Positions 1-64,000 of a DNA stretch of 64,000 nt are shown one piece after another. The position numbers and the translations under genes were made by a program. Below the pieces are notes generated by a model. The model did not search any database, was not told the DNA's origin, and saw only the letters and a list, made by a program, of their open reading frames with translations. The stretch's first letter is position 1. The number at the start of each line of letters is the position of its first letter. This DNA comes from Thiotrichales bacterium (GTDB lineage: Bacteria > Pseudomonadota > Gammaproteobacteria > HK1), in NCBI GenBank assembly GCA_026709935.1, contig JAPOSC010000055.1, forward strand, positions 1 to 64,000, written 5' to 3'.

Positions 1-575
1 TCGCGGATGACTCGGGTCGGACCGTGGCGAGGTCGCGGGCGAGTCGGGGCGGTGGGGCGGGGCGGCTCCCGTTCGCCGCGGTCGAATGTTTCCCACCCGT
101 GTCCGCCGAATACGTCCTCGCCGAGCTGGGCCATGACGTGCGCGAAGTCCACCGATACCCAGTTCTCCACAATCTTTCCGTCCTGCACCTTCCAGAAGTC
201 CATGTAGCGGATCTCCACCTTCCTGCCGGTCGGCGCGATCCCCATGAACTCGCCGCTGTGCACCGCGTGCTGGGCGCCGAAGCAGGCCGCCCACTCCCCC
301 ATGTAGAGACGCGCCTCGTCGATCGCGACCTTGTCGGAGAACGCGGCCTGGAACGGCCGCTGCCAGTGGTCTTGAAATGCGGCAAGCCCGTGTTTGGTGC
401 CGCATCCGAAATTGCCGCGCCAGACGAAGTCCGCGGCGAAGAATTCGCCGATGTCGTCGATGCGGTGGTCGTTGAGCGCGTCGACCATCGCCTCGATGAC
501 GCGCCGGGTGTCCTCGGTCTTGCCGAGGTCGGTATCTCGCGAAAGAAGGGCCTGTTCGGGCCGGTTGCCTTTCAT
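1..575 (-). CDS. NTF2/SnoaL-like ester cyclase family protein (3' end cut by window)
   Basis: Reading from ATG at 575 the frame stays open to the window edge, so the C-terminus is missing. The protein has the SnoaL/NTF2-like pattern: an N-terminal helix (VIEAMVDALNDHRID), then the FFAADFVWRG and HGLAAFQDHW segments, then a sheet region with APTGRKVEIRYMDFWKV and KIVENWVSVD. This fold occurs in polyketide cyclases and in many small hydrolases and isomerases, so the reaction cannot be named. It begins 5 bases after the stop of the upstream permease gene and is probably the last gene of the sugar-importer operon. The proline/arginine-rich end near base 1 may be past the folded domain. Confidence 0.75.
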   Translation of the reverse strand, partial: MKGNRPEQALLSRDTDLGKTEDTRRVIEAMVDALNDHRIDDIGEFFAADFVWRGNFGCGTKHGLAAFQDHWQRPFQAAFSDKVAIDEARLYMGEWAACFGAQHAVHSGEFMGIAPTGRKVEIRYMDFWKVQDGKIVENWVSVDFAHVMAQLGEDVFGGHGWETFDRGEREPPRPTAPTRPRPRHGPTRVIR

Positions 576-580
576 TCCTC

Positions 581-1738
581 TCACCCCTTGACGGCTCCGG
601 CGGTCAGGCCGCTGACGATCTGGCGCTGGAAGATCATCACCAGCAGGAACAGCGGCGCGGTGATGGACACCGCGGCCGCGATCGCCTCGACCTGATCGGT
701 GGTGGTCGTTTCGCGGTTGAAGTAGCCGGCGATGGCCGGGACCATGGTCTGGTTCTGCGCGTCGAGCAGCAGCGAGCACACCAGGAAGTCGTTGTAGGCG
801 AGCAGGAAGCTGAACAGCCCGGTGGTGATCACCCCCGGCCACATCACCGGCATGATGACCCAGCGAAACGCCTGGAAGTGGGTGCAGCCGTCGACCCGCG
901 CCGCCTCGTCGAGATCTGCCGGGATGTTCTGGAAGAACGAGCGGAGCATCCAGATCGTGAACGGCTGGTTGATGGATACCAGCACCGCGATGACCGCCCA
1001 GGGCTGGCCGTAGAGCGTCGGCGCCGCCTCGCCCAGGAGGGGTTCGAGGATCTCCGCCGAACTGATGAACACCGGCAGGTAGCCCGCGACCAGCACCGAG
1101 TGCGGGAGCGCGCGGAACACGAGCGCGATGATCAGGAGCCAGAACGCGAGGTTCGAGGCCGAGCGCGCGAGCCCGTAGCCGGCGAGGGTGCCGACGGTCA
1201 GCGAGACCGTGACCACCCCGGCGGTGACGACCAGGGAGTTGACGAAGTTCCGGTGGAATCCGTTCTCCACCCAGACCGCCTGGTAGTGCTCCGTGGTGAG
1301 TCCGACGACGGGTGTGCCCAGAGGTCCGGCGAAGGCGTTTGCCGTATCGAGAACGGGCGGCAGGAGAACGAAGAAGACAATGATGAACGCCAGCCCGAAG
1401 AGGAGCGAACCGGCGATCCAGCCCAGGAGGAGCCAGCCCCCCGGAGCGTGGCGCCGCACCAGATCGGGCAGCTTCCGCACCGCGAGCCGCACCGTGTACC
1501 ACAGCACTGCGAGACCCACCACGAGGTCGAGGATCGAGAGCCCCTTGCCGTTCGCGCGCGTGTCGGGACCGAACACGACCGCGAGCGGGTTGGAGGCGAA
1601 GGCGTCCACCGGCTCCTTGAAACTCATCACCGTGATCCAGAACAGCGGGAAGGAGGCGAGCAGGCACCACAACGTGAGGAATCCGGCCGCGGTCAGGCGG
1701 AGCGAGAGCGGTTGGCGGAGCGCGGTCGGGGTGTTCAC
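581..1738 (-). CDS. CUT1 sugar ABC transporter permease, MalG type, with extended N-terminal half
   Basis: Inner-membrane permease of a carbohydrate ABC importer, 385 aa. The GTG start at 1738 overlaps the stop of the preceding permease (GTGA), indicating translational coupling. The C-terminal half has the usual BPD_transp segments and the EAA loop (EAARVDGCTHFQAFRWVIMP), which docks the ATPase. The protein is about 100 residues longer than a normal MalG (about 280 aa): between the first membrane helix (LTLWCLLASFPLFWITVMSF) and the standard core lie two extra hydrophobic stretches separated by a basic stretch. A long antiparallel open frame upstream on this strand is not part of the gene. 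Substrate unknown. Confidence 0.88.
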   Translation of the reverse strand: MNTPTALRQPLSLRLTAAGFLTLWCLLASFPLFWITVMSFKEPVDAFASNPLAVVFGPDTRANGKGLSILDLVVGLAVLWYTVRLAVRKLPDLVRRHAPGGWLLLGWIAGSLLFGLAFIIVFFVLLPPVLDTANAFAGPLGTPVVGLTTEHYQAVWVENGFHRNFVNSLVVTAGVVTVSLTVGTLAGYGLARSASNLAFWLLIIALVFRALPHSVLVAGYLPVFISSAEILEPLLGEAAPTLYGQPWAVIAVLVSINQPFTIWMLRSFFQNIPADLDEAARVDGCTHFQAFRWVIMPVMWPGVITTGLFSFLLAYNDFLVCSLLLDAQNQTMVPAIAGYFNRETTTTDQVEAIAAAVSITAPLFLLVMIFQRQIVSGLTAGAVKG

Positions 1739-2760
1739 CGGCGTGTTCCCCGGTGATCGCGCCAGGTGCGCCGGAGCAGGGGGACGAGCAGGACCACGAT
1801 GCCGATCATCGTGAGCATCGCGCTCGCCGAGGCGCGCGAGACCGCGCGGTTTCCGGCGTCGTCCGGGGTGAGGAAGTCGTAGGTGAGCCACTGCAGGGAG
1901 ATCACGTGGGCCTGGCTGGAGAAGCCGACGATCTCCTCGAACACCCGGTAGGCGTCCATCAGGTGGATGAGGGCGACGAAGACGATGAGCGGCATCAGGT
2001 GCGGGATCACCACGTAGCGCAGCCGCTCCCAGCGGCTCGCGCCGTCGATGATGGCGCTCTCCAGAGTGTCCATGTTGACCGTCTGGAGTCCGGCGTAGAA
2101 CACCACGAAGGCGAACGGGGCGACGTGCCAGACCCGGTAGAACAGCATCAGGAGCTCGATGGTCCAGCCCTGCGCGAACATTGCGATGTCGCGCCCGAGC
2201 CACCATTCGAGGAACGCGGTCATGATGCCGTCGCCGATGAAGAGCCATCGGATCGACAGCGCCCCGATCACCGGGGTGATGATGAACGGCAGCAGGGAGA
2301 CGAAGATGATCGGCCCCCGGATGGAGCGCACCGCGTTGTTGACCGCGAGCGCGATCCCGAGGCCGAACAGCAGAATGAGCGGCAGCGTGATCAGGGTGAA
2401 GGTGAGCGTGAACCGCAGGGCGGCCCAGAAGTCGATGTCGAGGATGTCGAGCCAGCGCCCGCTCGCGATGGCTTGCCGCAGCCGATCGGGTTCGAGGACG
2501 TTGCGGTAGCTCTGAAGGCCGACGTAGGTGGTCTCGGTGACGATCCGGCCGGCCTCGTCGAGGACCGGCCGGGTTTTCAGCTCCGTGGTGCAGATCTGCC
2601 CGGTGAAGCTCGGGGTGCAGGACTCCACCTCGACGGTCTCGAAGATCGGCTGCGTGAGGTGGAAGCTCTGCCACAGCACCCCGACGAGCGGCGCCGCGAT
2701 GAACACGAGCATGAGGGCAAGCGACGGACCGACGAAGGCCGCAAATGTCCTGAACTTCAT
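1735..2760 (-). CDS. CUT1 sugar ABC transporter permease, MalF type
   Basis: First permease of the importer, 341 aa, starting at the ATG at 2760 (MKFRTFAAFVGPSLALMLVF, a first membrane helix). An exported loop after helix 1 carries two cysteines (SCTPSFTGQIC). The EAA cytoplasmic loop is ESAIIDGASRWERLRYVVIP near residue 240. Several strong hydrophobic segments follow the BPD_transp pattern. It sits between the binding-protein gene and the MalG-type gene, overlapping the latter by 4 bases. The longer open frame reaching 3357 is antisense to the binding-protein gene and was discarded. Confidence 0.9.
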   Translation of the reverse strand: MKFRTFAAFVGPSLALMLVFIAAPLVGVLWQSFHLTQPIFETVEVESCTPSFTGQICTTELKTRPVLDEAGRIVTETTYVGLQSYRNVLEPDRLRQAIASGRWLDILDIDFWAALRFTLTFTLITLPLILLFGLGIALAVNNAVRSIRGPIIFVSLLPFIITPVIGALSIRWLFIGDGIMTAFLEWWLGRDIAMFAQGWTIELLMLFYRVWHVAPFAFVVFYAGLQTVNMDTLESAIIDGASRWERLRYVVIPHLMPLIVFVALIHLMDAYRVFEEIVGFSSQAHVISLQWLTYDFLTPDDAGNRAVSRASASAMLTMIGIVVLLVPLLRRTWRDHRGTRR

Positions 2761-2827
2761 CGGTCCGTCATCTCTGGTGACCAGTGATTCCCGCTGGCGC
2801 TCCGAGGGGCCGTCGCGTGGTGCGATT

Positions 2828-2852
2828 CCGGCGGGATTTCGGCCTCCGCCGG
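2828..2852 (-). terminator. intercistronic hairpin between binding-protein and permease genes
   Basis: A 7-bp perfect stem, CCGGCGG paired with CCGCCGG, around an 11-base loop in the 137-bp gap after the binding-protein gene. There is no T tract, so it is more likely an mRNA-stabilising or attenuating structure that raises binding-protein over permease output than a full terminator. Weak call. Confidence 0.3.
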
Positions 2853-2897
2853 CGCGTCCATGCATCCCGCCGTCGGGTGCCCCGCGCCGCTCGGTCT

Positions 2898-4106
2898 TCA
2901 GATCAGCCCCTGCTCCTCGGCCGCGGTGAGGTAGGCGGCCTCGATGTCGGCCAGAGTGGTGGCGGCATCCTTGGCCCCGGTCAGGAAGTCGGAGACGCCG
3001 TTGCCGAGCGCGGTGTGCATGAGGCCCATGGCGGAACTCGCCGGATAGGGCACGGCGCCGTTGTTCGCGGTTTCTATGGCGCCCCGGGAGACGGGCGTCG
3101 CCTCGAATCCGTCGATCAGCCACACCGCGGCATCGTTGTTCGCCTCGACCATCTCGCGGTCGATTCCTTCCATTGCGACCCGGAATGCCGCTTCGGCCGC
3201 GTCGTCCGACATGTTCCTGGCGAGCACCACGCCGTCCCACCACAGGGTGGACGCGGGTCGGCGGCCGGCGACGGCGGCGGGCGCAGAAGCCATCTTTACC
3301 TTGCCGACCACCTGGCTCTCGCCCTCGTCGTCCATCGCGCCCGCCCGGCTCGCCCACAGGTTCGCGATCGCGATCTTGCCCTGCTGGAACTGTTGCTGGA
3401 CGTAGGTGGAATCCGAGACCAGGTACTCGGGGTCCATGTACGCGGCGAGGCGCTTCATCATCTCGAGCGCCGCGAGGCCCATCTCGTTGTTGATGGTCGG
3501 GCGGTTTTCGCTGTCGACGAACGCGCCGCCCATCCCGAGGTGCATGTTCACGAACTCCTGGGCGAGGTTCCAGCCGGTCTTGTAGGTGCCGCCGAGCGGG
3601 TACTCGACCACTCCGGCCGCCCGGATCGTCTCCGCCGCCGCCAGGACCTCTTCATAGGTCGTCGGAGCCGCGATGCCGAGGTCGTCAAGGATGTCCTTGC
3701 GGTACATGAGGTGCTGCGCGTTCACCATCATCGCGATGGCCATGGTCTGCCCGTCGATCCTGATGAGCTGGTTCGGCTTGAGGTGCTGGCCATGCTTCGC
3801 CACCAGATCGTCGAGGGGTCGGATGGTGCCCTGGTTCAGCAGGGGAACCAGAGTGCCGTTCGAGACGCCGCCGATCTGGTAGAGGGCGGGGTTCGCATCG
3901 AAGGCGGCGGGTTGCTTGTGGCGGAACTCCTGGTCCAGTTCGGCTTCGAAGTTGCCGCACTCGGCCATCGCTCCGGAAACCGCTTTCCAGGCCGCGAATC
4001 CGGCCGAGAGCATCTTGAGCGGGGTCTGATTCTCGAAGGCGCATCCGGCCCAGGCGCCCGTGGCAAACAGCGAGATGGTTCCCGCCAGCGCAATTCTCTT
4101 CAGCAT
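2898..4106 (-). CDS. extracellular solute-binding protein of sugar ABC importer (family 1)
   Basis: Periplasmic binding protein, 402 aa. The start at 4106 is preceded by GAGGAGAG and gives a clean Sec signal peptide (MLKRIALAGTISLFATGAWA, cleavage before GCAFEN). An in-frame upstream extension of 28 residues lacks such a signal and was discarded. The mature protein has the SBP_bac_1 layout, with helices and loops such as YRKDILDDLGIAAPTTYEEV and a late region YVQQQFQQGKIAIANLWASR. It lies between the ATPase gene and two permease genes, all on the minus strand. The ligand is probably a sugar or polyol; the sequence does not say which. Confidence 0.9.
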   Translation of the reverse strand: MLKRIALAGTISLFATGAWAGCAFENQTPLKMLSAGFAAWKAVSGAMAECGNFEAELDQEFRHKQPAAFDANPALYQIGGVSNGTLVPLLNQGTIRPLDDLVAKHGQHLKPNQLIRIDGQTMAIAMMVNAQHLMYRKDILDDLGIAAPTTYEEVLAAAETIRAAGVVEYPLGGTYKTGWNLAQEFVNMHLGMGGAFVDSENRPTINNEMGLAALEMMKRLAAYMDPEYLVSDSTYVQQQFQQGKIAIANLWASRAGAMDDEGESQVVGKVKMASAPAAVAGRRPASTLWWDGVVLARNMSDDAAEAAFRVAMEGIDREMVEANNDAAVWLIDGFEATPVSRGAIETANNGAVPYPASSAMGLMHTALGNGVSDFLTGAKDAATTLADIEAAYLTAAEEQGLI

Positions 4107-4229
4107 CTTTCGGTCTCTCCTCAAGGGTTTCCGGGTGGGTGGGTTACGGCTCATGTTCGATGGCGAATCTTCAGTGGCGAGTCCAGTCATGGGTGAACCC
4201 GATCATGCGCGTTTCGACCGATGGTGTCG

Positions 4230-5300
4230 TCACGTCTCGATTCTCGTCCCCGTCTCGCGGTCGAAGAGGTGGCAGATCGTGGCGGGGACCGCGATGGAAA
4301 CATGCTGCCCGATATCGACGCGATAGTCCTTGTGCGCCTTCACGGACACCAGCGCATCGCCGAGCCGGACGGTGATCATCGTCGCGTCGCCGAGCAGCTC
4401 GACGGTGTAGACGGGGGCGGTGATCTCGCCGTCGCCGTCGGTCGGCCTGTCGGTCGGCATGGCGTCCTCGGCGCGGAACCCGAGCATGACCGGGCCATCG
4501 GGGCCATCGGGGCCGGTCAGGCCCTCGATGCGCAGGTTCGGTCCGGTGAGCACCCCGTTCGCGAGCGTTCCTTCCACGAGATTCATGGCGGGCGAGCCGA
4601 TGAAGCCGGCCACGAAAGTGTTGCCGGGGCGGTCGTAGATCTCCTTCGGCGTTCCCACCTGCTGGATGACGCCCTTGTTCATGACCACCACCCGGTCGGC
4701 GAGGGTCATCGCCTCGATCTGGTCGTGGGTGACGTAAATGGTCGTTACTTTCAGTGCGTGCTGGAGATTCTTGATCTGGGCGCGGGTCGAGACGCGGAGC
4801 TTGGCGTCGAGGTTCGAGAGCGGCTCGTCCATCAGGAACACGGTGGGCTCGCGGACGATGGCGCGGGCGAGGGCGACGCGCTGGCGCTGGCCGCCGGAGA
4901 GCTCCGCCGGCTTGCGGTGGAGGAAGTCCGTCAGCTCCACCATCGCCGCCGCGCGCCGCACCCGATCGTCATGGGTGGCCGGGTCGACCTTGCGCACCTT
5001 GAGCGGGAAGCGGATGTTCTCGTAGGTGTTCATGTTGGGGTAGAGGCCGTAGGACTGGAACACCATGGCGATGTCCCGGTCCTTCGGGTCGAGGTCGTTG
5101 ACCACTCGGCCGCCGATCATGATGTCGCCCGAGGTCGCTTCCTCCAGCCCCGCGACCATGCGCATCGTGGTCGTCTTCCCGCACCCCGACGGGCCGAGGA
5201 GCACGAGGAACTCCCGGTCCCCGATGGTCAGGTCGAAGTTGTCGACCCCGACGAAATTCCCCCAACGCTTGGTGATATTCCGCAGTCGGATCTCGGCCAT
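4230..5300 (-). CDS. sugar ABC transporter ATP-binding protein (UgpC/MsmX type)
   Basis: Cytoplasmic ATPase of the importer, 356 aa, the usual length for the CUT1 family with a C-terminal OB-fold regulatory domain. All catalytic motifs are intact: Walker A GPSGCGKT (36-43), Q82, signature LSGGQ (134-138), Walker B FLMDEP (155-160) and switch His192 in VTHDQ. The C-terminal part includes GTPKEIYDRPGNTFVAGFIG, typical of the group. ATG at 5300 is the first gene of the minus-strand operon and is preceded by an inverted repeat at 5325-5340. It serves as the symmetric control for the two asymmetric ATPase pairs elsewhere in this window. Confidence 0.93.
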   Translation of the reverse strand: MAEIRLRNITKRWGNFVGVDNFDLTIGDREFLVLLGPSGCGKTTTMRMVAGLEEATSGDIMIGGRVVNDLDPKDRDIAMVFQSYGLYPNMNTYENIRFPLKVRKVDPATHDDRVRRAAAMVELTDFLHRKPAELSGGQRQRVALARAIVREPTVFLMDEPLSNLDAKLRVSTRAQIKNLQHALKVTTIYVTHDQIEAMTLADRVVVMNKGVIQQVGTPKEIYDRPGNTFVAGFIGSPAMNLVEGTLANGVLTGPNLRIEGLTGPDGPDGPVMLGFRAEDAMPTDRPTDGDGEITAPVYTVELLGDATMITVRLGDALVSVKAHKDYRVDIGQHVSIAVPATICHLFDRETGTRIET

Positions 5301-5324
5301 CACTCGTCCCTGCGGTGGAGTCCG

Positions 5325-5340
5325 CATGCAGATTTGCATG
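5325..5340. promoter_or_regulatory. candidate operator, inverted repeat CATGCA-N4-TGCATG
   Basis: Perfect 6-bp inverted repeat with GATT in the centre, 25 bp upstream of the importer ATPase start, in the 222-bp divergent gap before the RidA gene. The position fits a repressor or activator site for the sugar operon. The rest of the gap is comparatively AT-rich near 5435-5500 and probably holds the plus-strand promoter. Confidence 0.4.
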
Positions 5341-5522
5341 TGGATTCGGCAGGCTAGGCCGATGGTCGGAAACGTGTCAAGCGCCCCGCATCCGCCCGCA
5401 TCCGCCCCGTCTCCGTTTGCGCCATGACCTTGAGAACATGACAAAATCAGCCCTGTACTCCTGTTCCCACAGAGTTCTGTACAAACTGGTGACGAACGAT
5501 TGAGACGAGAGGAAGCCATGCC

Positions 5523-5966
5523 ATGACCATCGATGAACGACTGAACGGGCTCGGGATCGAGCTCCCCCGCGTGCCGGCCCCGATGGGGAACTACGTGCAC
5601 GCGGTGCGCACCGGGAACCTGCTCTTTCTTGCGGGCAAGGGGCCGGGAGGCGTGACCGGGAAAGTCGGAGCCGGGATCACGGTCGAGGAGGCGTACCACC
5701 ATGCCCGGGAGGTCGGGCTCGTGCTCATCGCGGTGATGCGCCAGGAACTCGGGAGCCTCGATCGGGTGAATCGCGTCGTGAAGGTGCTGGGGATGGTGAA
5801 TGCGGGGCCGGAATTCACCCAGCAGCCCGCGGTCATCAACGGCTGCTCGGACCTCTTCGTCGAGGTCTTCGGCGAGAAGGGGCGCCACGCCCGGTCCGCG
5901 GTGGGCATGGGCTCGTTGCCGGGCGGAATCCCGGTGGAGATCGAAGCCATCGTCGAGACGGACTGA
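5523..5966 (+). CDS. RidA family protein (enamine/imine deaminase fold)
   Basis: 147 aa, length and pattern of the RidA/YjgF/UK114 family. RidA proteins hydrolyse reactive enamine/imine intermediates made by PLP enzymes. The region GRHARSAV places Arg124 where the ligand-binding arginine of RidA lies, and VEIEAIVE (139-144) is the conserved last strand with its glutamate. The central insert-bearing form (KVGAGITVEEAYHHAREV) is like the longer RidA subgroup of about 150 aa rather than the 128-aa archetype. The start at 5523 follows GAGAGGA; an ATG five bases earlier is immediately closed by a stop. First gene of the plus-strand side. Confidence 0.9.
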   Translation: MTIDERLNGLGIELPRVPAPMGNYVHAVRTGNLLFLAGKGPGGVTGKVGAGITVEEAYHHAREVGLVLIAVMRQELGSLDRVNRVVKVLGMVNAGPEFTQQPAVINGCSDLFVEVFGEKGRHARSAVGMGSLPGGIPVEIEAIVETD

Positions 5967-6164
5967 GGCGTCATGATCGGATCAGGACCCAAGCCGCCCC
6001 CGTGCGAATTCTGTTGGCGCGGGTCGTCACGGGAGGCGGTTTGCCGGCGGGACTGGTCATGGACGCGGAAGCTCACGATGTTCCCCGGGGGCGAGTCGGT
6101 ATTGCATGAAAGGCTGAACTGCCTTACTTTCCGTGTCCAGCCTTCGTCGTATGGAGTCGAATCC

Positions 6165-6413
6165 ATGGCCATCACTCTCACGGTGACTTCCAAGGGGCAG
6201 ATCACGCTGCGCAAGGAGGTGCTTTCGCACCTTGGCGTACGGCCCGGAGACAAGCTCGACATCGACCTGCTGGCGGACGGACGGATGCAGCTTCGGCCAA
6301 AGCGTGGCACATCGGCGGCAGCCGTCTTCGGCATGCTCGTGAAACCGCAGAGGTCGCTCTCCGTCGAGGAAATAAGCGAGATCGCCGCTTCGGGATGGGC
6401 GGGTGAGGAGTGA
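6165..6413 (+). CDS. AbrB/MazE-family antitoxin
   Basis: 82 aa. The N-terminal swapped-hairpin DNA-binding domain is recognisable as VTSKGQITLRKEVLSHLG followed by RPGDKLDI. The C-terminal tail (VEEISEIAASGWAGEE) is the kind that wraps the toxin. The ATG at 6165 is chosen because the domain begins directly after it; the reading frame upstream (from 5973) has no domain. Its stop overlaps the toxin GTG by four bases (GTGA). Expected to neutralise the PIN toxin and autoregulate the pair. Confidence 0.85.
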   Translation: MAITLTVTSKGQITLRKEVLSHLGVRPGDKLDIDLLADGRMQLRPKRGTSAAAVFGMLVKPQRSLSVEEISEIAASGWAGEE

Positions 6414-6820
6414 AGATTACTGCGGACACGAACGTGCTGCTTCGCGCGGTGGTCCGGGACGACGAGGCCCAGGCCGCAGTGGCTCAGGCGTTGCTCCTGC
6501 GGGCGGCGGTCATTGCCGTACCCGTCCCGGTCTTCTGCGAATTCGCCTGGGTGTTGCGGCGCGGATACGGCTACGGTATCGGCGACATCGCCGGCGCCAT
6601 CGAGGCGATCGCCCAAATCGATGCCGTGGCCACCGACGCCCCCGCCGTCGATGCGGGACTGGCCGCTCTCCGCGCCGGCGGCGATTTCGCGGACGGGGCC
6701 ATCGCCTCGCAGGGCGGACGCCTCGGCGGGGCGGTATTTGCCAGCTTCGATCGCAGCGCGGTCAATCGGCTGCGAAGCAATGGCGCGAGCGCGGCGGACC
6801 CCGCCGAGCTGACGGCCTGA
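6410..6820 (+). CDS. VapC-type PIN-domain ribonuclease toxin
   Basis: 136 aa PIN domain with the acidic metal-binding set in order: Asp6 (TADTNVLLR), Glu44 (VFCEFAWVL), Asp92/Asp95 (GGDFADGAI) and Asp114 (ASFDR). Family members are Mg-dependent RNases. The GTG start overlaps the antitoxin stop, as is standard for such pairs. All active-site acids are present, so the toxin looks functional, unlike the decayed toxin remnant near 59.8 kb. Confidence 0.88.
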   Translation: MKITADTNVLLRAVVRDDEAQAAVAQALLLRAAVIAVPVPVFCEFAWVLRRGYGYGIGDIAGAIEAIAQIDAVATDAPAVDAGLAALRAGGDFADGAIASQGGRLGGAVFASFDRSAVNRLRSNGASAADPAELTA

Positions 6821-6821
6821 C

Positions 6822-8114
6822 ATGCCGCCCGCGATGCCCGACAGCCTGTGGGCGGCCACTGCGCCTCCCGGCCCGGAGTGTCCGCCCCTCGAAGCGAACG
6901 ATTCCGCCGACGTGGTGGTGGTGGGCGCCGGCTACACCGGGCTCTCGACCGCGCTTCATCTCGCCCGCGCCGGCCGGCGGGTGGTGGTGCTCGATGCGGG
7001 CGAGCCGGGGTGGGGGTGCTCCGGCCGCAACGGCGGGCAGGTGAATCCGGGCGGGGTGAAGATGTTGCCGGAGGAGATCCTCTCGGCTCTGGGGCCGACC
7101 CGGGGCGAGCGCTTCCTCGAGTTCGGGGATCGGAGCTGCGATCTCGTCTTCGATCTCATCGACCGCTATCGCATCGAGTGCGAGGCGATCCGCCCGGGCT
7201 ACGTCCAGGGCGGGTTCGGGGCCAAGGGGCGCCGGTTCAACCGCGAATGGGCGCGCCAGTGGACGGAGCGGGGCGCCGAGGTGCGGTTTCTCGATGGCGA
7301 CGAGGTGGCGACGATTCTCGGCACCCGGTGCTACGACTCCGGAATGCATGATGCCCGCGGTGGCAGCGTGCAGCCGCTGGCCTACGCGCGCGGGCTGGCC
7401 CGCGCCGCGCTCGAGGAGGGCGCCGTCATTCGCGGCGCGAGCGCCGCCACCGCCATCGTCCGCAGCGGCGCCGGCTGGTCGGTGCGCACCGAGCGGGCAT
7501 CGGTGGGATGCGAGTGCGTGGTGCTGGCGACCAACGGTTACACCGGCGATTTGTGGCCGGGGCTGCGCCAGTCGGTGGTGCCGGTCGCGAGCTTCGTCAC
7601 CACCACCGCGCCGCTCGGCCACAACGTGCTGCCCTCGGTGCTGCCGGGCCGGCACGCGGTGTCGGAGACCGCGCGGATCATCGTCTACTACCGGCTCGAC
7701 GCGCAGGGGCGGTTCGTCATCGGCGGGCGCGGGCGCTGGTTCGACGTGAACGACCGCGGGGAGGCCCCGCATGTGCAGGCCGCGGCGCGCCGGCTCTTTC
7801 CGTCGCTCGAAGGGGTGGAGTGGGAGTACCACTGGGCCGGCTGGCCGGCCATCACCCGCGATCACCTGCCGCGGCTGTTCGCCCTCGACCGGGGCGTCTA
7901 CGCGGGTCTCGGCTACAACGGGCGCGGCGTGGCGGGCGCGACCTTGATGGGGCGACAGCTCGCGAACGTCATTCTCGACGAGGCCGAGCCGCTGGTGGAG
8001 GTGCGCGGCCCGGAGCGGTTCGCGTTCCATCGGTATCGCCAGGTCGGCATCAGCGTTCGTCTGCTCACCGGTACGCTGCTCGACCGCTTCGATCGTCGCG
8101 GCGCCGCCGCGTGA
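6822..8114 (+). CDS. FAD-dependent amine/amino-acid oxidoreductase (DAO family, PuuB/OrdL-like)
   Basis: 430 aa. An N-terminal FAD Rossmann motif VVVVGAGYTGLSTALHLARAG begins near residue 31. The second hallmark, GCSGRNGGQVNPGG (about 64-77), is typical of the gamma-glutamylputrescine oxidase and related branch. The C-terminal FAD contact GLGYNGRGVAGATLMG is also present. Such enzymes oxidise secondary or primary amines to imines with H2O2 production or electron transfer. The start lies one base after the toxin stop; a second Met 12 bases on is an alternative. The RidA protein upstream could detoxify imines from this enzyme (inference). Confidence 0.87.
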   Translation: MPPAMPDSLWAATAPPGPECPPLEANDSADVVVVGAGYTGLSTALHLARAGRRVVVLDAGEPGWGCSGRNGGQVNPGGVKMLPEEILSALGPTRGERFLEFGDRSCDLVFDLIDRYRIECEAIRPGYVQGGFGAKGRRFNREWARQWTERGAEVRFLDGDEVATILGTRCYDSGMHDARGGSVQPLAYARGLARAALEEGAVIRGASAATAIVRSGAGWSVRTERASVGCECVVLATNGYTGDLWPGLRQSVVPVASFVTTTAPLGHNVLPSVLPGRHAVSETARIIVYYRLDAQGRFVIGGRGRWFDVNDRGEAPHVQAAARRLFPSLEGVEWEYHWAGWPAITRDHLPRLFALDRGVYAGLGYNGRGVAGATLMGRQLANVILDEAEPLVEVRGPERFAFHRYRQVGISVRLLTGTLLDRFDRRGAAA

Positions 8115-8274
8115 CGGAACGCACTCCCTTGGCTATTCTGGAATACTCCTCGCCGCCGCGCTTCGCGCTCCGTCGTTGCGACCCGGGTTGGCCCGTATCA
8201 ACCCATATGAGCCATGGCCTGCATCATCGGCCGACATCCATGTCGTCACCACCAAACCCTCAGGAGAGGCATCC

Positions 8275-9940
8275 ATGACCAGAAAATCCGCAGGATGGGA
8301 AACGAGTGAACCGATCACCGGAATTTCGGACCGGGAGGCCGTGGACAGGCTCGATCGGCTCCGGGCGGCCGCCGCGTCGGGGCGGATCGGCCGTCGCGAC
8401 TTCATGGTCGCCAGCATCGCGCTCGGTCTGTCGGCCACCGCCGCGTCGTCCGTGTTCAACCCGGCGTGGGCGATGGCGAAGAAGGGCGGCCGGCTGCGCA
8501 TCGGCACCACCGGTGGCGCGACCAGCGACGTCCTGGACCCCGGGGCTCATCCTGGATTCCTACATGATCAACGTGCTGTTCGGTCAGGTCCGGAACAACC
8601 TGACCGAGGTGGCGGCCACGGGCGACCTGGTGCCGGAGCTGGCCGAGAGCTGGGACTCCACCCCCGATGCAAAGGTGTGGACGTTCAAGATCCGGCCGGG
8701 GGTCGAGTTCCACAACGGCAAGACCCTCGACTCCCGGGACGTCGTCGACTCCATCCGGCACCACCTCGCGGAGGATTCGAAGTCCGCGGCAAAGGCCATT
8801 CTGGCCGGCGTCGAGTCGGTCGAGGCCGACGGCACGCACGGCGTCAAGGTCACCCTGACGGGCGGCGACGCCGACTTCCCGTTCCTGATGAGCGACTACC
8901 ACATCCTGATCTGCCCCTCCAACGGCGACGGCACCATCGACTGGCAGTCGGGCATCGGCACCGGTGGATACACTCTGGTCGAGCACGATCCGGGGGTCCG
9001 CACCCTGACGAAGCGCAACCCGAATTACTGGAAGGAGGGCCGGGCCCACTTCGACGAAGTGGAGACGCTGCAGATCGCCGACCCGAATGCGCGGCTCAAT
9101 GCCCTGCGCACCGGCTCCATCGACTGCATGAACAACGTGGATCTGAAGATCGTCGAGCGCCTGAAGCGGATCGCGGGGCTTCACTTCCGGGCCGAGACCG
9201 GCAACAAGCAGCTCACCCTGCCGATGCGCACCGACACCGCTCCGTTCGACAACAACGACGTGCGTCTCGCCATCAAGAACATCATCAATCGGGAGGAGTG
9301 GCTGGAGAAGATCATCTTCGGCTACGGGCAACTCGGGAACGACAACCCCATCGGTCCTGCCAACATCTACCGGGCCACCACCGACGAACTGCCGCAGCGG
9401 ACCTACGATCCGGACAAGGCGAAGCACCATCTCAAGAAGGCCGGTCTCGATCGCCTGAGCATCCAGTTCCATGCCGCCGAGACCGCCTTCGGCGGTGCGG
9501 TCAACGCCGCACAACTGCTGCGGGAGTCGGCCGCTCCGGCGGGTATCGACATCGAGGTGGTGCGCGAGCCGGATGACGGCTACTGGTCCAACGTCTGGAT
9601 GAACAAGGCGTTCAGCGCCTGTTACTGGGGCGGCCGGCCCACCGAGAACTGGATCTTCTCCCAGATCTACGCGGCGGACGCGAGCTGGAACGACACGTTC
9701 TGGAAGCACGACCGGTTCAACGAGCTTCTGTTGCAGGCCCGGGCCGAGCTGGATACCACCAAGCGCCGGGAGATGTACGTCGAGATGCAACGCATCATCC
9801 ACCACGAAGGCGGGGTCGGTCTGCCGCTGTTCCAGGCCGACACCATGGCCTACAGCGACAAGCTGCACGTGCCGGAGGTCATCGGCAACAACTGGGAGCT
9901 CGACGGCCACAAGAACGCCGAGCGGTGGTGGTTCGCATAG
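8275..9940 (+). pseudogene. ABC transporter substrate-binding protein, family 5 (DppA/OppA-like), frameshifted
   Basis: Peptide/nickel-type periplasmic binding protein of about 554 aa if repaired. ATG at 8275 follows AGGAGAG. The N-terminus carries a Tat-like signal (GRRDFMVASIALGLSATAA). The frame is correct up to TSDVLDPG, then the protein continues in the +1 frame (LILDSYMINVLFGQV). Removing one G from the GGGG run at 8542-8545 restores a single frame, and the total of 1666 nt is one base over a multiple of three. The rest is intact to the stop (ELDGHKNAERWWFA). It is either a real frameshift or a homopolymer sequencing error. No cognate permease or ATPase genes are adjacent. Confidence 0.85.
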
Positions 9941-9968
9941 GCGCCGTGTCTTCGCCGGCGCACGGCGC
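9941..9968 (+). terminator. hairpin after the binding-protein gene
   Basis: An 8-bp perfect stem GCGCCGTG/CACGGCGC with a 12-base loop starts directly after the stop codon at 9940. No T run follows, so intrinsic termination would be weak. Confidence 0.45.
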
Positions 9969-9985
9969 AACGTGAAGACCTCTGC

Positions 9986-10021
9986 GGTGGAGCGGGTGGT
10001 GGAGCGGGTGGTGGAGCGGGT
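9986..10021. repeat. three tandem 12-bp units GGTGGAGCGGGT
   Basis: Units at 9986-9997, 9998-10009 and 10010-10021, identical. They lie in the 161-bp gap between convergent genes and have no evident coding role. The array could vary between strains by slippage. Confidence 0.8.
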
Positions 10022-10101
10022 CCGAGCGCGTCGTGCCCCGGCGGAGTCCAGTGGAAGTCCCGGAGGCGGGAGCAGGATGTCTTCGGGGCTGCGCCTTCGG
10101 G

Positions 10102-10806
10102 CTACGCCTTTGCGGCGCGCCGGCGAGGCGCCTTTTTCGTCCGGGGCGGTTTCGCTTCGTCCTGCAGTCCGTAGCCCGCGAATCCTCTCGCGGTGCGCTC
10201 GATGGCGGCGTCGCTCAGCAGCACCGGACCGCCGATCTGCAGGCTGAGGTAGTACTGGCGGGCGATGGTCTCCAGCTCGATCGCCCGCCACATCGCCTTG
10301 GCCAGGGTCTCGCCGATGGCGATCATGCCGTGATTGGCGAGCAGGCATGCGGTCCGGTCCCGGATCGCGGCGAGCGCGAGGTCGGCGAGCTTCTGCGTCC
10401 CGAATGTCGCGTAGCCGGCGCAGCGGATGTTGTTCCCGCCGAACGCGGCGATCATGTAGTGGCAGGCGGGAATCTCCTTGCGTGCGATGGCGAGGGTGGT
10501 GCAGTAGGGCGGGTGGGCGTGCACCACGGCCTGCGCATCCGCGCGCTCGCGCAGCAAATCAAGGTGGAAGCGCCATTCCGTGGAGGGCATCTTCGTGCCG
10601 TCCCACGCGCCGCCGCCGTCGAGCGGGAACGAGGCGATCATCTCGGGTTCGAGCTGATCGTAGGGAATCGCCGACGGCGAGATCAGCATGCGGTCCTCGA
10701 AGATGACCGAAATGTTGCCCGACGTCCCCTGGTTGATGCCGCTGGCGTTCATCTCGCGGCAACGCGCGACGATCTCGCGCCGCAGCGCCTTCTCCATCGG
10801 TTTCAT
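10102..10806 (-). CDS. class II aldolase/adducin family protein (L-fuculose-phosphate aldolase-like)
   Basis: 234 aa zinc aldolase. The start at 10806 follows AGGAGA. Motifs: GTSGNIS (27-33), a phosphate-binding loop; MPSTEWRFH with Glu77 in the catalytic position; zinc histidines His96 and His98 in VVHAHPPYC; and His159 in LLANHG. The family cleaves or decarboxylates sugar phosphates such as fuculose-1-P, ribulose-5-P epimers or 3-oxo-tetronate-4-P. It has a basic C-terminal tail (TKKAPRRRAAKA) not needed for the fold. Divergent from the SorC regulator, so probably part of the same polyol regulon. The exact substrate is unknown. Confidence 0.9.
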   Translation of the reverse strand: MKPMEKALRREIVARCREMNASGINQGTSGNISVIFEDRMLISPSAIPYDQLEPEMIASFPLDGGGAWDGTKMPSTEWRFHLDLLRERADAQAVVHAHPPYCTTLAIARKEIPACHYMIAAFGGNNIRCAGYATFGTQKLADLALAAIRDRTACLLANHGMIAIGETLAKAMWRAIELETIARQYYLSLQIGGPVLLSDAAIERTARGFAGYGLQDEAKPPRTKKAPRRRAAKA

Positions 10807-10858
10807 CGGACTCTCCTGTCGCGTCGTGGCGTTGACATCGATCCGCCAAAGCGGAAAT

Positions 10859-10878
10859 ATTTGCAAGTGTTGCAAAAT
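10859..10878. promoter_or_regulatory. candidate SorC-regulator operator, palindrome in aldolase/regulator gap
   Basis: ATTTGCAAGTGTTGCAAAAT is a near-perfect inverted repeat built of two TTGCAA elements (10861-10866, 10870-10875) with a 3-bp centre. It is AT-rich in a GC-rich gap of 104 bp and lies between the divergent starts at 10806 and 10911. The position suits autoregulation plus control of the aldolase. Confidence 0.55.
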
Positions 10879-10910
10879 CTCGCACCAATCGACAAGGGGA
10901 GCGGGCGGCG

Positions 10911-11912
10911 GTGAATGCGGTGGACAGGGCTCGGGTGCGCGATCAGGAGGCCAGTCTCTCGGCGCGCGCCGCGTGGCTCTACTTCTCGGGCCGGATGACC
11001 CAGAGCGAGATCGCGAAGCGGCTCGGCGTGCCTTCGACCAAGGCGCACCGCCTCATCGCACGCGCGACCCGGGAGGGACTGGTCCGCGTCTTCGTCGACG
11101 CCGACGTCTCGGAGTGCGTCGCGCTCGAAGAGTCCCTGACCGCACGCTACGGACTCGACCACTGCCGCGTGGCGCCGGATCTCGCAGAGGGGCGGCTGCC
11201 GCTGCGCACGCTCGGGCTCGCCGGAGCGAGCTATCTGCGTGACTTGCTGGAGCGCCGCGTCCATGCCTGCATCGGGGTCGGGCAGGGGCGCACGCTGTCC
11301 GCGGTGGTGAAGGCGCTGCCCTCCATGCACTGCCCCGATGTCGCATTCGTCTCGCTGATCGGCGGCCTCACGCGCAAGTTCGCCGCCAACCCCTACGACG
11401 TGATCCACGGCCTGGCGGAGAAGACCGGGGCAGAGGCTTACCTGCTCCCGGTGCCACTCTTCGCGAAGTCGGCGGCGGACAAGAAGGTGCTGATGGCGCA
11501 GGCGGGGATCGGCGAGGTCTTCGCGATGAGCCGCGCCGCCTCGCTCCTGCTCGTCGGGGTCGGGGAGGTCGACGGGCACGCGCACTTGAGCGAGACGGGA
11601 ATGGTCGGCGAGGACGAGATTGCCGATCTGCGCGCGAGTGGCGCCGCGGGCGAGATCCTGGGCTACTACTTCGACGGGCGCGGGCGGCGCGTGGCCTCCG
11701 GCCTGTACGGTCGTGCGATGTCCCCGGACATCGAGGCGCTGAAGGAGCGGACGATGGTCGCTGTCGCCGGCGGCGTCGAGAAGGTCGAGGCCGTGCGCGC
11801 GGTGCTGCGCAGTGGATTGCTCGACGGACTGATTACGGATGAGGCGACCGGGCGCAGCCTCATCGAGGGGGAGCCGGTGACGGCTCCCTCGAACTCCGCG
11901 CCCTCGGATTGA
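10911..11912 (+). CDS. SorC/DeoR-type sugar-binding transcriptional regulator (EryD-like context)
   Basis: 333 aa. An N-terminal helix-turn-helix (MTQSEIAKRLGVPSTKAHRLIARATREG, about residues 28-55) is followed by the SorC sugar-binding domain, which shares the fold of phosphosugar isomerases (IGVGQGRTLSAVVKAL; LLVGVGEVDG; GEILGYYFDGRG). SorC proteins sense phosphorylated pathway intermediates. GTG start at 10911 after GGGGAG. It directly precedes the polyol importer/catabolic operon (22-bp gap), the same regulator class as EryD of erythritol operons. Likely to bind the palindrome at 10859. Confidence 0.9.
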   Translation: MNAVDRARVRDQEASLSARAAWLYFSGRMTQSEIAKRLGVPSTKAHRLIARATREGLVRVFVDADVSECVALEESLTARYGLDHCRVAPDLAEGRLPLRTLGLAGASYLRDLLERRVHACIGVGQGRTLSAVVKALPSMHCPDVAFVSLIGGLTRKFAANPYDVIHGLAEKTGAEAYLLPVPLFAKSAADKKVLMAQAGIGEVFAMSRAASLLLVGVGEVDGHAHLSETGMVGEDEIADLRASGAAGEILGYYFDGRGRRVASGLYGRAMSPDIEALKERTMVAVAGGVEKVEAVRAVLRSGLLDGLITDEATGRSLIEGEPVTAPSNSAPSD

Positions 11913-11933
11913 ACCGGAAGCGAGGAACTTTCC

Positions 11934-13376
11934 ATGTACGAGAAGGAACAGGATCGGGTCCAGGCCTACCTGGACGGAAAGATGAGCCGTCGCGAGCTGC
12001 TCAGAAGCATGTCCGCGCTCGGCGTTTCGGCGGCCGCCGCCAGCACCCTGATCGGACTCGGATCGACGCGCGCCTTCGCGGCCGGCTTCGACGCGATGCA
12101 GCACCAGGGCACCGCGCTCAAGCTGCTGCTCAACAAGCATCCCTACACCGACGCACTGCTCGCCAACCTCGAAGCCTTCAAGGCGATGTCGGGGATGGAG
12201 GTCACCTACGACATCTTTCCCGAGGATGTCTACTTCGACAAGGTGACGGCGGCACTCTCCTCGCGTTCCAGCGAGTACGACGTATTCATGACCGGCGCCT
12301 ACATGACCTGGACCTACGGTCCGGCGGGCTGGATCACCGATCTGAACGAGTGGATCCAGGACGGCGACAAGACGAACCCGAACTACAACTGGGCGGACAT
12401 GCTGGCGGGGCTGCGGGCGTCCACCGCCTGGAACGGCATCCCGGGCGGCGCGCTCGGCTCCGCCGACGCGAAGCAGTGGTGCATCCCGTGGGGCTACGAG
12501 CTCAACAACCTGAGCTACAACCGCAACATGTTCGATCAGGCGGGCGTCTCGGCCCCGACCAACATGGGCGAGCTGCTGGAGGTCTGCGCCAAGCTCTCCA
12601 CCGATGTTGAAGGGGTCTACCCGATCGGGGTGCGCGGCTCGCGTTCGTGGGCGACGATTCATCCCGGCTTCCTCTCCGGTTACTCCAACTTCGGCGAGCG
12701 GGACCTGACCGTTGGCGATGACGGCACGCTTTCCGCCGCGATGAATACCGATGGCTCCAAGGCGTTCCATCGCGACTGGGTGAAGATGATCCAGGAGTAC
12801 GGACCGAAGAACTGGTCCACCTACACCTGGTACCAGGTGGGCACGGATCTCGGCGCCGGCGCCTCGGCGATGATCTTCGACGCCGACATCCTTGGCTACT
12901 TCATGAACGGCGGCGGCAACAAGGAGACCGGTAACATCGCCTACGCGCCGTTCGCCGCCAACCCCGCGGCGGATGCGCCGACTCCCAACGTGTGGATCTG
13001 GTCGCTGTCGATGTCGAATTTCTCGCAGAAGAAGGACGCGGCCTGGCACTTCATGCAGTGGGCGACGGGCGTCGAGCACGGCCTGTTCGGGGCGCAGCAG
13101 ATGGACTTCGTGAACCCGGTCCGCCAGGCGGTGTGGGACGACAGCACCTTCCGGGCGCGGATCGACGAGACCTATCCCGGCTATCTGCACCAGCATGACG
13201 TCTCGGCGCCGGGCGCGCAGATCTACTTCACCGCCCAGCCGCTGTTCTTCGACCTCACCACCGAGTGGGCGGCCACCCTGCAGAAGATGGTCGCCAACGA
13301 GGTGCCGGTGGACGAAGGGCTGGACATGCTCGCCGAGAGCGTGAACAACCAGCTCGCCGACGCCGGGCTGGGCTGA
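11934..13376 (+). CDS. extracellular solute-binding protein of polyol ABC importer (family 1)
   Basis: 480 aa. A twin-arginine-type signal follows a short polar N-terminus: MSRRELLRSMSALGVSAAAA, with cleavage likely after RAFA. The mature part is a family 1 binding protein with many aromatic residues (WTYGPAGWITDLNEW; STYTWYQVG), a common trait of sugar/polyol ligands. RBS GAGGA seven bases before ATG. It is followed by a 13-bp-stem hairpin and then the permease genes, so the binding protein is probably made in excess. Ligand inferred to be a polyol from the kinase/dehydrogenase genes downstream. Confidence 0.9.
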   Translation: MYEKEQDRVQAYLDGKMSRRELLRSMSALGVSAAAASTLIGLGSTRAFAAGFDAMQHQGTALKLLLNKHPYTDALLANLEAFKAMSGMEVTYDIFPEDVYFDKVTAALSSRSSEYDVFMTGAYMTWTYGPAGWITDLNEWIQDGDKTNPNYNWADMLAGLRASTAWNGIPGGALGSADAKQWCIPWGYELNNLSYNRNMFDQAGVSAPTNMGELLEVCAKLSTDVEGVYPIGVRGSRSWATIHPGFLSGYSNFGERDLTVGDDGTLSAAMNTDGSKAFHRDWVKMIQEYGPKNWSTYTWYQVGTDLGAGASAMIFDADILGYFMNGGGNKETGNIAYAPFAANPAADAPTPNVWIWSLSMSNFSQKKDAAWHFMQWATGVEHGLFGAQQMDFVNPVRQAVWDDSTFRARIDETYPGYLHQHDVSAPGAQIYFTAQPLFFDLTTEWAATLQKMVANEVPVDEGLDMLAESVNNQLADAGLG

Positions 13377-13392
13377 GGATGACGGGCACGCT

Positions 13393-13421
13393 GCGGGCCG
13401 CCGGGACTCCCGGCGGCCCGC
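13393..13421 (+). terminator. strong intercistronic hairpin after binding-protein gene
   Basis: A 13-bp perfect stem (GCGGGCCGCCGGG paired with CCCGGCGGCCCGC) and a 3-base loop, 17 bp after the stop codon. There is no T tract. It is placed to protect or partly terminate the binding-protein message ahead of the permeases. The remainder of the 252-bp gap holds a short direct repeat (TGGGTCGATGC twice near 13465-13490) and no gene. Confidence 0.6.
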
Positions 13422-13628
13422 GTGCGGGTTCCGTCGGCGGGGGCGCTGCGGACATGGCCGGTGCCTGGGTCGATGCCTGGGTCGATGCGCGGATCGGTAC
13501 GCGGGTGCGCCATGCCCGTCGAGGCGGGCCGCTGGCGCAATGCGGAAGACGGGGCGGGGGTTTGCCCTTCCGGCGCGGCAACTTGCCCGCCCGGCAGGAT
13601 GACTTCCCCGCTCTGGTGAGCGCTCGCG

Positions 13629-14519
13629 ATGCGTGACGCCTTTCGTCGCCGCGCGCTGCCGTACCTGCTGAGCCTGCCGGCGCTGCTGGTATGCATCGGG
13701 ATCCTGATCCCGTTCGGCACCGCGATCTACTACTCGCTCCAGCGCTACCGGCTCAACCTGCCGCACCTGCGCAAGATGAACTGGGGCGAGAACTACCTCA
13801 AGTTCCTCACCGACTCCGAATTCTGGAACACGCTTCAGGTCAGCCTCGCCTACACCGGCCTCACGGTGGGGCTGGAACTGCTGCTCGGGCTCGGCATCGC
13901 GCTCCTGCTGCAACGCTCCACCCGGTTCAACAACTTCGTTTCGATCCTGCTGCTCCTGCCGCTCATGACCGCACCGGCGCTGGCGGCGCTGATGTGGAAG
14001 CTGATGACCAACCCGAACTTCGGGATCCTCAGTTACGCGGCGAGCCTCGTCGGCTTCGAGGACATGAAGTGGGCGTCGGACCCGTCGACCGCGCTGCTGA
14101 CCGTGCTGCTGGTGGACATCTGGGTCTACACCCCGTTCATGATGATCCTCCTGCTCGCCGGGCTGCGTTCGCTCCCCCGCCAGCCGTTCGAGGCGGCGGC
14201 GCTCGACGGTGTGCCGCGCACTTTCGTGTTCTTCCGCATCACCTTGCCGATGCTGACGCCGTACATCATCACCGCGTCGCTGTTCCGGCTGCTCGATTCG
14301 ATCCAGCAGTTCGACATCATCTACGCCATGACCCAGGGCGGCCCCGGCGACACCCTCATGGTGTTCCAGGTCGAGGCCTACCTCCAGTTCTTCCAGGCCA
14401 CCAACATCGGCAAGTCGGCGGCGCTGCTTCTGGTGCTCTGGGTGATCACGTTCATCCTGTCCAACCTCTTCGTGAAGCAGTGGCTGCGGTTGCGCGAGCA
14501 GGCGCAGGGAGCGGGCTGA
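13629..14519 (+). CDS. polyol ABC transporter permease, MalF type
   Basis: 296 aa inner-membrane permease. Hydrophobic segments begin at residue 10 (LPYLLSLPALLVCIGILIPF). The EAA loop is FEAAALDGVPRTFVFFRITLP, and TQGGPGDTLMVF is the family motif before the last helices. Four bases separate its stop from the next permease. Part of the plus-strand operon with two ATPase genes. Confidence 0.92.
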   Translation: MRDAFRRRALPYLLSLPALLVCIGILIPFGTAIYYSLQRYRLNLPHLRKMNWGENYLKFLTDSEFWNTLQVSLAYTGLTVGLELLLGLGIALLLQRSTRFNNFVSILLLLPLMTAPALAALMWKLMTNPNFGILSYAASLVGFEDMKWASDPSTALLTVLLVDIWVYTPFMMILLLAGLRSLPRQPFEAAALDGVPRTFVFFRITLPMLTPYIITASLFRLLDSIQQFDIIYAMTQGGPGDTLMVFQVEAYLQFFQATNIGKSAALLLVLWVITFILSNLFVKQWLRLREQAQGAG

Positions 14520-14523
14520 GACC

Positions 14524-15381
14524 ATGGACCATCAATCGACGCTCGAGCGGGTGGTGCGCGGGGTTCTGATCGCGCTGGTTCTGCTCTTCTTCATGTTCCC
14601 CATCGTCTGGATCCTCATGATGAGCTTCCAGACCAACGAGCAGATCCTGCGCATCCCGCCGTCGCTGGCCTTCGAGCCGACGCTGGAGAACTATCAGGCG
14701 CTGATCACCGGGCGGCTGGAGACCCAGGCGGGGACCCTCGACATCCGGTTCATGTCCAACCTCTGGAACAGCCTGGTGCTCTCGGTGTGCTCGGTGGCGC
14801 TGGCGCTGGTGCTGGGGGTGCCCGCTGCCTATGCGTTCGCCCGGTTCCGGTTCCGCCTCGGCGAGGACATCGCCTTCACCCTGCTCTCGTTCCGCTTTGC
14901 GCCGCCGCTGCTGGTGCTGCTCCCGCTCACCCTTTACTTCCAGGAACTTGGGCTGGCCGACACCTACATCGGGCTCATCTGGGTCTATCAGCTCATCTGC
15001 CTGCCGCTCATCCTGTGGATCGTCCGCGGGTACTTCGAGGACGTGAGTCCCGACATCGAGCACGCCTACCGCACCGCCGGGCACGGCTGGCTGACCACGT
15101 TCCGGCGGATCTCGATTCCGCTGACCGCCCCCGGCATCGCCGCCGCGGGGTTGCTCGCCTTCATCTTCGCCTGGAACAACTTCATCTTCGCGCTCGTGCT
15201 CGCGTCGGCCGACAAGCAGCCGGTGACGGTGGGCGCGCTCGCCTTCGTGACCGCCTCGGGGATCCAGTACGGGCAGATCGCGGCCGCGATCGTGCTCTCG
15301 ATCACCCCGACGCTCGCCCTCGCGCTCTATGCCCAGCGCTACCTCGTCGAAGGGCTGTCCCTCGGCGCGGTGAAGGGATAG
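14524..15381 (+). CDS. polyol ABC transporter permease, MalG type
   Basis: 285 aa, standard MalG length. Starts at ATG 14524. The first helix is VLIALVLLFFMFPIVWILMM, and the central EAA-type loop (IEHAYRTAGHGWLTTFRRIS) has only partial match to the consensus EAA glycine region. The C-terminus LSLGAVKG is the classic MalG ending. Pairs with the MalF-type protein; the ATPase gene follows after 12 bases. Confidence 0.92.
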   Translation: MDHQSTLERVVRGVLIALVLLFFMFPIVWILMMSFQTNEQILRIPPSLAFEPTLENYQALITGRLETQAGTLDIRFMSNLWNSLVLSVCSVALALVLGVPAAYAFARFRFRLGEDIAFTLLSFRFAPPLLVLLPLTLYFQELGLADTYIGLIWVYQLICLPLILWIVRGYFEDVSPDIEHAYRTAGHGWLTTFRRISIPLTAPGIAAAGLLAFIFAWNNFIFALVLASADKQPVTVGALAFVTASGIQYGQIAAAIVLSITPTLALALYAQRYLVEGLSLGAVKG

Positions 15382-15393
15382 GGGGCCGGCGGG

Positions 15394-16509
15394 GTGTCGA
15401 CCATCGAGCTTTCCGGCGTCTCGAAGCGCTTCGGGGCGTCCGTTGCGCTCGATGGCATCTCGCTGCGGGTCGAGAGCGGGGAGACGGTGGCGATCATCGG
15501 CGCGTCCGGCGCCGGCAAGACGGTGCTCCTTCGCCTCGTCGCCGGGGTGGAGGATCCGAGCGGGGGGATGATCGCGATCGGCGGCGCCGACATGGCGGAC
15601 GTGGCCCCCGAGCGGCGCGGCATCGGGATGGCGTTTCAGAACTTCGCGCTGTTCCCGCACATGACCGCGTTCGACAACATCGCCAGCCCGCTCTCCGCGC
15701 GCGGCGCGTCGGCCGACGAGGTGCGCCGCGGGGTCGAATCCGTGGCGCGGATGCTGAAGATCGAAAGCGTGCTCGACCACCGCCCGCGCGCGCTCTCCAA
15801 CGGGCAGAAGCAGCGCACCGCGCTCGCCCGGGCGCTGGCCGCGTCCCCGTCCATCCTGCTGCTCGACGATCCGCTGCGCAACGTGGACGCGAAGCTGCGC
15901 TTCGAGATGCGCCTGGAGTTCGAACGCCTGCTCGCCGATCAGGGTGCGACCACGCTCTACGTCACCCAGGACTACCGGGAAGCGATGGCGCTCGGCCACC
16001 GCATCGCGGTCATGGACGGGGGGCGTCTCGCGCAGGTCGGAACCCCGGAGGAGATCTACTTCAAGCCGACCGGCGTCGAGGTCGCCCGCCAGTTCGGTGA
16101 CCCCACGATCAACCTCGTGCCCGCGCATCCCGCGTCCGACGACCGCGGCGCGTTCGCGACCGTCGGCGGGGCGCGGCTCGATCTGGCGCCGGGGGCCGAT
16201 GCGGTCGCGAACGGGCGCGAGTGCATGGTCGGGATCCGGCCCGAGGCGCTGGCGTTTACCGAGGACGCGGCGGGCGTCTTCGTGGTCGAGGCGGTTACGC
16301 CGCTCAACGAGAAGGTGGTCACCCTGGTGGCGGGCGCAGAAGGGACCGAGTTGCTGGTGTCGCGTCCTTCCCACGAGCCGACGCGGCGTCCGGGCGAGCG
16401 GGTGAGCCTGCACGTCGCGGCTCGCGAGGTGCTCCTGTTCGCGCGCGAGGACGGCGCCCGGCTCAGCGGCGCCGGCGCCGGCGCCGGAGCCGGGAGCACC
16501 CCCCCATGA
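15394..16509 (+). CDS. ABC transporter ATP-binding protein with degenerate catalytic residues (first of a pair)
   Basis: 371 aa, CUT1-type ATPase with C-terminal regulatory domain; GTG start. Walker A GASGAGKT (36-43) and Q82 are normal. The signature is LSNGQ (134-138) instead of LSGGQ, the Walker B ends LLLDDP so the catalytic glutamate is Asp159, and the switch histidine is Gln192 (YVTQDYREA). It ends in a Gly-Ala repeat tail. Its stop overlaps the ATG of a second, different ATPase. In a heterodimer its own ATP site would lack both the catalytic Glu and the switch His while using the intact signature of the partner, so this subunit probably binds rather than hydrolyses ATP. Confidence 0.9.
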   Translation: MSTIELSGVSKRFGASVALDGISLRVESGETVAIIGASGAGKTVLLRLVAGVEDPSGGMIAIGGADMADVAPERRGIGMAFQNFALFPHMTAFDNIASPLSARGASADEVRRGVESVARMLKIESVLDHRPRALSNGQKQRTALARALAASPSILLLDDPLRNVDAKLRFEMRLEFERLLADQGATTLYVTQDYREAMALGHRIAVMDGGRLAQVGTPEEIYFKPTGVEVARQFGDPTINLVPAHPASDDRGAFATVGGARLDLAPGADAVANGRECMVGIRPEALAFTEDAAGVFVVEAVTPLNEKVVTLVAGAEGTELLVSRPSHEPTRRPGERVSLHVAAREVLLFAREDGARLSGAGAGAGAGSTPP

Positions 16510-17633
16510 GCGCCGCCGCCCTCGTGCTCGACCGCATCGACAAGGTCTACAACCCCGAAGGCGCCCGCCCCGTCCATGCGGTTCGGGCGATGAGCCTGGA
16601 ACTCGCGCCGGGGGAGATCGGCGCGCTGCTCGGCTCCTCGGGCTGCGGCAAGACCTCGACGCTGCGCATGATTGCGGGCTTCGAGGCGGTGACCGGCGGC
16701 GCCATTGCCCTGACCGGCCGGGCCATCCACGCCGAGCCTCCGGCGCGGCGCAACGTTGCCATGGCCTTCGAAGGGTACTCGCTCTATCCGCCGCTTTCGG
16801 TGCGCGACAACATCGCCTTCGCGCTCAAGTCCCGGCGCCTCGATCCGGCCGAGGCCGCGCGCCGGATTGCGGAGATCGCGGAACTGCTCGAGATCGACGA
16901 CCTCCTCGGGCGCCGCCCGTCGTCGCTCTCCGGCGGGCAGCAGCAGCGCGCCGGCCTCGCCCGGGCCCTGGTGCGCGACGCCGATCTCTACCTGCTCGAC
17001 GAGCCCATGGGGCAACTCGAGCCTCGGCTCCGGGCGGTGCTGCGCGGGCGGCTCAAGCACTACATCAAGACGCGGGGGCTGACCGTCATCCTGGTGACCC
17101 ACGACCAGACCGAGGCGAACGCGCTGGCCGACCGCATCGCGGTGATGGAGGACGGCGCGCTCCAGCAGTTCGCAAGCCCGGCGACGCTGCGGGACCGGCC
17201 TGCGAACCGCTTCGTGGGCGCGTTCATCGGCGAGCCGCCCATGAACCTGCTCCCGGCCGAAGCGCGGGCTGATGGCGCCGGTATCGGCTTCGTGCTTCCG
17301 GGCGGTGCGCGGCTCGCCTATGGCCCCGGTGAGATGGCGTCGCAGGTCCGTGAAGCGGCGCTCGCGTGCGGTGCGGTAATCGTCGGAGTGCGTCCCCACG
17401 CGATCCGGCTGTCCGGGACAGGGCTCCCCGCCCGAGTCGCCGCGAATCAGTGGATCGGCGATCAGTCGCACGTCGCGGTCAGCTTCGCGGATCGGGCGGT
17501 GGTGGTGGTCGAGCATGAACGGGTCACCGCGCGTTCGGGGGACGCGGTCGGTCTGTCGATCGACGCCGGCGACCTTCATGTCTTCGATGCCGGCAACGGG
17601 GCTGCGGTGTCGCACGGGGAGGTGCTTGCATGA
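16506..17633 (+). CDS. ABC transporter ATP-binding protein (second of a heterodimeric pair)
   Basis: 375 aa. ATG 16506 overlaps the previous stop by four bases. Walker A GSSGCGKT (43-50), signature LSGGQ (141-145), Walker B LLDEP with Glu166, and switch His199 (LVTHDQ) are all canonical. The Q-loop glutamine is Glu89 (MAFEGYSLYP) and the D-loop reads GQLEP (169-173) rather than SNLDA. Together with the preceding ATPase this yields one near-canonical and one degenerate site. The glycerol importer GlpS/GlpT of rhizobia is a known two-ATPase precedent. Coupled to the kinase gene by a further ATGA overlap. Confidence 0.9.
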   Translation: MSAAALVLDRIDKVYNPEGARPVHAVRAMSLELAPGEIGALLGSSGCGKTSTLRMIAGFEAVTGGAIALTGRAIHAEPPARRNVAMAFEGYSLYPPLSVRDNIAFALKSRRLDPAEAARRIAEIAELLEIDDLLGRRPSSLSGGQQQRAGLARALVRDADLYLLDEPMGQLEPRLRAVLRGRLKHYIKTRGLTVILVTHDQTEANALADRIAVMEDGALQQFASPATLRDRPANRFVGAFIGEPPMNLLPAEARADGAGIGFVLPGGARLAYGPGEMASQVREAALACGAVIVGVRPHAIRLSGTGLPARVAANQWIGDQSHVAVSFADRAVVVVEHERVTARSGDAVGLSIDAGDLHVFDAGNGAAVSHGEVLA

Positions 17634-19195
17634 ACCGTGACGTGCTCATCGGCCTGGATGCCGGGACGTCGATGCTGAAGGCGGTGGCCTTCACGCGCGA
17701 GGGGACGCAGATCGCGGTGGCGGCGCGCCCGAACCGGTATCGGTCCGGCGCCGGTGGCGTGGCCGAGCAGGACATGGCCTGGACGTGGGAGGAGGTGGTC
17801 GAGACCCTGCGCGACCTGCTTTCGGGTGCGCCGGAGATCCGCGAGCGTATCCGTGCCCTGGCGGTGACGGGGCAGGGCGACGGCACATGGCTCGTCGATG
17901 CCGACGGAGCCCCCGTCGGTCCCGCCTGGCTCTGGCTCGACAGCCGCGCGGCGGACGAGACCCGCGCGGTCTGCGACGGGGCGCACTACGGCGCGCTGTA
18001 CGAGACCACCGGCACCGGCGCCGCGCCGTGCCAGCAGTCGAGCCAGCTCGCCTGGATGGCCCGGCACACCCCGGACGTCCTCGCGCGCGCCGCCACTGCC
18101 TTTCACTGCAAGGACTGGATCTATCTCCAGTTGACCGGGCAGCGGGCGACGGACCCGTCCGAAGCCGTCTTCACCTTCGGCGACTTCCGCACGCGCGGGT
18201 ATTCCCCGGTGCCGCTGGAGCAATTCGGACTCGAAGCCCACGCCCGGCTGCTGCCGGCCATCGTGGACGGGACGCGGGAGTCGCATCCGCTCGGCGCGAA
18301 GGCCGCCGCCGCCATCGGGCTGCCGGAGGGACTGCCGGTGGTGCTCGGGTACCTGGATGTGCTCTGCACCGCGCTCGGCGGTGGGCTCTACGACCCGGAA
18401 GGCCGAGCCGGTCTCTCCGTCATCGGCTCGACCGGGGTGCACCTGCGATACACGCGCGGCGCCGACGCGGTGCGGCTCGGGGCCGAGCGCACCGGCTATA
18501 CGCTCTGCTTCCCGGTTCCGGACGCGTATGTGCAGATGCATTCGAACCTGTCCGCGACCCTCAACCTCGACTGGCTGCTCGACCTGATGCGCGAGATCCT
18601 CTCCGCCGCCGGCATCGAGAAGAGCCGCGCCGACCTGCTGCCCCGCATCGATGCCCTCGCCCTCGCCGCCGAGCCCGGCCGGGCGCTCTACCATCCCTAC
18701 ATCTCGACCGCGGGCGAGCGCGGGCCGTTCCTCGCCCCGGAGGCGCGGGCGAGCTTCACCGGGCTCGATTCGAATGCCGGGCTCGCGGATCTCGTGCGCG
18801 CGGTGCTGGAGGGCCTCGCGTTCGCGGCGCGGGACTGCTACGCCGCCATGGGCGAGATCCCCGCCGAGGTGCGCCTCGCCGGCGGCGCGGCTCGTTCCGC
18901 GGCCCTGCGGTCCATCCTCGCCGGGGTGCTGGACCGTCCGGTGCGTGGCACCGGACGCGAGGAGGCGGGTGCCGCCGGGGCGGCGATGATCGCGGCCGTG
19001 CAGCAGAGGCTCTATCCCGACATGGCGGCCTGCGCCGCCGACTGGGTCACGCCGTATCTCGGCGCGGCCGAACCGCCCGACGCGACGCTCGCGGCGGTCT
19101 ATGAGCGCCTGTTCCCGGTCTACGTCGAGACACGCGCCGCGCTGGCGCCGGTCTGGGCGTCACTGGCCACCGTCGGCCGGGGGGCGGACCGGTGA
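17630..19195 (+). CDS. FGGY-family carbohydrate kinase, EryA (erythritol kinase)-like
   Basis: 521 aa, ATG overlapping the ATPase stop. The N-terminal phosphate-binding loop LIGLDAGTSMLKAV is typical of FGGY kinases. Segments resemble EryA erythritol kinase as I remember it: TGQGDGTWLVD, AWLWLDSRAA, HCKDWIYLQLTGQRATDPSE and YHPYISTAGERGPF. The C-terminal ATP-binding part has LAGGAARSAALRSILA and EEAGAAGAAMIAA. The reaction would be ATP-dependent phosphorylation of a C4 (or related) polyol. The operon also holds a hydroxyacid dehydrogenase and a GlpD-like dehydrogenase. Erythritol is the best guess; threitol or another alditol is possible. Confidence 0.88.
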   Translation: MNRDVLIGLDAGTSMLKAVAFTREGTQIAVAARPNRYRSGAGGVAEQDMAWTWEEVVETLRDLLSGAPEIRERIRALAVTGQGDGTWLVDADGAPVGPAWLWLDSRAADETRAVCDGAHYGALYETTGTGAAPCQQSSQLAWMARHTPDVLARAATAFHCKDWIYLQLTGQRATDPSEAVFTFGDFRTRGYSPVPLEQFGLEAHARLLPAIVDGTRESHPLGAKAAAAIGLPEGLPVVLGYLDVLCTALGGGLYDPEGRAGLSVIGSTGVHLRYTRGADAVRLGAERTGYTLCFPVPDAYVQMHSNLSATLNLDWLLDLMREILSAAGIEKSRADLLPRIDALALAAEPGRALYHPYISTAGERGPFLAPEARASFTGLDSNAGLADLVRAVLEGLAFAARDCYAAMGEIPAEVRLAGGAARSAALRSILAGVLDRPVRGTGREEAGAAGAAMIAAVQQRLYPDMAACAADWVTPYLGAAEPPDATLAAVYERLFPVYVETRAALAPVWASLATVGRGADR

Positions 19196-20247
19196 AACGG
19201 GAGGTCGTGATCATCGGTGATCGGTTCATGCGCCCGGAGATGTTCGAGGCGGCGCTCGGCGACGCCTGCGGCGACCGCGTCGAGACGCGGCGCCACGCGC
19301 TGCCGTGGCCCGACGAGCCCATGGAGCACGGCTACCGGCCCGGCGGCGACCGGATCCCCGGCATGGAGGGGCTCAGGGAGTACATGGGCGACCCCGATGA
19401 CATCGTCTCCAGGATCGGCGACGCGGAGATCCTGATCACCCACCTCGCGCCGCTCTCCGCCCCGATGCTGGAGCGACTGCCCGGGCTGAAGCTCGTCGCG
19501 GTCTCCCGCGGCGGGCCGGTCAACATCGACCGAGCGGCGACGCGCGAGCGCGGCATCCTGGTGGTGAACACGCCGGGGCGCAACGCATCCGCGGTGGCGG
19601 AGTTCACCATCGGCGCGATCCTTGCCGCCACCCGCAACATCACCCGCGGCCACGAGGCGCTGCGCCGAGGCGAGTGGCGGGGCGACCTCTACCGCGCCGA
19701 CGAGGTCGGCGACGAGCTTTGCGACATGACCATCGGCGTCATCGGCTACGGAGAGGTCGGGGCCCGCGTGGTGCGCCTGCTGCGGGCGTTCGGCTCTCGG
19801 GTGCTGGTGGCCGATCCCTACGTCCAGCTCGCGCCGGAGGATGCGGAGGACGGGGTGCGCCACATCGGGCTCGGGGAGCTGCTCGAAGCGTCGGACGTGG
19901 TAACCCTGCACGCGCGGGTCACCGCCGAGACCGAGGGCTTCATCGACGCCGACGCCTTCGCGCGGATGAGGCCGGGCGCGTTCTTCGTCAACACCGCGCG
20001 CGGGCCGATGGTGGACTACGAGGCGCTGGCCCGTGCGCTCGAGAGCGGCCGGCTGGGAGGCGCGATGCTGGAAACCTTCGCAGTCGAGCCGGTGCCGCCC
20101 GACTGGGCACTGCTCCAGTTGCCCAACGTGACGCTGACCCCGCACATCGCCGGCGCCTCGCTCCGCACGGTGCGCATCGCCGCCGCGCAGGCGGCCGAGG
20201 AAGTGCGGCGCTTCATCTCCGGCGAACCTCCGCGCAACCCCTGCTGA
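19192..20247 (+). CDS. D-isomer-specific 2-hydroxyacid dehydrogenase family protein
   Basis: 351 aa; GTG start overlapping the kinase stop (GTGA). NAD-binding GxGxxG in GVIGYGEVGARVV (182-194), catalytic Arg270 (VNTARGPMVD), Glu299 (LETFAVEP) and His318 (LTPHIAGAS), so the enzyme looks active. These enzymes reduce or oxidise 2-hydroxy/2-keto acids such as glycerate or phosphoglycerate. Its place between a polyol kinase and a polyol-phosphate dehydrogenase is unusual for erythritol operons and suggests that a hydroxyacid or aldonate is an intermediate or side substrate. The substrate cannot be read from sequence. Confidence 0.9.
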   Translation: MKREVVIIGDRFMRPEMFEAALGDACGDRVETRRHALPWPDEPMEHGYRPGGDRIPGMEGLREYMGDPDDIVSRIGDAEILITHLAPLSAPMLERLPGLKLVAVSRGGPVNIDRAATRERGILVVNTPGRNASAVAEFTIGAILAATRNITRGHEALRRGEWRGDLYRADEVGDELCDMTIGVIGYGEVGARVVRLLRAFGSRVLVADPYVQLAPEDAEDGVRHIGLGELLEASDVVTLHARVTAETEGFIDADAFARMRPGAFFVNTARGPMVDYEALARALESGRLGGAMLETFAVEPVPPDWALLQLPNVTLTPHIAGASLRTVRIAAAQAAEEVRRFISGEPPRNPC

Positions 20248-20260
20248 CGGCGGCGGCGGG

Positions 20261-21883
20261 ATGAATGCGGCGGGCGGGCGAAGCGCGGGTTTGGTGCGCG
20301 TGAAAGACGCGGGCGCGGAGGGCGGCCGCGGAGAGTGCGACCTCGGGGAGGTCGATGTCTGCGTCATCGGCGGCGGCGTCAATGGCGCCGGCATCGCCCG
20401 CGATGCGGCCGGGCGCGGTCTGTCGGTGCTGCTGTGCGAGAAGGGCGACCTCGGCGAAGGGACCAGCTCGCGATCAGGCAAGCTGATTCACGGCGGGCTG
20501 CGCTACCTGGAGTACCTCGAATTCCGCCTGGTGCGAGAGGCGCTGATCGAGCGCGAGGTGCTGCTGGAATCGGCGCCGCACATCGTGTGGCCGATGCGGT
20601 TCGTGATGCCGCAGGGCTCGGGCGATCGGTCGCGGTGGCTCGTCCGGATCGGGCTCCTGCTCTACGACACCCTGGGTCGACGGCGGCGCTTGCCGGGCAC
20701 CCGCACCCTCGATCTCGCCCGAGCGGCGGAAGGCGCGCCGCTGAAGTCGGATTTCCGCGTCGCCTACGAGTACTCCGATTGCTGGGTCGACGACGCGCGC
20801 CTGGTGGTGTTGGCGGCGCTGGATGCGGCCGAGCGCGGGGCGCGCATCCTGACCCGCTGCCCCTGCGTGGAAGCCCGGCGCGAGTCGGGGCAATGGCTCG
20901 TGTCGATGCGGGAGGAGGCGACCGGCGCCCCCCTGCGCGTGCGCGCCCGTGCGCTCGTCAATGCGGCCGGTCCGTGGGTGGAAGAGATCGTCACCGGGGT
21001 CGCGGGGCGGAACTCCGCCCTCAGCGTGCGGCTCGTCAAGGGCAGCCACCTGATCACGCGCAAATTCTGGACCGGCGAGCAGGCGTACCTGATCCAGAAC
21101 GACGACCGGCGGGTCATCTTCGTCAATCCCTTCGAGGATGATCTTGCACTGATCGGCACTACCGACATCCCGTTCAAGGGCCGGCCCGAGGACGTCGCGA
21201 CGGACGCGCAGGAGGTCGACTATCTGCTGCGGGCGCTCGGGCGATACTTCATTGCGCCGCCCGGGTCGGACGACATCGTGGCGAAGTTCTCGGGCGTGCG
21301 GCCGCTCCACGACGACGCGGTGGAGAACCCGAGCGCGGTGACGCGGGACTACACCTTTGACCTTGATGTCGCCGACGGCGCGGCGCCAATGCTCAGCGTG
21401 TTCGGCGGCAAGATCACGACATTCCGCAAGCTCGCCGAGCACGCGATGGAGAAGCTGGCACCTTTCCTCCCCGGTCTCGGCTCCGCCTGGACCGCCCGCG
21501 CGCGGCTGCCGGGCGGCGAGGGGATCGACAGTACCGACTTCCCGGGCTTCCTCGCGCGGTTCCGCGCCTCGCACCCCTGGTTGCCCGCCGTGCTCGCGCA
21601 TCGCCTCGCCCGCCGGTACGGAGACCGCGCCTCGCGCCTGCTCGACGGCGCGCGCTCCTTGGGCGACCTCGGGTCCGACTTCGGCGCCGGCCTGTACGAA
21701 GCGGAGGTTGCCTACCTGATGCGGAACGAGTGGGCGCGCACCGCGGAGGATGTCCTGGAACGGCGGACGAAGGCCGGCCTTCGAGTCGACGCCGCGACCT
21801 ACGCGCGGCTCGACGAGTGGATGACAGCCCCGGACCGCCAGCCCGGAAATTTCACCGATTCGCGGCTGCGGGCACGGATCTGA
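20261..21883 (+). CDS. glpD: FAD-dependent glycerol-3-phosphate dehydrogenase family (GlpD/EryB-like)
   Basis: 540 aa. After a poorly conserved 30-residue lead the FAD motif VDVCVIGGGVNGAGIARDAA appears (31-50). Other GlpD hallmarks are TSSRSGKLIHGGLRYLE, FEDDLALIGTTDIPF, SGVRPLHDD and LSVFGGKITTFRKLAEH. The C-terminal DAO_C domain follows. GlpD oxidises glycerol-3-phosphate at the membrane with quinone as acceptor; the EryB homologue does the same with erythritol-4-phosphate, which fits the EryA-like kinase here. The start may lie further in, since the lead has no homology that I recognise. Last gene of the operon, followed by a strong hairpin. Confidence 0.9.
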   Translation: MNAAGGRSAGLVRVKDAGAEGGRGECDLGEVDVCVIGGGVNGAGIARDAAGRGLSVLLCEKGDLGEGTSSRSGKLIHGGLRYLEYLEFRLVREALIEREVLLESAPHIVWPMRFVMPQGSGDRSRWLVRIGLLLYDTLGRRRRLPGTRTLDLARAAEGAPLKSDFRVAYEYSDCWVDDARLVVLAALDAAERGARILTRCPCVEARRESGQWLVSMREEATGAPLRVRARALVNAAGPWVEEIVTGVAGRNSALSVRLVKGSHLITRKFWTGEQAYLIQNDDRRVIFVNPFEDDLALIGTTDIPFKGRPEDVATDAQEVDYLLRALGRYFIAPPGSDDIVAKFSGVRPLHDDAVENPSAVTRDYTFDLDVADGAAPMLSVFGGKITTFRKLAEHAMEKLAPFLPGLGSAWTARARLPGGEGIDSTDFPGFLARFRASHPWLPAVLAHRLARRYGDRASRLLDGARSLGDLGSDFGAGLYEAEVAYLMRNEWARTAEDVLERRTKAGLRVDAATYARLDEWMTAPDRQPGNFTDSRLRARI

Positions 21884-21940
21884 CTGCTTTCGCCGCGTTG
21901 AACGCGGCCAGGGTGTGGCAGAGCTGCGTTCGCAACCGAA

Positions 21941-21967
21941 GTGGTGCCCGACGCCGTCGGGCACCAC
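21941..21967. terminator. bidirectional hairpin terminator between convergent genes
   Basis: A 12-bp perfect stem, GTGGTGCCCGAC/GTCGGGCACCAC, with a 3-base loop, in the 120-bp gap between the plus-strand polyol operon and the minus-strand Calx-beta gene. It has no long T tract but is very stable and well placed. Confidence 0.7.
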
Positions 21968-22003
21968 TCCGTGGGGCGGCGCCCCCGATGGCCCCTATGG
22001 CGG

Positions 22004-22570
22004 TTACTCGCCGAATACGGTGCCCGTGTACCCGGGACCGTACTTCTCGTCCTCGTAGCTCAGTCCAGCGTCAATGATCGTCGCGCGCACCGTCTTGGTC
22101 CGAGGCTCGACCGGGCCGCCGGTGCCATTCAGCATCTGTGGATTGGAGGTCCAATAGTGCCCCCAGAAGTATGGCACCTGCACCTGAAAGTTGGAGAGCA
22201 CCAGATTGAAATGCTCGTCGTTCGCATCGCCGTCCTGGTGGGTCTCGATCCTGACCTGGGCCCGCCTCTTGCCTTTGGGGAACACCACATGGCCCGACTT
22301 CGCCTCGTAGTCGACTCCGGCCTTGGCGCTGCCGTTTTCCGTGCGATAGGCAAAACGGGAAGGGGTCGTTCGCGGGATCGGCAGGGTGATGGTGAAGACC
22401 GCCGTCTCGCTTTCCTTCACCGTGATGTCCGGCGCCCTGATCTCCCACGCGGTGGCCGGCTGCGCCAGCGTCGCCAGCATCAGCGCGGCGCCAAGGCCGA
22501 CCGCTCCGCTTCGCAGGCGCCGGGCAAACAATCCAGTATTTCCGATATTTCCGAGGGTCGATTGCTTCAT
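22004..22570 (-). CDS. secreted Calx-beta domain protein
   Basis: 188 aa. A Sec signal peptide runs to about residue 41 (VGLGAALMLATLAQPATA) with WEIRAP as the mature start; RBS GGGAGG seven bases upstream. The body is one Calx-beta unit: ITVKESETAVFTITL, then YRTENGSAKAGVDYEAKSGHV and DGDANDEHFNLVLSN, the conserved acidic Ca-binding pattern. It ends with a short unique tail (YEDEKYGPGYTGTVFGE). Calx-beta units are usually repeated within large adhesins; a single-domain periplasmic form is less common. Function unknown; no operon partner. Confidence 0.8.
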   Translation of the reverse strand: MKQSTLGNIGNTGLFARRLRSGAVGLGAALMLATLAQPATAWEIRAPDITVKESETAVFTITLPIPRTTPSRFAYRTENGSAKAGVDYEAKSGHVVFPKGKRRAQVRIETHQDGDANDEHFNLVLSNFQVQVPYFWGHYWTSNPQMLNGTGGPVEPRTKTVRATIIDAGLSYEDEKYGPGYTGTVFGE

Positions 22571-22702
22571 GATGCATCCTCCCGTCTAGGGTGCGTCCTT
22601 TGTCCCGCACCATGGACGGTACGCACCGTAGCGCCAATGCCGGGCACGGGTCCAAGATCGAATCCTGATGGGTCGGATAAGAATTTCCTATTCGTCGGAC
22701 AG

Positions 22703-24169
22703 TTACAAAGCGTCCAGAACCTGCCGAGGTGTCTTGTGTGGGCACGGTGGGCGGCGTCCGGCCCACGGTGCGGCCTCTTCGAGCTGGCGGGCGAGGCGGA
22801 GAAGGCGCGTGTCCTCACCCACTTGGCCGACGAAGTGCATGCCGATGGGCAGACCGTCCGCGCCGTGGTGCAGGGGGACCGACATCGCCGGCTGGCCCGT
22901 GACGTTGAACGTCTCGGTATAGGGTGCAAACCGCGCGGAACGCGCATTCCACGCCTCAAGGCCCGATGCCATGCAGGCACCGAGCAGGCCCGTCTCCAGC
23001 GGTGGCTCGGCCGTGACCGGGGTCAGCAGCACGTCGATGTCGGCCATCGATTCGGCCATTCGCACCTGCAGGGCCCGAATCGTCTTGCGCGCGCGCATCC
23101 ACCGGTCCGGCTCCATCCGTGCTGCCGTACGGAAGGTGGTGGCCACCAGCGGACCCAGTTCGGCGGCGCGGGGCGGTCGGCCGAGCACCTCGGCGCGGTC
23201 GGCGATCGCCGCGGTGAGTTCGCAGGCCCAGAGCACGAAGGCCGACTCGTGGAAGTCGTCGGTGATCGGCCACGTCCAGGGCCGAACTCGATGTCCGAGC
23301 GCCTCCAGGGTGCGCACGGTGGCGTCAACCCTGTCGGCGATCTCCGGGGTGGGCATGTGTCCGCTGGGGGATTCGCACACCACGCCGATGCGCAGCGCGC
23401 CGGGGGGCTGGTCGAGCGCGGCGAGAAACGAGCCCGGAGGGGCGGCGTGCGGTACGGGCGCCCCGATCTCGGGTCCGACGGTGGCGTCGAGCAGGGCGGC
23501 GGAGTCGCGCACCGTCCAGGTGATCGCGTGGTCGCAGTTCAGTCCGCCCACCAGCGGGCCGTACTCCGACCCGACCGCGACCAGTCCGCTCGACGGCTTG
23601 AACCCGAACACACCGCAGCACCCGGCCGGCACCCGGATCGATCCGCCGGAGTCGGTAGCGTGCGCCATCGGCATCATGCCGGATGCCACCGCCGCCGCGG
23701 CCCCGCCGCTCGATCCGCCCGGGGTGCGCGTCAGGTCCCAGGGGTTGGCGGTGGGGCCGTAGAGCTCCGGCTCGCACACGAACTCGGTGGCGAACTCCGG
23801 GGTGTTGGTGCGGACTGGGACCACCATCCCCGCCGCGCGCCAGCGCGAGACCAGCAGGCTGTCGCGAGTCTCCGCCGCCGCGCCGGCGAAGAACCGGCAG
23901 GCCCAGGTGGTGGGAAAGCCCGCGACGTGGACGTTCACGTCCTTGGCGGGTAACGGGACGCCGGCCAGCGGCGCCGTGCGGTCGACGGCGTCTGCATCGT
24001 CCCGGGCCTTCTCGTAGTTCCGCATCACGACCGCGTTGAGCGCGGGGTCCAGCCGCTCGATCTCGGCGATGGCGGTCTCCAGCACCTCCCGCGCGGAGAC
24101 CTCGCCCGAGCGCACGAGCTCCGCCAGCCCCACCGCGTCCTTCGCCCTGTACTCGTTGCGGCTGAGCAT
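22703..24169 (-). CDS. amidase signature family hydrolase
   Basis: 488 aa from ATG 24169 (GGGGAGG upstream; an in-frame Met 18 bases earlier overlaps that site). The catalytic triad is complete: Lys76 (PLPAKDV), cis-Ser153 (GGSSGG) and nucleophile Ser177 (DSGGSIR). The family hydrolyses amides, including indoleacetamide, allophanate and aryl acylamides, and GatA uses the same fold. No GatB/GatC neighbours, so it is not the tRNA amidotransferase. It lies upstream of nothing obvious and downstream of the betaine importer on the same strand, 210 bp away. Substrate unknown. Confidence 0.9.
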   Translation of the reverse strand: MLSRNEYRAKDAVGLAELVRSGEVSAREVLETAIAEIERLDPALNAVVMRNYEKARDDADAVDRTAPLAGVPLPAKDVNVHVAGFPTTWACRFFAGAAAETRDSLLVSRWRAAGMVVPVRTNTPEFATEFVCEPELYGPTANPWDLTRTPGGSSGGAAAAVASGMMPMAHATDSGGSIRVPAGCCGVFGFKPSSGLVAVGSEYGPLVGGLNCDHAITWTVRDSAALLDATVGPEIGAPVPHAAPPGSFLAALDQPPGALRIGVVCESPSGHMPTPEIADRVDATVRTLEALGHRVRPWTWPITDDFHESAFVLWACELTAAIADRAEVLGRPPRAAELGPLVATTFRTAARMEPDRWMRARKTIRALQVRMAESMADIDVLLTPVTAEPPLETGLLGACMASGLEAWNARSARFAPYTETFNVTGQPAMSVPLHHGADGLPIGMHFVGQVGEDTRLLRLARQLEEAAPWAGRRPPCPHKTPRQVLDAL

Positions 24170-24379
24170 GATCGCCTCCCCTTTCACGGAACTTTCGGCC
24201 CTGAACCAGTTTCACTTTACACCGCTTGATCCGGCATCGGAGCGAGGCCACCGGAGCTGGTCCTGTCTGCGCAGTGGCAAGCATGGGCATCGCCGGACGC
24301 CGCGTGGACGGAGGGAACTTTCGCAATGATCTCGATGTTCCCGGCCTGGACAGCGGGGCAGTCCGCCGCGGTGGCCGGC

Positions 24380-26464
24380 TCACTGCCGTGGCGTCGGCCC
24401 GAGCCGTTCCTGCCAGGTGCGGCTGACGCCCTGGGTCATCCGGTCCGCGATCATCGCGATGAACGCCATCCCGAGTCCGGCGACGATCCCTACCCCGAAG
24501 TCCCCATCGCCGAGCCCGATGTAGACCTGCTGGCCGAGCCCGTTGGTGCCGACCAGGGCCGCGATGACCAGCATCGCGATGCCGAACATGATGGTCTGGT
24601 TGAGCCCCAGCATGATGACCGGCATCGCGAGCGGCAGCTTCACGCGCCACAGGAGCTGCCGCCGGGTGCAGCCGAAGCAGGTGGCGGCCTCCACGACTTG
24701 CGCCGGCACGTTGCGCAGGGCGTGCTCCGCGTACCGGATGGCGGGCACGACGGCGTAGGCCATGATCGCCAGCAGTGCGGTGAACTCGCCGATCTTGAAG
24801 ATCATCACGAAGGGGATGAGGATGACGAACAGTGGCATGGTCTGGAGCGTGTCGTTGATCGGGCGCAGCGCCGCGGAGACGGCGTCGTACTCGGAGGCGA
24901 GGAGGCCGAGCCCGACCCCGAGCGCGAACGAGAGCAGCACCGCCAGGCCGCAGAGATAGACCGACAACATGGCCTGCGGCCACACCCCGGCGACGATCAG
25001 GAATCCGAGGGCGGCGGCGGTGCCGAGCGCGAGCCGCAGCCCGCCGAGCTGCCAGCCGAGCAGGGTCGCCATCGCCAGCAACGCCGGCCACGGCAGGCGC
25101 GTGAGCCCGAAGAACAGCAGGATCGCGAGGAACGCGATCGATGATGCCCGGCCGACGCCGCGGCGCACCGCCATGTACAGGACCAGAGCCAGGGCCAGAG
25201 CCACGTAGCCCGCTTTCAGCCCCGGTGTGAACTCGAACCCCCAGGTGAAGGGGGTGATGGTCTGCGCGAGCCCCGTCTTCACCGGAAGCATGACGAAGAA
25301 GAAGGCCCAGCTCTTGATGAGGTTGATGGTCCCGGCGTGCTCGACCACGAGCCAGGTGACGGCGTCGTTCAGGTACTGCGCCGGATAGATCTCCCACGCT
25401 TCCGGGTAGGCCTTCAGAAACGGGATCAGTTCGGCCAGCAGCCCCACCGCCAGCCCCAGACCCACGGCGATGAATGCGTTGCGGTGCCGGGCGAAGAGGC
25501 CGCGATCTCCTCCGGGATCCTTCGGCTCCGCGGTGGCCGCGGCGGCGGTCAGCCGGTCCATGACCATGGCCATCAGCGCGATAACGATGCCGGCCAGCAG
25601 GCTTTCGCCGAACTGGGCTTTGCGCATGGTCAGGAGCACTTCCCAGCCGATGTCGGCGGTTCCGCCGATGATGGAGGCGATGATCACCATCGAGAACGCC
25701 GCCATCGTGGTCTGGTTCACCCCGAGCAGGATCTGCCGGAGCGCACTCGGGGTGCGCACCCTCCAGAAGAGCTGGGAGGGCGTGGCGCCCGCCATCAGCC
25801 CGGCTTCGATCACCTCCGACGACACCCGCGCGAGCCCCAGGCGCGTATTGCGCACCATGGGCGGGAAGGCGTACAGGACGCTCGCGATGAGCCCCACCAC
25901 TGGCCCGAACCCGAACAGCAGCAGGATCGGCAGCAGGTAGGCGAAGGCCGGCACCGTCTGCATCAGGTCCAGCCCCGGCGCGATGACCCGCTCGGCGCGC
26001 CCGGAGAGGAACGCGAGCGCTCCCAGCCCGAACCCGACGCCCACTGCGGTCGGCACGGAGATCGCGACCAGCGCCAGCGAGTTCATCGACTCCGTCCAGT
26101 AGCCGATGATCAGCATGTAGAGGACCGCGAAGCCGGTGAACAGCGCGAGGCGCCAGCCGGCCGCCGCCCAGGCGACGAACGTGAGCACGGCCAGGACGAC
26201 CGACCAGGGCAGCCAGTTCAGCAGCTCGCGCACCGCGGTCATCGGCACGTCGACGGTGGCGGAAAAGGCCCGGAACCCGGGGCCGACGGTGTCCACGCAC
26301 CAGACCATGAAGGCGTTGAGCCAGGGCGTGATCGGCAACACCCAGGCATCGGGGTACACGACGAGCCAGCCCGCGACATCCTGCAGGGCCAGCAGCGCGA
26401 GGGTCGCCAGGACCAGAACCGCCCGGATCCAGTCCCGAGGGCGACTCGCGGCGAGCCGGCTCAA
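24380..26464 (-). CDS. glycine betaine/proline ABC transporter permease with duplicated domain
   Basis: 694 aa, about twice the length of a ProW permease. Two BPD_transp cores are present in one chain: the first around residues 125-310 (GLDLMQTVPAFAYLLPIL; EAGLMAGATPSQLFWRVRTP; NQTTMAAFSMVIIAS), the second around 510-690 (INDTLQTMPLFVILIPFV; EAATCFGCTRRQLLWRVKLP; NQTIMFGIAMLVIAA). Each carries its own ATPase-docking loop. A single chain would thus supply both permease halves. ATG 26464 overlaps the ATPase stop. In the ProV-ProW-ProX gene order the binding protein is first on this strand here. Confidence 0.9.
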   Translation of the reverse strand: MSRLAASRPRDWIRAVLVLATLALLALQDVAGWLVVYPDAWVLPITPWLNAFMVWCVDTVGPGFRAFSATVDVPMTAVRELLNWLPWSVVLAVLTFVAWAAAGWRLALFTGFAVLYMLIIGYWTESMNSLALVAISVPTAVGVGFGLGALAFLSGRAERVIAPGLDLMQTVPAFAYLLPILLLFGFGPVVGLIASVLYAFPPMVRNTRLGLARVSSEVIEAGLMAGATPSQLFWRVRTPSALRQILLGVNQTTMAAFSMVIIASIIGGTADIGWEVLLTMRKAQFGESLLAGIVIALMAMVMDRLTAAAATAEPKDPGGDRGLFARHRNAFIAVGLGLAVGLLAELIPFLKAYPEAWEIYPAQYLNDAVTWLVVEHAGTINLIKSWAFFFVMLPVKTGLAQTITPFTWGFEFTPGLKAGYVALALALVLYMAVRRGVGRASSIAFLAILLFFGLTRLPWPALLAMATLLGWQLGGLRLALGTAAALGFLIVAGVWPQAMLSVYLCGLAVLLSFALGVGLGLLASEYDAVSAALRPINDTLQTMPLFVILIPFVMIFKIGEFTALLAIMAYAVVPAIRYAEHALRNVPAQVVEAATCFGCTRRQLLWRVKLPLAMPVIMLGLNQTIMFGIAMLVIAALVGTNGLGQQVYIGLGDGDFGVGIVAGLGMAFIAMIADRMTQGVSRTWQERLGPTPRQ

Positions 26465-27561
26465 GAGCGCGGGGGCTCCGGGGCGCGACGCTGTTGTCGG
26501 TGCCGATGCTGGTGTCGATCATGGGCGAGGGCGGAGATGACGCTCGCGGCGGTCACCACGCCGAGGGAGACACCGTCGCGCATCATGGCGATGCCCTCGC
26601 GATGCGTGGAGAGCACCGGCAGCAGGTCCTCGACCGTGGTGTCCGCGTCCCGCTGCGGCATTTCGGGTTGCACCGTCCGCGAGGAGTCGAGCACATCGGA
26701 CGCCTTCAGCACCCGCACCATGGGGACATCCTCGGTGAACTCCGCGACGTAGTCGTCGGCGGGGCTGAGGATGAGGTCGGCGGGGGTGCCCACCTGCACC
26801 ACCATGCCGTCGCGCATGATCATCATCCGGTCCGCGATGCGCAGCGCTTCGAGGAAGTCATGGGTGATGAATACGATCGACTTCTTCAGGGTGTTCTGGA
26901 TATGCAGGAACTCGTCCTGCATCTGGCGCCGGATCAGCGGGTCGAGGGCGGAGAACGGTTCGTCGAGAAACCACAGCTCCGGCTCGGCCGCCAGCGACCG
27001 GGCGATCCCCACTCGCTGCTGCTGTCCGCCCGAGAGCTGGCGCGGAAACGAGGCTTCCCGTCCTTCCAGCCCCACGAGCTGGATGACCCGGCTCACCCGC
27101 TCGTTGCGCTCCGGCGCCGGCAGACCCTGCAAGCTCAGCGGAAACGCGATGTTGTCGAACACGTTCAGATGGGGGAGCAGCCCGAAGCTCTGGAACACCA
27201 TGCCCATCTTGTGGCGGCGGATGTCGATCAGCTCCCGGTCGGATTTTCCGAGCAGGTCTTCCCGGTCGAGCCGGACCTCGCCGTGGCTCGGCTCCACCAG
27301 CCGGGACAGGCAGCGCACCACGGTGGATTTGCCGGAGCCGGACAGCCCCATGATGACGAAGATCTCACCGACATGGACGTCGAAGGTGACGTCCGCCACC
27401 GCGGGGATGGCACCGTCGGCGCGCATGCGGCGGGCAAGTGCGCCCGCGTCGCCGGCGGAGACCTCCCGTTCGAAGTAGGGCGCCGCCTCGCCGCGGTACA
27501 CCTTCCAGAGGTGGCGGCACGCGAGCTTGGCCGGGGCGGATTCGTCGGATCGGGTCTGCAT
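26461..27561 (-). CDS. proV: glycine betaine/proline ABC transporter ATPase (ProV/OpuAA type)
   Basis: 366 aa. Has the ProV N-terminal extension before the core (LWKVYRGEAAPYF), Walker A GLSGSGKS, Q-loop MVFQSFGLLPH, signature LSGGQQQRVGIARSL, Walker B LWFLDEPFSALDP and switch FITHDFLEAL. The C-terminal part is a reduced CBS-like region (VEDLLPVLSTHREGIAMMRDG) as in osmotically regulated ProV/OpuAA proteins. Catalytic residues are intact. Coupled to the double permease by an ATGA overlap. Confidence 0.92.
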   Translation of the reverse strand: MQTRSDESAPAKLACRHLWKVYRGEAAPYFEREVSAGDAGALARRMRADGAIPAVADVTFDVHVGEIFVIMGLSGSGKSTVVRCLSRLVEPSHGEVRLDREDLLGKSDRELIDIRRHKMGMVFQSFGLLPHLNVFDNIAFPLSLQGLPAPERNERVSRVIQLVGLEGREASFPRQLSGGQQQRVGIARSLAAEPELWFLDEPFSALDPLIRRQMQDEFLHIQNTLKKSIVFITHDFLEALRIADRMMIMRDGMVVQVGTPADLILSPADDYVAEFTEDVPMVRVLKASDVLDSSRTVQPEMPQRDADTTVEDLLPVLSTHREGIAMMRDGVSLGVVTAASVISALAHDRHQHRHRQQRRAPEPPRS

Positions 27562-27639
27562 GCCCTGGTGGGTGCCGGTAGTTACGGAGTGCGTTCCCGC
27601 CTGCCCGGCGCCCGTGGTCCCCGGCCCGCAAACGTCAAC

Positions 27640-28590
27640 TCATGAACTCATGGCGGCCTTCGCGGCCTCGACCCAAGGGCTCCAGGTCGCTTCGTTCGCC
27701 TCGACCCACTCGGCGACCACCTCTTCGAGCTTGCGGCCCTTGTTGTCGATCTCGAGCATCAGAGTGTTCTGGGTGGCGTTGTCGACGGTGACCATCTCCA
27801 TCAGCCTGTAGGCACCCGGCCACTTCGTCGCGACATCCTTGTTCACGATCTTGTCGACCGACGCCTGCTGGAAGCCGCAGGCCGAGCCGCGTTTCTGGCC
27901 CGACTCCTCGACGCACTCGCCGCCGGCCGGGTCCCAGCTCACCCAGTCGAAGTCGAGAGCGGCGAACAGCCAGTGTGGTTGCCAGAACATCATGATGACG
28001 GGTTGCTCGGCCGCCAGCGCGCTCTTCAATTCCGCGATCATCGCGCCTTCGGAGCCGCCGGCCACGGGCTCGAACGGCAGATCGATCATGGCCACCACGT
28101 CCTTCGAGCGCGTGCCCCAGTCCGCCGGGTAGGTGATGAGGCGGCCCCTGGGAAAGGTGTCCGCCGCCGCGAACGCCTGGGCGCAGTCGTAGAGGGCTTC
28201 GTAGCTCGGCAGGCCCGGGCACTTGTCGTTCATGTAGGGCGGGTAGATCCAGCCTTCCTGGGGCTGGAGGCCGAGCTGGCCGAGCACCACGATGTCACCG
28301 CTCTCCACCGCCTTCGGGTAGACGTCACCGACGTTGTTGGTCCAGACCTCGGGTTGAAGGTGCAGATCGCCCTGAGCGATGGCGGCGAACTGGGGCACGG
28401 CCCCTGCGGTGACGTATTCGACGGTGTAGCCGGCCTTCTGCAACAGCGTGCCGGTGATGTGGGCCGAGACGTGCTGGCCGGTCCATTCGTTGACGGGAAT
28501 CCTGATGGGATCCGAGGAATCCGCCCCCGCGCCGGTGACCGATGCAGTGGCGAGGATCGACCCCGCGACCATTCCTTTCAGAGCGTTCAT
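27640..28590 (-). CDS. proX: glycine betaine-type substrate-binding protein (ProX/OpuAC family)
   Basis: 316 aa from ATG 28590 (GGGAGA upstream) with a signal peptide (MNALKGMVAGSILATASVTGAGA). Trp-rich ligand regions such as NEWTGQHVSAHITG, LQPEVWTNNVGD and FWQPHWLFAALDFDWVSW are typical of the OpuAC fold, in which an aromatic box holds a quaternary amine. First gene of the minus-strand importer operon; the gap upstream holds a 16-bp tandem repeat. The ligand could be betaine, choline, proline betaine or a similar cation. Confidence 0.9.
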   Translation of the reverse strand: MNALKGMVAGSILATASVTGAGADSSDPIRIPVNEWTGQHVSAHITGTLLQKAGYTVEYVTAGAVPQFAAIAQGDLHLQPEVWTNNVGDVYPKAVESGDIVVLGQLGLQPQEGWIYPPYMNDKCPGLPSYEALYDCAQAFAAADTFPRGRLITYPADWGTRSKDVVAMIDLPFEPVAGGSEGAMIAELKSALAAEQPVIMMFWQPHWLFAALDFDWVSWDPAGGECVEESGQKRGSACGFQQASVDKIVNKDVATKWPGAYRLMEMVTVDNATQNTLMLEIDNKGRKLEEVVAEWVEANEATWSPWVEAAKAAMSS

Positions 28591-28684
28591 GATGTCTCCC
28601 GGGTGACGACAGGTGCGTTGCGCCATGCCCGGGAAACGCTATGCGGGGGCGGTTGGGGTGTCAATAGGCAGCCCGGTCCGCAGA

Positions 28685-28716
28685 GACCACACCAGCGTGC
28701 GACCACACCATCGTGC
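28685..28716. promoter_or_regulatory. tandem 16-bp repeat upstream of betaine importer
   Basis: GACCACACCAGCGTGC at 28685-28700 is followed immediately by GACCACACCATCGTGC at 28701-28716, a single mismatch. The pair lies about 95 bp upstream of the binding-protein start, a fitting distance for an activator or repressor site. No other gene lies in this 290-bp gap. Confidence 0.45.
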
Positions 28717-28880
28717 AGATCATGCCCGGACCGATATCAGCGGCCTGTGGACGCCGCTCGTACTTCCAGGCGTCGCCCGGTTGCCCGTGCTCGATCCCGG
28801 GACGGACCTGCAACCGGCTGGCTGAGAGATCGAGTATTGCAAGGTGAAAGCCGGCAGGCGCGGATACCGAACAGCGCGTC

Positions 28881-29933
28881 TCAGGTGTAGCGATACGGGC
28901 GTCCCGCCTTCGCCATCGCCGCGTTGTACTCGCGCAGGATGCCGACGACCTTGGCGGTGCGCGGGGTCTCGGCCGCGATTTCGTCCCAGAACTTGACCGC
29001 CTCGGCCTCCACCTGCGCCCATTCCTCGTCCGGAATCGAGGTCAGCTCCAGCTTGGTGCCGTTCACCCGCAGGTCCGCCTCGCCGCCCCAGTACCAATAC
29101 TGGCGGTAGTAGTGCGAACTGTCCATGCACAGCCGGAACAGCTCCTGAAGGTGGGCGGGCAGGGCGTCCCACTTCTCGGTGTTGGCGAAGTACGAGCCGC
29201 ACCACGCCCCGGAGATGTTGTTGGTCAGGAAGTAGTTGGTGACGTCGGCCCAGCCGACTGTGTAATCCTCGGTGATGCCGGACCAGGCGATGCCGTCGAG
29301 CTCGCCGGTCTGCACCGCCACCTCGATGTCCTCCCACGGCAGGGTCACCGGCACCACCCCGAAGCGTGACAGGAAGCGCCCGGCGGTGGGGAAGGTGAAC
29401 ACCCGCAGGCCCTTCAGATCCTCCAGGCTGCGAATGGGATTGACGGTGTTGAAATGGCAGGGGTCCCAGGCGCCGGCGCTCAGCCACGTGACGCCCTCGA
29501 CCTCGCCGTAGGCTTCCGTCCAGATCTCGTTCAGCCCCCACTGGTGGAAGAGGGCGGGCACGTCGAGGCTGTAGCGGGTGGCGAACGGGAAATAGCCGCC
29601 GAACACGGAGATGTCTACCGGCGCGGCGATGGAGTCGTCGTCGGACTGCACCGCGTCGATGGTGCCGCGCTGCATGGCGCGGAACAGCTCGCCGGTCGGC
29701 ACGAGCTGGTCGGCGAAGTAGAGTTCGATCTCCATCTCGCCGTTCGCGACCTTGTTGAAAGAGTCGATCGACGGCTTGATCACGTGCTCGGCCAGCGCGG
29801 GACCCGCGTAGGTCTGGAGCCGCCACTTGATCTTCGTCTTCGACTGCGCATGGACGGCCGGGGCCGCGACGGTCGCCGCCCCCGCGGCGCCGACCATGCC
29901 GGCCTTCTTCAGAAAGCTGCGTCTGCTGGTCAT
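28881..29933 (-). CDS. dctP: TRAP transporter substrate-binding protein (DctP family)
   Basis: 350 aa from ATG 29933 (AGGAGA upstream), with a Tat signal SRRSFLKKAGMVGAAGAA cut after VHAQ. Mature DctP features: KIKWRLQTYAGPALAEHV, LFRAMQRGTIDAVQSDDD, and the conserved arginine region LEDLKGLRVFTFPTAGRF, which normally binds the ligand carboxylate. The long central part has many Trp/Tyr residues, as in the alpha-keto acid-type DctP proteins. Third gene of the TRAP set, 375 bp after dctM. Ligand unknown; probably an organic or sugar acid. Confidence 0.9.
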   Translation of the reverse strand: MTSRRSFLKKAGMVGAAGAATVAAPAVHAQSKTKIKWRLQTYAGPALAEHVIKPSIDSFNKVANGEMEIELYFADQLVPTGELFRAMQRGTIDAVQSDDDSIAAPVDISVFGGYFPFATRYSLDVPALFHQWGLNEIWTEAYGEVEGVTWLSAGAWDPCHFNTVNPIRSLEDLKGLRVFTFPTAGRFLSRFGVVPVTLPWEDIEVAVQTGELDGIAWSGITEDYTVGWADVTNYFLTNNISGAWCGSYFANTEKWDALPAHLQELFRLCMDSSHYYRQYWYWGGEADLRVNGTKLELTSIPDEEWAQVEAEAVKFWDEIAAETPRTAKVVGILREYNAAMAKAGRPYRYT

Positions 29934-30093
29934 CTTTTTCGTCTCCTGTTCCGGTCGTTGACGATGTCTGTCGGCGGTGCTGTTCAGCAGGGATCGGGGG
30001 CTCCGCGGGCAACCGCGGAATCGAGTCATGCCGCTTTTACTCTTCCGTCCCTTCCTCCGCGCTCGTGGTCGGTCCGGTGTGCTCCTTTCTTCT

Positions 30094-30111
30094 CGATATT
30101 TCGGAATATCG
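30094..30111. promoter_or_regulatory. AT-rich palindrome upstream of dctP
   Basis: CGATATT-TCGG-AATATCG, a perfect 7-bp inverted repeat in an otherwise GC-rich 375-bp gap between dctM and dctP, about 160 bp upstream of dctP. Candidate operator or the core of a separate dctP promoter. Confidence 0.45.
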
Positions 30112-30125
30112 TGATATGTGCCCTC

Positions 30126-30161
30126 GGGTGCGGGTGCGGGTGCGGGTGCGGGTGCGGGTGC
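30126..30161. repeat. hexamer microsatellite (GGGTGC)x6
   Basis: Six perfect head-to-tail GGGTGC units directly beside the AT-rich palindrome in the dctM-dctP gap. On the minus strand an open frame would translate it as Ala-Pro repeats ahead of DctP, but the signal peptide and RBS place the real start far downstream. The rest of the gap shows no gene. Confidence 0.85.
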
Positions 30162-30308
30162 AGTGTAACGCACATGTCTCGACGATCGATGGTCCATGTG
30201 GAGCCGGTGTCATGTCGAGCCGGGCGCGCCGGTGTGGCGGATGACGGGAGTCATTCCGCCGGCACCACCCCGTTCGTGGTGCGGAGCCTCAGTTCAGCCT
30301 CGTTTCCC

Positions 30309-31631
30309 TCACAGTCCGTAGTGCTGCTCCGGCAGCCACAGCGCAAGTTCGGGGAAGATCATCACGAGCGCCAGCGCCACCACCATGACCAGCACGAAGG
30401 GGATGATAGAGCGGTAGATATCGCCGAGACCGATCTCGGGTGGCGCCATCGCCCGCATCAGGAACAGGTTGTAGCCGAATGGCGGGGTCATGTACGCGAT
30501 CTGACAGGTGATGGTGTAGAGCACGCCGTACCAGATGAGGTCGAAGCCGAGCACCTTGACCAGCGGCACGTAGAGGGGGGCGACGATCACCAGCATCGCG
30601 GTGTCGTCGAGGAAGGTGCCCATCAGCAGGAACGAGAGCTGCATCAGGATCAGCACCTCCCAGGGACCGAGGCCGAGCTTCTCCAGAAAGAAACCCTCGA
30701 TCGCCCGCACCGCCCCGAGTCCGTCGAACACCGCGCCGAAGCAGAGCGCGGCGAGGATGATCCACATGAACATGCAGCTCACCCCGAGCGTCTTGCGCAC
30801 CGTCTCCTCCATCACCTTGCGGGTGAGCCGGCCGCGAATCAGGGCGGCCAGGGTCGCGGAGAGCGCGCCCACTGCGGAGCTCTCCACGAGGCTCGTGTAA
30901 CCCATCAGGAACAGCCCGGTCATGAGGAAGAAGATGAGGAAGGGCAGGATCCCGGCCCGCAGCAGGGCGATCTTCTCCCCGAGCGGGATGCGGCGCTCGC
31001 CGGCCGGGAGCACCGGACCGAGGTGAGGCTGGAGCCGGCAGCGCACTGCGATGTAGACGATGAACAGGCCCGCCATCAGCAGACCCGGAAACACGCCCGC
31101 CAGCCAGAGTTGGCCTACCGGCTGGCGGGCGATCATCCCGTAGAGCACCAACACCACGCTCGGCGGGACCAGGATCCCGAGCGAGCTGCCGGCCTGGATG
31201 ACCCCGGTGACCATGATCTTGTCGTAGTTGCGGCGCAGCAGCTCCGGCAGCGCGATGGTCGCGCCGATGGCCATACCCGCCACGCTCAGTCCGTTCATGG
31301 CGGAGATCACCACCATGAGACCGATGGTACCGATGGCCAGGCCTCCCCGCACCGGCCCGAACCAGACATGGAACATCCGGTAGAGGTCGTCCGCGATGCC
31401 GGACTCGGAGAGCATGAAGCCCATGTAGATGAACATCGGCAGGGTGAGAAGGGGGTACCACTTCATCAGCTTCATCGCGGCCGAGAACGCCATCTCGCCC
31501 CCGCCCTCGCCCCAGAGCAGCAGTGCCGCGATGGCTGCGACGGCGCCGATGGCCGCGAACACCCGCTGCCCGGTGATGAGCATTACCATCATCGAGGCGA
31601 ACATCAGTGCCGCGATCATCTCGTGGCCCAT
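30309..31631 (-). CDS. dctM: TRAP transporter large permease (DctM family)
   Basis: 440 aa, about 12 hydrophobic segments, standard DctM length. Characteristic stretches are FIYMGFMLSESGIADDLYR, NGLSVAGMAIGATIALPELL, GSSLGILVPPSVVLVLYG and MLVIVAPLYVPLVKVLGFD. It begins immediately after the DctQ stop, without a gap. It forms the sodium-coupled membrane channel of the TRAP system with DctQ. Confidence 0.93.
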   Translation of the reverse strand: MGHEMIAALMFASMMVMLITGQRVFAAIGAVAAIAALLLWGEGGGEMAFSAAMKLMKWYPLLTLPMFIYMGFMLSESGIADDLYRMFHVWFGPVRGGLAIGTIGLMVVISAMNGLSVAGMAIGATIALPELLRRNYDKIMVTGVIQAGSSLGILVPPSVVLVLYGMIARQPVGQLWLAGVFPGLLMAGLFIVYIAVRCRLQPHLGPVLPAGERRIPLGEKIALLRAGILPFLIFFLMTGLFLMGYTSLVESSAVGALSATLAALIRGRLTRKVMEETVRKTLGVSCMFMWIILAALCFGAVFDGLGAVRAIEGFFLEKLGLGPWEVLILMQLSFLLMGTFLDDTAMLVIVAPLYVPLVKVLGFDLIWYGVLYTITCQIAYMTPPFGYNLFLMRAMAPPEIGLGDIYRSIIPFVLVMVVALALVMIFPELALWLPEQHYGL

Positions 31632-32138
31632 CTACAGCTCCACCCCTCTGAGCTTCGCCATGTCCCTGAAGAACACCGCGAACGCCTGAAGCAGCATCAG
31701 GAGGATGCCGATGCAAGCCACGATCTTGATCGGCGCCATGTACGGGCGCCACGAGGAGTAGCTGCGCTCGCCGTACTCCAGCGCGTAGTGCGTGCTGGAG
31801 AACCCGCCGTAGAGCAGCAGCACGAGATAGGCGAGCAGGAACACGATGGTGAACACGTCCACCCAGGCCCGGGTGCGCGGCGACCATGTGCCGTAGGCCA
31901 GATCCATGCGCACATGGTTGTCGAGCTGCATGGAGTAGGCGCCACCCAGCAGGTAGTAGGCGACCATCGTGAACTGCGCCATCTCCAGCGTCCACAGCGG
32001 TGGCAGGAAGAAGGTCTTTGAGACCGACGACCAGAGCAGGATCGCCGCCATCGCGAAGATGAGGTACATCGCGAAGCGGCCCACCCTGCGGTTGACTGCG
32101 TCCACCCAGCGCACGTAGGTCCGAATCGCTTGCGGCAT
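31632..32138 (-). CDS. dctQ: TRAP transporter small permease (DctQ family)
   Basis: 168 aa with four membrane helices (YLIFAMAAILLWSSV; FTMVAYYLLGGAYSM; VFTIVFLLAYLVLLLYG; IVACIGILLMLLQAFAVFF). Motif LDNHVRMDL after helix 2 is typical of DctQ. First TRAP gene of the run, 71 bp downstream of the DUF169 gene, with which it may be co-transcribed. Confidence 0.9.
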   Translation of the reverse strand: MPQAIRTYVRWVDAVNRRVGRFAMYLIFAMAAILLWSSVSKTFFLPPLWTLEMAQFTMVAYYLLGGAYSMQLDNHVRMDLAYGTWSPRTRAWVDVFTIVFLLAYLVLLLYGGFSSTHYALEYGERSYSSWRPYMAPIKIVACIGILLMLLQAFAVFFRDMAKLRGVEL

Positions 32139-32209
32139 GGAGGCGGCGACCGTCTTCAGTCAGTGCTGTCCGCGCGCGCGTGTCGGTCCGGGGTCCGGAT
32201 GCCGGCGCA

Positions 32210-32965
32210 TCAGGCCAGCCGTTGCAGGGAGTCCCGGACTGTCGGCCGCATCCCGGATTCGACGTCCGCCCGGCGGCGTTCGTGGAACGTCGCGAGCGTG
32301 CGGTTGGCGTTCGAGAAGGTTTCGATCTGCTCGCAGTACCGATCGAGCCGGCGCCCCGGCAGCGCCCACAGAGCGGTGTCGTCGCCGAGCGCGTCCAAGT
32401 AGGCCCTCGCGCCGCAGCAGCCGAGGCTCATCGCCGCGAGCCCCTGGTTGAACGCCTGGGGGAGGGCGGCGCAGGCGGGGCGGCCCATTGCGGGCGGGAC
32501 GCCGCCGTCGACCCGCGCCAGCGCCTCGCTCAGCACGAGCCCCCGACGGGCGTCGGCGAACAGCAGCACCACGTCGGGTTCCACCGGGAAGTCACCAAGC
32601 GGCCCGTAGACGGCGTGACTCACCGCCTGCCCCACCACCGGGATCGTCGCGACTTCATCCTCGCGCACGTAGTCGAGCCCGGTCATGGCTTCCAGCGCGG
32701 CCTGGAGCTCTTCGGGCTGCGACGCGGGCGCGCGGGAAAGGTTCATGGTGTGAATGCCGATCGAGCAGAGCGCGTGATGCCCGGCGGACGTGGTAAACGT
32801 GCGCTTGGCGGCCTCCTGCCAGAACACGCATCCGGCCGGCACCATGCCTTCGAACTCGGGAACTCCGTCCGGCACGGTCTCGGTGAAAGCCACTGCCACG
32901 GGCGGCAGGGACAGCTCCAGAGCGGCGGCGAGCTTCTCCGCCTGTTGTTGTCGTTCGGGGGTCAT
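32210..32965 (-). CDS. DUF169 family protein
   Basis: 251 aa from ATG 32965 (AAGGAG six bases upstream). Conserved DUF169 pattern: LELSLPPVAVAFTE near the N-terminus, then several invariant-looking cysteines: CVFWQEA, CSIGIHTMN, RPACAAL and LGCCGARAYL. The function of the family is not established; the cysteines suggest metal or cofactor binding. Upstream of the TRAP genes on the same strand, so it may belong to that operon. The 29-residue upstream extension has no homology and was dropped. Confidence 0.85.
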   Translation of the reverse strand: MTPERQQQAEKLAAALELSLPPVAVAFTETVPDGVPEFEGMVPAGCVFWQEAAKRTFTTSAGHHALCSIGIHTMNLSRAPASQPEELQAALEAMTGLDYVREDEVATIPVVGQAVSHAVYGPLGDFPVEPDVVLLFADARRGLVLSEALARVDGGVPPAMGRPACAALPQAFNQGLAAMSLGCCGARAYLDALGDDTALWALPGRRLDRYCEQIETFSNANRTLATFHERRRADVESGMRPTVRDSLQRLA

Positions 32966-33081
32966 CGGGGCTCCTTCGGGGGCGGCATCGGTTCCATCGG
33001 AGTATCTTACGCCCTCATGTCGACCTCGACCGCACACTCGTACTCGACGCATCGACGGCTGTGGGCAGAGCGTCCCCGGCG

Positions 33082-33555
33082 ATGATCGATCCGGACCGGC
33101 TGTTGGCTCTGGTGCGTGCGCTCAACCGCGAAGGCGTCGAGTATGTCGTGGTCGGTGCGACGGCGCTGGGTCTGCACGGTCTCGCCCGGGCCACGGAGGA
33201 TGTGGATCTCTTCGTGCGTCCGACGCCGGAGAACGTCGCGCGGCTCAGGCGGGCGCTGGCGGCAGTCTGGTCGGACCCTGACATCGATACCATCGTCGCC
33301 AGCGACCTTGCCGGCGAGTATCCCACCATCCGCTACGGCCCGCCTGACGGGTCGTTCACCCTGGACCTGCTTGCACGACTCGGAGAGCGATTCGGATACG
33401 ACGACATCGAAGCCGTGAGCGTGGAGTTCGAAGGCGAGCCCATACGCACGGCCACTCCGCGCACGCTGTACAGAATGAAACACGATACGGTGCGGCCGCT
33501 GGATCGGGCGGATGCGGCGGCCCTGCAGCGTACCTTCGGCCTGGAGGACGAGTAG
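33082..33555 (+). CDS. nucleotidyltransferase-fold protein (AbiEii/MNT-like)
   Basis: 157 aa. The nucleotidyltransferase signature is visible as VVVGATALGLHGLARATEDVDLFVRPT: a Gly-Ala helix followed by an Asp-x-Asp metal pair (DVD). Later FTLDLLARLG supplies the usual third acidic strand. ATG 33082 preferred over GTG 33061 because homology starts there. Followed after one base by a small gene, forming a two-gene cassette like toxin-antitoxin modules in which this fold acts as antitoxin or toxin. Assignment to such a module is inference. Confidence 0.78.
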   Translation: MIDPDRLLALVRALNREGVEYVVVGATALGLHGLARATEDVDLFVRPTPENVARLRRALAAVWSDPDIDTIVASDLAGEYPTIRYGPPDGSFTLDLLARLGERFGYDDIEAVSVEFEGEPIRTATPRTLYRMKHDTVRPLDRADAAALQRTFGLEDE

Positions 33556-33556
33556 C

Positions 33557-33814
33557 GTGCCGATTCAGCGGTTCCGGCGTGTGGAGGACATGCCGCAGGT
33601 GGCGCCGCTGCCGCCGGGGCCGGAGCGTGCGCAGCGCCTGCGGATGCTGTGGCGCGGCTGGATGCGCATCCTGCCGCCGCTCGATCTGAGAGGTGTGCGC
33701 CGGTATCGCGATCCGGACGAGGCCGCTCGCGATCGCGAGGCGGCGGTGATCCGTCGCGCTCGCCACCTTGCCGCCGAGCGGGCTGCCAGAGATGCGGTGA
33801 GCGATCCCCGATAG
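33557..33814 (+). CDS. small basic protein, partner of the nucleotidyltransferase
   Basis: 85 aa, GTG start one base after the previous stop. Begins VPIQRFRRVEDMPQV and later has PLDLRGVRRYRDPDEAARDR, a short form of a widespread family encoded next to nucleotidyltransferase-fold genes. Arg-rich (nearly a quarter). No catalytic motif. Probably co-translated and interacting with the upstream protein; role unknown. Confidence 0.65.
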   Translation: MPIQRFRRVEDMPQVAPLPPGPERAQRLRMLWRGWMRILPPLDLRGVRRYRDPDEAARDREAAVIRRARHLAAERAARDAVSDPR

Positions 33815-33832
33815 AGGCGGTGTACGCGGGCG

Positions 33833-34351
33833 TTACCGTATCCCGGATCCGCGGCGGCGTCGCGTCAGCGGCTGATCGAGAATTTCCTTCACCACGAACG
33901 CTTCGCGCAGCGCATCCGGGCTGCGCAGGCGCGCGCGAATACGCTGCGGGAACGGAACTCCGGCTGCGACGGGAGTGGAGGGCGGAGCGGACGGCGAGAA
34001 GCGCGGGTGTCGGGGAGGAGCCTCGGCCGGTGGCGGGCGCATCGATCCGTACCCTCGCGCGCCCGCCCCGGATGACGCCGGCGTTCCGGACGCCGGGGGG
34101 CGCCATACCGTCTCCGGCCTCCGGCCGGTCGGCGGTGGGGGGGCGGTACGAGGCTTCGATTCCCGTTCGGTGGGCTCCGGCCGACTGGTTTCGGCGGCCG
34201 GCTCCCGGAACGGATCCTCCAGCAGTCCGTCGTCGTCCTCGTCCCCGGCGCCGTACCCGAGACGGGCGCGGAGGTCGTCCGCCGGCCCCTGTTCGCTGGC
34301 CTCTTCGAGTGAACGTGCGACTCGCTGCAGCAGTTCGCCGAGTGATGCCAT
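33833..34351 (-). CDS. proline-rich low-complexity protein downstream of flotillin
   Basis: 172 aa. A short N-terminal helix (LGELLQRVARSLEEASEQ), an acidic patch (GDEDDDGLLEDPF), about 80 residues of Pro/Arg/Ser-rich disordered sequence, then a folded-looking C-terminal helix (DALREAFVVKEILDQPLTRR). I recognise the C-terminal EIL-PL motif as recurring in small proteins next to flotillin/NfeD genes, but no function is known. Same strand as floA, 73 bp downstream of it. Composition matches the local GC-rich style, so existence rests on the conserved ends and the operon. Confidence 0.65.
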   Translation of the reverse strand: MASLGELLQRVARSLEEASEQGPADDLRARLGYGAGDEDDDGLLEDPFREPAAETSRPEPTERESKPRTAPPPPTGRRPETVWRPPASGTPASSGAGARGYGSMRPPPAEAPPRHPRFSPSAPPSTPVAAGVPFPQRIRARLRSPDALREAFVVKEILDQPLTRRRRGSGIR

Positions 34352-34424
34352 GTGTCAATCCTCGCCGATCTTCATGGGAGGCATGTTCCGCTTTGCGAGA
34401 ACCCCGGCTCCCGGCGACATCGCC

Positions 34425-35435
34425 TCAGCTCTCCGTCGCCGCGGCGTCGTCCCCTTCGCCCGCGATGCTCTGGCGCATGCGGGTGTCGGAGATGACGTTC
34501 TGCATGCCGTAGTAGTCCATCACCCCGAGGTTGCCGGCGCGGAACGCGTCGGCCATCGCCTTGGGCACCTCGGCTTCGGCCAGCACCACCTTCGCGCGGT
34601 TTTCCTGCACCAGCGCCACCATCTCCTGCTCGCGGGCGACGGCCAGCGCGCGCTGGCGCTCGGCCTGCGCCTGGGCGACCTGTTTCTCGGCTTCCGCCTG
34701 GTCGATCTTCAGGCGCGCCCCGATGTTGTCTCCGACGTCGACATCGGCGATGTCGATGGAAAGGATCTCGAACGCAGTACCGGAGTCGAGACCACGCTCC
34801 AGCACCACCTTGGAGATGCGGTCGGGGTTCTCCAGCACCGCCATGTGGTTGTCCGACGAGCCGATGGTGGTGACGATGCCTTCGCCCACCCGGGCCACGA
34901 TGGTCTCTTCGGTGGCGCCGCCGACGAGGCGGTCGAGGTTGGTCCGCACCGTGACCCGCGCTTTCACCTTGAGCTGGATGCCGTCGCCGGCGATGCCGTC
35001 GATGGTATTGCGCGCCATTTGCCCCGAGGGCACGTCGATGACCTTGGGGTTGACCGAGGTACCGACCGCCTCCTGCACGTCGCGCCCCGCGAGGTCGATG
35101 GCGCAGGCGCGGTCGTAGTCGAGCTTGATGTTGGCCTTGCTCGCGGAGATGAGCGCCTGCACCACGCGCGCGACATTGCCACCCGCGAGGTAGTGGGCTT
35201 CAAGCTGGTCGGCGGAGATGTCGATGCCCGCCTTCTTGGCGGTGATCCGCACCGTCACGATGATCGACGGGTTCACCTTGCGGAAACGCATGAAGATGAT
35301 CTGAAGCAGGCTCACCGGGGCGTTGGAGAGAATGGACTGCCACCACAGCCAGAACGCGCTCCAGATGAAGCCGAAGATGAGGATCGCGATGATCGCGATG
35401 ATGAACACGATGATGAGGTCGAAGGTCATGGACAT
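34425..35435 (-). CDS. floA: flotillin-like protein FloA (UPF0365)
   Basis: 336 aa. An N-terminal membrane segment ([19 protein letters not shown]) is followed by the SPFH-like domain with [21 protein letters not shown] and [21 protein letters not shown], then an Ala/Glu-rich coiled coil ([20 protein letters not shown]). This is the bacterial FloA layout; these proteins organise membrane microdomains. The usual partner NfeD is encoded immediately upstream (18-bp gap). Two possible starts (35435, 35429) differ by two residues. Confidence 0.94.
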
Positions 35436-35453
35436 GAGGTGATTTCTCCCCGG

Positions 35454-35987
35454 TCATGAGGTGGTGTTGTGTGTTTCCGCCGGCGCGACGAAAACGATGG
35501 GTCCGTCGATGTGCAGCACTGTCACCTTCTCGCCGCGCCCGAGGCTGCCGCTCTGCACCTGTACGTCGCACTCCCCGCCGTCGAACCGCGCCCGGCCCGA
35601 AGGCCGGGCCGGGGTGACCATGACCCCGGTCGCGCCCGGATGCACTCCGACGGCTTGCGCATGGTGATGATAGCCCGCTTCGGCGGTGATCTCGCTCTTC
35701 GGTACAAGCGTACGCGATCGCCGGATGCGCGCGAGCCCCCATCGTCCGAGCCCCACCGCCAGGACCGGGACCACCGCCGCCATCGCCCAGCCGGCCGCAT
35801 CGTGCGCGGCGAACGCGTAGTGGATCGCCCCGAGCGCCGATGCGATGGAACCCACGAGCAGTATCCCGAACGACACCACGAAGAGCTCGAGGACGAGCAG
35901 GGCGACGGCGAGGACCAGCAGGCCGACGGCGAGCCACAGGGACGGCCAGTCGACGCCGGCGGCAGCGGACAGGACGAGGTTATCCAA
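35454..35987 (-). CDS. NfeD-like membrane protein (short form)
   Basis: 177 aa: two to three membrane helices (LWLAVGLLVLAVALLVLELF; GILLVGSIASALGAI; WAMAAVVPVLAVGLG), then a C-terminal OB-fold NfeD domain (GATGVMVTPARPSGRARFDG ... GEKVTVLHIDGPIVFVAP). Lacks the protease domain of the long form. Sits between the long NfeD and floA, the classic partner order. Confidence 0.9.
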   Translation of the reverse strand: MDNLVLSAAAGVDWPSLWLAVGLLVLAVALLVLELFVVSFGILLVGSIASALGAIHYAFAAHDAAGWAMAAVVPVLAVGLGRWGLARIRRSRTLVPKSEITAEAGYHHHAQAVGVHPGATGVMVTPARPSGRARFDGGECDVQVQSGSLGRGEKVTVLHIDGPIVFVAPAETHNTTS

Positions 35988-36199
35988 GGGCGGGTTCCTG
36001 CCGCCTATTCGAACAGGGCGGCGAGGCCGGTGAGCCCCTCGTCCATTTGAAATTCTGCCGGGTATCTCCGGCCTGTATGAACGGGTTTCCCCGAGAGCTC
36101 AGGAGTCAAGGTGAGACACTGCCCAATGGTTGCTCGCAGCGGGATGCTGCTCGCCCTCGACCTACCGCGCAGTCTACCGTTCAAGTGCCGATCCGTGTT

Positions 36200-37732
36200 T
36201 CACCGCCCGGCGCCCGGCCCGGCTGCTACGGTGTCGGCGGCAGGGCGCACCATCACCTCGCCGAATTCCACCGACACCACTTCCACCGACGCTCCCGGCG
36301 CGATGTACGCGCCGTGCTCGGCCCGCGCGCGAATCGACTCGGCGCCGATTCTCACCATACCGCTCGGGTGCAATGCCTCGATTGCCTCGCCGCGTTGCCC
36401 CTGCAACACGGCCGTGCGGGCTTCGATGCCGCCAGCGCTCGTGGCGGTGACTTCCTCCCGTACCGCGATGCGGCGGTGGAGCGCGAGGCTGCGCGGCAGG
36501 TAGCGTGCGGCGAGTACGACGCCGGCCGCCACGATGCCCACCGAGGTGGCGCCGCTGAGCGCGGCGTCGCGCAGCGCATCGACAAAGATCGGATCGCCGA
36601 AGTCGAACTCCAACTCGTTCGGCAGGAACGCGAGCACGAGCCCCGTCAGCCCGACCGCCGCTCCGAGGGCGGCGAGCAGTCCGCCCCCCGCCATGGTGAA
36701 CATCTCCGCCGCGACGAGTCCGATGCCGATCACGATTAGCAGCAGCTCGAAGTTCTCCATCAGATCCAGCGAGTACTGGGCGAGAAGAAACCCCGCCCCG
36801 AGCAGGGCGGCGAGCCCCGCCCACAGACCCACCCCCGGGGTCTTCAGCTCGAAGAGCAGGAACAGCACCGCGAGCCCCGCCAGCGCCGGCGCGAAGCGCG
36901 ACAGCGCCCAGGCCGCGCGCTCCGTCCCGCGCGGAGACAGGTCGACCACCTCGTCGGCGGAGACCCCGAGACGCTCGTACATTGCGTCGAGGTCGGCCAT
37001 GTTGTCGCTCGCCATGCCGAACCTCACCGCTTCCAGCCCGGTCAGGGTGAGGAGGCGGTCCGGTCCGCGGTAGACGATGACCTGCTGCGGATCGTCGCGA
37101 TCGACGTCCGGGTGGCGGGTGAGGAATTCCGGCAGGTCGTCCTCGATGACGTACTCCACCGGCCCGCCGGGCAGGGTGACCCGATAGAGCGACTGCTTGT
37201 GCGCGGTCATCTTGAGCAGCATCCCGCGGTTCCACCCGCGCTGCTCCGCCGCCTGCGCAAGCAGGGTGCGCACCACCGTCTCGAACTTCTCCGGGGCGTA
37301 CTCGATCTGGCCCTCCGGGGTCTGGAACACGACGCCGATGTCGCCGATCGACGCCGTCTCGCTGATGTAGACCTCCTCGTGGGCGTAGGCGATCAGCGCG
37401 CCGGCGGAGATCGCGCGGAAGTCGATGAAGGCGACGGTGCGGATGCCTTCCGCTTCGAGGTCCAGGATGCGCTTGAACATGCTGCGCGCGTGATGCACCT
37501 CGCCCCCGTCGGTGTCGATGCGCACCAGCAGGGTATCGATATTCCCGGCCTGCGCCTGTTCGATGGCGCGTGCGAGGTAGCGGTCCGAGAACCGGTCGAT
37601 GATGTCGTCGATCTCCAGGTAGCCTACGGTGCCGTACTGCGTCGCGGCGGAGATCGGGCTGGCGGCCGGAAGCGCGCACGTCACGACCGGCAGAAGGCTG
37701 CACGCGAGCCGCCGCAGGAGGGCGGAATGCAC
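36200..37732 (-). CDS. NfeD long form with ClpP-like membrane serine protease domain
   Basis: 510 aa. A signal peptide (LLRRLACSLLPVVTCALPAA) is followed by a ClpP/crotonase-fold domain: LVRIDTDGGEVHHARSMFKR, AFIDFRAISAGALIAYA with the Ser in the nucleophile position, SIGDIGVVF, and Lys in MTAHKQSLYRV as the likely dyad partner. Then come four to five membrane helices (about 290-420) and a C-terminal NfeD OB domain (GQRGEAIEALHPSGMVRIG). Family proteases of this type (stomatin operon partner) act on membrane proteins. The gap of 212 bp to the short NfeD holds nothing evident. Confidence 0.9.
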   Translation of the reverse strand: MHSALLRRLACSLLPVVTCALPAASPISAATQYGTVGYLEIDDIIDRFSDRYLARAIEQAQAGNIDTLLVRIDTDGGEVHHARSMFKRILDLEAEGIRTVAFIDFRAISAGALIAYAHEEVYISETASIGDIGVVFQTPEGQIEYAPEKFETVVRTLLAQAAEQRGWNRGMLLKMTAHKQSLYRVTLPGGPVEYVIEDDLPEFLTRHPDVDRDDPQQVIVYRGPDRLLTLTGLEAVRFGMASDNMADLDAMYERLGVSADEVVDLSPRGTERAAWALSRFAPALAGLAVLFLLFELKTPGVGLWAGLAALLGAGFLLAQYSLDLMENFELLLIVIGIGLVAAEMFTMAGGGLLAALGAAVGLTGLVLAFLPNELEFDFGDPIFVDALRDAALSGATSVGIVAAGVVLAARYLPRSLALHRRIAVREEVTATSAGGIEARTAVLQGQRGEAIEALHPSGMVRIGAESIRARAEHGAYIAPGASVEVVSVEFGEVMVRPAADTVAAGPGAGR

Positions 37733-37737
37733 TTTCG

Positions 37738-38184
37738 TTATCCCTCCGCGCCGTCGCCTTCGAGCATCGCGGTGGCGAGCACGTCGGGCAGGGCCTGCAT
37801 GACGGGGGCGGGGACGGTGGTCGCCTGCGACCAGGTGACCGCGTAGTCACCGCCGTCGCGGCGGCGGTAGACGAGGAAGAGCCGGCCGTCGTGGGAGACC
37901 GCGAGTTCGGCCCATTCGTTGTGGTAGAAGCTGTCGAGGTCGGCCTCCGCCACCACCGTGGCGAGCCGCAGCCGTTGGGGGCGGCTGGCCGGGTCCATCA
38001 CCGTCAGCACTTCCGGCGGGGCGGCGGCGGCCTTCTCGATCGCGCCGGCGAGCAATGCGTCGAGTTCGACGCGCAACGCGTCCGGGAAGGTACTCCACCG
38101 GGCCAGCACCTGGGCGCGCAGCCGGCCGAGGGCGTCTCCCGCACCACCGGGGGCACCCGCATCGGAATGGTCGATTCCCGCCAT
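37738..38184 (-). CDS. uncharacterised protein upstream of NfeD protease
   Basis: 148 aa from ATG 38184. I do not recognise a domain. Helical N-terminal half (ALGRLRAQVLARWSTFPDAL; LDALLAGAIEKAAAAPPEV) and a sheet-like C-terminal half (RLRLATVVAEADLDSFYHNEWAELAVSHDGRLFLVYR) with conserved-looking aromatic residues. Ends five bases before the NfeD start, so it is in the same operon. The frame is open a further 38 codons upstream to 38298; the start is uncertain and the RBS weak. Confidence 0.6.
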   Translation of the reverse strand: MAGIDHSDAGAPGGAGDALGRLRAQVLARWSTFPDALRVELDALLAGAIEKAAAAPPEVLTVMDPASRPQRLRLATVVAEADLDSFYHNEWAELAVSHDGRLFLVYRRRDGGDYAVTWSQATTVPAPVMQALPDVLATAMLEGDGAEG

Positions 38185-38455
38185 CGCTGCATTCTCGGGA
38201 CTCGGATGGGCGGCGACAAGTCCGACCCATCGGACACGGGAGGGTTTCGCCCGCCATCCCGGCTTCGCGGAGACGAAAATCCGATCGCCCTTGTCCAAAT
38301 CTCGAGGCCGGGTTCGCCCGCCCGGCGGTCCTTGCCGGAAGGCGGGAGCGCAGCCGGCGATTCATGGGGTGCGGCGACTGTCTCCACCATGATCCTGTGT
38401 CGGGCGGTCGGGTAAACTCCGCGCTCGCTTCCCCCAATCAACGGAACTCAAAACG

Positions 38456-40219
38456 ATGCAGATGACTTCTCAGGAGGCGTTCGTCGAGACGCTGCGGGTG
38501 AACAACGTCAAGGTCGCGTTCGGGATCGTCGGTTCGGCCTTCATGCCGGGGCTCGACATTTTCGAGCGCGCGGGTATCCGGTTCGTCGATGTCGCGCACG
38601 AGCAGGGCGCCGCCCACATGGCGGATGGGTACACGCGTGCGAACGGCGAGGTCGCGGTGTGCATCGCGCAGAACGGGCCGGGGATCACCAACTTCGTTAC
38701 CGCGGTGGCGGCCGCGTACTGGAACCACACCCCGATGATCGTGGTGACGCCCGAGACCGGAGCGAAGACCCAGGGTCTCGGCGGGTTCCAGGAGACCCGC
38801 CAGCTTCCGTACTTCGAGGAGATCACCTGTCACCAGGAGACCCTTGCGCACCCGCACCGCATGGTGGAGGCGCTGAGCCGGTGCTTCCAGCGCGCGCGCC
38901 AGCACTCGGCGCCGGTGCAGTTCAACATCCCCCGCGACTATTTCTGCCAGATCATCGACGTCGAGATCCCCGAGCCCATCCGGCCCGGACGCCAGCCCGG
39001 CGACGTGGACACCGTCAATGCCGCCGCCGCGTTGCTGAGGGCGGCGAAGAGTCCGTTCATCGTGGCCGGGGCCGGGGTGGTCCTGAGCGACGCGGTCGAC
39101 GAATGCCGGCAGCTCGCCGAGCGCCTGGGCGCTCCCGTCGCGAACAGCTACCTCCACAACGACAGCTTCCCCGCGAGCCACCCCCTCGCGGTCGGGCCGC
39201 TCGGCTACCAAGGGTGGGAGTCGGCGATGGTGCTCGTGAAGGAGGCGGACGTCATCCTCGCTCTCGGCACCCGGCTCAACCCCTTCAGCACCCTGCCGCA
39301 GCACGGCATCGAGTACTGGACCGGACAGGCGAAGATCATCCAGGTCGATTCCAATCCCGATATGCTGGGCCTCGCCAAGCCGATCGACGTCGGGATCTGC
39401 GGCGACGCCCGCGCCGTCGCGCGCCAGCTTCTGGAGGCGCTGGACGGGCATACCCCGGGCGCCGAAGCGGACGATCGCAGGAACCGGATCGCCACCGCGA
39501 AGTCCGCGTGGCTCCAGAAGCTCGCGGGCTGGGACCACGAGGAGGACGATCCGGGCAGCACCTGGAACGCCCGGGCGCAGGAAGCCGCCCCGGGACGGAT
39601 GGCGCCCCGCCAGGTGCTGCGGGCCATCCAGGACGGCCTGCCGCCGGACGCGATGGTCTCCACCGACATCGGCAACATCTGCGCGATGGCGAACAGCTAC
39701 CTGCCCTTCGAACAGCCGCGGAGCTTCTTCGCCCCGGGGATGTTCGGCAACTGCGGCTACGCCTTCCCCTCGATCATGGGGGCGAAGCTCGCGCAGCCGG
39801 AGCGTCCCGCGGTGGCGCTGGTCGGCGACGGCGCGTTCGGCATCAGCCTGAACGAGCTGCCGACCTGCGACCGGATGAGCATCCCGGTGACGGTGGTGGT
39901 GTTCCGCAACGAGCAGTGGGGGGCGGAGAAGAAGAACGACATCCTGTGGTTCGACGAGCGCTTCGTCGGCACCGAGCTCGGCGACCCCTTCAGCTACGCG
40001 AAGGTAGCCGAGGCGTTCGGTCTGAAGGGGGTGCGGGTCGACACCATGGCGGACCTGACCGACGCCATCCGCGAGTCCTGCGCTGCGCAGACCCACGGCA
40101 CCACGACCCTCGTCGAGGTGGTGGTCAACAAGGAACTCGGCGCCCCGTTCCGCCGCGACGCGATGCAGGATCAGGCGTGCCTGCTGCCACGGTACAAGGA
40201 CCTCACGGTCTCGCGCTGA
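38456..40219 (+). CDS. xsc: sulfoacetaldehyde acetyltransferase Xsc (ThDP enzyme)
   Basis: 587 aa. Converts sulfoacetaldehyde plus phosphate to acetyl phosphate and sulfite, the key C-S cleavage step for taurine, isethionate and related C2 sulfonates. The sequence follows the Xsc pattern throughout: EEAFVETLR-like opening (SQEAFVETLRVNNVKVAFGI), AYWNHTPMIVVTPE, GGFQETRQ, NIPRDYF, HNDSFPASHPL, GTRLNPFSTLPQHGIEYW, DHEEDDPGSTWNARA, GDGAFGIS and NELGAPFRR-like end (NKELGAPFRRDAM). ThDP-binding GDG...FRN is intact. A Met two codons on is an alternative start. No pta or taurine dehydrogenase/aminotransferase gene is adjacent. Convergent with the msm operon. Confidence 0.92.
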   Translation: MQMTSQEAFVETLRVNNVKVAFGIVGSAFMPGLDIFERAGIRFVDVAHEQGAAHMADGYTRANGEVAVCIAQNGPGITNFVTAVAAAYWNHTPMIVVTPETGAKTQGLGGFQETRQLPYFEEITCHQETLAHPHRMVEALSRCFQRARQHSAPVQFNIPRDYFCQIIDVEIPEPIRPGRQPGDVDTVNAAAALLRAAKSPFIVAGAGVVLSDAVDECRQLAERLGAPVANSYLHNDSFPASHPLAVGPLGYQGWESAMVLVKEADVILALGTRLNPFSTLPQHGIEYWTGQAKIIQVDSNPDMLGLAKPIDVGICGDARAVARQLLEALDGHTPGAEADDRRNRIATAKSAWLQKLAGWDHEEDDPGSTWNARAQEAAPGRMAPRQVLRAIQDGLPPDAMVSTDIGNICAMANSYLPFEQPRSFFAPGMFGNCGYAFPSIMGAKLAQPERPAVALVGDGAFGISLNELPTCDRMSIPVTVVVFRNEQWGAEKKNDILWFDERFVGTELGDPFSYAKVAEAFGLKGVRVDTMADLTDAIRESCAAQTHGTTTLVEVVVNKELGAPFRRDAMQDQACLLPRYKDLTVSR

Positions 40220-40229
40220 TGCGAGGATC

Positions 40230-40251
40230 CGGCTTCCGATCGGCTTCCGAT
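40230..40251. repeat. tandem 11-bp repeat CGGCTTCCGAT x2 between xsc and msmD
   Basis: Two perfect adjacent copies (40230-40240, 40241-40251) in the 68-bp gap between convergent genes. The region CCGATCGG inside is self-complementary and may contribute to a terminator. Confidence 0.6.
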
Positions 40252-40287
40252 CGGCTGGCCGACAAGGGGTAGCGCATTCGCCTGGCT

Positions 40288-41328
40288 TCAGGTGAACTTG
40301 TCGTACCGGATATCCGAGGCCGGGAGGCGGGCTTCCGCGATCAACATGCGCAACGCGCCGTCCACCATCGGGGGTGGGCCGGCCACGAACGCAGTGCGAT
40401 TGCCCCACGCTCCGGCCATGCGTTCGCCGGCCACGAGGTGTACGAAGCCATGGGCGGCCCGGATGCCCCCGGGGACATCCGGGTCGCGGACCGTGGACGA
40501 CTCCTCGGAGTAGGCGACGGTCACCGAGAGCCCACCTCCCGCGGCGTCGACAAGCCGGGCGAGTTCGTCGGCGAAGAACACGTCTTCCCGGGTCCGGACC
40601 CCGAAGAACACGTCGCCCCGGTGTCGCTCGAAGTGTCCGCTCGACAGGGCATGAGACACGATGGACATCATTCCCGCGATGCCCGAGCCGCCGGCGATGC
40701 ATACGAGATCCTTCTCCTCCTCCGGTCGCCAGGTCGCCCTGCCCAAAGGCCCGAAGACATCGAGCGTGGTGCCTGCCCGATCGACCCCGAGCCATTCCGA
40801 GAAGCCTCCGCCCGGTGTGCGCTTGACGACGAAATCCAGGCGAGAGGTTTCCGCCGCTCCGTTGACCATGGAATACGCGCGATATCCGTTGAGCCCGGGG
40901 ACCGCGAGTACCACGAACTGTCCGGAATCGAACGTGACAGGACGGTCGAGATCGATGCTGAACGTATCGACATCGCGGGTCAGGGGGCGGATCTCCGACA
41001 GATCACCGGTCAAGTATTGTGGTTCCCGCGCCGTGTCGGATACCCCATCGATCCGGGATGGGACGAGAACCTCGCAGTCGCCGAGCGCGACGCCCTGACA
41101 CATCAGGAACTCGCCTCGTTCGCGTTTCAGATGGGCATGTCCGGGCGCCTGCGGCCAGACGTCCTCGACGGTGCCGGGGCGAGCGCGCGCCTTGCAGGTG
41201 CCGCACGATCCGGTCGCGCATTCATGAGGGACACGGACTCCCGCGCGCAATGCTGCGTACAGAATCCGTTCGCGCGGAGCGCACTCGATCTCGTGAATCG
41301 ACGTCCTGGTGCGGATCGTGACCTTCAA
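40288..41328 (-). CDS. msmD: methanesulfonate monooxygenase reductase MsmD
   Basis: 346 aa oxidoreductase passing electrons from NAD(P)H to the ferredoxin. An N-terminal plant-type [2Fe-2S] domain has Cys37, Cys42, Cys45 and Cys77 (ECATGSCGTCKA ... LMCQG), an FAD domain with GYRAYSMVN, and an NAD domain with VCIAGGSGIAGMMSI and a C-terminal FVAGPPPMVDGAL. Start is TTG at 41328 after AAGGG; no ATG or GTG lies between it and the first beta strand. Last gene in the msmA-B-C-D order on this strand. Confidence 0.87.
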   Translation of the reverse strand: MKVTIRTRTSIHEIECAPRERILYAALRAGVRVPHECATGSCGTCKARARPGTVEDVWPQAPGHAHLKRERGEFLMCQGVALGDCEVLVPSRIDGVSDTAREPQYLTGDLSEIRPLTRDVDTFSIDLDRPVTFDSGQFVVLAVPGLNGYRAYSMVNGAAETSRLDFVVKRTPGGGFSEWLGVDRAGTTLDVFGPLGRATWRPEEEKDLVCIAGGSGIAGMMSIVSHALSSGHFERHRGDVFFGVRTREDVFFADELARLVDAAGGGLSVTVAYSEESSTVRDPDVPGGIRAAHGFVHLVAGERMAGAWGNRTAFVAGPPPMVDGALRMLIAEARLPASDIRYDKFT

Positions 41329-41364
41329 CGTCGACCCTTGCCGCGGGGCAATGCACCGAGCGGG

Positions 41365-41733
41365 CTACCACTCGAAGTCGTCATCCTCGTCGTCTTCGTG
41401 TTCGTAAACGAGTTCGCCGTCGATGCGGGCGAGAAGTTCGCCGCCTTCCACCCTCGATTCGTAGCGCAGCAGCTCGCGGTCGTTCTCTTCCGGGCCAGTC
41501 GGCTCACCGGTGCGCATGTTCCACTGATGCAGATGCTTGCTGCAGGTCAGGATGAGTCCGGCACATATTCCGGACTGGTCGAGCGGCTCCTCCATGTGAG
41601 GGCAGGAGGGAGGGAATACACTGAAGCCGTCGTCGCCGAGGTTGGCCACGATGACGGTGATCCCGTCCACGACGAAAGGGGCGAGTCGACCCGGCTCGAT
41701 GTCGCCCGCTGAACAGACACGCTTCCAGGTCAT
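41365..41733 (-). CDS. msmC: Rieske ferredoxin MsmC
   Basis: 122 aa. Rieske ligands Cys44-x-His46 and Cys64-x2-His67 with 17 residues between, the normal ferredoxin spacing (SCPHMEEP ... TCSKHLHQW). Very acidic C-terminus (HEDDEDDDFEW). ATG 41733 is chosen because the fold starts at once; the 45-residue upstream frame extension is unlike a ferredoxin. Electron carrier between MsmD and the MsmA/B hydroxylase. Confidence 0.87.
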   Translation of the reverse strand: MTWKRVCSAGDIEPGRLAPFVVDGITVIVANLGDDGFSVFPPSCPHMEEPLDQSGICAGLILTCSKHLHQWNMRTGEPTGPEENDRELLRYESRVEGGELLARIDGELVYEHEDDEDDDFEW

Positions 41734-41886
41734 CGTTCGCCCCGTTTTGGTCTCGGGTCCCCTCTCAGGTTCAGGGGAGTGGCCGGCTTGCTCCTCGGTG
41801 CCGCGCCCGCGTTCGGTCGGTACGTGGACGGGGACCTGTCGCATCGGCTCTTGTGGTTCGCCGACCATGTTCCGATCGTGTCGGGT

Positions 41887-42372
41887 TCATATCGGCCAGT
41901 GCGATCCCTTGTCGAGGCGTCGCGTGTCGAGCTGCACGATGCGTTCCACGAACTTCGCGTCCCCGTTCTCGAGTCTGAACCGGTCGTGGTACTTGCCGAC
42001 GAGGAAGAGGTTCGATGATCCCGCCTCGACATGGGAGGCCATACCGTCGAGGACGGTCCGGTAGACGGCGACCGACGAGACTGCCGACGCGGACGCGTCG
42101 GACTCGTCGACAGCGACCCGGTAGACGACCGTGTGCCGCGCGAGCGGTGAACGGTCCGTGTTGTGCTTGGGCAGCAGGTCGCACATCGAGACCATCTCTG
42201 CCCGGTTACCGTCGAGATAGGTCATGTCGTATCGGATTTCGGGGCTGAACGCCTTGATGGCGTAATAGAACCCGTCGTCGCACAGCGCGAGCCAATCCCC
42301 CCACCGGCACTCGTCGAGGGCCAGGCTCGCTTCGTAGATGGTCGAGCGGATGGTGTCGTGCGTGGCGATCAT
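41887..42372 (-). CDS. msmB: methanesulfonate monooxygenase hydroxylase small subunit MsmB
   Basis: 161 aa, NTF2-like fold of ring-hydroxylating oxygenase beta subunits. A typical opening (STIYEASLALDECRWGDWLALC), the segment YDMTYLDGNRAEMVSMCDL and the late strand SSNLFLVGKYHDRFRLENGD match the pattern. It lies 13 bases after msmA. Structural subunit supporting the alpha subunit; no catalytic residues are expected. Confidence 0.88.
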   Translation of the reverse strand: MIATHDTIRSTIYEASLALDECRWGDWLALCDDGFYYAIKAFSPEIRYDMTYLDGNRAEMVSMCDLLPKHNTDRSPLARHTVVYRVAVDESDASASAVSSVAVYRTVLDGMASHVEAGSSNLFLVGKYHDRFRLENGDAKFVERIVQLDTRRLDKGSHWPI

Positions 42373-42385
42373 CGATGCAGGTCTC

Positions 42386-43624
42386 TCAGGCGGCGGCCGC
42401 GTACGGTTTCTCCGGATCGGACGGTCTGCGGTTCATCCACCGGCCCCACTCATCGTAGAAGTGACGCATGCCGATTTCGTCGTGGATGGTGTTGTTCTCG
42501 TGGCGGCCGTGCAGGATGCGTCGCGGCTCGGCGTGCTCGTTCATTGCAGCCTGCTGGGTGGTCACCGCGAGCAGATCCTCGTGCAGGTTGCGGCCGAACG
42601 GACCCCAGATGCTGTTGTGGTGCCGGACCCGGGACATCCGCTCCTCGGGCGTGTCGCTCTTCAACCCCAGCCCCCGGAATTCGATGAGCACGCGGTCCGG
42701 GGCCAGCGGAGTCATGATGTCGCAACGCAACGCCGACCCCCGAAGGTTGAAATTGACCCCGGGGAACATGTCAATCATGTACCAGTGATTCGGCGGCAGG
42801 CCGGGGAAGGAGAGCGATTCGCGCGACTCGAAGCCCTCGTATTTGTCGTACTGCACCTCGAACGAACCCACGGTGACGTGGCCATTCTCGAACCCGGTGT
42901 TCTGTCGCGCGAAGTAAGCGTCGTTGAAGCCGGTGATGCGGTTATGGTAGTGCAGATAGTCGTGGTAAAACTCCGAGTTGGTGTCGTGCCACAGCTTGTA
43001 ATTGGCGTGGATGATCGCCTTGTGGTAATGGAAGACTTCGAGTGGCTCGGCATCCACGTGTTTCTGCAGGCAGTCGAAGCAGCCGGCGCCCCATTCCTCG
43101 ACCGTCTTGCCGATCGCGTCGTCGAGGGTGACCCACACGAAACCGCCGAAGTGGACCTCGCACCGCAGGCGTCGCAGCCCGAGGTCGTTGCGCGAGAGCC
43201 GGTTCTGATAGCCCTCCTTCTCGCGCGAAATGTGCGTGCAGTTGCCCTTCATGTCGAACTGCCAGCCGTGGTACATGCAGGTCATGTGTCTCGGAGCACC
43301 GGATGCAGTACCGTTCCGGAAGCTGCCCGAAGGGCGGTTCTCGATGGTGTTGCCCCGGTGCGGACACACGTTGAGGAACGCACGGACCTGGTTGTCCGAT
43401 CCGCGGGCCACAATGATCGGCTCCCTGGCGATGGTGGTGGTGCGGAAGTCGTAGGGCTCCGGAATCTCCGACTCGTGGCACGCCACGATCCAGCTCTTCT
43501 TCCAGATTTTTGCGAGTTCTTCCTCGAAGATTGCCCGGTCGGAGTAGATCCGGCTGTCGATGTACTCGCCTTCCCGGAGTTCGCCGGGCACCTCGTTCCA
43601 ACGTTTGTGATTTCTGGCTGGCAT
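42386..43624 (-). CDS. msmA: methanesulfonate monooxygenase hydroxylase large subunit MsmA
   Basis: 412 aa Rieske non-haem iron oxygenase from ATG 43624 (GAGGA upstream). The Rieske ligands are Cys87-x-His89 and Cys116-x2-His119 with 26 residues between them. This CxH-X26-CxxH spacing is the known mark of MsmA; most ring-hydroxylating oxygenases have 15-17. The mononuclear iron region is NSEFYHDYLHYHNR (His221, His225/227). The enzyme hydroxylates methanesulfonate, which breaks down to formaldehyde and sulfite. Gene order msmABCD is complete. A 54-codon upstream frame extension was discarded. Confidence 0.92.
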   Translation of the reverse strand: MPARNHKRWNEVPGELREGEYIDSRIYSDRAIFEEELAKIWKKSWIVACHESEIPEPYDFRTTTIAREPIIVARGSDNQVRAFLNVCPHRGNTIENRPSGSFRNGTASGAPRHMTCMYHGWQFDMKGNCTHISREKEGYQNRLSRNDLGLRRLRCEVHFGGFVWVTLDDAIGKTVEEWGAGCFDCLQKHVDAEPLEVFHYHKAIIHANYKLWHDTNSEFYHDYLHYHNRITGFNDAYFARQNTGFENGHVTVGSFEVQYDKYEGFESRESLSFPGLPPNHWYMIDMFPGVNFNLRGSALRCDIMTPLAPDRVLIEFRGLGLKSDTPEERMSRVRHHNSIWGPFGRNLHEDLLAVTTQQAAMNEHAEPRRILHGRHENNTIHDEIGMRHFYDEWGRWMNRRPSDPEKPYAAAA

Positions 43625-43776
43625 TGAGCGAATCCTCGGTGCTTGCTCCGGTCTCATACCCGCATACCGTCCATGCGGGCTCGGAGCTATCTTCGTTGAC
43701 CCGAGTTTGCGGGCGCCGGTGCCCGGCAAACCGTTCGCGATTGACGATATGAAAAACCAACGCGCGAGATTTGTAA

Positions 43777-43792
43777 ATTGCGTCAAGCAAAT
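43777..43792. promoter_or_regulatory. candidate operator upstream of msmA
   Basis: Near-perfect inverted repeat ATTGC-GTCAA-GCAAAT, AT-rich, about 155 bp upstream of the msmA start in the 254-bp gap to the PanB-family gene. Size and interrupted symmetry suit a LysR-type or GntR-type site. No gene lies in this gap. Confidence 0.35.
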
Positions 43793-43878
43793 AGACTGAT
43801 TGCTCCCATCGATGAATGCGCCCCTGTCATGCAGTGCGTCGAGCAGACCTCCGGTTCCTTGCGTCGGTTCGACGCGGA

Positions 43879-44793
43879 TTACTTCGATCCTTCGCGGCGC
43901 CGCCTCTCGATCTCCTCGAGTTTCGAATCCCAGTTCATCGCTCTGGCGAACGTCTCGAGTTCGGCCTCGTCCATGAACACCGAGTGCTCCCGGCCCGGAT
44001 AGACGTTCCTCTTGACATCGTCGCGATAGCGGGTAAACACGTCTTCAATGATCGGGATGAAGTCGGTGTAGATCTTTGAATGACGCGGCGTGTGCTCCGG
44101 GTAGAGATGCATGAGGTCGGAGGTAATGATGTGCACGCCGTGCCCGCCCTGACCGCCGCCGAGGCTGATGACCGGGACCGGGAGGGTTTGAGCGAGATAC
44201 TCGGTCACCTCCTGGGTGGTGACCTCCGTCATGATGGAGAAGCACCCCGCCTCGACGAACGCTATCGCGTCGTCCACGAGCTCCCGGGCCCGATCCGCGG
44301 TCTTGCCCTGGGCGAAGAATCCACCGAGTTGGGCGATGCGCATGGGAGTGATGCCGATGTGTCCCTGTACCGGGACTCCCGCCCTGACGATCGCCTCGAT
44401 GTTCTTCGCGTGGTGCCGATTGCCCTCGCACTTCATCACTTCGGCATTCGCCTCGTGAACGAAGCGCCCCGCGTTCTCCACCGCTTGCTCGGCTGACGTG
44501 TGGAAGCTCCAGTACGGCATATCGACCATGCGCAGCCCGTACTGCGAGCCGCGATCAATGGCCTTGGCCATCATCATCACCTCGTCGAAGGTCACGGTGA
44601 CGGTGCTCTGGTGTCCGAACAGGATCATGCCGCCGGTATCCGACACGCACAGGATGTCGATCCCGAGCTCGTCGGCGATGACGGCGCTGCGGTAGTCGTA
44701 GATAGCCATCTGCACGATCTGCTCGCCTTGGCGCATCTTGCGCATCAGGGTGCGTAGCGTGAGCTTGCGCCGCCTCTTCGGTGTCTCTGCCAT
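43879..44793 (-). CDS. panB: PanB family (ketopantoate hydroxymethyltransferase-like) protein in the msm locus
   Basis: 304 aa from ATG 44793. Fold residues of PanB are kept: metal ligands Asp52 (CVSDTGG), Asp91 (RMVDMPY) and Glu123 (MKCEGN), Lys121, His145 (GHIGITP), and Glu190 in the catalytic position (IMTEVTT). PanB transfers a C1 unit from methylene-tetrahydrofolate to 2-oxoisovalerate. The C-terminal acceptor-pocket region is unlike housekeeping PanB (LGGGQGGHGVHI; YPEHTPRHSKIY), no panC is adjacent, and it sits between the formaldehyde-producing msm operon and its importer. A changed acceptor specificity or a role in C1 handling is inference. Confidence 0.85.
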   Translation of the reverse strand: MAETPKRRRKLTLRTLMRKMRQGEQIVQMAIYDYRSAVIADELGIDILCVSDTGGMILFGHQSTVTVTFDEVMMMAKAIDRGSQYGLRMVDMPYWSFHTSAEQAVENAGRFVHEANAEVMKCEGNRHHAKNIEAIVRAGVPVQGHIGITPMRIAQLGGFFAQGKTADRARELVDDAIAFVEAGCFSIMTEVTTQEVTEYLAQTLPVPVISLGGGQGGHGVHIITSDLMHLYPEHTPRHSKIYTDFIPIIEDVFTRYRDDVKRNVYPGREHSVFMDEAELETFARAMNWDSKLEEIERRRREGSK

Positions 44794-45117
44794 CGACTGG
44801 AGTCTCCCTTGTCCTTTTTTCGTCGCACGGTTCGCTGGGCGCCGACTGCAATTCGTATCCGATGGTAGGGTGCACGCCGTGGCAGTGTCCAAGAGATTTC
44901 GATTATCGAGTGATAGGCACAACCCGGTACGGAACGATGCGCAAGTTTTGTGGATCGATAGCCGGAACCAATCAATCCATTGATCGGAGAGAATTTACAA
45001 ATCAACGGAATTCGGCTCCGATCAAAAGCCGCGAGAATCCGTGATGATGCGGTTCCCTGCGAAGAGGAGGGTGTATCTGCAAATCAGCACCAGACGATAT
45101 TTCTCGGAGTTGGTGCG

Positions 45118-45136
45118 CGAGAAACGGAATTTCTCG
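45118..45136. promoter_or_regulatory. candidate operator of the sulfonate importer, CGAGAAA-N5-TTTCTCG
   Basis: Perfect 7-bp inverted repeat with a 5-bp centre, 50 bp upstream of the importer binding-protein start, with an extra TTTCTCG half-site at 45100-45106. The 392-bp divergent gap (44794-45185) is markedly AT-rich compared with the genes and otherwise holds no gene; it should carry promoters for both directions. Confidence 0.5.
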
Positions 45137-45185
45137 TAATGGTTGCGCGACCGATAACTACACCAAGTCACAAGGGAGAGACCCG

Positions 45186-46322
45186 ATGTCTGATCGAACA
45201 AGCGTGAAGCAGCGCGCGGCAGCGGTAGCAGTGGGGGCCGTGCTTGCAGCGACGATGGTGACGCAGAGCGCGTCCGCCCGCGTCGACTTCGGCCAGGAAG
45301 GCGAGGCGGTGAATCTGGTCATCGGCTACCAGCCGTACTACACCGAATCCTGGTCCGGGGTCGTGAACAACGGAAAGGGTTTCTGGAAGCACTACCTGCC
45401 CGACGGTTCGACCGCCACCTTCGAAATCGGCCTGCAGGGGTCGGTGATCGTGAACGCGATGACCGGAGAAAAGCAGCACATTGGATACATGGGTGACATG
45501 CCGGCGATCGCGTCCACGTTCCGCAACATCAAGGAACGCGGTGGCACGGACATCCGGATCGTCTCGGTGCTCGGCACATCGAAGCAGCAGTGCAATATCT
45601 TCCTCGTGCGCAACGATGCGCCGGAGTTCGCCAACGGCAGAGAGGCGGTCGAGTGGATGGACGGTAAAATCACCTCCGCGCCGCATGGTGCGTGCACTGA
45701 CCGCTTCGCGCGTCTCGCCTTCCAGAAGGCTGGTATCGAGCCGAAGCGTTACCTCAACCAGAATATCGAGGTCATCACCACGAACTTCCGGGCCGGCAAG
45801 CTCGACGCGGCCGCGATCTGGGAGCCGACCGCGTCGAAAATCGTCCTCGGCGGCATCGCCAGGCGCGCGGCCAGCGGCGAAGACTTCGATGCCCTCGACG
45901 GTGGATTCATGGTGATGCTGAACGATCTTATCGAGCAGCGTCCGGACGTCCATCGCGGCTGGCTGGAGGCAGAGCTCGATGCCCAGCTCTTCATGCTCGA
46001 TCCGGCGAATGCGGACGAGGTCGCCTCGATGGCGGAGGCGCAGACCGAGCAGATCGACAAGGATGTGCTCAAGCATTCACTGTTCGGCGGATGGCCGGCG
46101 GAGCAGGGCGGCGGCGAGGTGAAGGTTCAGCTCGACTTCGTCGTCACCGAACGAGTGCAGGGCCTCCTCGACGACGCGACGGCGTTCCTGCACAGCCTGC
46201 CCAAGAAGCCCGCTGCCGCCGCGACGATTCGCGAGGGCGGGGTGATGGATGGCGTGGCGCGCGATGTTCTTGATGCGCGCGGCCTGTCGAGCCCGCTCGG
46301 GGTGATCAAGGCCCAGATGTAG
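45186..46322 (+). CDS. sulfonate/nitrate-type ABC substrate-binding protein (MsmE-like)
   Basis: 378 aa. A signal peptide (VKQRAAAVAVGAVLAATMVT ... SASA) is followed by an NMT1/SsuA-like fold: VNLVIGYQPYYTESWSG, QGSVIVNAMTGEKQHIGYMGDMPAI, NFRAGKLDAAAIWEPTASKIV. RBS AAGGGAGAG. It leads a five-gene importer directly divergent from the msm/panB operon, so methanesulfonate or another alkanesulfonate is the likely ligand. The following 170-bp gap contains a small hairpin. Confidence 0.88.
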   Translation: MSDRTSVKQRAAAVAVGAVLAATMVTQSASARVDFGQEGEAVNLVIGYQPYYTESWSGVVNNGKGFWKHYLPDGSTATFEIGLQGSVIVNAMTGEKQHIGYMGDMPAIASTFRNIKERGGTDIRIVSVLGTSKQQCNIFLVRNDAPEFANGREAVEWMDGKITSAPHGACTDRFARLAFQKAGIEPKRYLNQNIEVITTNFRAGKLDAAAIWEPTASKIVLGGIARRAASGEDFDALDGGFMVMLNDLIEQRPDVHRGWLEAELDAQLFMLDPANADEVASMAEAQTEQIDKDVLKHSLFGGWPAEQGGGEVKVQLDFVVTERVQGLLDDATAFLHSLPKKPAAAATIREGGVMDGVARDVLDARGLSSPLGVIKAQM

Positions 46323-46354
46323 CCGGACCGGATGTAAACCGGTTGTAAGTCGCA

Positions 46355-46370
46355 AGCCGGGCATCCGGCT
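46355..46370 (+). terminator. small intercistronic hairpin after binding-protein gene
   Basis: AGCCGG-GCAT-CCGGCT, a 6-bp stem, preceded by a second weaker stem (ACCGG/CCGGT near 46326-46342). No T tract. Located in the gap between binding protein and permease, the same arrangement seen in the other importer operons of this window. Confidence 0.35.
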
Positions 46371-46492
46371 GGTCGGAGGACGGGCCGGATGCAGCGAGTG
46401 CGGGCGAGCCGACGACCACCCGGTTCGCCCGCGCCCCGCGCGGGATCTGCGGTTCCCGGCGCGCCACCTTCGTCATTGAGGAACCTCATTTC

Positions 46493-47380
46493 ATGACCGG
46501 CAGTCCCGTCGAGAGCGTTTCCGGCCGGAGATCCGAACCGCCGCGCGGGATGGCGCTGTTCGCATATCGCGCCGGCCGCATGGTGCGGACCACCGGCCCG
46601 TACCTGACGGTGCTGGGCATCGGGGCATGGCTGCTGCTGTGGTGGCTGTTCAGCGAGGTCTGGTACCTGCCCCGCTTCGAGAAGATGCCGGGTCCGGTGG
46701 CGGTGCTGTCGGACCTCTTCGCCCGCGACCCGTTCCAGGGAATCTCGATCTTCACCGACGAGTACTACGAGCACATCTGGGTGAGCTGCCGGCGGATTCT
46801 CTTCGCCTTCTGCATCGCAACCGGGGTCGGAGTGCCGCTCGGGCTGTGCATGGGGTGGTCGGTGCAGTTTCGCCACTACACTTTTCCTATCCTGGAGACC
46901 CTGCGTCCCATTCCGATCCTGGCCTGGGTGCCGCTGTCCATCCTGATGTTCAGGGGATTCGAGGCGCCGGTCATCTTCCTCGCGACCCTCGCGTCACTGT
47001 TCGTGACCACGCTGAACACGATGCTCGGCGTCCAGTCCATCGACGAATCGTACTTCCGGGCCGCCGGCTGCCTCGGGTCCAACCGGTGGCAGATCTTCCG
47101 CCATGTCGTGGTACCCGGTGCGCTGCCGTTCATCTTCACCGGCTTGCAGATCAGCATCGGGGTCGCGTGGTTCTCCCTGGTCGCGGCGGAGATGGTGTCG
47201 GGGGACTGGGGGCTCGGCTACCTCATCGTCGACGCCTACATGAACAACGTGACGGTGCCGATGGTCATCGGCATGATCACCCTCGGTTTTGTCGGCTGGG
47301 GCACGTCGGTCCTGGTGCGCATCGCGGGCAACCGGATGATGCAGTGGCGCACCCGGGCGCTCGCGCTGGAGGGACGCTGA
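46493..47380 (+). CDS. sulfonate-type ABC permease (SsuC/TauC family), first
   Basis: 295 aa. Helices at GPYLTVLGIGAWLLLWWLF and following; family motif FPILETLRPIPILAWVPLSI and the docking loop YFRAAGCLGSNRWQIFRHVVVP. SsuC/TauC permeases normally act as homodimers, but a second, different permease gene is present in this operon. Its stop shares a base with the next ATG (TGATG). Confidence 0.92.
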   Translation: MTGSPVESVSGRRSEPPRGMALFAYRAGRMVRTTGPYLTVLGIGAWLLLWWLFSEVWYLPRFEKMPGPVAVLSDLFARDPFQGISIFTDEYYEHIWVSCRRILFAFCIATGVGVPLGLCMGWSVQFRHYTFPILETLRPIPILAWVPLSILMFRGFEAPVIFLATLASLFVTTLNTMLGVQSIDESYFRAAGCLGSNRWQIFRHVVVPGALPFIFTGLQISIGVAWFSLVAAEMVSGDWGLGYLIVDAYMNNVTVPMVIGMITLGFVGWGTSVLVRIAGNRMMQWRTRALALEGR

Positions 47381-48231
47381 TGTCCACCGCCGAGATGTCC
47401 ACCACCGCCCGTACCGGTGCGATCAGCATTCGCAACGTCACCAAGATCTACGACCCGGAGGGAGTCAACGTCCTCGCCGTGGACGATTGCTCGCTCGAGA
47501 TCGGGGCCGGCGAGGTCTGCATGATCGTGGGGCCGTCGGGGTGCGGGAAGACGACGCTGCTGAACGCCATCGCGGGCTTCCACTCCCTCACTTTCGGCGA
47601 GATCCGGCTCGACGGCGAGGTGCTGTGCGACGAACGGCGGCCGCTCGCGAGCCAGGGCGCGGACCGGGTAGTGGTGTTCCAGAACGGCGCACTCTTCCCT
47701 TGGAAGACGCTGGGCGACAACGTGGCCTACGGGCCGATGGTTCAGGGGACATTGTCGAAGGCCGAGGCGCGCGAGAAGGCGCGGCACATGCTCGCCGAGG
47801 CGGGGCTCGGTGATGTCGCCGAGAAGTACCCGGGCGAGGTGTCCTCGGGCATGGCGCGCCGGGCCGAGATTGTCCGCGCTCTCATCAACGATCCCAAGGT
47901 GCTGCTGCTCGACGAGCCCTACCGCGCGATGGACGCGCTTACCAAGTCCATCATGCACGAGGCACTGCTCGAGATGTACGACCGTACCAAGGTCACGATC
48001 TTCTTCATTACCCACGATCTGGAGGAGGCGATCTTTCTCGGAGATCGGGCGGTGGTGATGACCACCCGACCGTGTCGGGTCAAGACCATCGTGAACGTCG
48101 ACATTCCCCGCCCCCGCGACTATCACCTGCTCTCTTCGGAGGAGTTCCGGGTGCTGGTCGAGGAGGCGAAGGATGCGGTGCACGAGGAAGCGCTGAAGGC
48201 GTTCGAGGCCGGCGAGCGCGAGCTCGCCTGA
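47380..48231 (+). CDS. sulfonate-type ABC ATPase with degenerate signature motif (first of a pair)
   Basis: 283 aa. Walker A GPSGCGKT (51-58), Q101, Walker B LLLDEP with Glu179, and switch His212 (FITHDLEEA) are intact. The signature motif is VSSGM (154-158) in place of the family LSGGM, followed by ARRAEIVRAL. In a heterodimer with the second ATPase its own site would be completed by a normal signature, while its altered signature faces the partner's defective site. Same operon as both permeases. Confidence 0.9.
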   Translation: MSTAEMSTTARTGAISIRNVTKIYDPEGVNVLAVDDCSLEIGAGEVCMIVGPSGCGKTTLLNAIAGFHSLTFGEIRLDGEVLCDERRPLASQGADRVVVFQNGALFPWKTLGDNVAYGPMVQGTLSKAEAREKARHMLAEAGLGDVAEKYPGEVSSGMARRAEIVRALINDPKVLLLDEPYRAMDALTKSIMHEALLEMYDRTKVTIFFITHDLEEAIFLGDRAVVMTTRPCRVKTIVNVDIPRPRDYHLLSSEEFRVLVEEAKDAVHEEALKAFEAGERELA

Positions 48232-48271
48232 GCCACCGGAACCCGGAGCGCGGCAAACCGCGGGGCAAGCG

Positions 48272-49129
48272 ATGACGGCAGTGTCGGACATGGTGCAAGG
48301 CGCGGGAGTGGTAAGAAAGCGGACCCGCCTTCAGCGCCTGAAGGACAACCGCAAGCTTTGGCGCGGCATCGCCGCCGTCGTAATCGCGCTCGTCTTCTGG
48401 GAGGTCGGCTCGCGCTGGGATCAGTGGTTCGGGTTCACGCTGCCGTTCATCGGCCTCATTCCTCCGCCGACCGACGTGGCGGTGGCCTGGATGTCGGTGC
48501 TGCCGCAGCCCGGTTACTGGGAGAGCTGGTACCTGAGCTTCAAGCGCGTGCTGGCCGGCTTCCTCGTCGCCCAGCTCGTCGGCATCCCGCTCGGACTTGC
48601 GCTCGCGGTCAACCGGTACTTCCGCGAATTCTTCTTCCCCGTGTTCGAGATCCTGCGCCCGATCCCGCCGCTCGCGTGGGTGCCCGCGTCGCTCATCTTC
48701 TGGCCGACCAACGAGATGTCGATCGCGTTCGTCACTTTCCTCGGGGCCTTCTTTACCATCGTCATCAACGTGCTCGGCGGGGCGCGCACCATCGACATCT
48801 CGCTATTGCGCGCGGCGCAGTCGATGGGTGCGACCCAGTGGGACATGTTCTGGAAGATCGTGCTTCCGGGTACGCTGCCTTCCATCTTCACCGGCGCCGC
48901 CGTCGGCATGGGGATCACCTGGGAGGTGGTGCTCGCGGCAGAGATGATTTCGGGCGGGGGGACCCAGGGTGGTGGCGGCCTCGGCTTCTTCATCTGGAAC
49001 TCCTACATGGGCGGCTCGCTGCCGCACATCGTGGTGGGCATGATCAGTATCGGGATCGCAGGCTACGTCTCCAGCAGCGCCATCCGGTGGCTCGGGGACT
49101 GGGCGATGCCGTGGCGGCGGCTCTTCTGA
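48272..49129 (+). CDS. sulfonate-type ABC permease (SsuC/TauC family), second
   Basis: 285 aa, different from the first permease. Motifs FPVFEILRPIPPLAWVPASL and the docking loop LLRAAQSMGATQWDMFWKIVLP are typical. A Gly-rich periplasmic loop (ISGGGTQGGGGLG) replaces the usual short turn. Together with the first permease it would make a heterodimeric channel, matching the two ATPases. Confidence 0.92.
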   Translation: MTAVSDMVQGAGVVRKRTRLQRLKDNRKLWRGIAAVVIALVFWEVGSRWDQWFGFTLPFIGLIPPPTDVAVAWMSVLPQPGYWESWYLSFKRVLAGFLVAQLVGIPLGLALAVNRYFREFFFPVFEILRPIPPLAWVPASLIFWPTNEMSIAFVTFLGAFFTIVINVLGGARTIDISLLRAAQSMGATQWDMFWKIVLPGTLPSIFTGAAVGMGITWEVVLAAEMISGGGTQGGGGLGFFIWNSYMGGSLPHIVVGMISIGIAGYVSSSAIRWLGDWAMPWRRLF

Positions 49130-49300
49130 GGCGTGGAAGCGGACGATGAAGCAGCAACCGTTCATGTCAGTCGTCGGCTCCGGGTGCCTTCCGGCCCGAA
49201 AATTTCACGAATGCGCGACGCAAGCGGACGTTCGATCGGATCCACATCCGCGTCCGAATTTCGGGCTGGCTCGCGTCGAGGCAGGGCGGAGCCGAAAACG

Positions 49301-50161
49301 ATGAGCGAAATCAACGGCGCTTCCGGACGGGCTTCCGGGGCCATTGTCATGGACGGCGTGCGCAAGGGCTACGGCGAGGACTGGAGCTGGCAGCAGGTCA
49401 TCGAGTCGGTGAGCCTCGATCTGCCGCCGGGACAGTTCACCGCGGTGGTCGGTCCGTCCGGGTGTGGCAAGACCACGCTGGTCAACCTGCTGGCGGGCTT
49501 CGAGCGCGCTGACGAGGGAAGCATCGCCGTCGACGGGCGCATCGTCTCCGGCACGAGCCGGGACCGCATGGTGGTGTTCCAGGAGTCGGCGCTGATGCCC
49601 TGGCTGACGACGTACCAGAACGTCGCGTTCGGGCCGAAGCTGCGCGGCGACATGCGCGGCGCGGCGCTCGACCGCGAGATCGACAGGCTGCTCAACAAGG
49701 TCGGCCTCGCGGAGTTCAAGGACAAGTTCCCGTTGCAGCTCTCCGGCGGTATGCAGCGCCGGGCGGAGCTTGCGCGGGCCATGATCAACAGCCCGTCCAT
49801 CATGATCATGGACGAGCCGTTTCGCGGCCTCGACGCGATGACCCGCGAGCTGATGCAGGAGTTTCTCCTCCGGCTCTTCGAGGAGACCGGGCGTACCCAC
49901 TTCTTCGTCACCTCCGAGATCGAGGAAGCCATCTTCCTCGCGGATCGGCTCGTGGTGCTCTCCAACCGGCCGGTGACCGTGCGCACGGTCATCGACATCG
50001 AGCTCCCGAGGCCGCGCGAGTTCCACCTGCTGAGCACTCCGGAGGCCTACGACTACAAGCGCGAGGCCCTGGAAATCCTCCATGAAGAGGCGATGAAGAG
50101 CTTCGGGGGCGGCGGCTCGGTGCAGAACGAACTCGTGGAGGCGATTGCCCGCCGCGGTTGA
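49301..50161 (+). CDS. sulfonate-type ABC ATPase lacking the switch histidine (second of a pair)
   Basis: 286 aa from ATG 49301; the frame extends 56 codons upstream without homology. Walker A GPSGCGKT (51-58), Q94, signature LSGGM (147-151) and Walker B IMIMDEP with Glu172 are canonical. The switch histidine is Ser205 (FFVTSEIEEA), so this subunit's own site should be impaired, and it pairs with the degenerate signature of the first ATPase. Result: one complete and one doubly defective composite site. Confidence 0.9.
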   Translation: MSEINGASGRASGAIVMDGVRKGYGEDWSWQQVIESVSLDLPPGQFTAVVGPSGCGKTTLVNLLAGFERADEGSIAVDGRIVSGTSRDRMVVFQESALMPWLTTYQNVAFGPKLRGDMRGAALDREIDRLLNKVGLAEFKDKFPLQLSGGMQRRAELARAMINSPSIMIMDEPFRGLDAMTRELMQEFLLRLFEETGRTHFFVTSEIEEAIFLADRLVVLSNRPVTVRTVIDIELPRPREFHLLSTPEAYDYKREALEILHEEAMKSFGGGGSVQNELVEAIARRG

Positions 50162-50199
50162 CCGGCCTTGCCTGTCTCGTTGCGGCGCGGGGCGAATCC

Positions 50200-50415
50200 A
50201 TGATCCTGGAGTGGCTCGGGCTGGTGACGGAGCGGCCGAACGTCATCGGGCTCGCCATCGCCGGTGCGGTGTTCGCAACCCTCGGAGCGCGGTCGGTGGC
50301 TTCTCGTCTCCGAATCGGTCCCGGTGTCGCACGATGGCTGCTGCGCTGCGGATACACTGCCATGTGGGCGAGCGTCGCGCTGTTCATCGTCGCGGGGTTT
50401 CTACCCGCGAAGTAG
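50200..50415 (+). CDS. small two-helix membrane protein
   Basis: 71 aa: MILEWLGLVTERPNVIGLAI, a first helix (VIGLAIAGAVFATLGA), an Arg-containing loop, and a second helix (YTAMWASVALFIVAGFLP). No family recognised. Begins 38 bp after the ATPase stop (a TTG at 50158 overlapping that stop would add 14 residues). Could be an accessory subunit of the importer. Its 3' half is duplicated, in degraded form, at about 50570. Confidence 0.55.
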   Translation: MILEWLGLVTERPNVIGLAIAGAVFATLGARSVASRLRIGPGVARWLLRCGYTAMWASVALFIVAGFLPAK

Positions 50416-50569
50416 TCGGAGGGTGCCGGACTGCGGCAAGGGACTCGATACCGCGTTCGGCGAACCCGACCGTGCAGTCACGGGTATCGCGCCGGGTGTC
50501 CCCACGTCACCGGCCGGGCCGGCCCGGAAGGCTCGCGTTGCGTCGCTCGGATCGGTCGCGGCGCCGTAA

Positions 50570-50629
50570 GATGGGTGCTGCGCTGCGGATACGCTGCCAT
50601 GTGGGCGAACTTCGCGGTGTTCATCGTCG
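50570..50629 (+). repeat. degraded duplicate of the small membrane-protein gene 3' half
   Basis: The 60 bases here match 50333-50392 closely (GTGCTGCGCTGCGGATACGC versus GCTGCTGCGCTGCGGATACA, then CTGCCATGTGGGCGA in both). The match fades upstream around 50550. The copy has no start or intact frame. It fills part of the 321-bp gap before the next ABC gene; nothing else is seen there. Confidence 0.75.
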
Positions 50630-50736
50630 GTGGTCGGCGGCGCTGCCATGACGTTCACCGCGACCTCGCGCGGGTCATGCGCATGTGCGATGGAGGCTCG
50701 GTGCGCCGGTCGGTCGCCCCCGGGGCCTGAGCGGCG

Positions 50737-51471
50737 ATGATCGAAGCACTCGGACTCACCATGCGCTTCGGCCACCGCACGGTGGTCGAGGGGCTGTCGT
50801 TTCGCGTCGAGCGCGGCGAGCTGTGCGCGTTTCTCGGACGCAACGGTGCCGGCAAGACCACCACCATGCGGATGCTCGCAGGAGTGCTCCGTCCGTCCGG
50901 CGGCACCGCCCGCGTCGACGGCCGCGACGTGATCGCCGAACGCCGCGCGGCCGCCGCCGCGATCGGATTCCTGCCCGAGGCGGCGACCGGATTCTCGCGC
51001 CTCACCGTCGGCGAATTCCTCCGGTTCTGTGGCGAGTCGCGGGGCCTCGCCGGGTCGGCGCTCGCCGCGGCGATCGACCGTGCCACCGGGCTCGTGCACG
51101 CCCGCGAGGCATGCGGCGCGCTGATGGGCGAGCTTTCGAAGGGCTGGCGGCAGCGGGCATGGCTGGCACAGGCGCTCCTGCCCGACCCTCCGGTGCTGAT
51201 CCTCGACGAGCCCACCGACGGCCTCGATCCGGTGGAACGCGCGCGCATTCGCGCACTGCTTCGACAGGTTGCGGAGAACAAGGCGATCCTGTTGTCAACC
51301 CACGTGCTGGAGGAGGCAGAGGAGGTCGCGACCCGCGTGCTCCTCGTCGAGCGGGGACGCATCGTTGCCGACGCCGTGCCGGCCGATCTCGTCGACGAGC
51401 GCGGCCGGCTCGGCCCCGCGTTTCACCGCCTCGCCGGTCACGACCCGGAATTCCCGCTTGGCCGGCCCTGA
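50737..51471 (+). CDS. ABC transporter ATPase (GldA/NatA-like)
   Basis: 244 aa. Walker A GRNGAGKT (34-41), the GldA-like signature LSKGWRQRAWLAQAL, Walker B VLILDEPTDGLDPVERARIR and switch STHVLEEAEEVA. This is the soluble ATPase of an ABC-2 type exporter/GldAFG-like complex. The downstream gene encodes the membrane part fused to a GldG-like domain, overlapping or following within 25 bp. Confidence 0.9.
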   Translation: MIEALGLTMRFGHRTVVEGLSFRVERGELCAFLGRNGAGKTTTMRMLAGVLRPSGGTARVDGRDVIAERRAAAAAIGFLPEAATGFSRLTVGEFLRFCGESRGLAGSALAAAIDRATGLVHAREACGALMGELSKGWRQRAWLAQALLPDPPVLILDEPTDGLDPVERARIRALLRQVAENKAILLSTHVLEEAEEVATRVLLVERGRIVADAVPADLVDERGRLGPAFHRLAGHDPEFPLGRP

Positions 51472-51493
51472 CCCGGGGCGCCCGCCCGGATTC

Positions 51494-54022
51494 GTGCGTG
51501 CCGCCGCCGCGGTGACGCGCCACGAGGTGCGGCTCGCGTTCCATTCTCCGATGAGCTGGGTGCTCGCGCTCGGATGCGTGCTGAGCGTCGGCATCGCGGT
51601 TTTCGTGGTCGGCGAGTTCCTCTCCACCAACGAGGCGTCGGTGCGGCTCTTCTCGCTGTTCCTGCCCTGGGCGGCGATCGTGTTCGTCCCGGCGCTGGCA
51701 ATGCGCGCCTGGTCGGGCGGACACGACGACCGCGGTCTCGATTTCGCGATGTCCCTGCCGGTCGGAGACGCGGCGCTGGTGGCGGGGAAGTTTCTGGCCG
51801 GCCTCGCGGTGCTCGCTCTCGTACTGCTGCTAGCCACCGTATTTCCCGCCACCGTCTTCTACCTGGGGGAGCCGGACATCGGCGCCACCGCCGGAGCCTG
51901 GCTCGCCGCGTTCGCCCTGCTGGCGGCTTTCCACGCCGTGGCCCTCGCCGCCGCCGCGATGACCGAAGACGCCACCGCCGCGTTCGTGGCGGGGGCCTGC
52001 GCGCTGTTCGCGCTGGTCATGGCCGGTACCGACGGTGTTGCGCACCGCCTCGATGACTGGTTGCCCGCCAGGGGCGTGGAGGTGGTGACCTCGCTCGGAC
52101 CCCGCCGCTGGACGGAAGAGCTTGCGAGCGGCCGGCTCGGCGTGGGGGCGCTCGCGTACTTCGGGTTGTTTCCGATCCTTGCTCTCGCCCTCACCCGCGC
52201 TCTTGTCGCCCTGCGCAGGACGGCGGCGCCGGGCTCCGCCGTAGTGCTGCGCGGGGCGGCCGGGTTCGTCGCGCTCGCGGTCTGCGTCGGTGCGGCTACC
52301 GGTCTCGCCGAGCGCTGGGGCGGATTCGTCGACATCAGCGAGGAGCGCGAGCACACGCCGGCGCCGGGCACGCGCTCCATCCTCCAGGCGCTGCCGGGTG
52401 AAGTCGCCGCAGCGCTTTACTGGAGCGTGGAGCAGGAAGGCATTCCCACCGCGATTCGCACCCACGCGCGCCGCGCCCGGGCGATGCTCGACGCCTTCGC
52501 GCGTTCGAGTGACGGAAACCTCGCGGTGCGCCATCGTGATCCGCGCCCCGATTCCGAAACCGAGATCGACGCCTTGGGCGCCGGCATGCGCAGGGTCCCG
52601 ATGACGAGCGGCGACGCCTTCTTCCTCGGGGTGGAGCTTCGCCACGAAGACCGTACCCTGGCCGTGCCGTACCTCGACGTCGACCGTGCCGAACTCCTGG
52701 AGTACGACCTCGCGTCCGCCATCGGCGTCCTCGTGCGCGAGCGCACCCCGCGCGTCGCGGTGCTCAGCCCGCTCGTCGCCCCGAGCGCGATTCGCACCGG
52801 GCGCGAGGGACTGACCCTGCTCGCCGAGCTGCGCGCGAGCAGCGATCTCGCGGTGGTGCCGTACTTCGCCGACGCACTGCCGGACGGCCTCGACGTGCTC
52901 TTGGTCATCGACGCCACGGTGCTCAAGCGCTCCATGCTGAGCTCGATCGATCGCTTCGTCGCCGGCGGCGGTACGCTCATCGTGCTCGTCGATCCGTTCG
53001 CCCGGTTCAACCGCGCGAGCCAGGGCACGTTCCCGGCGCCGTCCGATGAGCTCGACGACATCACCGATCTCCTCGCGGCGTTCGGATTCCGTTTCGACGC
53101 CGGGGAGGTAGTGGGCGACGAATCGTTCGCGGCCCCGGTATCCATGGATGGAGCGAGTGCGAGTGGCTATCCGTTCTGGATACGCGTCCCGGAGTCCGGG
53201 CTCGCGATGTCGCATCCCGTGACCGGTGCGTTGCGGGAGCTGCTGTTCGCGGAGCCGGGCTCGCTGGAGGTGGACGCTGTCTCCGGCATCGTGCCGCTTG
53301 TGTTCACCAGTGCGCGCAGCGGGGTGCTCGCGCGCGAGCGTTTCGTGGATGCGGCTCCCGCGGCGCTCGCATCGGAATTTGTCGCCGGCGGTGGCTCGCG
53401 CGTGCTCGCAGCCTACGCATCCGGTCCGTTCCCGAGCGCGCTCACCGGCATCGAGGGAGAGGCCGGCGCACGGGTGTTCGTGGTCGCGGATGTGGACTGG
53501 ATCTTCGATCCGTTCTCCGTGGAGGTCGCGGATGCGGCGGGCGGGACCCTGGCCCGTCCCATCAACGACAACCGGGCGTTCCTCCTGAACATGGTCGAGT
53601 TCGGCGGCGTCGCGGCCCCGCTCGCCGGGATTCGCACCCGCGGTCGTCTCCGGCGTCCGTTCACCCGCTTCGAGCAGCTCTTCCGGGAGGGCGAGGCGGA
53701 CACCCGGGAAGAGCTGGCAGAGCTCACCCGCCGGATCGCGCAGGGTGAGCGCCATATCGAAGAGCTCACCGCCGCCTCGGGTGCCGCCACGCCGGCGCAG
53801 TTTCGGGGCGAGGTCGCGGAGATGGTGACCGGAATTCGGCGGGGGCTTCTGCCGCTGCGCCATCGCGAGCGCGAGATACGGGCGCGGGTCCGTGCCCGGG
53901 TGGAAGCCTTGCAGGCACGGGTGATTGCCGCCAACTTCTTCACGCCCGTAGCGCTCGCCGCGCTCCTCGCGGGAATCGTCCGGTGGCGTCGGCGCCGGCA
54001 CGGCGGCGGGCCGGATGCATGA
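51494..54022 (+). CDS. ABC-2 permease fused to GldG-like ABC_transp_aux domain (GldF-GldG fusion)
   Basis: 842 aa from GTG 51494 (a TTG at 51458 overlapping the ATPase stop is the alternative). Residues about 1-240 are a six-helix ABC-2 permease like GldF (VTRHEVRLAFHSPMSWVLAL; LPWAAIVFVPALAMRAWSGG). A second part begins with a membrane helix and periplasmic sequence like GldG: VAVLSPLVAPSAIRTGREGL, LDVLLVIDATVLKRSMLSSI, FVAGGGTLIVLVDPFARFNR. A predicted coiled coil and a last helix (FFTPVALAALLAGIVRW) close the protein. In Bacteroidetes GldF and GldG are separate; here they are one chain. Substrate unknown. Confidence 0.85.
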   Translation: MRAAAAVTRHEVRLAFHSPMSWVLALGCVLSVGIAVFVVGEFLSTNEASVRLFSLFLPWAAIVFVPALAMRAWSGGHDDRGLDFAMSLPVGDAALVAGKFLAGLAVLALVLLLATVFPATVFYLGEPDIGATAGAWLAAFALLAAFHAVALAAAAMTEDATAAFVAGACALFALVMAGTDGVAHRLDDWLPARGVEVVTSLGPRRWTEELASGRLGVGALAYFGLFPILALALTRALVALRRTAAPGSAVVLRGAAGFVALAVCVGAATGLAERWGGFVDISEEREHTPAPGTRSILQALPGEVAAALYWSVEQEGIPTAIRTHARRARAMLDAFARSSDGNLAVRHRDPRPDSETEIDALGAGMRRVPMTSGDAFFLGVELRHEDRTLAVPYLDVDRAELLEYDLASAIGVLVRERTPRVAVLSPLVAPSAIRTGREGLTLLAELRASSDLAVVPYFADALPDGLDVLLVIDATVLKRSMLSSIDRFVAGGGTLIVLVDPFARFNRASQGTFPAPSDELDDITDLLAAFGFRFDAGEVVGDESFAAPVSMDGASASGYPFWIRVPESGLAMSHPVTGALRELLFAEPGSLEVDAVSGIVPLVFTSARSGVLARERFVDAAPAALASEFVAGGGSRVLAAYASGPFPSALTGIEGEAGARVFVVADVDWIFDPFSVEVADAAGGTLARPINDNRAFLLNMVEFGGVAAPLAGIRTRGRLRRPFTRFEQLFREGEADTREELAELTRRIAQGERHIEELTAASGAATPAQFRGEVAEMVTGIRRGLLPLRHREREIRARVRARVEALQARVIAANFFTPVALAALLAGIVRWRRRRHGGGPDA

Positions 54023-54130
54023 CCCTGCGCGCGCGAATCCTGCCCTCGCGGCGGTGCCGCTGTCCCGACGCGATTCACATGACCGCTCGCCTCTCCTCCC
54101 GGGTTCGGGGGGACGCCCGAGCGGGATGGC

Positions 54131-55048
54131 CTAATGCTCGCGCTCCGGATAGACGGGGCCGCACCGGTGCGCGTCCTCCATCAGGTCGACGACCGCCTTG
54201 GTCATCGGCAGCATCGGATCGCCCTTCAGCCAGACGAGGCCGACCGGCTGGGAGACGGTCGGCTCTTCGAGCAGCAACAGCCGCGTCCGGGCCATCCCGC
54301 CGATGCTCTCGATGAAGTAGCGAGGGACGATGGTGGCGCTCTCTCCCTGCACTGCGTGCACGGCGAGGGCAATCATCGCGTTGGATTCCAGCCGCGGTCG
54401 CGGCGTGCATCCGGCGCTCGCAAACGCCTTGTCGGTAATCTGACGCTCGTGGGTCTGGGGAGAGAGCAGGCAGAGCGGCAGCTTCGCGGCTTCCGCCCAG
54501 GTCACCGTCTTGCGCCCGCGGAACCAGTCGTTGTCTGGAATCAGCAGGTGGAAGGGCTCTTCGTAGAGCGGGAGGGAGTCGAGCTGATCATCGGAGGCGA
54601 GCTGCTCCAGGTATGTAATCGCGATGTCGAACTCGAAGTTGACAAGCCCGAGCCGCATCTCTTCGAGCCCGACGAACTGGATGTCGACCGAGGCGGCCGG
54701 ATGTTCCTGCGAGAACCGACGATCGATGAGCCCCGTGAGCGGCATGCTCATCGGCATCGCAGCGATGCGCAGGTGTCCGTGGAGCTGGTTGCGCATGATG
54801 CCGAGCTCCTGAACCATGGCTTGACGATCGGCGACGATGCGCTTCGACCACTCCAGAACCCGTCGGCCCTCTTCGGTGAATCCCTGAAACCGTCGATGAC
54901 GCAGGATGATAGGCACTCCGATCTCGTCTTCCAGATGCTTGATCGCGCTCGACAGCGTGGGTTGGGAGACATTGCAGCGGGTGGCGGCGCGGCCGAAATG
55001 CCCTTCCTGCTCAAGCGCGATCAGATACTGAAACTGCCTCAGAAACAT
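54131..55048 (-). CDS. LysR-family transcriptional regulator
   Basis: 305 aa. N-terminal winged HTH (FLRQFQYLIALEQEGHFGRA; VSQPTLSSAIKHLEDEIGVP), linker helix and LysR substrate domain (LRIAAMPMSMPLTGLIDRRF; PFHLLIPDNDWFRG). Divergent from the TauE/SafE exporter gene; the gap carries an ATAG-N7-CTAT element and a tandem repeat next to its own start. Probably controls the exporter, maybe also the sulfonate genes (inference). Confidence 0.93.
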   Translation of the reverse strand: MFLRQFQYLIALEQEGHFGRAATRCNVSQPTLSSAIKHLEDEIGVPIILRHRRFQGFTEEGRRVLEWSKRIVADRQAMVQELGIMRNQLHGHLRIAAMPMSMPLTGLIDRRFSQEHPAASVDIQFVGLEEMRLGLVNFEFDIAITYLEQLASDDQLDSLPLYEEPFHLLIPDNDWFRGRKTVTWAEAAKLPLCLLSPQTHERQITDKAFASAGCTPRPRLESNAMIALAVHAVQGESATIVPRYFIESIGGMARTRLLLLEEPTVSQPVGLVWLKGDPMLPMTKAVVDLMEDAHRCGPVYPEREH

Positions 55049-55049
55049 G

Positions 55050-55075
55050 GCTCAATGTCGATGCTCAATGTCGAT
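55050..55075. repeat. tandem 13-bp repeat GCTCAATGTCGAT x2 at the lysR start
   Basis: Two perfect adjacent copies (55050-55062, 55063-55075) immediately upstream of the LysR start codon at 55048, overlapping where its ribosome binding site should be. Could affect translation or serve as an autoregulatory site. Confidence 0.6.
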
Positions 55076-55123
55076 CATGACCAGCGGCCGTGCTCGGGGC
55101 CGCATCAGACGAGTGGGAATTCG

Positions 55124-55138
55124 ATAGACATGGCCTAT
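55124..55138. promoter_or_regulatory. LysR-type operator ATAG-N7-CTAT
   Basis: ATAG-ACATGGC-CTAT, extended by one more base pair to GATAG/CTATC. This has the T-N11-A form bound by LysR proteins and equals the half-site pattern of OxyR. Lies in the 269-bp gap between the divergent LysR and TauE/SafE genes, 76 bp from the lysR start. Confidence 0.55.
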
Positions 55139-55317
55139 CAAACAACGAAGCAAAAGCGATTGCAATGCCGCGGCCGCAAGTACGCGCGCAGGCACCGTTC
55201 CCATGCGGTGAGACCGAGCTCGGGTGATCAGGAAGTGCGATACCTCCGGCCGCGACTCGGTGTTGGTTTCGCGGGGACGGTCGTTGGAGGGCATGGTGCC
55301 GGCAGCAGGAGCGAGGG

Positions 55318-56091
55318 GTGGTGAGTGGAGGGATGTTCGCGGCGCTGCTCGGGATCGGGTTGCTGGTCGGCGTGCTCATTGGCGCCATCGGTGTCGGCGG
55401 CGTGCTCCTGGTTCCGGCCCTGACGTACATCGGCGGAATGGTGATCCACGTCGCTATCGCAAGCGCGATGGTCGCCTATTTCTTCGCAGGCTGCGTGGGC
55501 TCCGTCGAGTTCGCGCGTCGGGGCTCGATACGGTGGGGCGACGCCGCCTGGCTCGCAGGAGGTGCGATGCCCGGGGCGTTCGTGGGGGCGGCGGTCACGA
55601 ATGCGGCGCCCGGGTTCGCGCTGGAGCTGCTCATCGCGGTGCTCATCATTGCCTCGGCGTTGAATTCGTTGCGCGACAAGATCCCGGTGGACGGTACGCC
55701 GCGCACGCTCGCGAGGGGGCCGCTGCTCCTTGTCGGGGCCGTGACCGGCATCGCCTCGTCGATGAGCGGCACCGGCGGACCCCTCGTGCTCATTCCGATC
55801 CTGTTGTGGATGCATGTCCCGGTCCTTGCTGCGGTCGGGCTGAGCCAGGTGATCCAGCTTCCGATCTCCGCCTTCGCGACCGCGGGCAACCTCCTCTACG
55901 GTGCGATCGACATCGCAGTCGCGGCGGCACTCTCGGTGCTGCTGATGGTTGGGGTGTGGTTCGGCGCCCGCATCGCCCACCGCGTATCAAGCATCGCGTT
56001 GAAGCGGTTCGTATCGCTGACGCTGCTCGGGGTCGGGGGGATGATGCTCGTCAGGGTGGCCGGGTACGCGAGCGCCGGGGCGGGCGCATGA
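55318..56091 (+). CDS. TauE/SafE family exporter (probable sulfite/sulfoacetate exporter)
   Basis: 257 aa, seven to eight membrane helices in two repeats: LLVGVLIGAIGVGGVLLVPA opens the first, LVGAVTGIASSMSGTGGPLV the second, each with the family Gly-rich G-x-G-G motif. LRDKIPVDG is the central loop. Several GTG starts are possible (55318, 55321) and ATG 55333. TauE/SafE proteins export sulfite, sulfoacetate or related anions. Five kilobases from the msm/xsc locus, which generates sulfite. Confidence 0.88.
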   Translation: MVSGGMFAALLGIGLLVGVLIGAIGVGGVLLVPALTYIGGMVIHVAIASAMVAYFFAGCVGSVEFARRGSIRWGDAAWLAGGAMPGAFVGAAVTNAAPGFALELLIAVLIIASALNSLRDKIPVDGTPRTLARGPLLLVGAVTGIASSMSGTGGPLVLIPILLWMHVPVLAAVGLSQVIQLPISAFATAGNLLYGAIDIAVAAALSVLLMVGVWFGARIAHRVSSIALKRFVSLTLLGVGGMMLVRVAGYASAGAGA

Positions 56092-56161
56092 GGCGGCCCG
56101 TTGATGCAACGAGCCGAGGCGACGGACTGAGGCAGTCGATCCCGCTCGACGGTGGTGACGC

Positions 56162-57052
56162 TCACCCGCCATCGCGCTGCGCCGAAGGGGTGTAGGGGCC
56201 GAGGAACCGCTTGGCGGCGCGTCGTTCTTCGATGCACTCGCGGTACTTCCAGGCCTGACTGAGGAAGTCGAAAAGCCCGCCCTCCTGAGAGGGATTCAGT
56301 GTCTCCACCAATCCGAGGGCCTTGGGGGTCGGTGGGTCCATGGTCCGGAGGCGTTCGGGGATCCGCACCCGGGGCCCGGACAGCTCGAACGTGCGTCCGT
56401 TCGACCGGTTGTGCAGCATGAGCGCCAGGTCGAATTCGTCCCCCGGTCGCTCCGTCCCCAGCTCCGGCGCCTTGAAACCCAGGTTCGGACTGTGGCGGTA
56501 GAAGCGGTCGGAGTCCTTCTCCTCATCGTCGGGCTCCACGAACGTCATCCAGTCCAGAGTTCCGGATTCGCTGGTGCGAAAGCGCCTCTCGCCCCCTTCG
56601 TCCTCCATGTAGGCGCCGATCTCAGGTCCTTCCACCAGCGCACGATCGCGGCGGGCGACAAGGCGGATCGTGAACGGCGCATTGCGCCAGTCGTCGGCCG
56701 CGTCGAGCTTCAGCCGCTGCAATCGCACGTCGACGCGGACCGTCTTTCCGCCCATCGCCGGGTATCCCACCAGCACTGCCACCACCGCCCGCGCCCGGCC
56801 GTCGGGCGACTCCATCCGGGCGTATGCCTTGACCCGATGCGACTCCTCGTCGGCGCACATCCGGTTGAAGACGATGCGCCCGCCGGGCGGATGAAGCACC
56901 GGGTCCGGATCGAAAACGGGTTCGGCCGTCTGGGTGGCGCAGGCCGTATTGGCGAGGAGGAGCGCGAGCACCGCCGCGCGGACGGCCGGGCGACTCGGCC
57001 CCGGGCTGCGCGCCGGATCGCACCGGCGGTGAGGGGCGGACGCCTCGCTCAT
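56162..57052 (-). CDS. uncharacterised secreted protein
   Basis: 296 aa. After a basic N-terminus there is a hydrophobic signal (AVRAAVLALLLANTACATQ) with a cysteine, possibly a lipoprotein though the lipobox is poor. The body has a beta-rich segment (GKTVRVDVRLQRLKLDAADD; APFTIRLVARRDRALVEG) and an acidic part (DWMTFVEPDDEEKDSDRFYR). I recognise no family. Its ATG overlaps the stop of the hydrolase gene upstream by four bases (ATGA), so the two are translated together. The long frame extending to 58012 is antisense to other genes and was discarded. Confidence 0.65.
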   Translation of the reverse strand: MSEASAPHRRCDPARSPGPSRPAVRAAVLALLLANTACATQTAEPVFDPDPVLHPPGGRIVFNRMCADEESHRVKAYARMESPDGRARAVVAVLVGYPAMGGKTVRVDVRLQRLKLDAADDWRNAPFTIRLVARRDRALVEGPEIGAYMEDEGGERRFRTSESGTLDWMTFVEPDDEEKDSDRFYRHSPNLGFKAPELGTERPGDEFDLALMLHNRSNGRTFELSGPRVRIPERLRTMDPPTPKALGLVETLNPSQEGGLFDFLSQAWKYRECIEERRAAKRFLGPYTPSAQRDGG

Positions 57053-57735
57053 ACCACCCGCACGGTCATGGCGCCGAGACCTTGCACTTCGAGTTCCATC
57101 ACGTCGCCCCTGGCGATCGCGGCCACGCCCGATGGCGTTCCCGACAGGATGACGTCGCCCCCGGCAAGCTCGAAGTAGTCCGAGAGGTACGAGATCATCT
57201 CCGGCACCTTCCAGATCATGTGGTTGAGGTCCCCTTCCTGGCGCAGCGCCCCGTTGACCGCGAGCGCGATCCTGCCGTCGCTCGGATGGCCGATCTCCGA
57301 CGCCGGATGCACGGGCCCGACCGGGGCCGAGCGCTCGAACGCCTTGCCGATCTCCCACGGCCGGCGGAGCTTCTTCTGTTCGCTTTGCAGATCGCGGCGG
57401 GTCATGTCCAGCGCTGGGGCATAGCCGTAGACGTGTTCGAGCGCACGGTCGACGGGGATGTTCACGCCACCGGACTTCAGCATGACGGCCAGCTCGGCCT
57501 CGTGGTGCACGTCGGTGGAGTTGGGCGGGTAGGGAAATTCGCCCGATGGGTCGAGATTGTCGGGGTTCTTCTGGAAGAAGAAGGGCGCCTCCCGATCCGG
57601 GTCGCCCCCCATCTCGATGCTGTGCGCGGCGTAGTTCCGCCCGATGCAGTAGACCCGGCGGACCGGGAACATCGCGTCGGACCCGGCGATGGGCAGGCTG
57701 ACGACCGGCGGCGGCTCGATGGCAAAGCTGGGCAT
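57049..57735 (-). CDS. fumarylacetoacetate hydrolase family protein (fumarylpyruvate hydrolase-like)
   Basis: 228 aa from ATG 57735 (GGAGA upstream). Motifs: RVYCIGRNYAAHSIEMG, FFFQKNPDNLDPSG, STDVHHEAELAVMLKSGG with the metal-binding glutamates, and GDVILSGTPSGVAAIARGD at the end. These Mg-dependent enzymes hydrolyse C-C bonds of fumarylpyruvate or acylpyruvates, or decarboxylate oxaloacetate. No gentisate genes nearby, so the substrate is open. Confidence 0.9.
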   Translation of the reverse strand: MPSFAIEPPPVVSLPIAGSDAMFPVRRVYCIGRNYAAHSIEMGGDPDREAPFFFQKNPDNLDPSGEFPYPPNSTDVHHEAELAVMLKSGGVNIPVDRALEHVYGYAPALDMTRRDLQSEQKKLRRPWEIGKAFERSAPVGPVHPASEIGHPSDGRIALAVNGALRQEGDLNHMIWKVPEMISYLSDYFELAGGDVILSGTPSGVAAIARGDVMELEVQGLGAMTVRVV

Positions 57736-57905
57736 GCGTGTCTCCGTCCGATTCACGTCCCGTTCGGCGCGGTGCAACGACGGTTGCGGCAGAACGACTA
57801 TCGCGGCGCGGCCAGTGTAGGATGTTACTGCGGTTTGTCCCCACCGGGCACCCGACCCGAATGGTTCGTGGGGATCGCCGCGCCGATCCGCAGAGTCTGT
57901 CCGCC

Positions 57906-59279
57906 ATGCTCGTAAGTCTGTCCATCAAACACTTCAAGAGCATCCGCGAGGCGCACATCCGCTTCGGGCCGTTCACCTGCTTCACTGGCCACAACGGGGT
58001 CGGCAAGAGCAACCTGTTCGATGCAATTCACTTTCTTGCCGCTCTGGCGGACCGGGATGTCTCGGGCGCGGCCGCCGCGGTGCGGCGCACGAACGACGGT
58101 GGCTGCTCTCCCCTCGATCTGGTGTTCGGCCGGGATCCCAATCGTCGGATCGAGCTTTGTGCGCGCATGGTGGTGCCGTCGGAGGTGGAGGACGATTTCG
58201 GTCAGACCGCGAGACCGAGTGCATCGCTTCTGGTCTATACGATCCGACTGGAGTACGAGCCGGAATCGGATCGCCTGCTGGTGGAGCACGAGAGCCTGAT
58301 ACCCGCGAGGCTCGGAGCCTTCCGGCAGTTTATCGGATTCGATTCGTCGAAGGACTTCAGGAAGGCGGTCGCTTTGGGGGGACGACGCCGTGGACCACTG
58401 ATTTCGACCAGGGAAGACCGGATTCAGCTCCACGGCGATGGCGGTAGCCGGGGACGGCCTTCACCGGTGGGCCGATCTCCACTGACGGTGGTGGGTGGCA
58501 CGAACACCCGTGACTATCCGACCGTCCTTGCCGCACGGCGGGAGATGGCGTCCTGGCGCATTCTGCACCTGGAGCCGAGTGCGATGCGGACTCCGGACAG
58601 CCGCTCGGCGCCGAGACACGTCTCGGCCTCGGGCCGCCACATACCGGCTACGCTCCATGCACTCATTGCCAAGGATCCTGCCGCAGAGGCGGAGATCCTC
58701 TTCCGGCTCCGGCAGCTCAACTCCGATATCACGGAGATCGGTGTCCACTCCGACGATGTCCGGGATCAACTCGCCCTGCGGGCCCGCATTCCCGGAGTGA
58801 AGAACTGGCTGTACGGCCGCTCGCTCTCGGACGGTACGCTGCGCTATATCGCCCTGGTGCTGATGCTGGTCGACGTACAGGATCGCGCGGTGCTGTGCAT
58901 CGAGGAGCCCGAGAACGGCATCTATCCCTCACGCGTGCCGAACCTGGCCGAGCTCCTGCGCGACTACGCGGTCGATGCGAGTGATGCGGTTGGCACCGAC
59001 AATCCCTTGCGGCAGGTCGTGCTCAACACACATTCCCCCGAAGTGGCGCGGCAGCTTTCCTTCGACGACCTCGTATTCGTCGAGCGTGCGCTCACGAAGA
59101 ACGACGGACCGGTCAGCGCCTTTCGACCGGTCTCGGGGACATGGCGCGCGAACTTGCCGGACGGAGCGGAATCGACGACACGGCCGATCGGCCAGCAGGC
59201 GGTCGTCGATTTCATCGGCGGCTCGCCGGTCAACCGTGAGCTCGAGCAGTTGGCATTCGAGTTCGGATCGGCCAGGTGA
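57906..59279 (+). CDS. AAA ATPase (AAA_21/OLD-like)
   Basis: 457 aa from ATG 57906. Opens like SMC/RecF-type ATPases: SLSIKHFKSIREAHIRFGPF, then Walker A GHNGVGKS (28-35). ABC-type signature LSDGTLRYIAL and Walker B AVLCIEEPENGIYPS are present, followed by VVLNTHSPEVARQL with the switch histidine. A central insertion carries low-complexity Arg/Gly sequence. Such ATPases are usually encoded with a TOPRIM or DUF4276-type partner and act in nuclease/defence-like modules. Here the partner gene overlaps by four bases but is truncated. Confidence 0.88.
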   Translation: MLVSLSIKHFKSIREAHIRFGPFTCFTGHNGVGKSNLFDAIHFLAALADRDVSGAAAAVRRTNDGGCSPLDLVFGRDPNRRIELCARMVVPSEVEDDFGQTARPSASLLVYTIRLEYEPESDRLLVEHESLIPARLGAFRQFIGFDSSKDFRKAVALGGRRRGPLISTREDRIQLHGDGGSRGRPSPVGRSPLTVVGGTNTRDYPTVLAARREMASWRILHLEPSAMRTPDSRSAPRHVSASGRHIPATLHALIAKDPAAEAEILFRLRQLNSDITEIGVHSDDVRDQLALRARIPGVKNWLYGRSLSDGTLRYIALVLMLVDVQDRAVLCIEEPENGIYPSRVPNLAELLRDYAVDASDAVGTDNPLRQVVLNTHSPEVARQLSFDDLVFVERALTKNDGPVSAFRPVSGTWRANLPDGAESTTRPIGQQAVVDFIGGSPVNRELEQLAFEFGSAR

Positions 59280-59537
59280 GCTGGCAGTTGACCTGGTCCA
59301 TCGTGGCCGATGGCGGAACCGACCGAATGCTCGTCCCGATCATCGAGTGGGCGATACATCGACTCGATCCCGAGGTGGAGATACTGGAGCCCGAGTTCCG
59401 AAAACGCAGGGGAAGCGTCCCGGATTTTCTCTGCACCCACGAGTCCGACGCCATGCTCATCTTCGTTCACAGGGATTCGAAGATTTCAGAGTGCTCTCGC
59501 CGAGCGTTATCCCTACGGAAACCGGGTCGGGCAATGA
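59276..59537 (+). pseudogene. truncated TOPRIM/DUF4276-like partner of the AAA ATPase
   Basis: GTG 59276 overlaps the ATPase stop (GTGA). About 68 codons read as a TOPRIM-like protein: TWSIVADGGTDRMLVPIIEW, EVEILEPEFRKRRGSVPDF, then DAMLIFVHRDSK, matching the Asp-containing core strand. Just after HRDS the frame turns into unrelated sequence (RRALSLRKPGRAMN), and an adjacent frame reads FQSALAERYPYGNRVGQ before a stop at 59537, which looks like the true C-terminus. An internal deletion with frameshift best explains this. The intact family is about 200 aa. Confidence 0.65.
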
Positions 59538-59591
59538 ATCCTGCGGCGGGAGCGATACGAGCGGATGACACGACAGCGACGAGGTGCATGC

Positions 59592-59834
59592 ATGATCAAC
59601 ATGTCGGTCGCCGAATTGAAGGCGCAATTCTCCAGGGTGCTCACTGCGGTCCGGGCGGGAGAGCGGGTGGGGGTTCTGGACGGAAAGTCGAAGCGGCCGG
59701 TTGCCATGATCGTCCCGGATGAAGCCGAGGAGCTGCCCGAACGAGACGTGGGATTCCTCGACCACAAGGTCAGGATCGAATTCATGGACGATTTCGATAT
59801 GACGGAAGAGGAACTGCTTGGTTCCGGCGAATGA
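59592..59834 (+). CDS. Phd/YefM-type antitoxin
   Basis: 80 aa. N-terminal Phd domain: INMSVAELKAQFSRVLTAVRAGERVGVLDGKSKRPVAMIV, then an acidic tail (EFMDDFDMTEEELLGSGE) of the kind that binds toxin. ATG 59592 is preferred. Its stop overlaps an ATG (ATGA at 59831) that opens only a 40-codon remnant of a PIN toxin, so this antitoxin appears to be an orphan. Confidence 0.8.
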   Translation: MINMSVAELKAQFSRVLTAVRAGERVGVLDGKSKRPVAMIVPDEAEELPERDVGFLDHKVRIEFMDDFDMTEEELLGSGE

Positions 59835-59953
59835 GGTACGTGCTGGATTCCCACCCCCTGTCAGGGTCGCGAGGTGGATCAGATCGGGCGATGGGGATGC
59901 CGTCCCGGTGCCTTGTCGCATCAACCCCGAAGTCTCGCGCCCGGATATCATGA
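59831..59953 (+). pseudogene. remnant of a PIN-domain toxin gene
   Basis: The short frame begins MRYVLDSHPL, the first strand of a VapC-type PIN domain with its first Asp, then runs into sequence without PIN features and stops after 40 codons. Position, four-base overlap with the Phd antitoxin and the opening residues mark it as the deleted partner toxin. The bases from 59954 to 60195 hold no gene that I can see. Confidence 0.6.
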
Positions 59954-60195
59954 GCCGTGCCGATCTTCACAGTTGATCCAGGTTTTCGAGGCGGGTTTTC
60001 AGGTGGCAGGTAAGAGGCTTTGATGGGTACGTCGCTCCGGGAGATACGCCAAAAGGAGGCGCTGTGTATACCTTGTCGGTTTGAGGCGCAGCCTCGTCAG
60101 CCAGCCGGTCGCCCCGGTTGACAGTAGATCCGGGATACGCGCTCACGAATCCGATACGAGCCACTTGACCTTGCGTGTGGTCAGGCAGGGACGAT

Positions 60196-60227
60196 CTGAG
60201 GCGGCGCTGGACAGGGCGCCGCCTCAG
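60196..60227 (-). terminator. strong hairpin downstream of sugar importer operon
   Basis: A 12-bp perfect stem CTGAGGCGGCGC/GCGCCGCCTCAG with an 8-base loop, 14 bp after the stop of the minus-strand binding-protein gene (60241). No T tract follows on the minus strand. Placed as the operon terminator. Confidence 0.65.
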
Positions 60228-60240
60228 GTCTCGCTTTCTC

Positions 60241-61377
60241 TCAGCGCTTCAGAGCGCCAACGCCGGAAAAACGGAATGCCTCCTGCTCCAGAGCATCGAT
60301 CTCTTCGATGCTCATCTGATCGTGCGCGACGGTGATCCGGCCGAGGAACACGAACGGCAGCTCGTCGTTGCGCCCCTCCATGTCGGCCCGGATCGCCTCC
60401 GCGGTTGCGGCCCCGACATCGTCGCCCATGCGCATCGGGGTAGCGTCCAGCTCTCCGCGCCGAATCGCTTCGAGCTCCAGTCCCGTGCCGCCCCAGCCGG
60501 TCGAGAAGATCTCCTTCTCCTTGCCCGCTGCCACCTGCGCCTCGACCGAGCCCATTGCCATCGCGGTGTTGGCGTTGTGGATGACCTTGGCTTCGGGATA
60601 GGCCTGCATGATCAGGTTGGTCCCGTCGAAACCGCCCTCGCGCTGGTACTCGCCATAGTGCTCGTAGACTGCATTCCAATTTCCCCTCTCCGCGACGCAA
60701 TTCATGAAATCGCCCGAGCGCTGGTTGTCGGTGATGCCGGGAATGCCCCGATTCAGGGCGTAGGTGACGTCGTTGCCGAGGCGCGACAGCATGTAATCGC
60801 ACATCTTCAGAGCGCCGTAGGCGGACGAGAAGTCGAGCCATACATCCGGCTGGTTCTTCAGGTACTTCAGCGGCGTGTGGAATGCCCAGACGTAGGTGTC
60901 GAACCCTTCGGTCTCCGCCAGCTTGTCGATGTTGTCGGCCTGGGTCGCAAGCTCCGAAGGACCGAAGATGACGTAGTCGTACAGATCGGCGTCCTGCACC
61001 ACCTGCTCGGTATAGGTGGCCTGGAGCGAGTGCTCGATCTGCCGGGAGGCGAACTCGGTGGTCTCGTACTGGATGCCGAGTTGATCCAGCCGCTTGGTCA
61101 GCGCGAGATAGTTGCGGGCCCAGAAATCGGAGACGTCCGCTGAAGGGTAGATCAGCGCGATCCGGATCGGCTTGTCCTGGGACCCGGAGTAGGGAACGGC
61201 TTCCCCGCCGACGACGGCCTGCAGAGCTTCCAGCTTGCCTTCGGCGTTCACCTGCTCCGGCACCCAGTAGTCACGGTCGGCGTCGTCGGGGAGCGCCTTG
61301 AGCGGCAGATTGGCGGCCAGAGCGGTACTGCTCATCAGAGCCGCCACCGCGGCCATTGTCAGTAGCTGCTTGGACAT
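60241..61377 (-). CDS. sugar ABC transporter substrate-binding protein (periplasmic binding protein 1, LuxP/FrcB-like)
   Basis: 378 aa with signal peptide (MSKQLLTMAAVAALMSSTALA). The mature fold is of the ribose/LacI class (KPIRIALIYPSADVSDFWARN; EAKVIHNANTAMAMGSVEAQ), with the longer N-terminal part seen in LuxP/TorT-like members. Last gene of a minus-strand operon after the ATPase and permease; ends at a strong hairpin. The ligand is probably a sugar; not determinable. Confidence 0.88.
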   Translation of the reverse strand: MSKQLLTMAAVAALMSSTALAANLPLKALPDDADRDYWVPEQVNAEGKLEALQAVVGGEAVPYSGSQDKPIRIALIYPSADVSDFWARNYLALTKRLDQLGIQYETTEFASRQIEHSLQATYTEQVVQDADLYDYVIFGPSELATQADNIDKLAETEGFDTYVWAFHTPLKYLKNQPDVWLDFSSAYGALKMCDYMLSRLGNDVTYALNRGIPGITDNQRSGDFMNCVAERGNWNAVYEHYGEYQREGGFDGTNLIMQAYPEAKVIHNANTAMAMGSVEAQVAAGKEKEIFSTGWGGTGLELEAIRRGELDATPMRMGDDVGAATAEAIRADMEGRNDELPFVFLGRITVAHDQMSIEEIDALEQEAFRFSGVGALKR

Positions 61378-61405
61378 TGCGTCTTCTCCTGTCGGAATTG
61401 TGGAT

Positions 61406-62551
61406 TCAGCCGCTTGGATTCGGCGCGCCTGCCAGCAACCATCCGAGGGCGAGCAGCAGGGTGACCGCGCCGACGATAGCGGCTGACAAGCGCAGAAGGC
61501 GGCGGTTCTCGGGGGTCCGAGCCGCCGCGAGCAGGCTGCGGGCGCCGTCGCGGTCCTTTCTCTGGAGCCAGGTGTAGAGGGTGACGGAGGCGATGATTAC
61601 CACCCCCGACGCGACCGACTGCCAGAAGAACTCGATGCGCAGCGTCACCAGCGCGTTGATCATCATCGACAACAGCAGGACACCGGCGAACGAACCGATC
61701 AGCGAGGCCCGTCCGCCGAAGAGCGACGTGCCACCGACCACGACCGCCGCAATCACATGCAGGTTGAAATAGGGCGCCGAGGTCGCCTGGATTGCGTTCA
61801 GCTTGCCGGTCAGCATGACACCCGCCAGCCCGGCCATGGCGCCCATCAGGACGTAGGCGTAGATCCGGTGCCGCTCGACCGCGATGCCGGTCATCTCCGC
61901 CGCTTCGGGGTTGGAGCCGATAGCGATGCTGTAGCGCCCGAAGTGTGTCCGGCGCAGCAGCACGTAGCCCGCGAGCATGGTCAGGAGTCCGATCGTCACC
62001 GGAATCGGCAGGAACCAGTCGAGACGCCCGCGCCCGATGTTGGTGATCAGGTCAGGGAAGCGCGCCAGCACCAGACCCTTCGCCAGCACCAGTGCGAAGC
62101 CGCGGTACACGAGATCCATCGCGAGAGTACCGATCAAATCCGGAACGCGGAACTTGGTGATGACCAGGCCGTTGACCAGGCCCAGACCGGCGCCGATGGA
62201 GATGGCGCACAGCACTCCGATCCACGCGGGAAAGCCGAACTGCTTGATCAGGAAGGCCATGATGATGCCCGACAGCGCCGCAATCGAGCCGATGGAAAGA
62301 TCGATGCCGCGCTGGGTGATGACGAAGGTCATCGCCATGGCCATCGGCAGGTAGAGTGCGGCTTCGAGCAGGATGATGTTGAGGTTCGAAAGGCGGAAGT
62401 ACCGCGCCGGCTCCATCACCGCCATGAAGGCGAGGATCATCACGATCATCGCCAGCGGCCCGATGATGGCCATGTAGGGGTCCAGACGGGTCTTGAGGTC
62501 GGAAGCGACCGGAGCCGTCGTCGGATTCATGCGTTCGCGGTTACCAGGCAT
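61406..62551 (-). CDS. sugar ABC transporter permease (RbsC/FrcC family)
   Basis: 381 aa from ATG 62551 (GGGCGG upstream, overlapping the ATPase stop by 11 bases); Met at 62530 is an alternative. About nine helices with RbsC motifs: MAMTFVITQRGIDLSIGSIAALSG, PDLIGTLAMDLVYRG, YAIGSNPEAA-like IAIGSNPEAAEMTGIAVERH and GVMLTGKLNAIQ. It has a longer C-terminus than RbsC, with one more hydrophobic stretch (LSAAIVGAVTLLLALGWLLA). Confidence 0.9.
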   Translation of the reverse strand: MPGNRERMNPTTAPVASDLKTRLDPYMAIIGPLAMIVMILAFMAVMEPARYFRLSNLNIILLEAALYLPMAMAMTFVITQRGIDLSIGSIAALSGIIMAFLIKQFGFPAWIGVLCAISIGAGLGLVNGLVITKFRVPDLIGTLAMDLVYRGFALVLAKGLVLARFPDLITNIGRGRLDWFLPIPVTIGLLTMLAGYVLLRRTHFGRYSIAIGSNPEAAEMTGIAVERHRIYAYVLMGAMAGLAGVMLTGKLNAIQATSAPYFNLHVIAAVVVGGTSLFGGRASLIGSFAGVLLLSMMINALVTLRIEFFWQSVASGVVIIASVTLYTWLQRKDRDGARSLLAAARTPENRRLLRLSAAIVGAVTLLLALGWLLAGAPNPSG

Positions 62552-63305
62552 CGTTGCCGCCCACAATCAGGCCCAGCACATCCTGCCGGGTGCTCTCGGC
62601 TGTATTTACGACCCCGGCCCTTCGCCCGCGTCGCATGACCAGCACCCGATCGGAGATTGCGAACACGTCGTCGAGGGAGTGCGAGATGAGGATGATCGCC
62701 AGACCTTGAGCCTTCAGCGTCGCGATCAGATTCAGGGTGCGCTCGGTCTCCTGCGGGCCGAGCGCGGCGGTCGGCTCGTCCATCACCAACACTCGGAGAT
62801 CGGTGTGGTATACGGCCCGCGCAATCGCGATGGCTTGGCGCTGACCGCCCGAAAGGCTCTCGGTCGCTGCGTTCATGTCGGGCAGACGGACCCCGATGCG
62901 TTCGAACAGGACCCGTTCCGCCTCGGACCGCATGCGCTGGTTGTCCAGCAGCGTGACTCCGGCGATCCGGCGTGTCAGTTCGTTTCCCAGGAACACGTTC
63001 GCTGCCGCGTCCAGATGGTCGGCGAGGGCAAGGGTCTGGTAGACCGCGTCGATCCCCCGGGCGATGGCATCCGAGTGACTGTTCATCTCGAACGGACGGC
63101 CGTCCATCTCCATGGTGCCGCTGGTTGGTTGATAGACCCCGGTCAAGATCTTGATCAGGGTCGATTTCCCGGCGCCGTTGTCGCCGACGACGGCCAGCAC
63201 CTCACCGGAGTAAGCATCCAGATCGACATCGGTGAGCGCGGCAACCCCGCCGAAGCGCTTGCAAATGCCGCGCATCGTCACGATTGGCCGGGCATCGGTC
63301 ATCAT
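62541..63305 (-). CDS. sugar ABC transporter ATPase, single-domain (FrcA-like)
   Basis: 254 aa, one ATPase domain rather than the fused pair of RbsA, as in FrcA of rhizobial fructose importers. Walker A GDNGAGKS, Q-loop AVYQTLALADHL, signature LSGGQRQAIAIARAV, Walker B LVMDEPTAALGP and switch SHSLDDVF. Preceded by a 22-bp gap to the dehydrogenase fragment, which ends upstream on the same strand. Confidence 0.92.
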   Translation of the reverse strand: MMTDARPIVTMRGICKRFGGVAALTDVDLDAYSGEVLAVVGDNGAGKSTLIKILTGVYQPTSGTMEMDGRPFEMNSHSDAIARGIDAVYQTLALADHLDAAANVFLGNELTRRIAGVTLLDNQRMRSEAERVLFERIGVRLPDMNAATESLSGGQRQAIAIARAVYHTDLRVLVMDEPTAALGPQETERTLNLIATLKAQGLAIILISHSLDDVFAISDRVLVMRRGRRAGVVNTAESTRQDVLGLIVGGNDAW

Positions 63306-63327
63306 CGTGATGTGGTGCCGCGGTCGC

Positions 63328-63800
63328 TCACGTCGGGATGCCTTTACTGCCCGGCCCCTCGAAGTACTTCATCAGGGCCGCGTTGTCGGCCCCACCCAGG
63401 CCGGCCGAGTCGAGCAGCCGGTGGATCTCGGCGCAGGCCGCGGTCAGGGGCATCGCGGTTCCGGCGGCTCGCGCCAGGTCCTGCACGCCGTTCAGGTCCT
63501 TGACCATGTTGTCGATCCGCCCCGCGGGGGTGTAGTCCCGATTCGCGAACTTCACCATGAACTCTTGCAGAATGGTGCTGTCGGCCCGACCACCGGCGAG
63601 CGCCTCGGGAATCCTCGTCGCATCCACTCCGGCGTCCAGAGCCAACTGCGTCGCCTCCGCGACGGCCATGAAGTGGAGTGCGCACAGTACCTGATTGATC
63701 AGCTTGGTGGTCTGCCCGGTGCCCGACGGACCCATGTGGGTGAAGTTGGCGCACAGATGCCGCATCACCGCCTTCGATGCCTCAGCCGTGCTGGTGAAGA
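63328..63800 (-). pseudogene. C-terminal fragment of a beta-hydroxyacid dehydrogenase (HIBADH family)
   Basis: Only the all-helical C-terminal domain is present: THMGPSGTGQTTKLINQVLC with the catalytic Lys in KLINQ, then FMAVAEATQLALDAGVDATR and DNMVKDLNGVQDLARAAG. The N-terminal Rossmann NAD domain is missing; residues before about TSTAEASKAVMRHL are unrelated. The open frame continues upstream to 63936 without homology. A deletion or recombination junction near 63800 is likely. It may once have belonged to the sugar operon downstream. Confidence 0.7.
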
Positions 63801-63806
63801 TGTGCG

Positions 63807-63890
63807 CTACAAGCTCGAAGTGATGACGCCGCCGACGTACAGCATACGTCCGTTGATGGAGCCCGATGCGATGACGGTCGGTCTTTCCAT
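63807..63890 (-). other. short 27-codon open frame, possible 5' remnant of another gene
   Basis: MERPTVIASGSINGRMLYVG followed by seven codons and TAG. The opening VIASGSIN resembles the first strand of PfkB-type sugar kinases (or the last strand of an SDR), but is too short to decide. It ends a few bases from where homology of the dehydrogenase fragment starts, so both may border the same deletion. From 63891 to the window end I see no gene. Confidence 0.25.
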
Positions 63891-64000
63891 TTTGTTCGAC
63901 GGCTCCAGAGTGCGTTGTGTATGTTAACCCCAACAACCGGACGCTTCGACGGGCGGAACTTTCCGAGTGGGACTTTCCGCTTCCGGTCCTGCGAGGCCGC

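Follow-up and report, generated by a model that had tools for sequence, protein, structure and literature searches.

The closest described systems are those of Methylosulfonomonas methylovora M2 and Filomicrobium Y/W (PMC4433239), and the locus described here shares with them the gene order msmABCD, a divergent msmEFGH operon, and an alpha subunit with 26 residues (X26) between the two halves of the Rieske motif. The Filomicrobium Y segment (PMC4433239) has in addition LysR, TauE, a PanB homologue, an extra ABC ATPase and an ABC pair in the region, as does the window. The differences are these: the host belongs to a gammaproteobacterial genus; xsc adjoins msmD; GcvT-like or SoxCD-type genes are not linked; and a PanB-like gene lies directly upstream of msmA, whereas in the Methylosulfonomonas/Filomicrobium system it is found beyond msmH. 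The sequence-only reading is largely borne out. The locus is a further example of a known methanesulfonate system, in an uncultured gammaproteobacterial genus, and is ordinary in kind; the value of the finding lies in a correction to the spacer rule for MsmA and in the PanB-like companion enzyme.

The window, that is, the whole stretch of 64,000 nucleotides that was analysed, comes from a draft genome of 3.78 Mb in 88 contigs, 95.9% complete. Its relevant genes are as follows; family counts refer to 82 clustered msm loci, the window's own among them.

38456..40219, plus strand: xsc, sulfoacetaldehyde acetyltransferase; adjacent to and convergent with msmD, counted as a neighbour outside the msm unit
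40288..41328, minus strand: msmD, reductase; plant-type 2Fe-2S, FAD and NAD domains; TTG start as listed
41365..41733, minus strand: msmC, Rieske ferredoxin; CxH-X17-CxxH
41887..42372, minus strand: msmB, hydroxylase beta subunit; SnoaL/Ring_hydroxyl_B-like, weak Pfam score
42386..43624, minus strand: msmA, hydroxylase alpha subunit; Rieske CxH-X26-CxxH and mononuclear iron domain
43879..44796, minus strand: PanB-like hydroxymethyltransferase of the msm-linked family; catalytic residues intact
45186..46322, plus strand: msmE, periplasmic sulfonate-binding protein; SsuA family
46493..47380, plus strand: msmF, ABC permease
47380..48231, plus strand: msmG, ABC ATPase
48272..49129, plus strand: msmH, ABC permease
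49301..50161, plus strand: second ABC ATPase, adjoining msmH; recurs in msm loci
50737..51471, plus strand: ABC ATPase of an ABC-2 type pair; family in 29 of 82 loci
51551..54022, plus strand: large ABC-2/ABC_transp_aux membrane protein, partner of the preceding ATPase; domain type recurs in msm loci
54131..55048, minus strand: LysR regulator; family in 45 of 82 loci
55333..56091, plus strand: TauE/SafE sulfite exporter; family in 38 of 82 loci

The msmABCD genes lie on the minus strand, and the linked transporter genes msmEFGH, with the second ATPase, diverge from them on the plus strand. The sequence-only reading had proposed a complete operon in the order msmABCD, and domain searches bear this out, with beta subunit, ferredoxin and reductase encoded in that order. 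The ferredoxin matches Pfam Rieske at 31 bits, and the reductase matches Fer2, FAD_binding_6 and NAD_binding_1. The beta subunit reaches 22.8 bits with Ring_hydroxyl_B, below the Pfam cut-off of 27; homologues of 44–70% identity lie near msmA in 75 of the 78 other loci (the 80 fetched msm loci, described below, minus two genus copies). The gene msmA is present in three of five genus genomes, 93–94% identical and at the same locus; in the two further genomes with this locus most genes are 90–97% identical, and msmB–D 65–91%. The ABC-2 pair at 50737-54022 recurs with msm; a large protein of the ABC_transp_aux type, as at 51551-54022, was seen in 21 msm loci.

The alpha subunit is 412 residues long from its ATG, with a MPARN start common to close relatives, and matches Rieske (PF00355, 64 bits) and Ring_hydroxyl_A (PF00848, 40 bits). 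No NCBIfam model came near its cut-off. A tree of 53 rows places the protein, with every sampled row of the fetched loci, in a 42-row MsmA clade with support of 100/99, in keeping with the MsmA assignment of the sequence-only reading, and the clade is retained (99/99) when the Rieske spacer is cut out of the sequences. The clade was identified through copies from related genera standing in for experimentally proven MsmA sequences; members include Filomicrobium insigne, Hansschlegelia beijingensis, Methylobacterium, Methylocella silvestris and a SAR116 genome, and for some of these genera growth on methanesulfonate or msm operons have been published (PMC4433239). Identity to the alphaproteobacterial copies is 64–74%, close to the 70–75% published between isolates and seawater clones, which further supports the assignment. 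Candidate iron ligands, picked out by motif, are His221, His225 and Asp350, invariant in 49 MsmA rows. An AlphaFold model has a mean pLDDT of 78, with residues 88-98 and 106-120 below 50, too low to read the shape of the 26-residue loop from it.

The Rieske spacer calls for a more careful account. The spacing itself is as first read: CPH at 87-89 and CMYH at 116-119 of MsmA, with 26 residues between, and CPH-X17-CSKH in the ferredoxin, both at the coordinates given above. In all 80 msmA loci fetched (the best 80 of 263 candidate stretches) the spacer is X26, save in L032, where an X is read at the last histidine position of the motif; on this comparison of sequences the 26-residue spacing in MsmA is judged not to be chance. 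In published work the long spacer counts as a signature, and X17 proteins annotated as MsmA are held to be unproven. The claim that X26 is ‘the mark’ of MsmA is not supported as it stands, on two counts. First, X26 occurs outside the MsmA clade, in Paraburkholderia graminis (L008, 50% identical) and in a protein of genome G078 (L134, 49%); two further G078 proteins at similar distance have X17 (L132, 52%; L135, 48%). Second, the X17 alpha subunit L132 sits among homologues of msmABCD and msmEFGH (locus L136), so X17 exists in a full msm-type locus. That locus is like the one in the window in gene content, with an alpha subunit 52% and transporter proteins 53–69% identical; it differs in its spacer of 17, in having no PanB-like gene in the stretch, and in an alpha subunit placed outside the MsmA clade. 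In the phylogeny the X26 rows do not form one clade: there are three spacer changes, interleaved with X17 relatives, and a single origin of X26 is rejected by the AU test whether the spacer is in the data (p 0.0035) or removed everywhere (0.0053). The group of L008, L132 and L135 is supported at 100/99 in both trees, spacer kept or removed; the exact order of the changes is unsure because of long branches. The data fit a spacer that is constant within the MsmA clade, not one confined to it, and spacer length alone is unsafe for calling msmA in metagenomes.

When species genomes were scanned with an alignment of five rows, 263 candidate stretches encoding a relative came up, of which the best 80 were fetched; these 80 are 64–94% identical to the window's MsmA in aligned rows (65–94% in their best segments) and are mostly labelled Alpha- or Gammaproteobacteria. 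In an even sample of the class, by contrast, a relative at E <= 1e-60 was present in only three of 368 other genomes; one of these (G236, 78% identical) is in the MsmA clade, and G078 and G130 hold more distant relatives. On these figures the earlier remark that methanesulfonate oxidation has been described in few organisms calls for a qualifier. A scan of viral sequences for MsmA relatives confirmed none; in a phage collection the sole close match was HMO-2011, at 51%. Besides L132, G078 holds two more MsmA-like proteins, one X26 and one X17. One msm contig (L019) is filed under Crocinitomicaceae (Bacteroidota) and nested among gammaproteobacterial sequences, by transfer or by a binning error.

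Methanesulfonate is one of the main compounds in which the oxidation of marine dimethyl sulfide ends, and with this locus an uncultured gammaproteobacterial genus joins the organisms likely to consume it. The window very probably holds a locus for methanesulfonate uptake and oxidation. What is observed directly is the content and order of the genes, their families and their conservation; substrate, reaction and direction of transport are carried over from characterised homologues. In the proposed pathway, MsmEFGH would import methanesulfonate; electrons would pass from NADH through MsmD and MsmC to the Rieske cluster of MsmA and on to the mononuclear iron; there MsmA/MsmB would hydroxylate the methyl group; hydroxymethanesulfonate, the immediate product by chemical inference, would break down to formaldehyde and sulfite; and TauE would export the sulfite. 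The PanB-like enzyme would probably take the one-carbon product by tetrahydrofolate-linked hydroxymethyl transfer, a speculative step suggested by gene context; for folate chemistry the genome has FolD.

A different view of the same genes supposes that the msm system serves sulfur supply only, not carbon and energy. Two accompaniments of msm in other loci would favour it: the sulfite dehydrogenase pair is not linked here, and the genome has no close homologue of the GcvT-like protein of msm loci (L020, L025 type), the best match being 34%. The sulfite-oxidase-type PF00174 protein L141 (G000:C58:21934-22443) is unlinked, and at about 31–39% identity to the msm-linked kind it was rejected as an msm-linked sulfite dehydrogenase. 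The GcvT and sulfite dehydrogenase results also count against the main reading, in that they leave the later steps of the pathway incompletely covered. Against a role in sulfur supply alone stand the TauE exporter, which suggests an excess of sulfite; the multicomponent Rieske enzyme, of a kind familiar from growth with methanesulfonate as the carbon source; and FolD, which is present in the genome. We regard this alternative as unlikely, though it survives better than the others considered here. As a separate observation, the molybdopterin protein L141 is found in the three msm-positive genus genomes and is absent from the two msm-negative ones.

The least ordinary part of the locus, absent from the claims of the sequence-only reading, is the PanB-like gene. 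It shares the strand of msmA, begins a gap of 254 bases upstream of that gene's start, and matches Pfam PanB at 260 bits. A counterpart of more than 60% identity lies within the fetched stretch in at least 42 of the 78 other msm loci, and directly upstream of msmA (<600 bases) in at least 29 of those 42; both are lower bounds, because many stretches end early. Where the stretch extends 9 kb or more to each side, the gene is present in 13 of 28 loci. It was not found near msmA in the Methylobacterium or Methylocella loci, and in Methylocella silvestris the sole PanB is of the other, non-msm kind. Within the genus, all three msm-positive genomes carry it at msm, two of them with an additional distant partial match to PF02548 (112 and 111 bits); in the two msm-negative genomes nothing matches PF02548.

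The predicted fold agrees best with PanB structures (1o68, TM 0.78 by query and 0.90 by target), and the protein is 24–30% identical to solved PanB structures. Equivalents of Asp45, Asp84, Lys112, Glu114, His136 and Glu181, which we take to be the catalytic set of E. coli PanB (3-methyl-2-oxobutanoate hydroxymethyltransferase), align in all 26 msm-type rows. These rows depart from PanB in a Thr at the Ser46 position and in invariant Arg36, Trp96 and Arg153 of their own. The msm-linked copies are split from canonical PanB by a branch at 100/100, and are 69–94% identical to the window's protein, as against 28–35% for other PanB; by these sequence comparisons the gene belongs to an msm-linked family of its own. 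Could it be an ordinary ketopantoate hydroxymethyltransferase for pantothenate, beside msm by chance? Fold and catalytic residues are those of PanB, and the TIGR00222 panB model is barely passed (208.0 against 207.55 bits); the NF001452 score, however, is under its cut-off, grouping with canonical PanB is contradicted by the separate clade, and several msm genomes hold both kinds of PanB. Moreover, panC (PF02569) gave no match in the five genus genomes, which are 94–97% complete, whereas the same search was positive in nine of 14 controls. A pantothenate role is disfavoured by the lack of panC in the genus and by the separate clade, and seems to us quite improbable.

From the gene context we infer instead a role in one-carbon transfer. 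In L020 and L025 a GcvT-like folate-binding protein is encoded between tauE and the PanB-like gene, which fits folate-linked transfer of a C1 unit. The protein may, more specifically, be an enzyme dedicated to methanesulfonate metabolism that transfers the oxygenase product's hydroxymethyl group to tetrahydrofolate or to a 2-oxo acid, the donor being hydroxymethanesulfonate, formaldehyde or methylene-tetrahydrofolate; we hold this tentatively, as a possibility falling a little short of an even chance. If true, the route from the monooxygenase to central one-carbon metabolism would include a step so far unrecognised, and the conserved enzyme offers one specific, testable question on the pathway. 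In the Filomicrobium paper the PanB homologue appears just as a table entry under ‘C1-moiety transfer’ (PMC4433239); beyond this, the literature searched yielded no paper linking a PanB-like gene with msm.

The gene xsc on the other flank raises the question of substrate. Its product scores 874 bits with TIGR03457 (cut-off 676), and xsc is convergent with msmD in both the window and genome G003; the oxygenase might then act on a C2 sulfonate, such as ethanesulfonate or another precursor of sulfoacetaldehyde, and feed the adjacent Xsc. The X26 relative L008, which lies outside the MsmA clade near genes for acetaldehyde dehydrogenase and hydroxy-oxovalerate aldolase, lends this some weight, as it suggests that the wider family may use longer sulfonates. 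The window's alpha subunit, however, is inside the MsmA clade, and Xsc of more than 50% identity is in reach in just one of the 78 other msm loci. The gene xsc is present in all five genus genomes, two of them without msmA, and is 87–92% conserved in the other four; in G002 it is 3.8 Mb from msm. The NfeD and slipin-like genes that flank it in the window also accompany it in G002 and G004. Since xsc is genus-wide and lies elsewhere in relatives, its adjacency is no evidence for a C2-sulfonate substrate, and such a substrate is very unlikely. Xsc was rejected as part of the msm pathway on genus synteny: we read the arrangement in the window and G003 as an msm block adjoining an older xsc neighbourhood, not as one pathway, and the presence of Xsc in all five genomes suggests a use of C2 sulfonates separate from msm.

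A reading of the alpha subunit as an aromatic-ring hydroxylating dioxygenase is barely credible: MsmA relatives carry that generic annotation and the best solved structures for the protein are aromatic dioxygenases, but these enzymes appear only as far matches and it does not group with them, which the sequence-only reading had named as a refuting outcome. The top NCBIfam aromatic model reaches 100 bits where its cut-off is 830, and the tree speaks against it, as do the sulfonate transporter and sulfite exporter.

Some smaller observations concern the surroundings of these genes. On the P. graminis plasmid, L008 (7030-15395) combines the X26 oxygenase and the aldehyde and aldolase genes with a TSUP transporter, and possibly specifies a longer-chain sulfonate monooxygenase. 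In G004 a segment about 12 kb from the full xsc (G004:C1:2276338-2276451) matches the end of Xsc at 68% over 39 residues. At 31632-32965 of the window, a DUF169 protein is encoded beside a small TRAP-like transporter subunit; both are also near xsc in G004.
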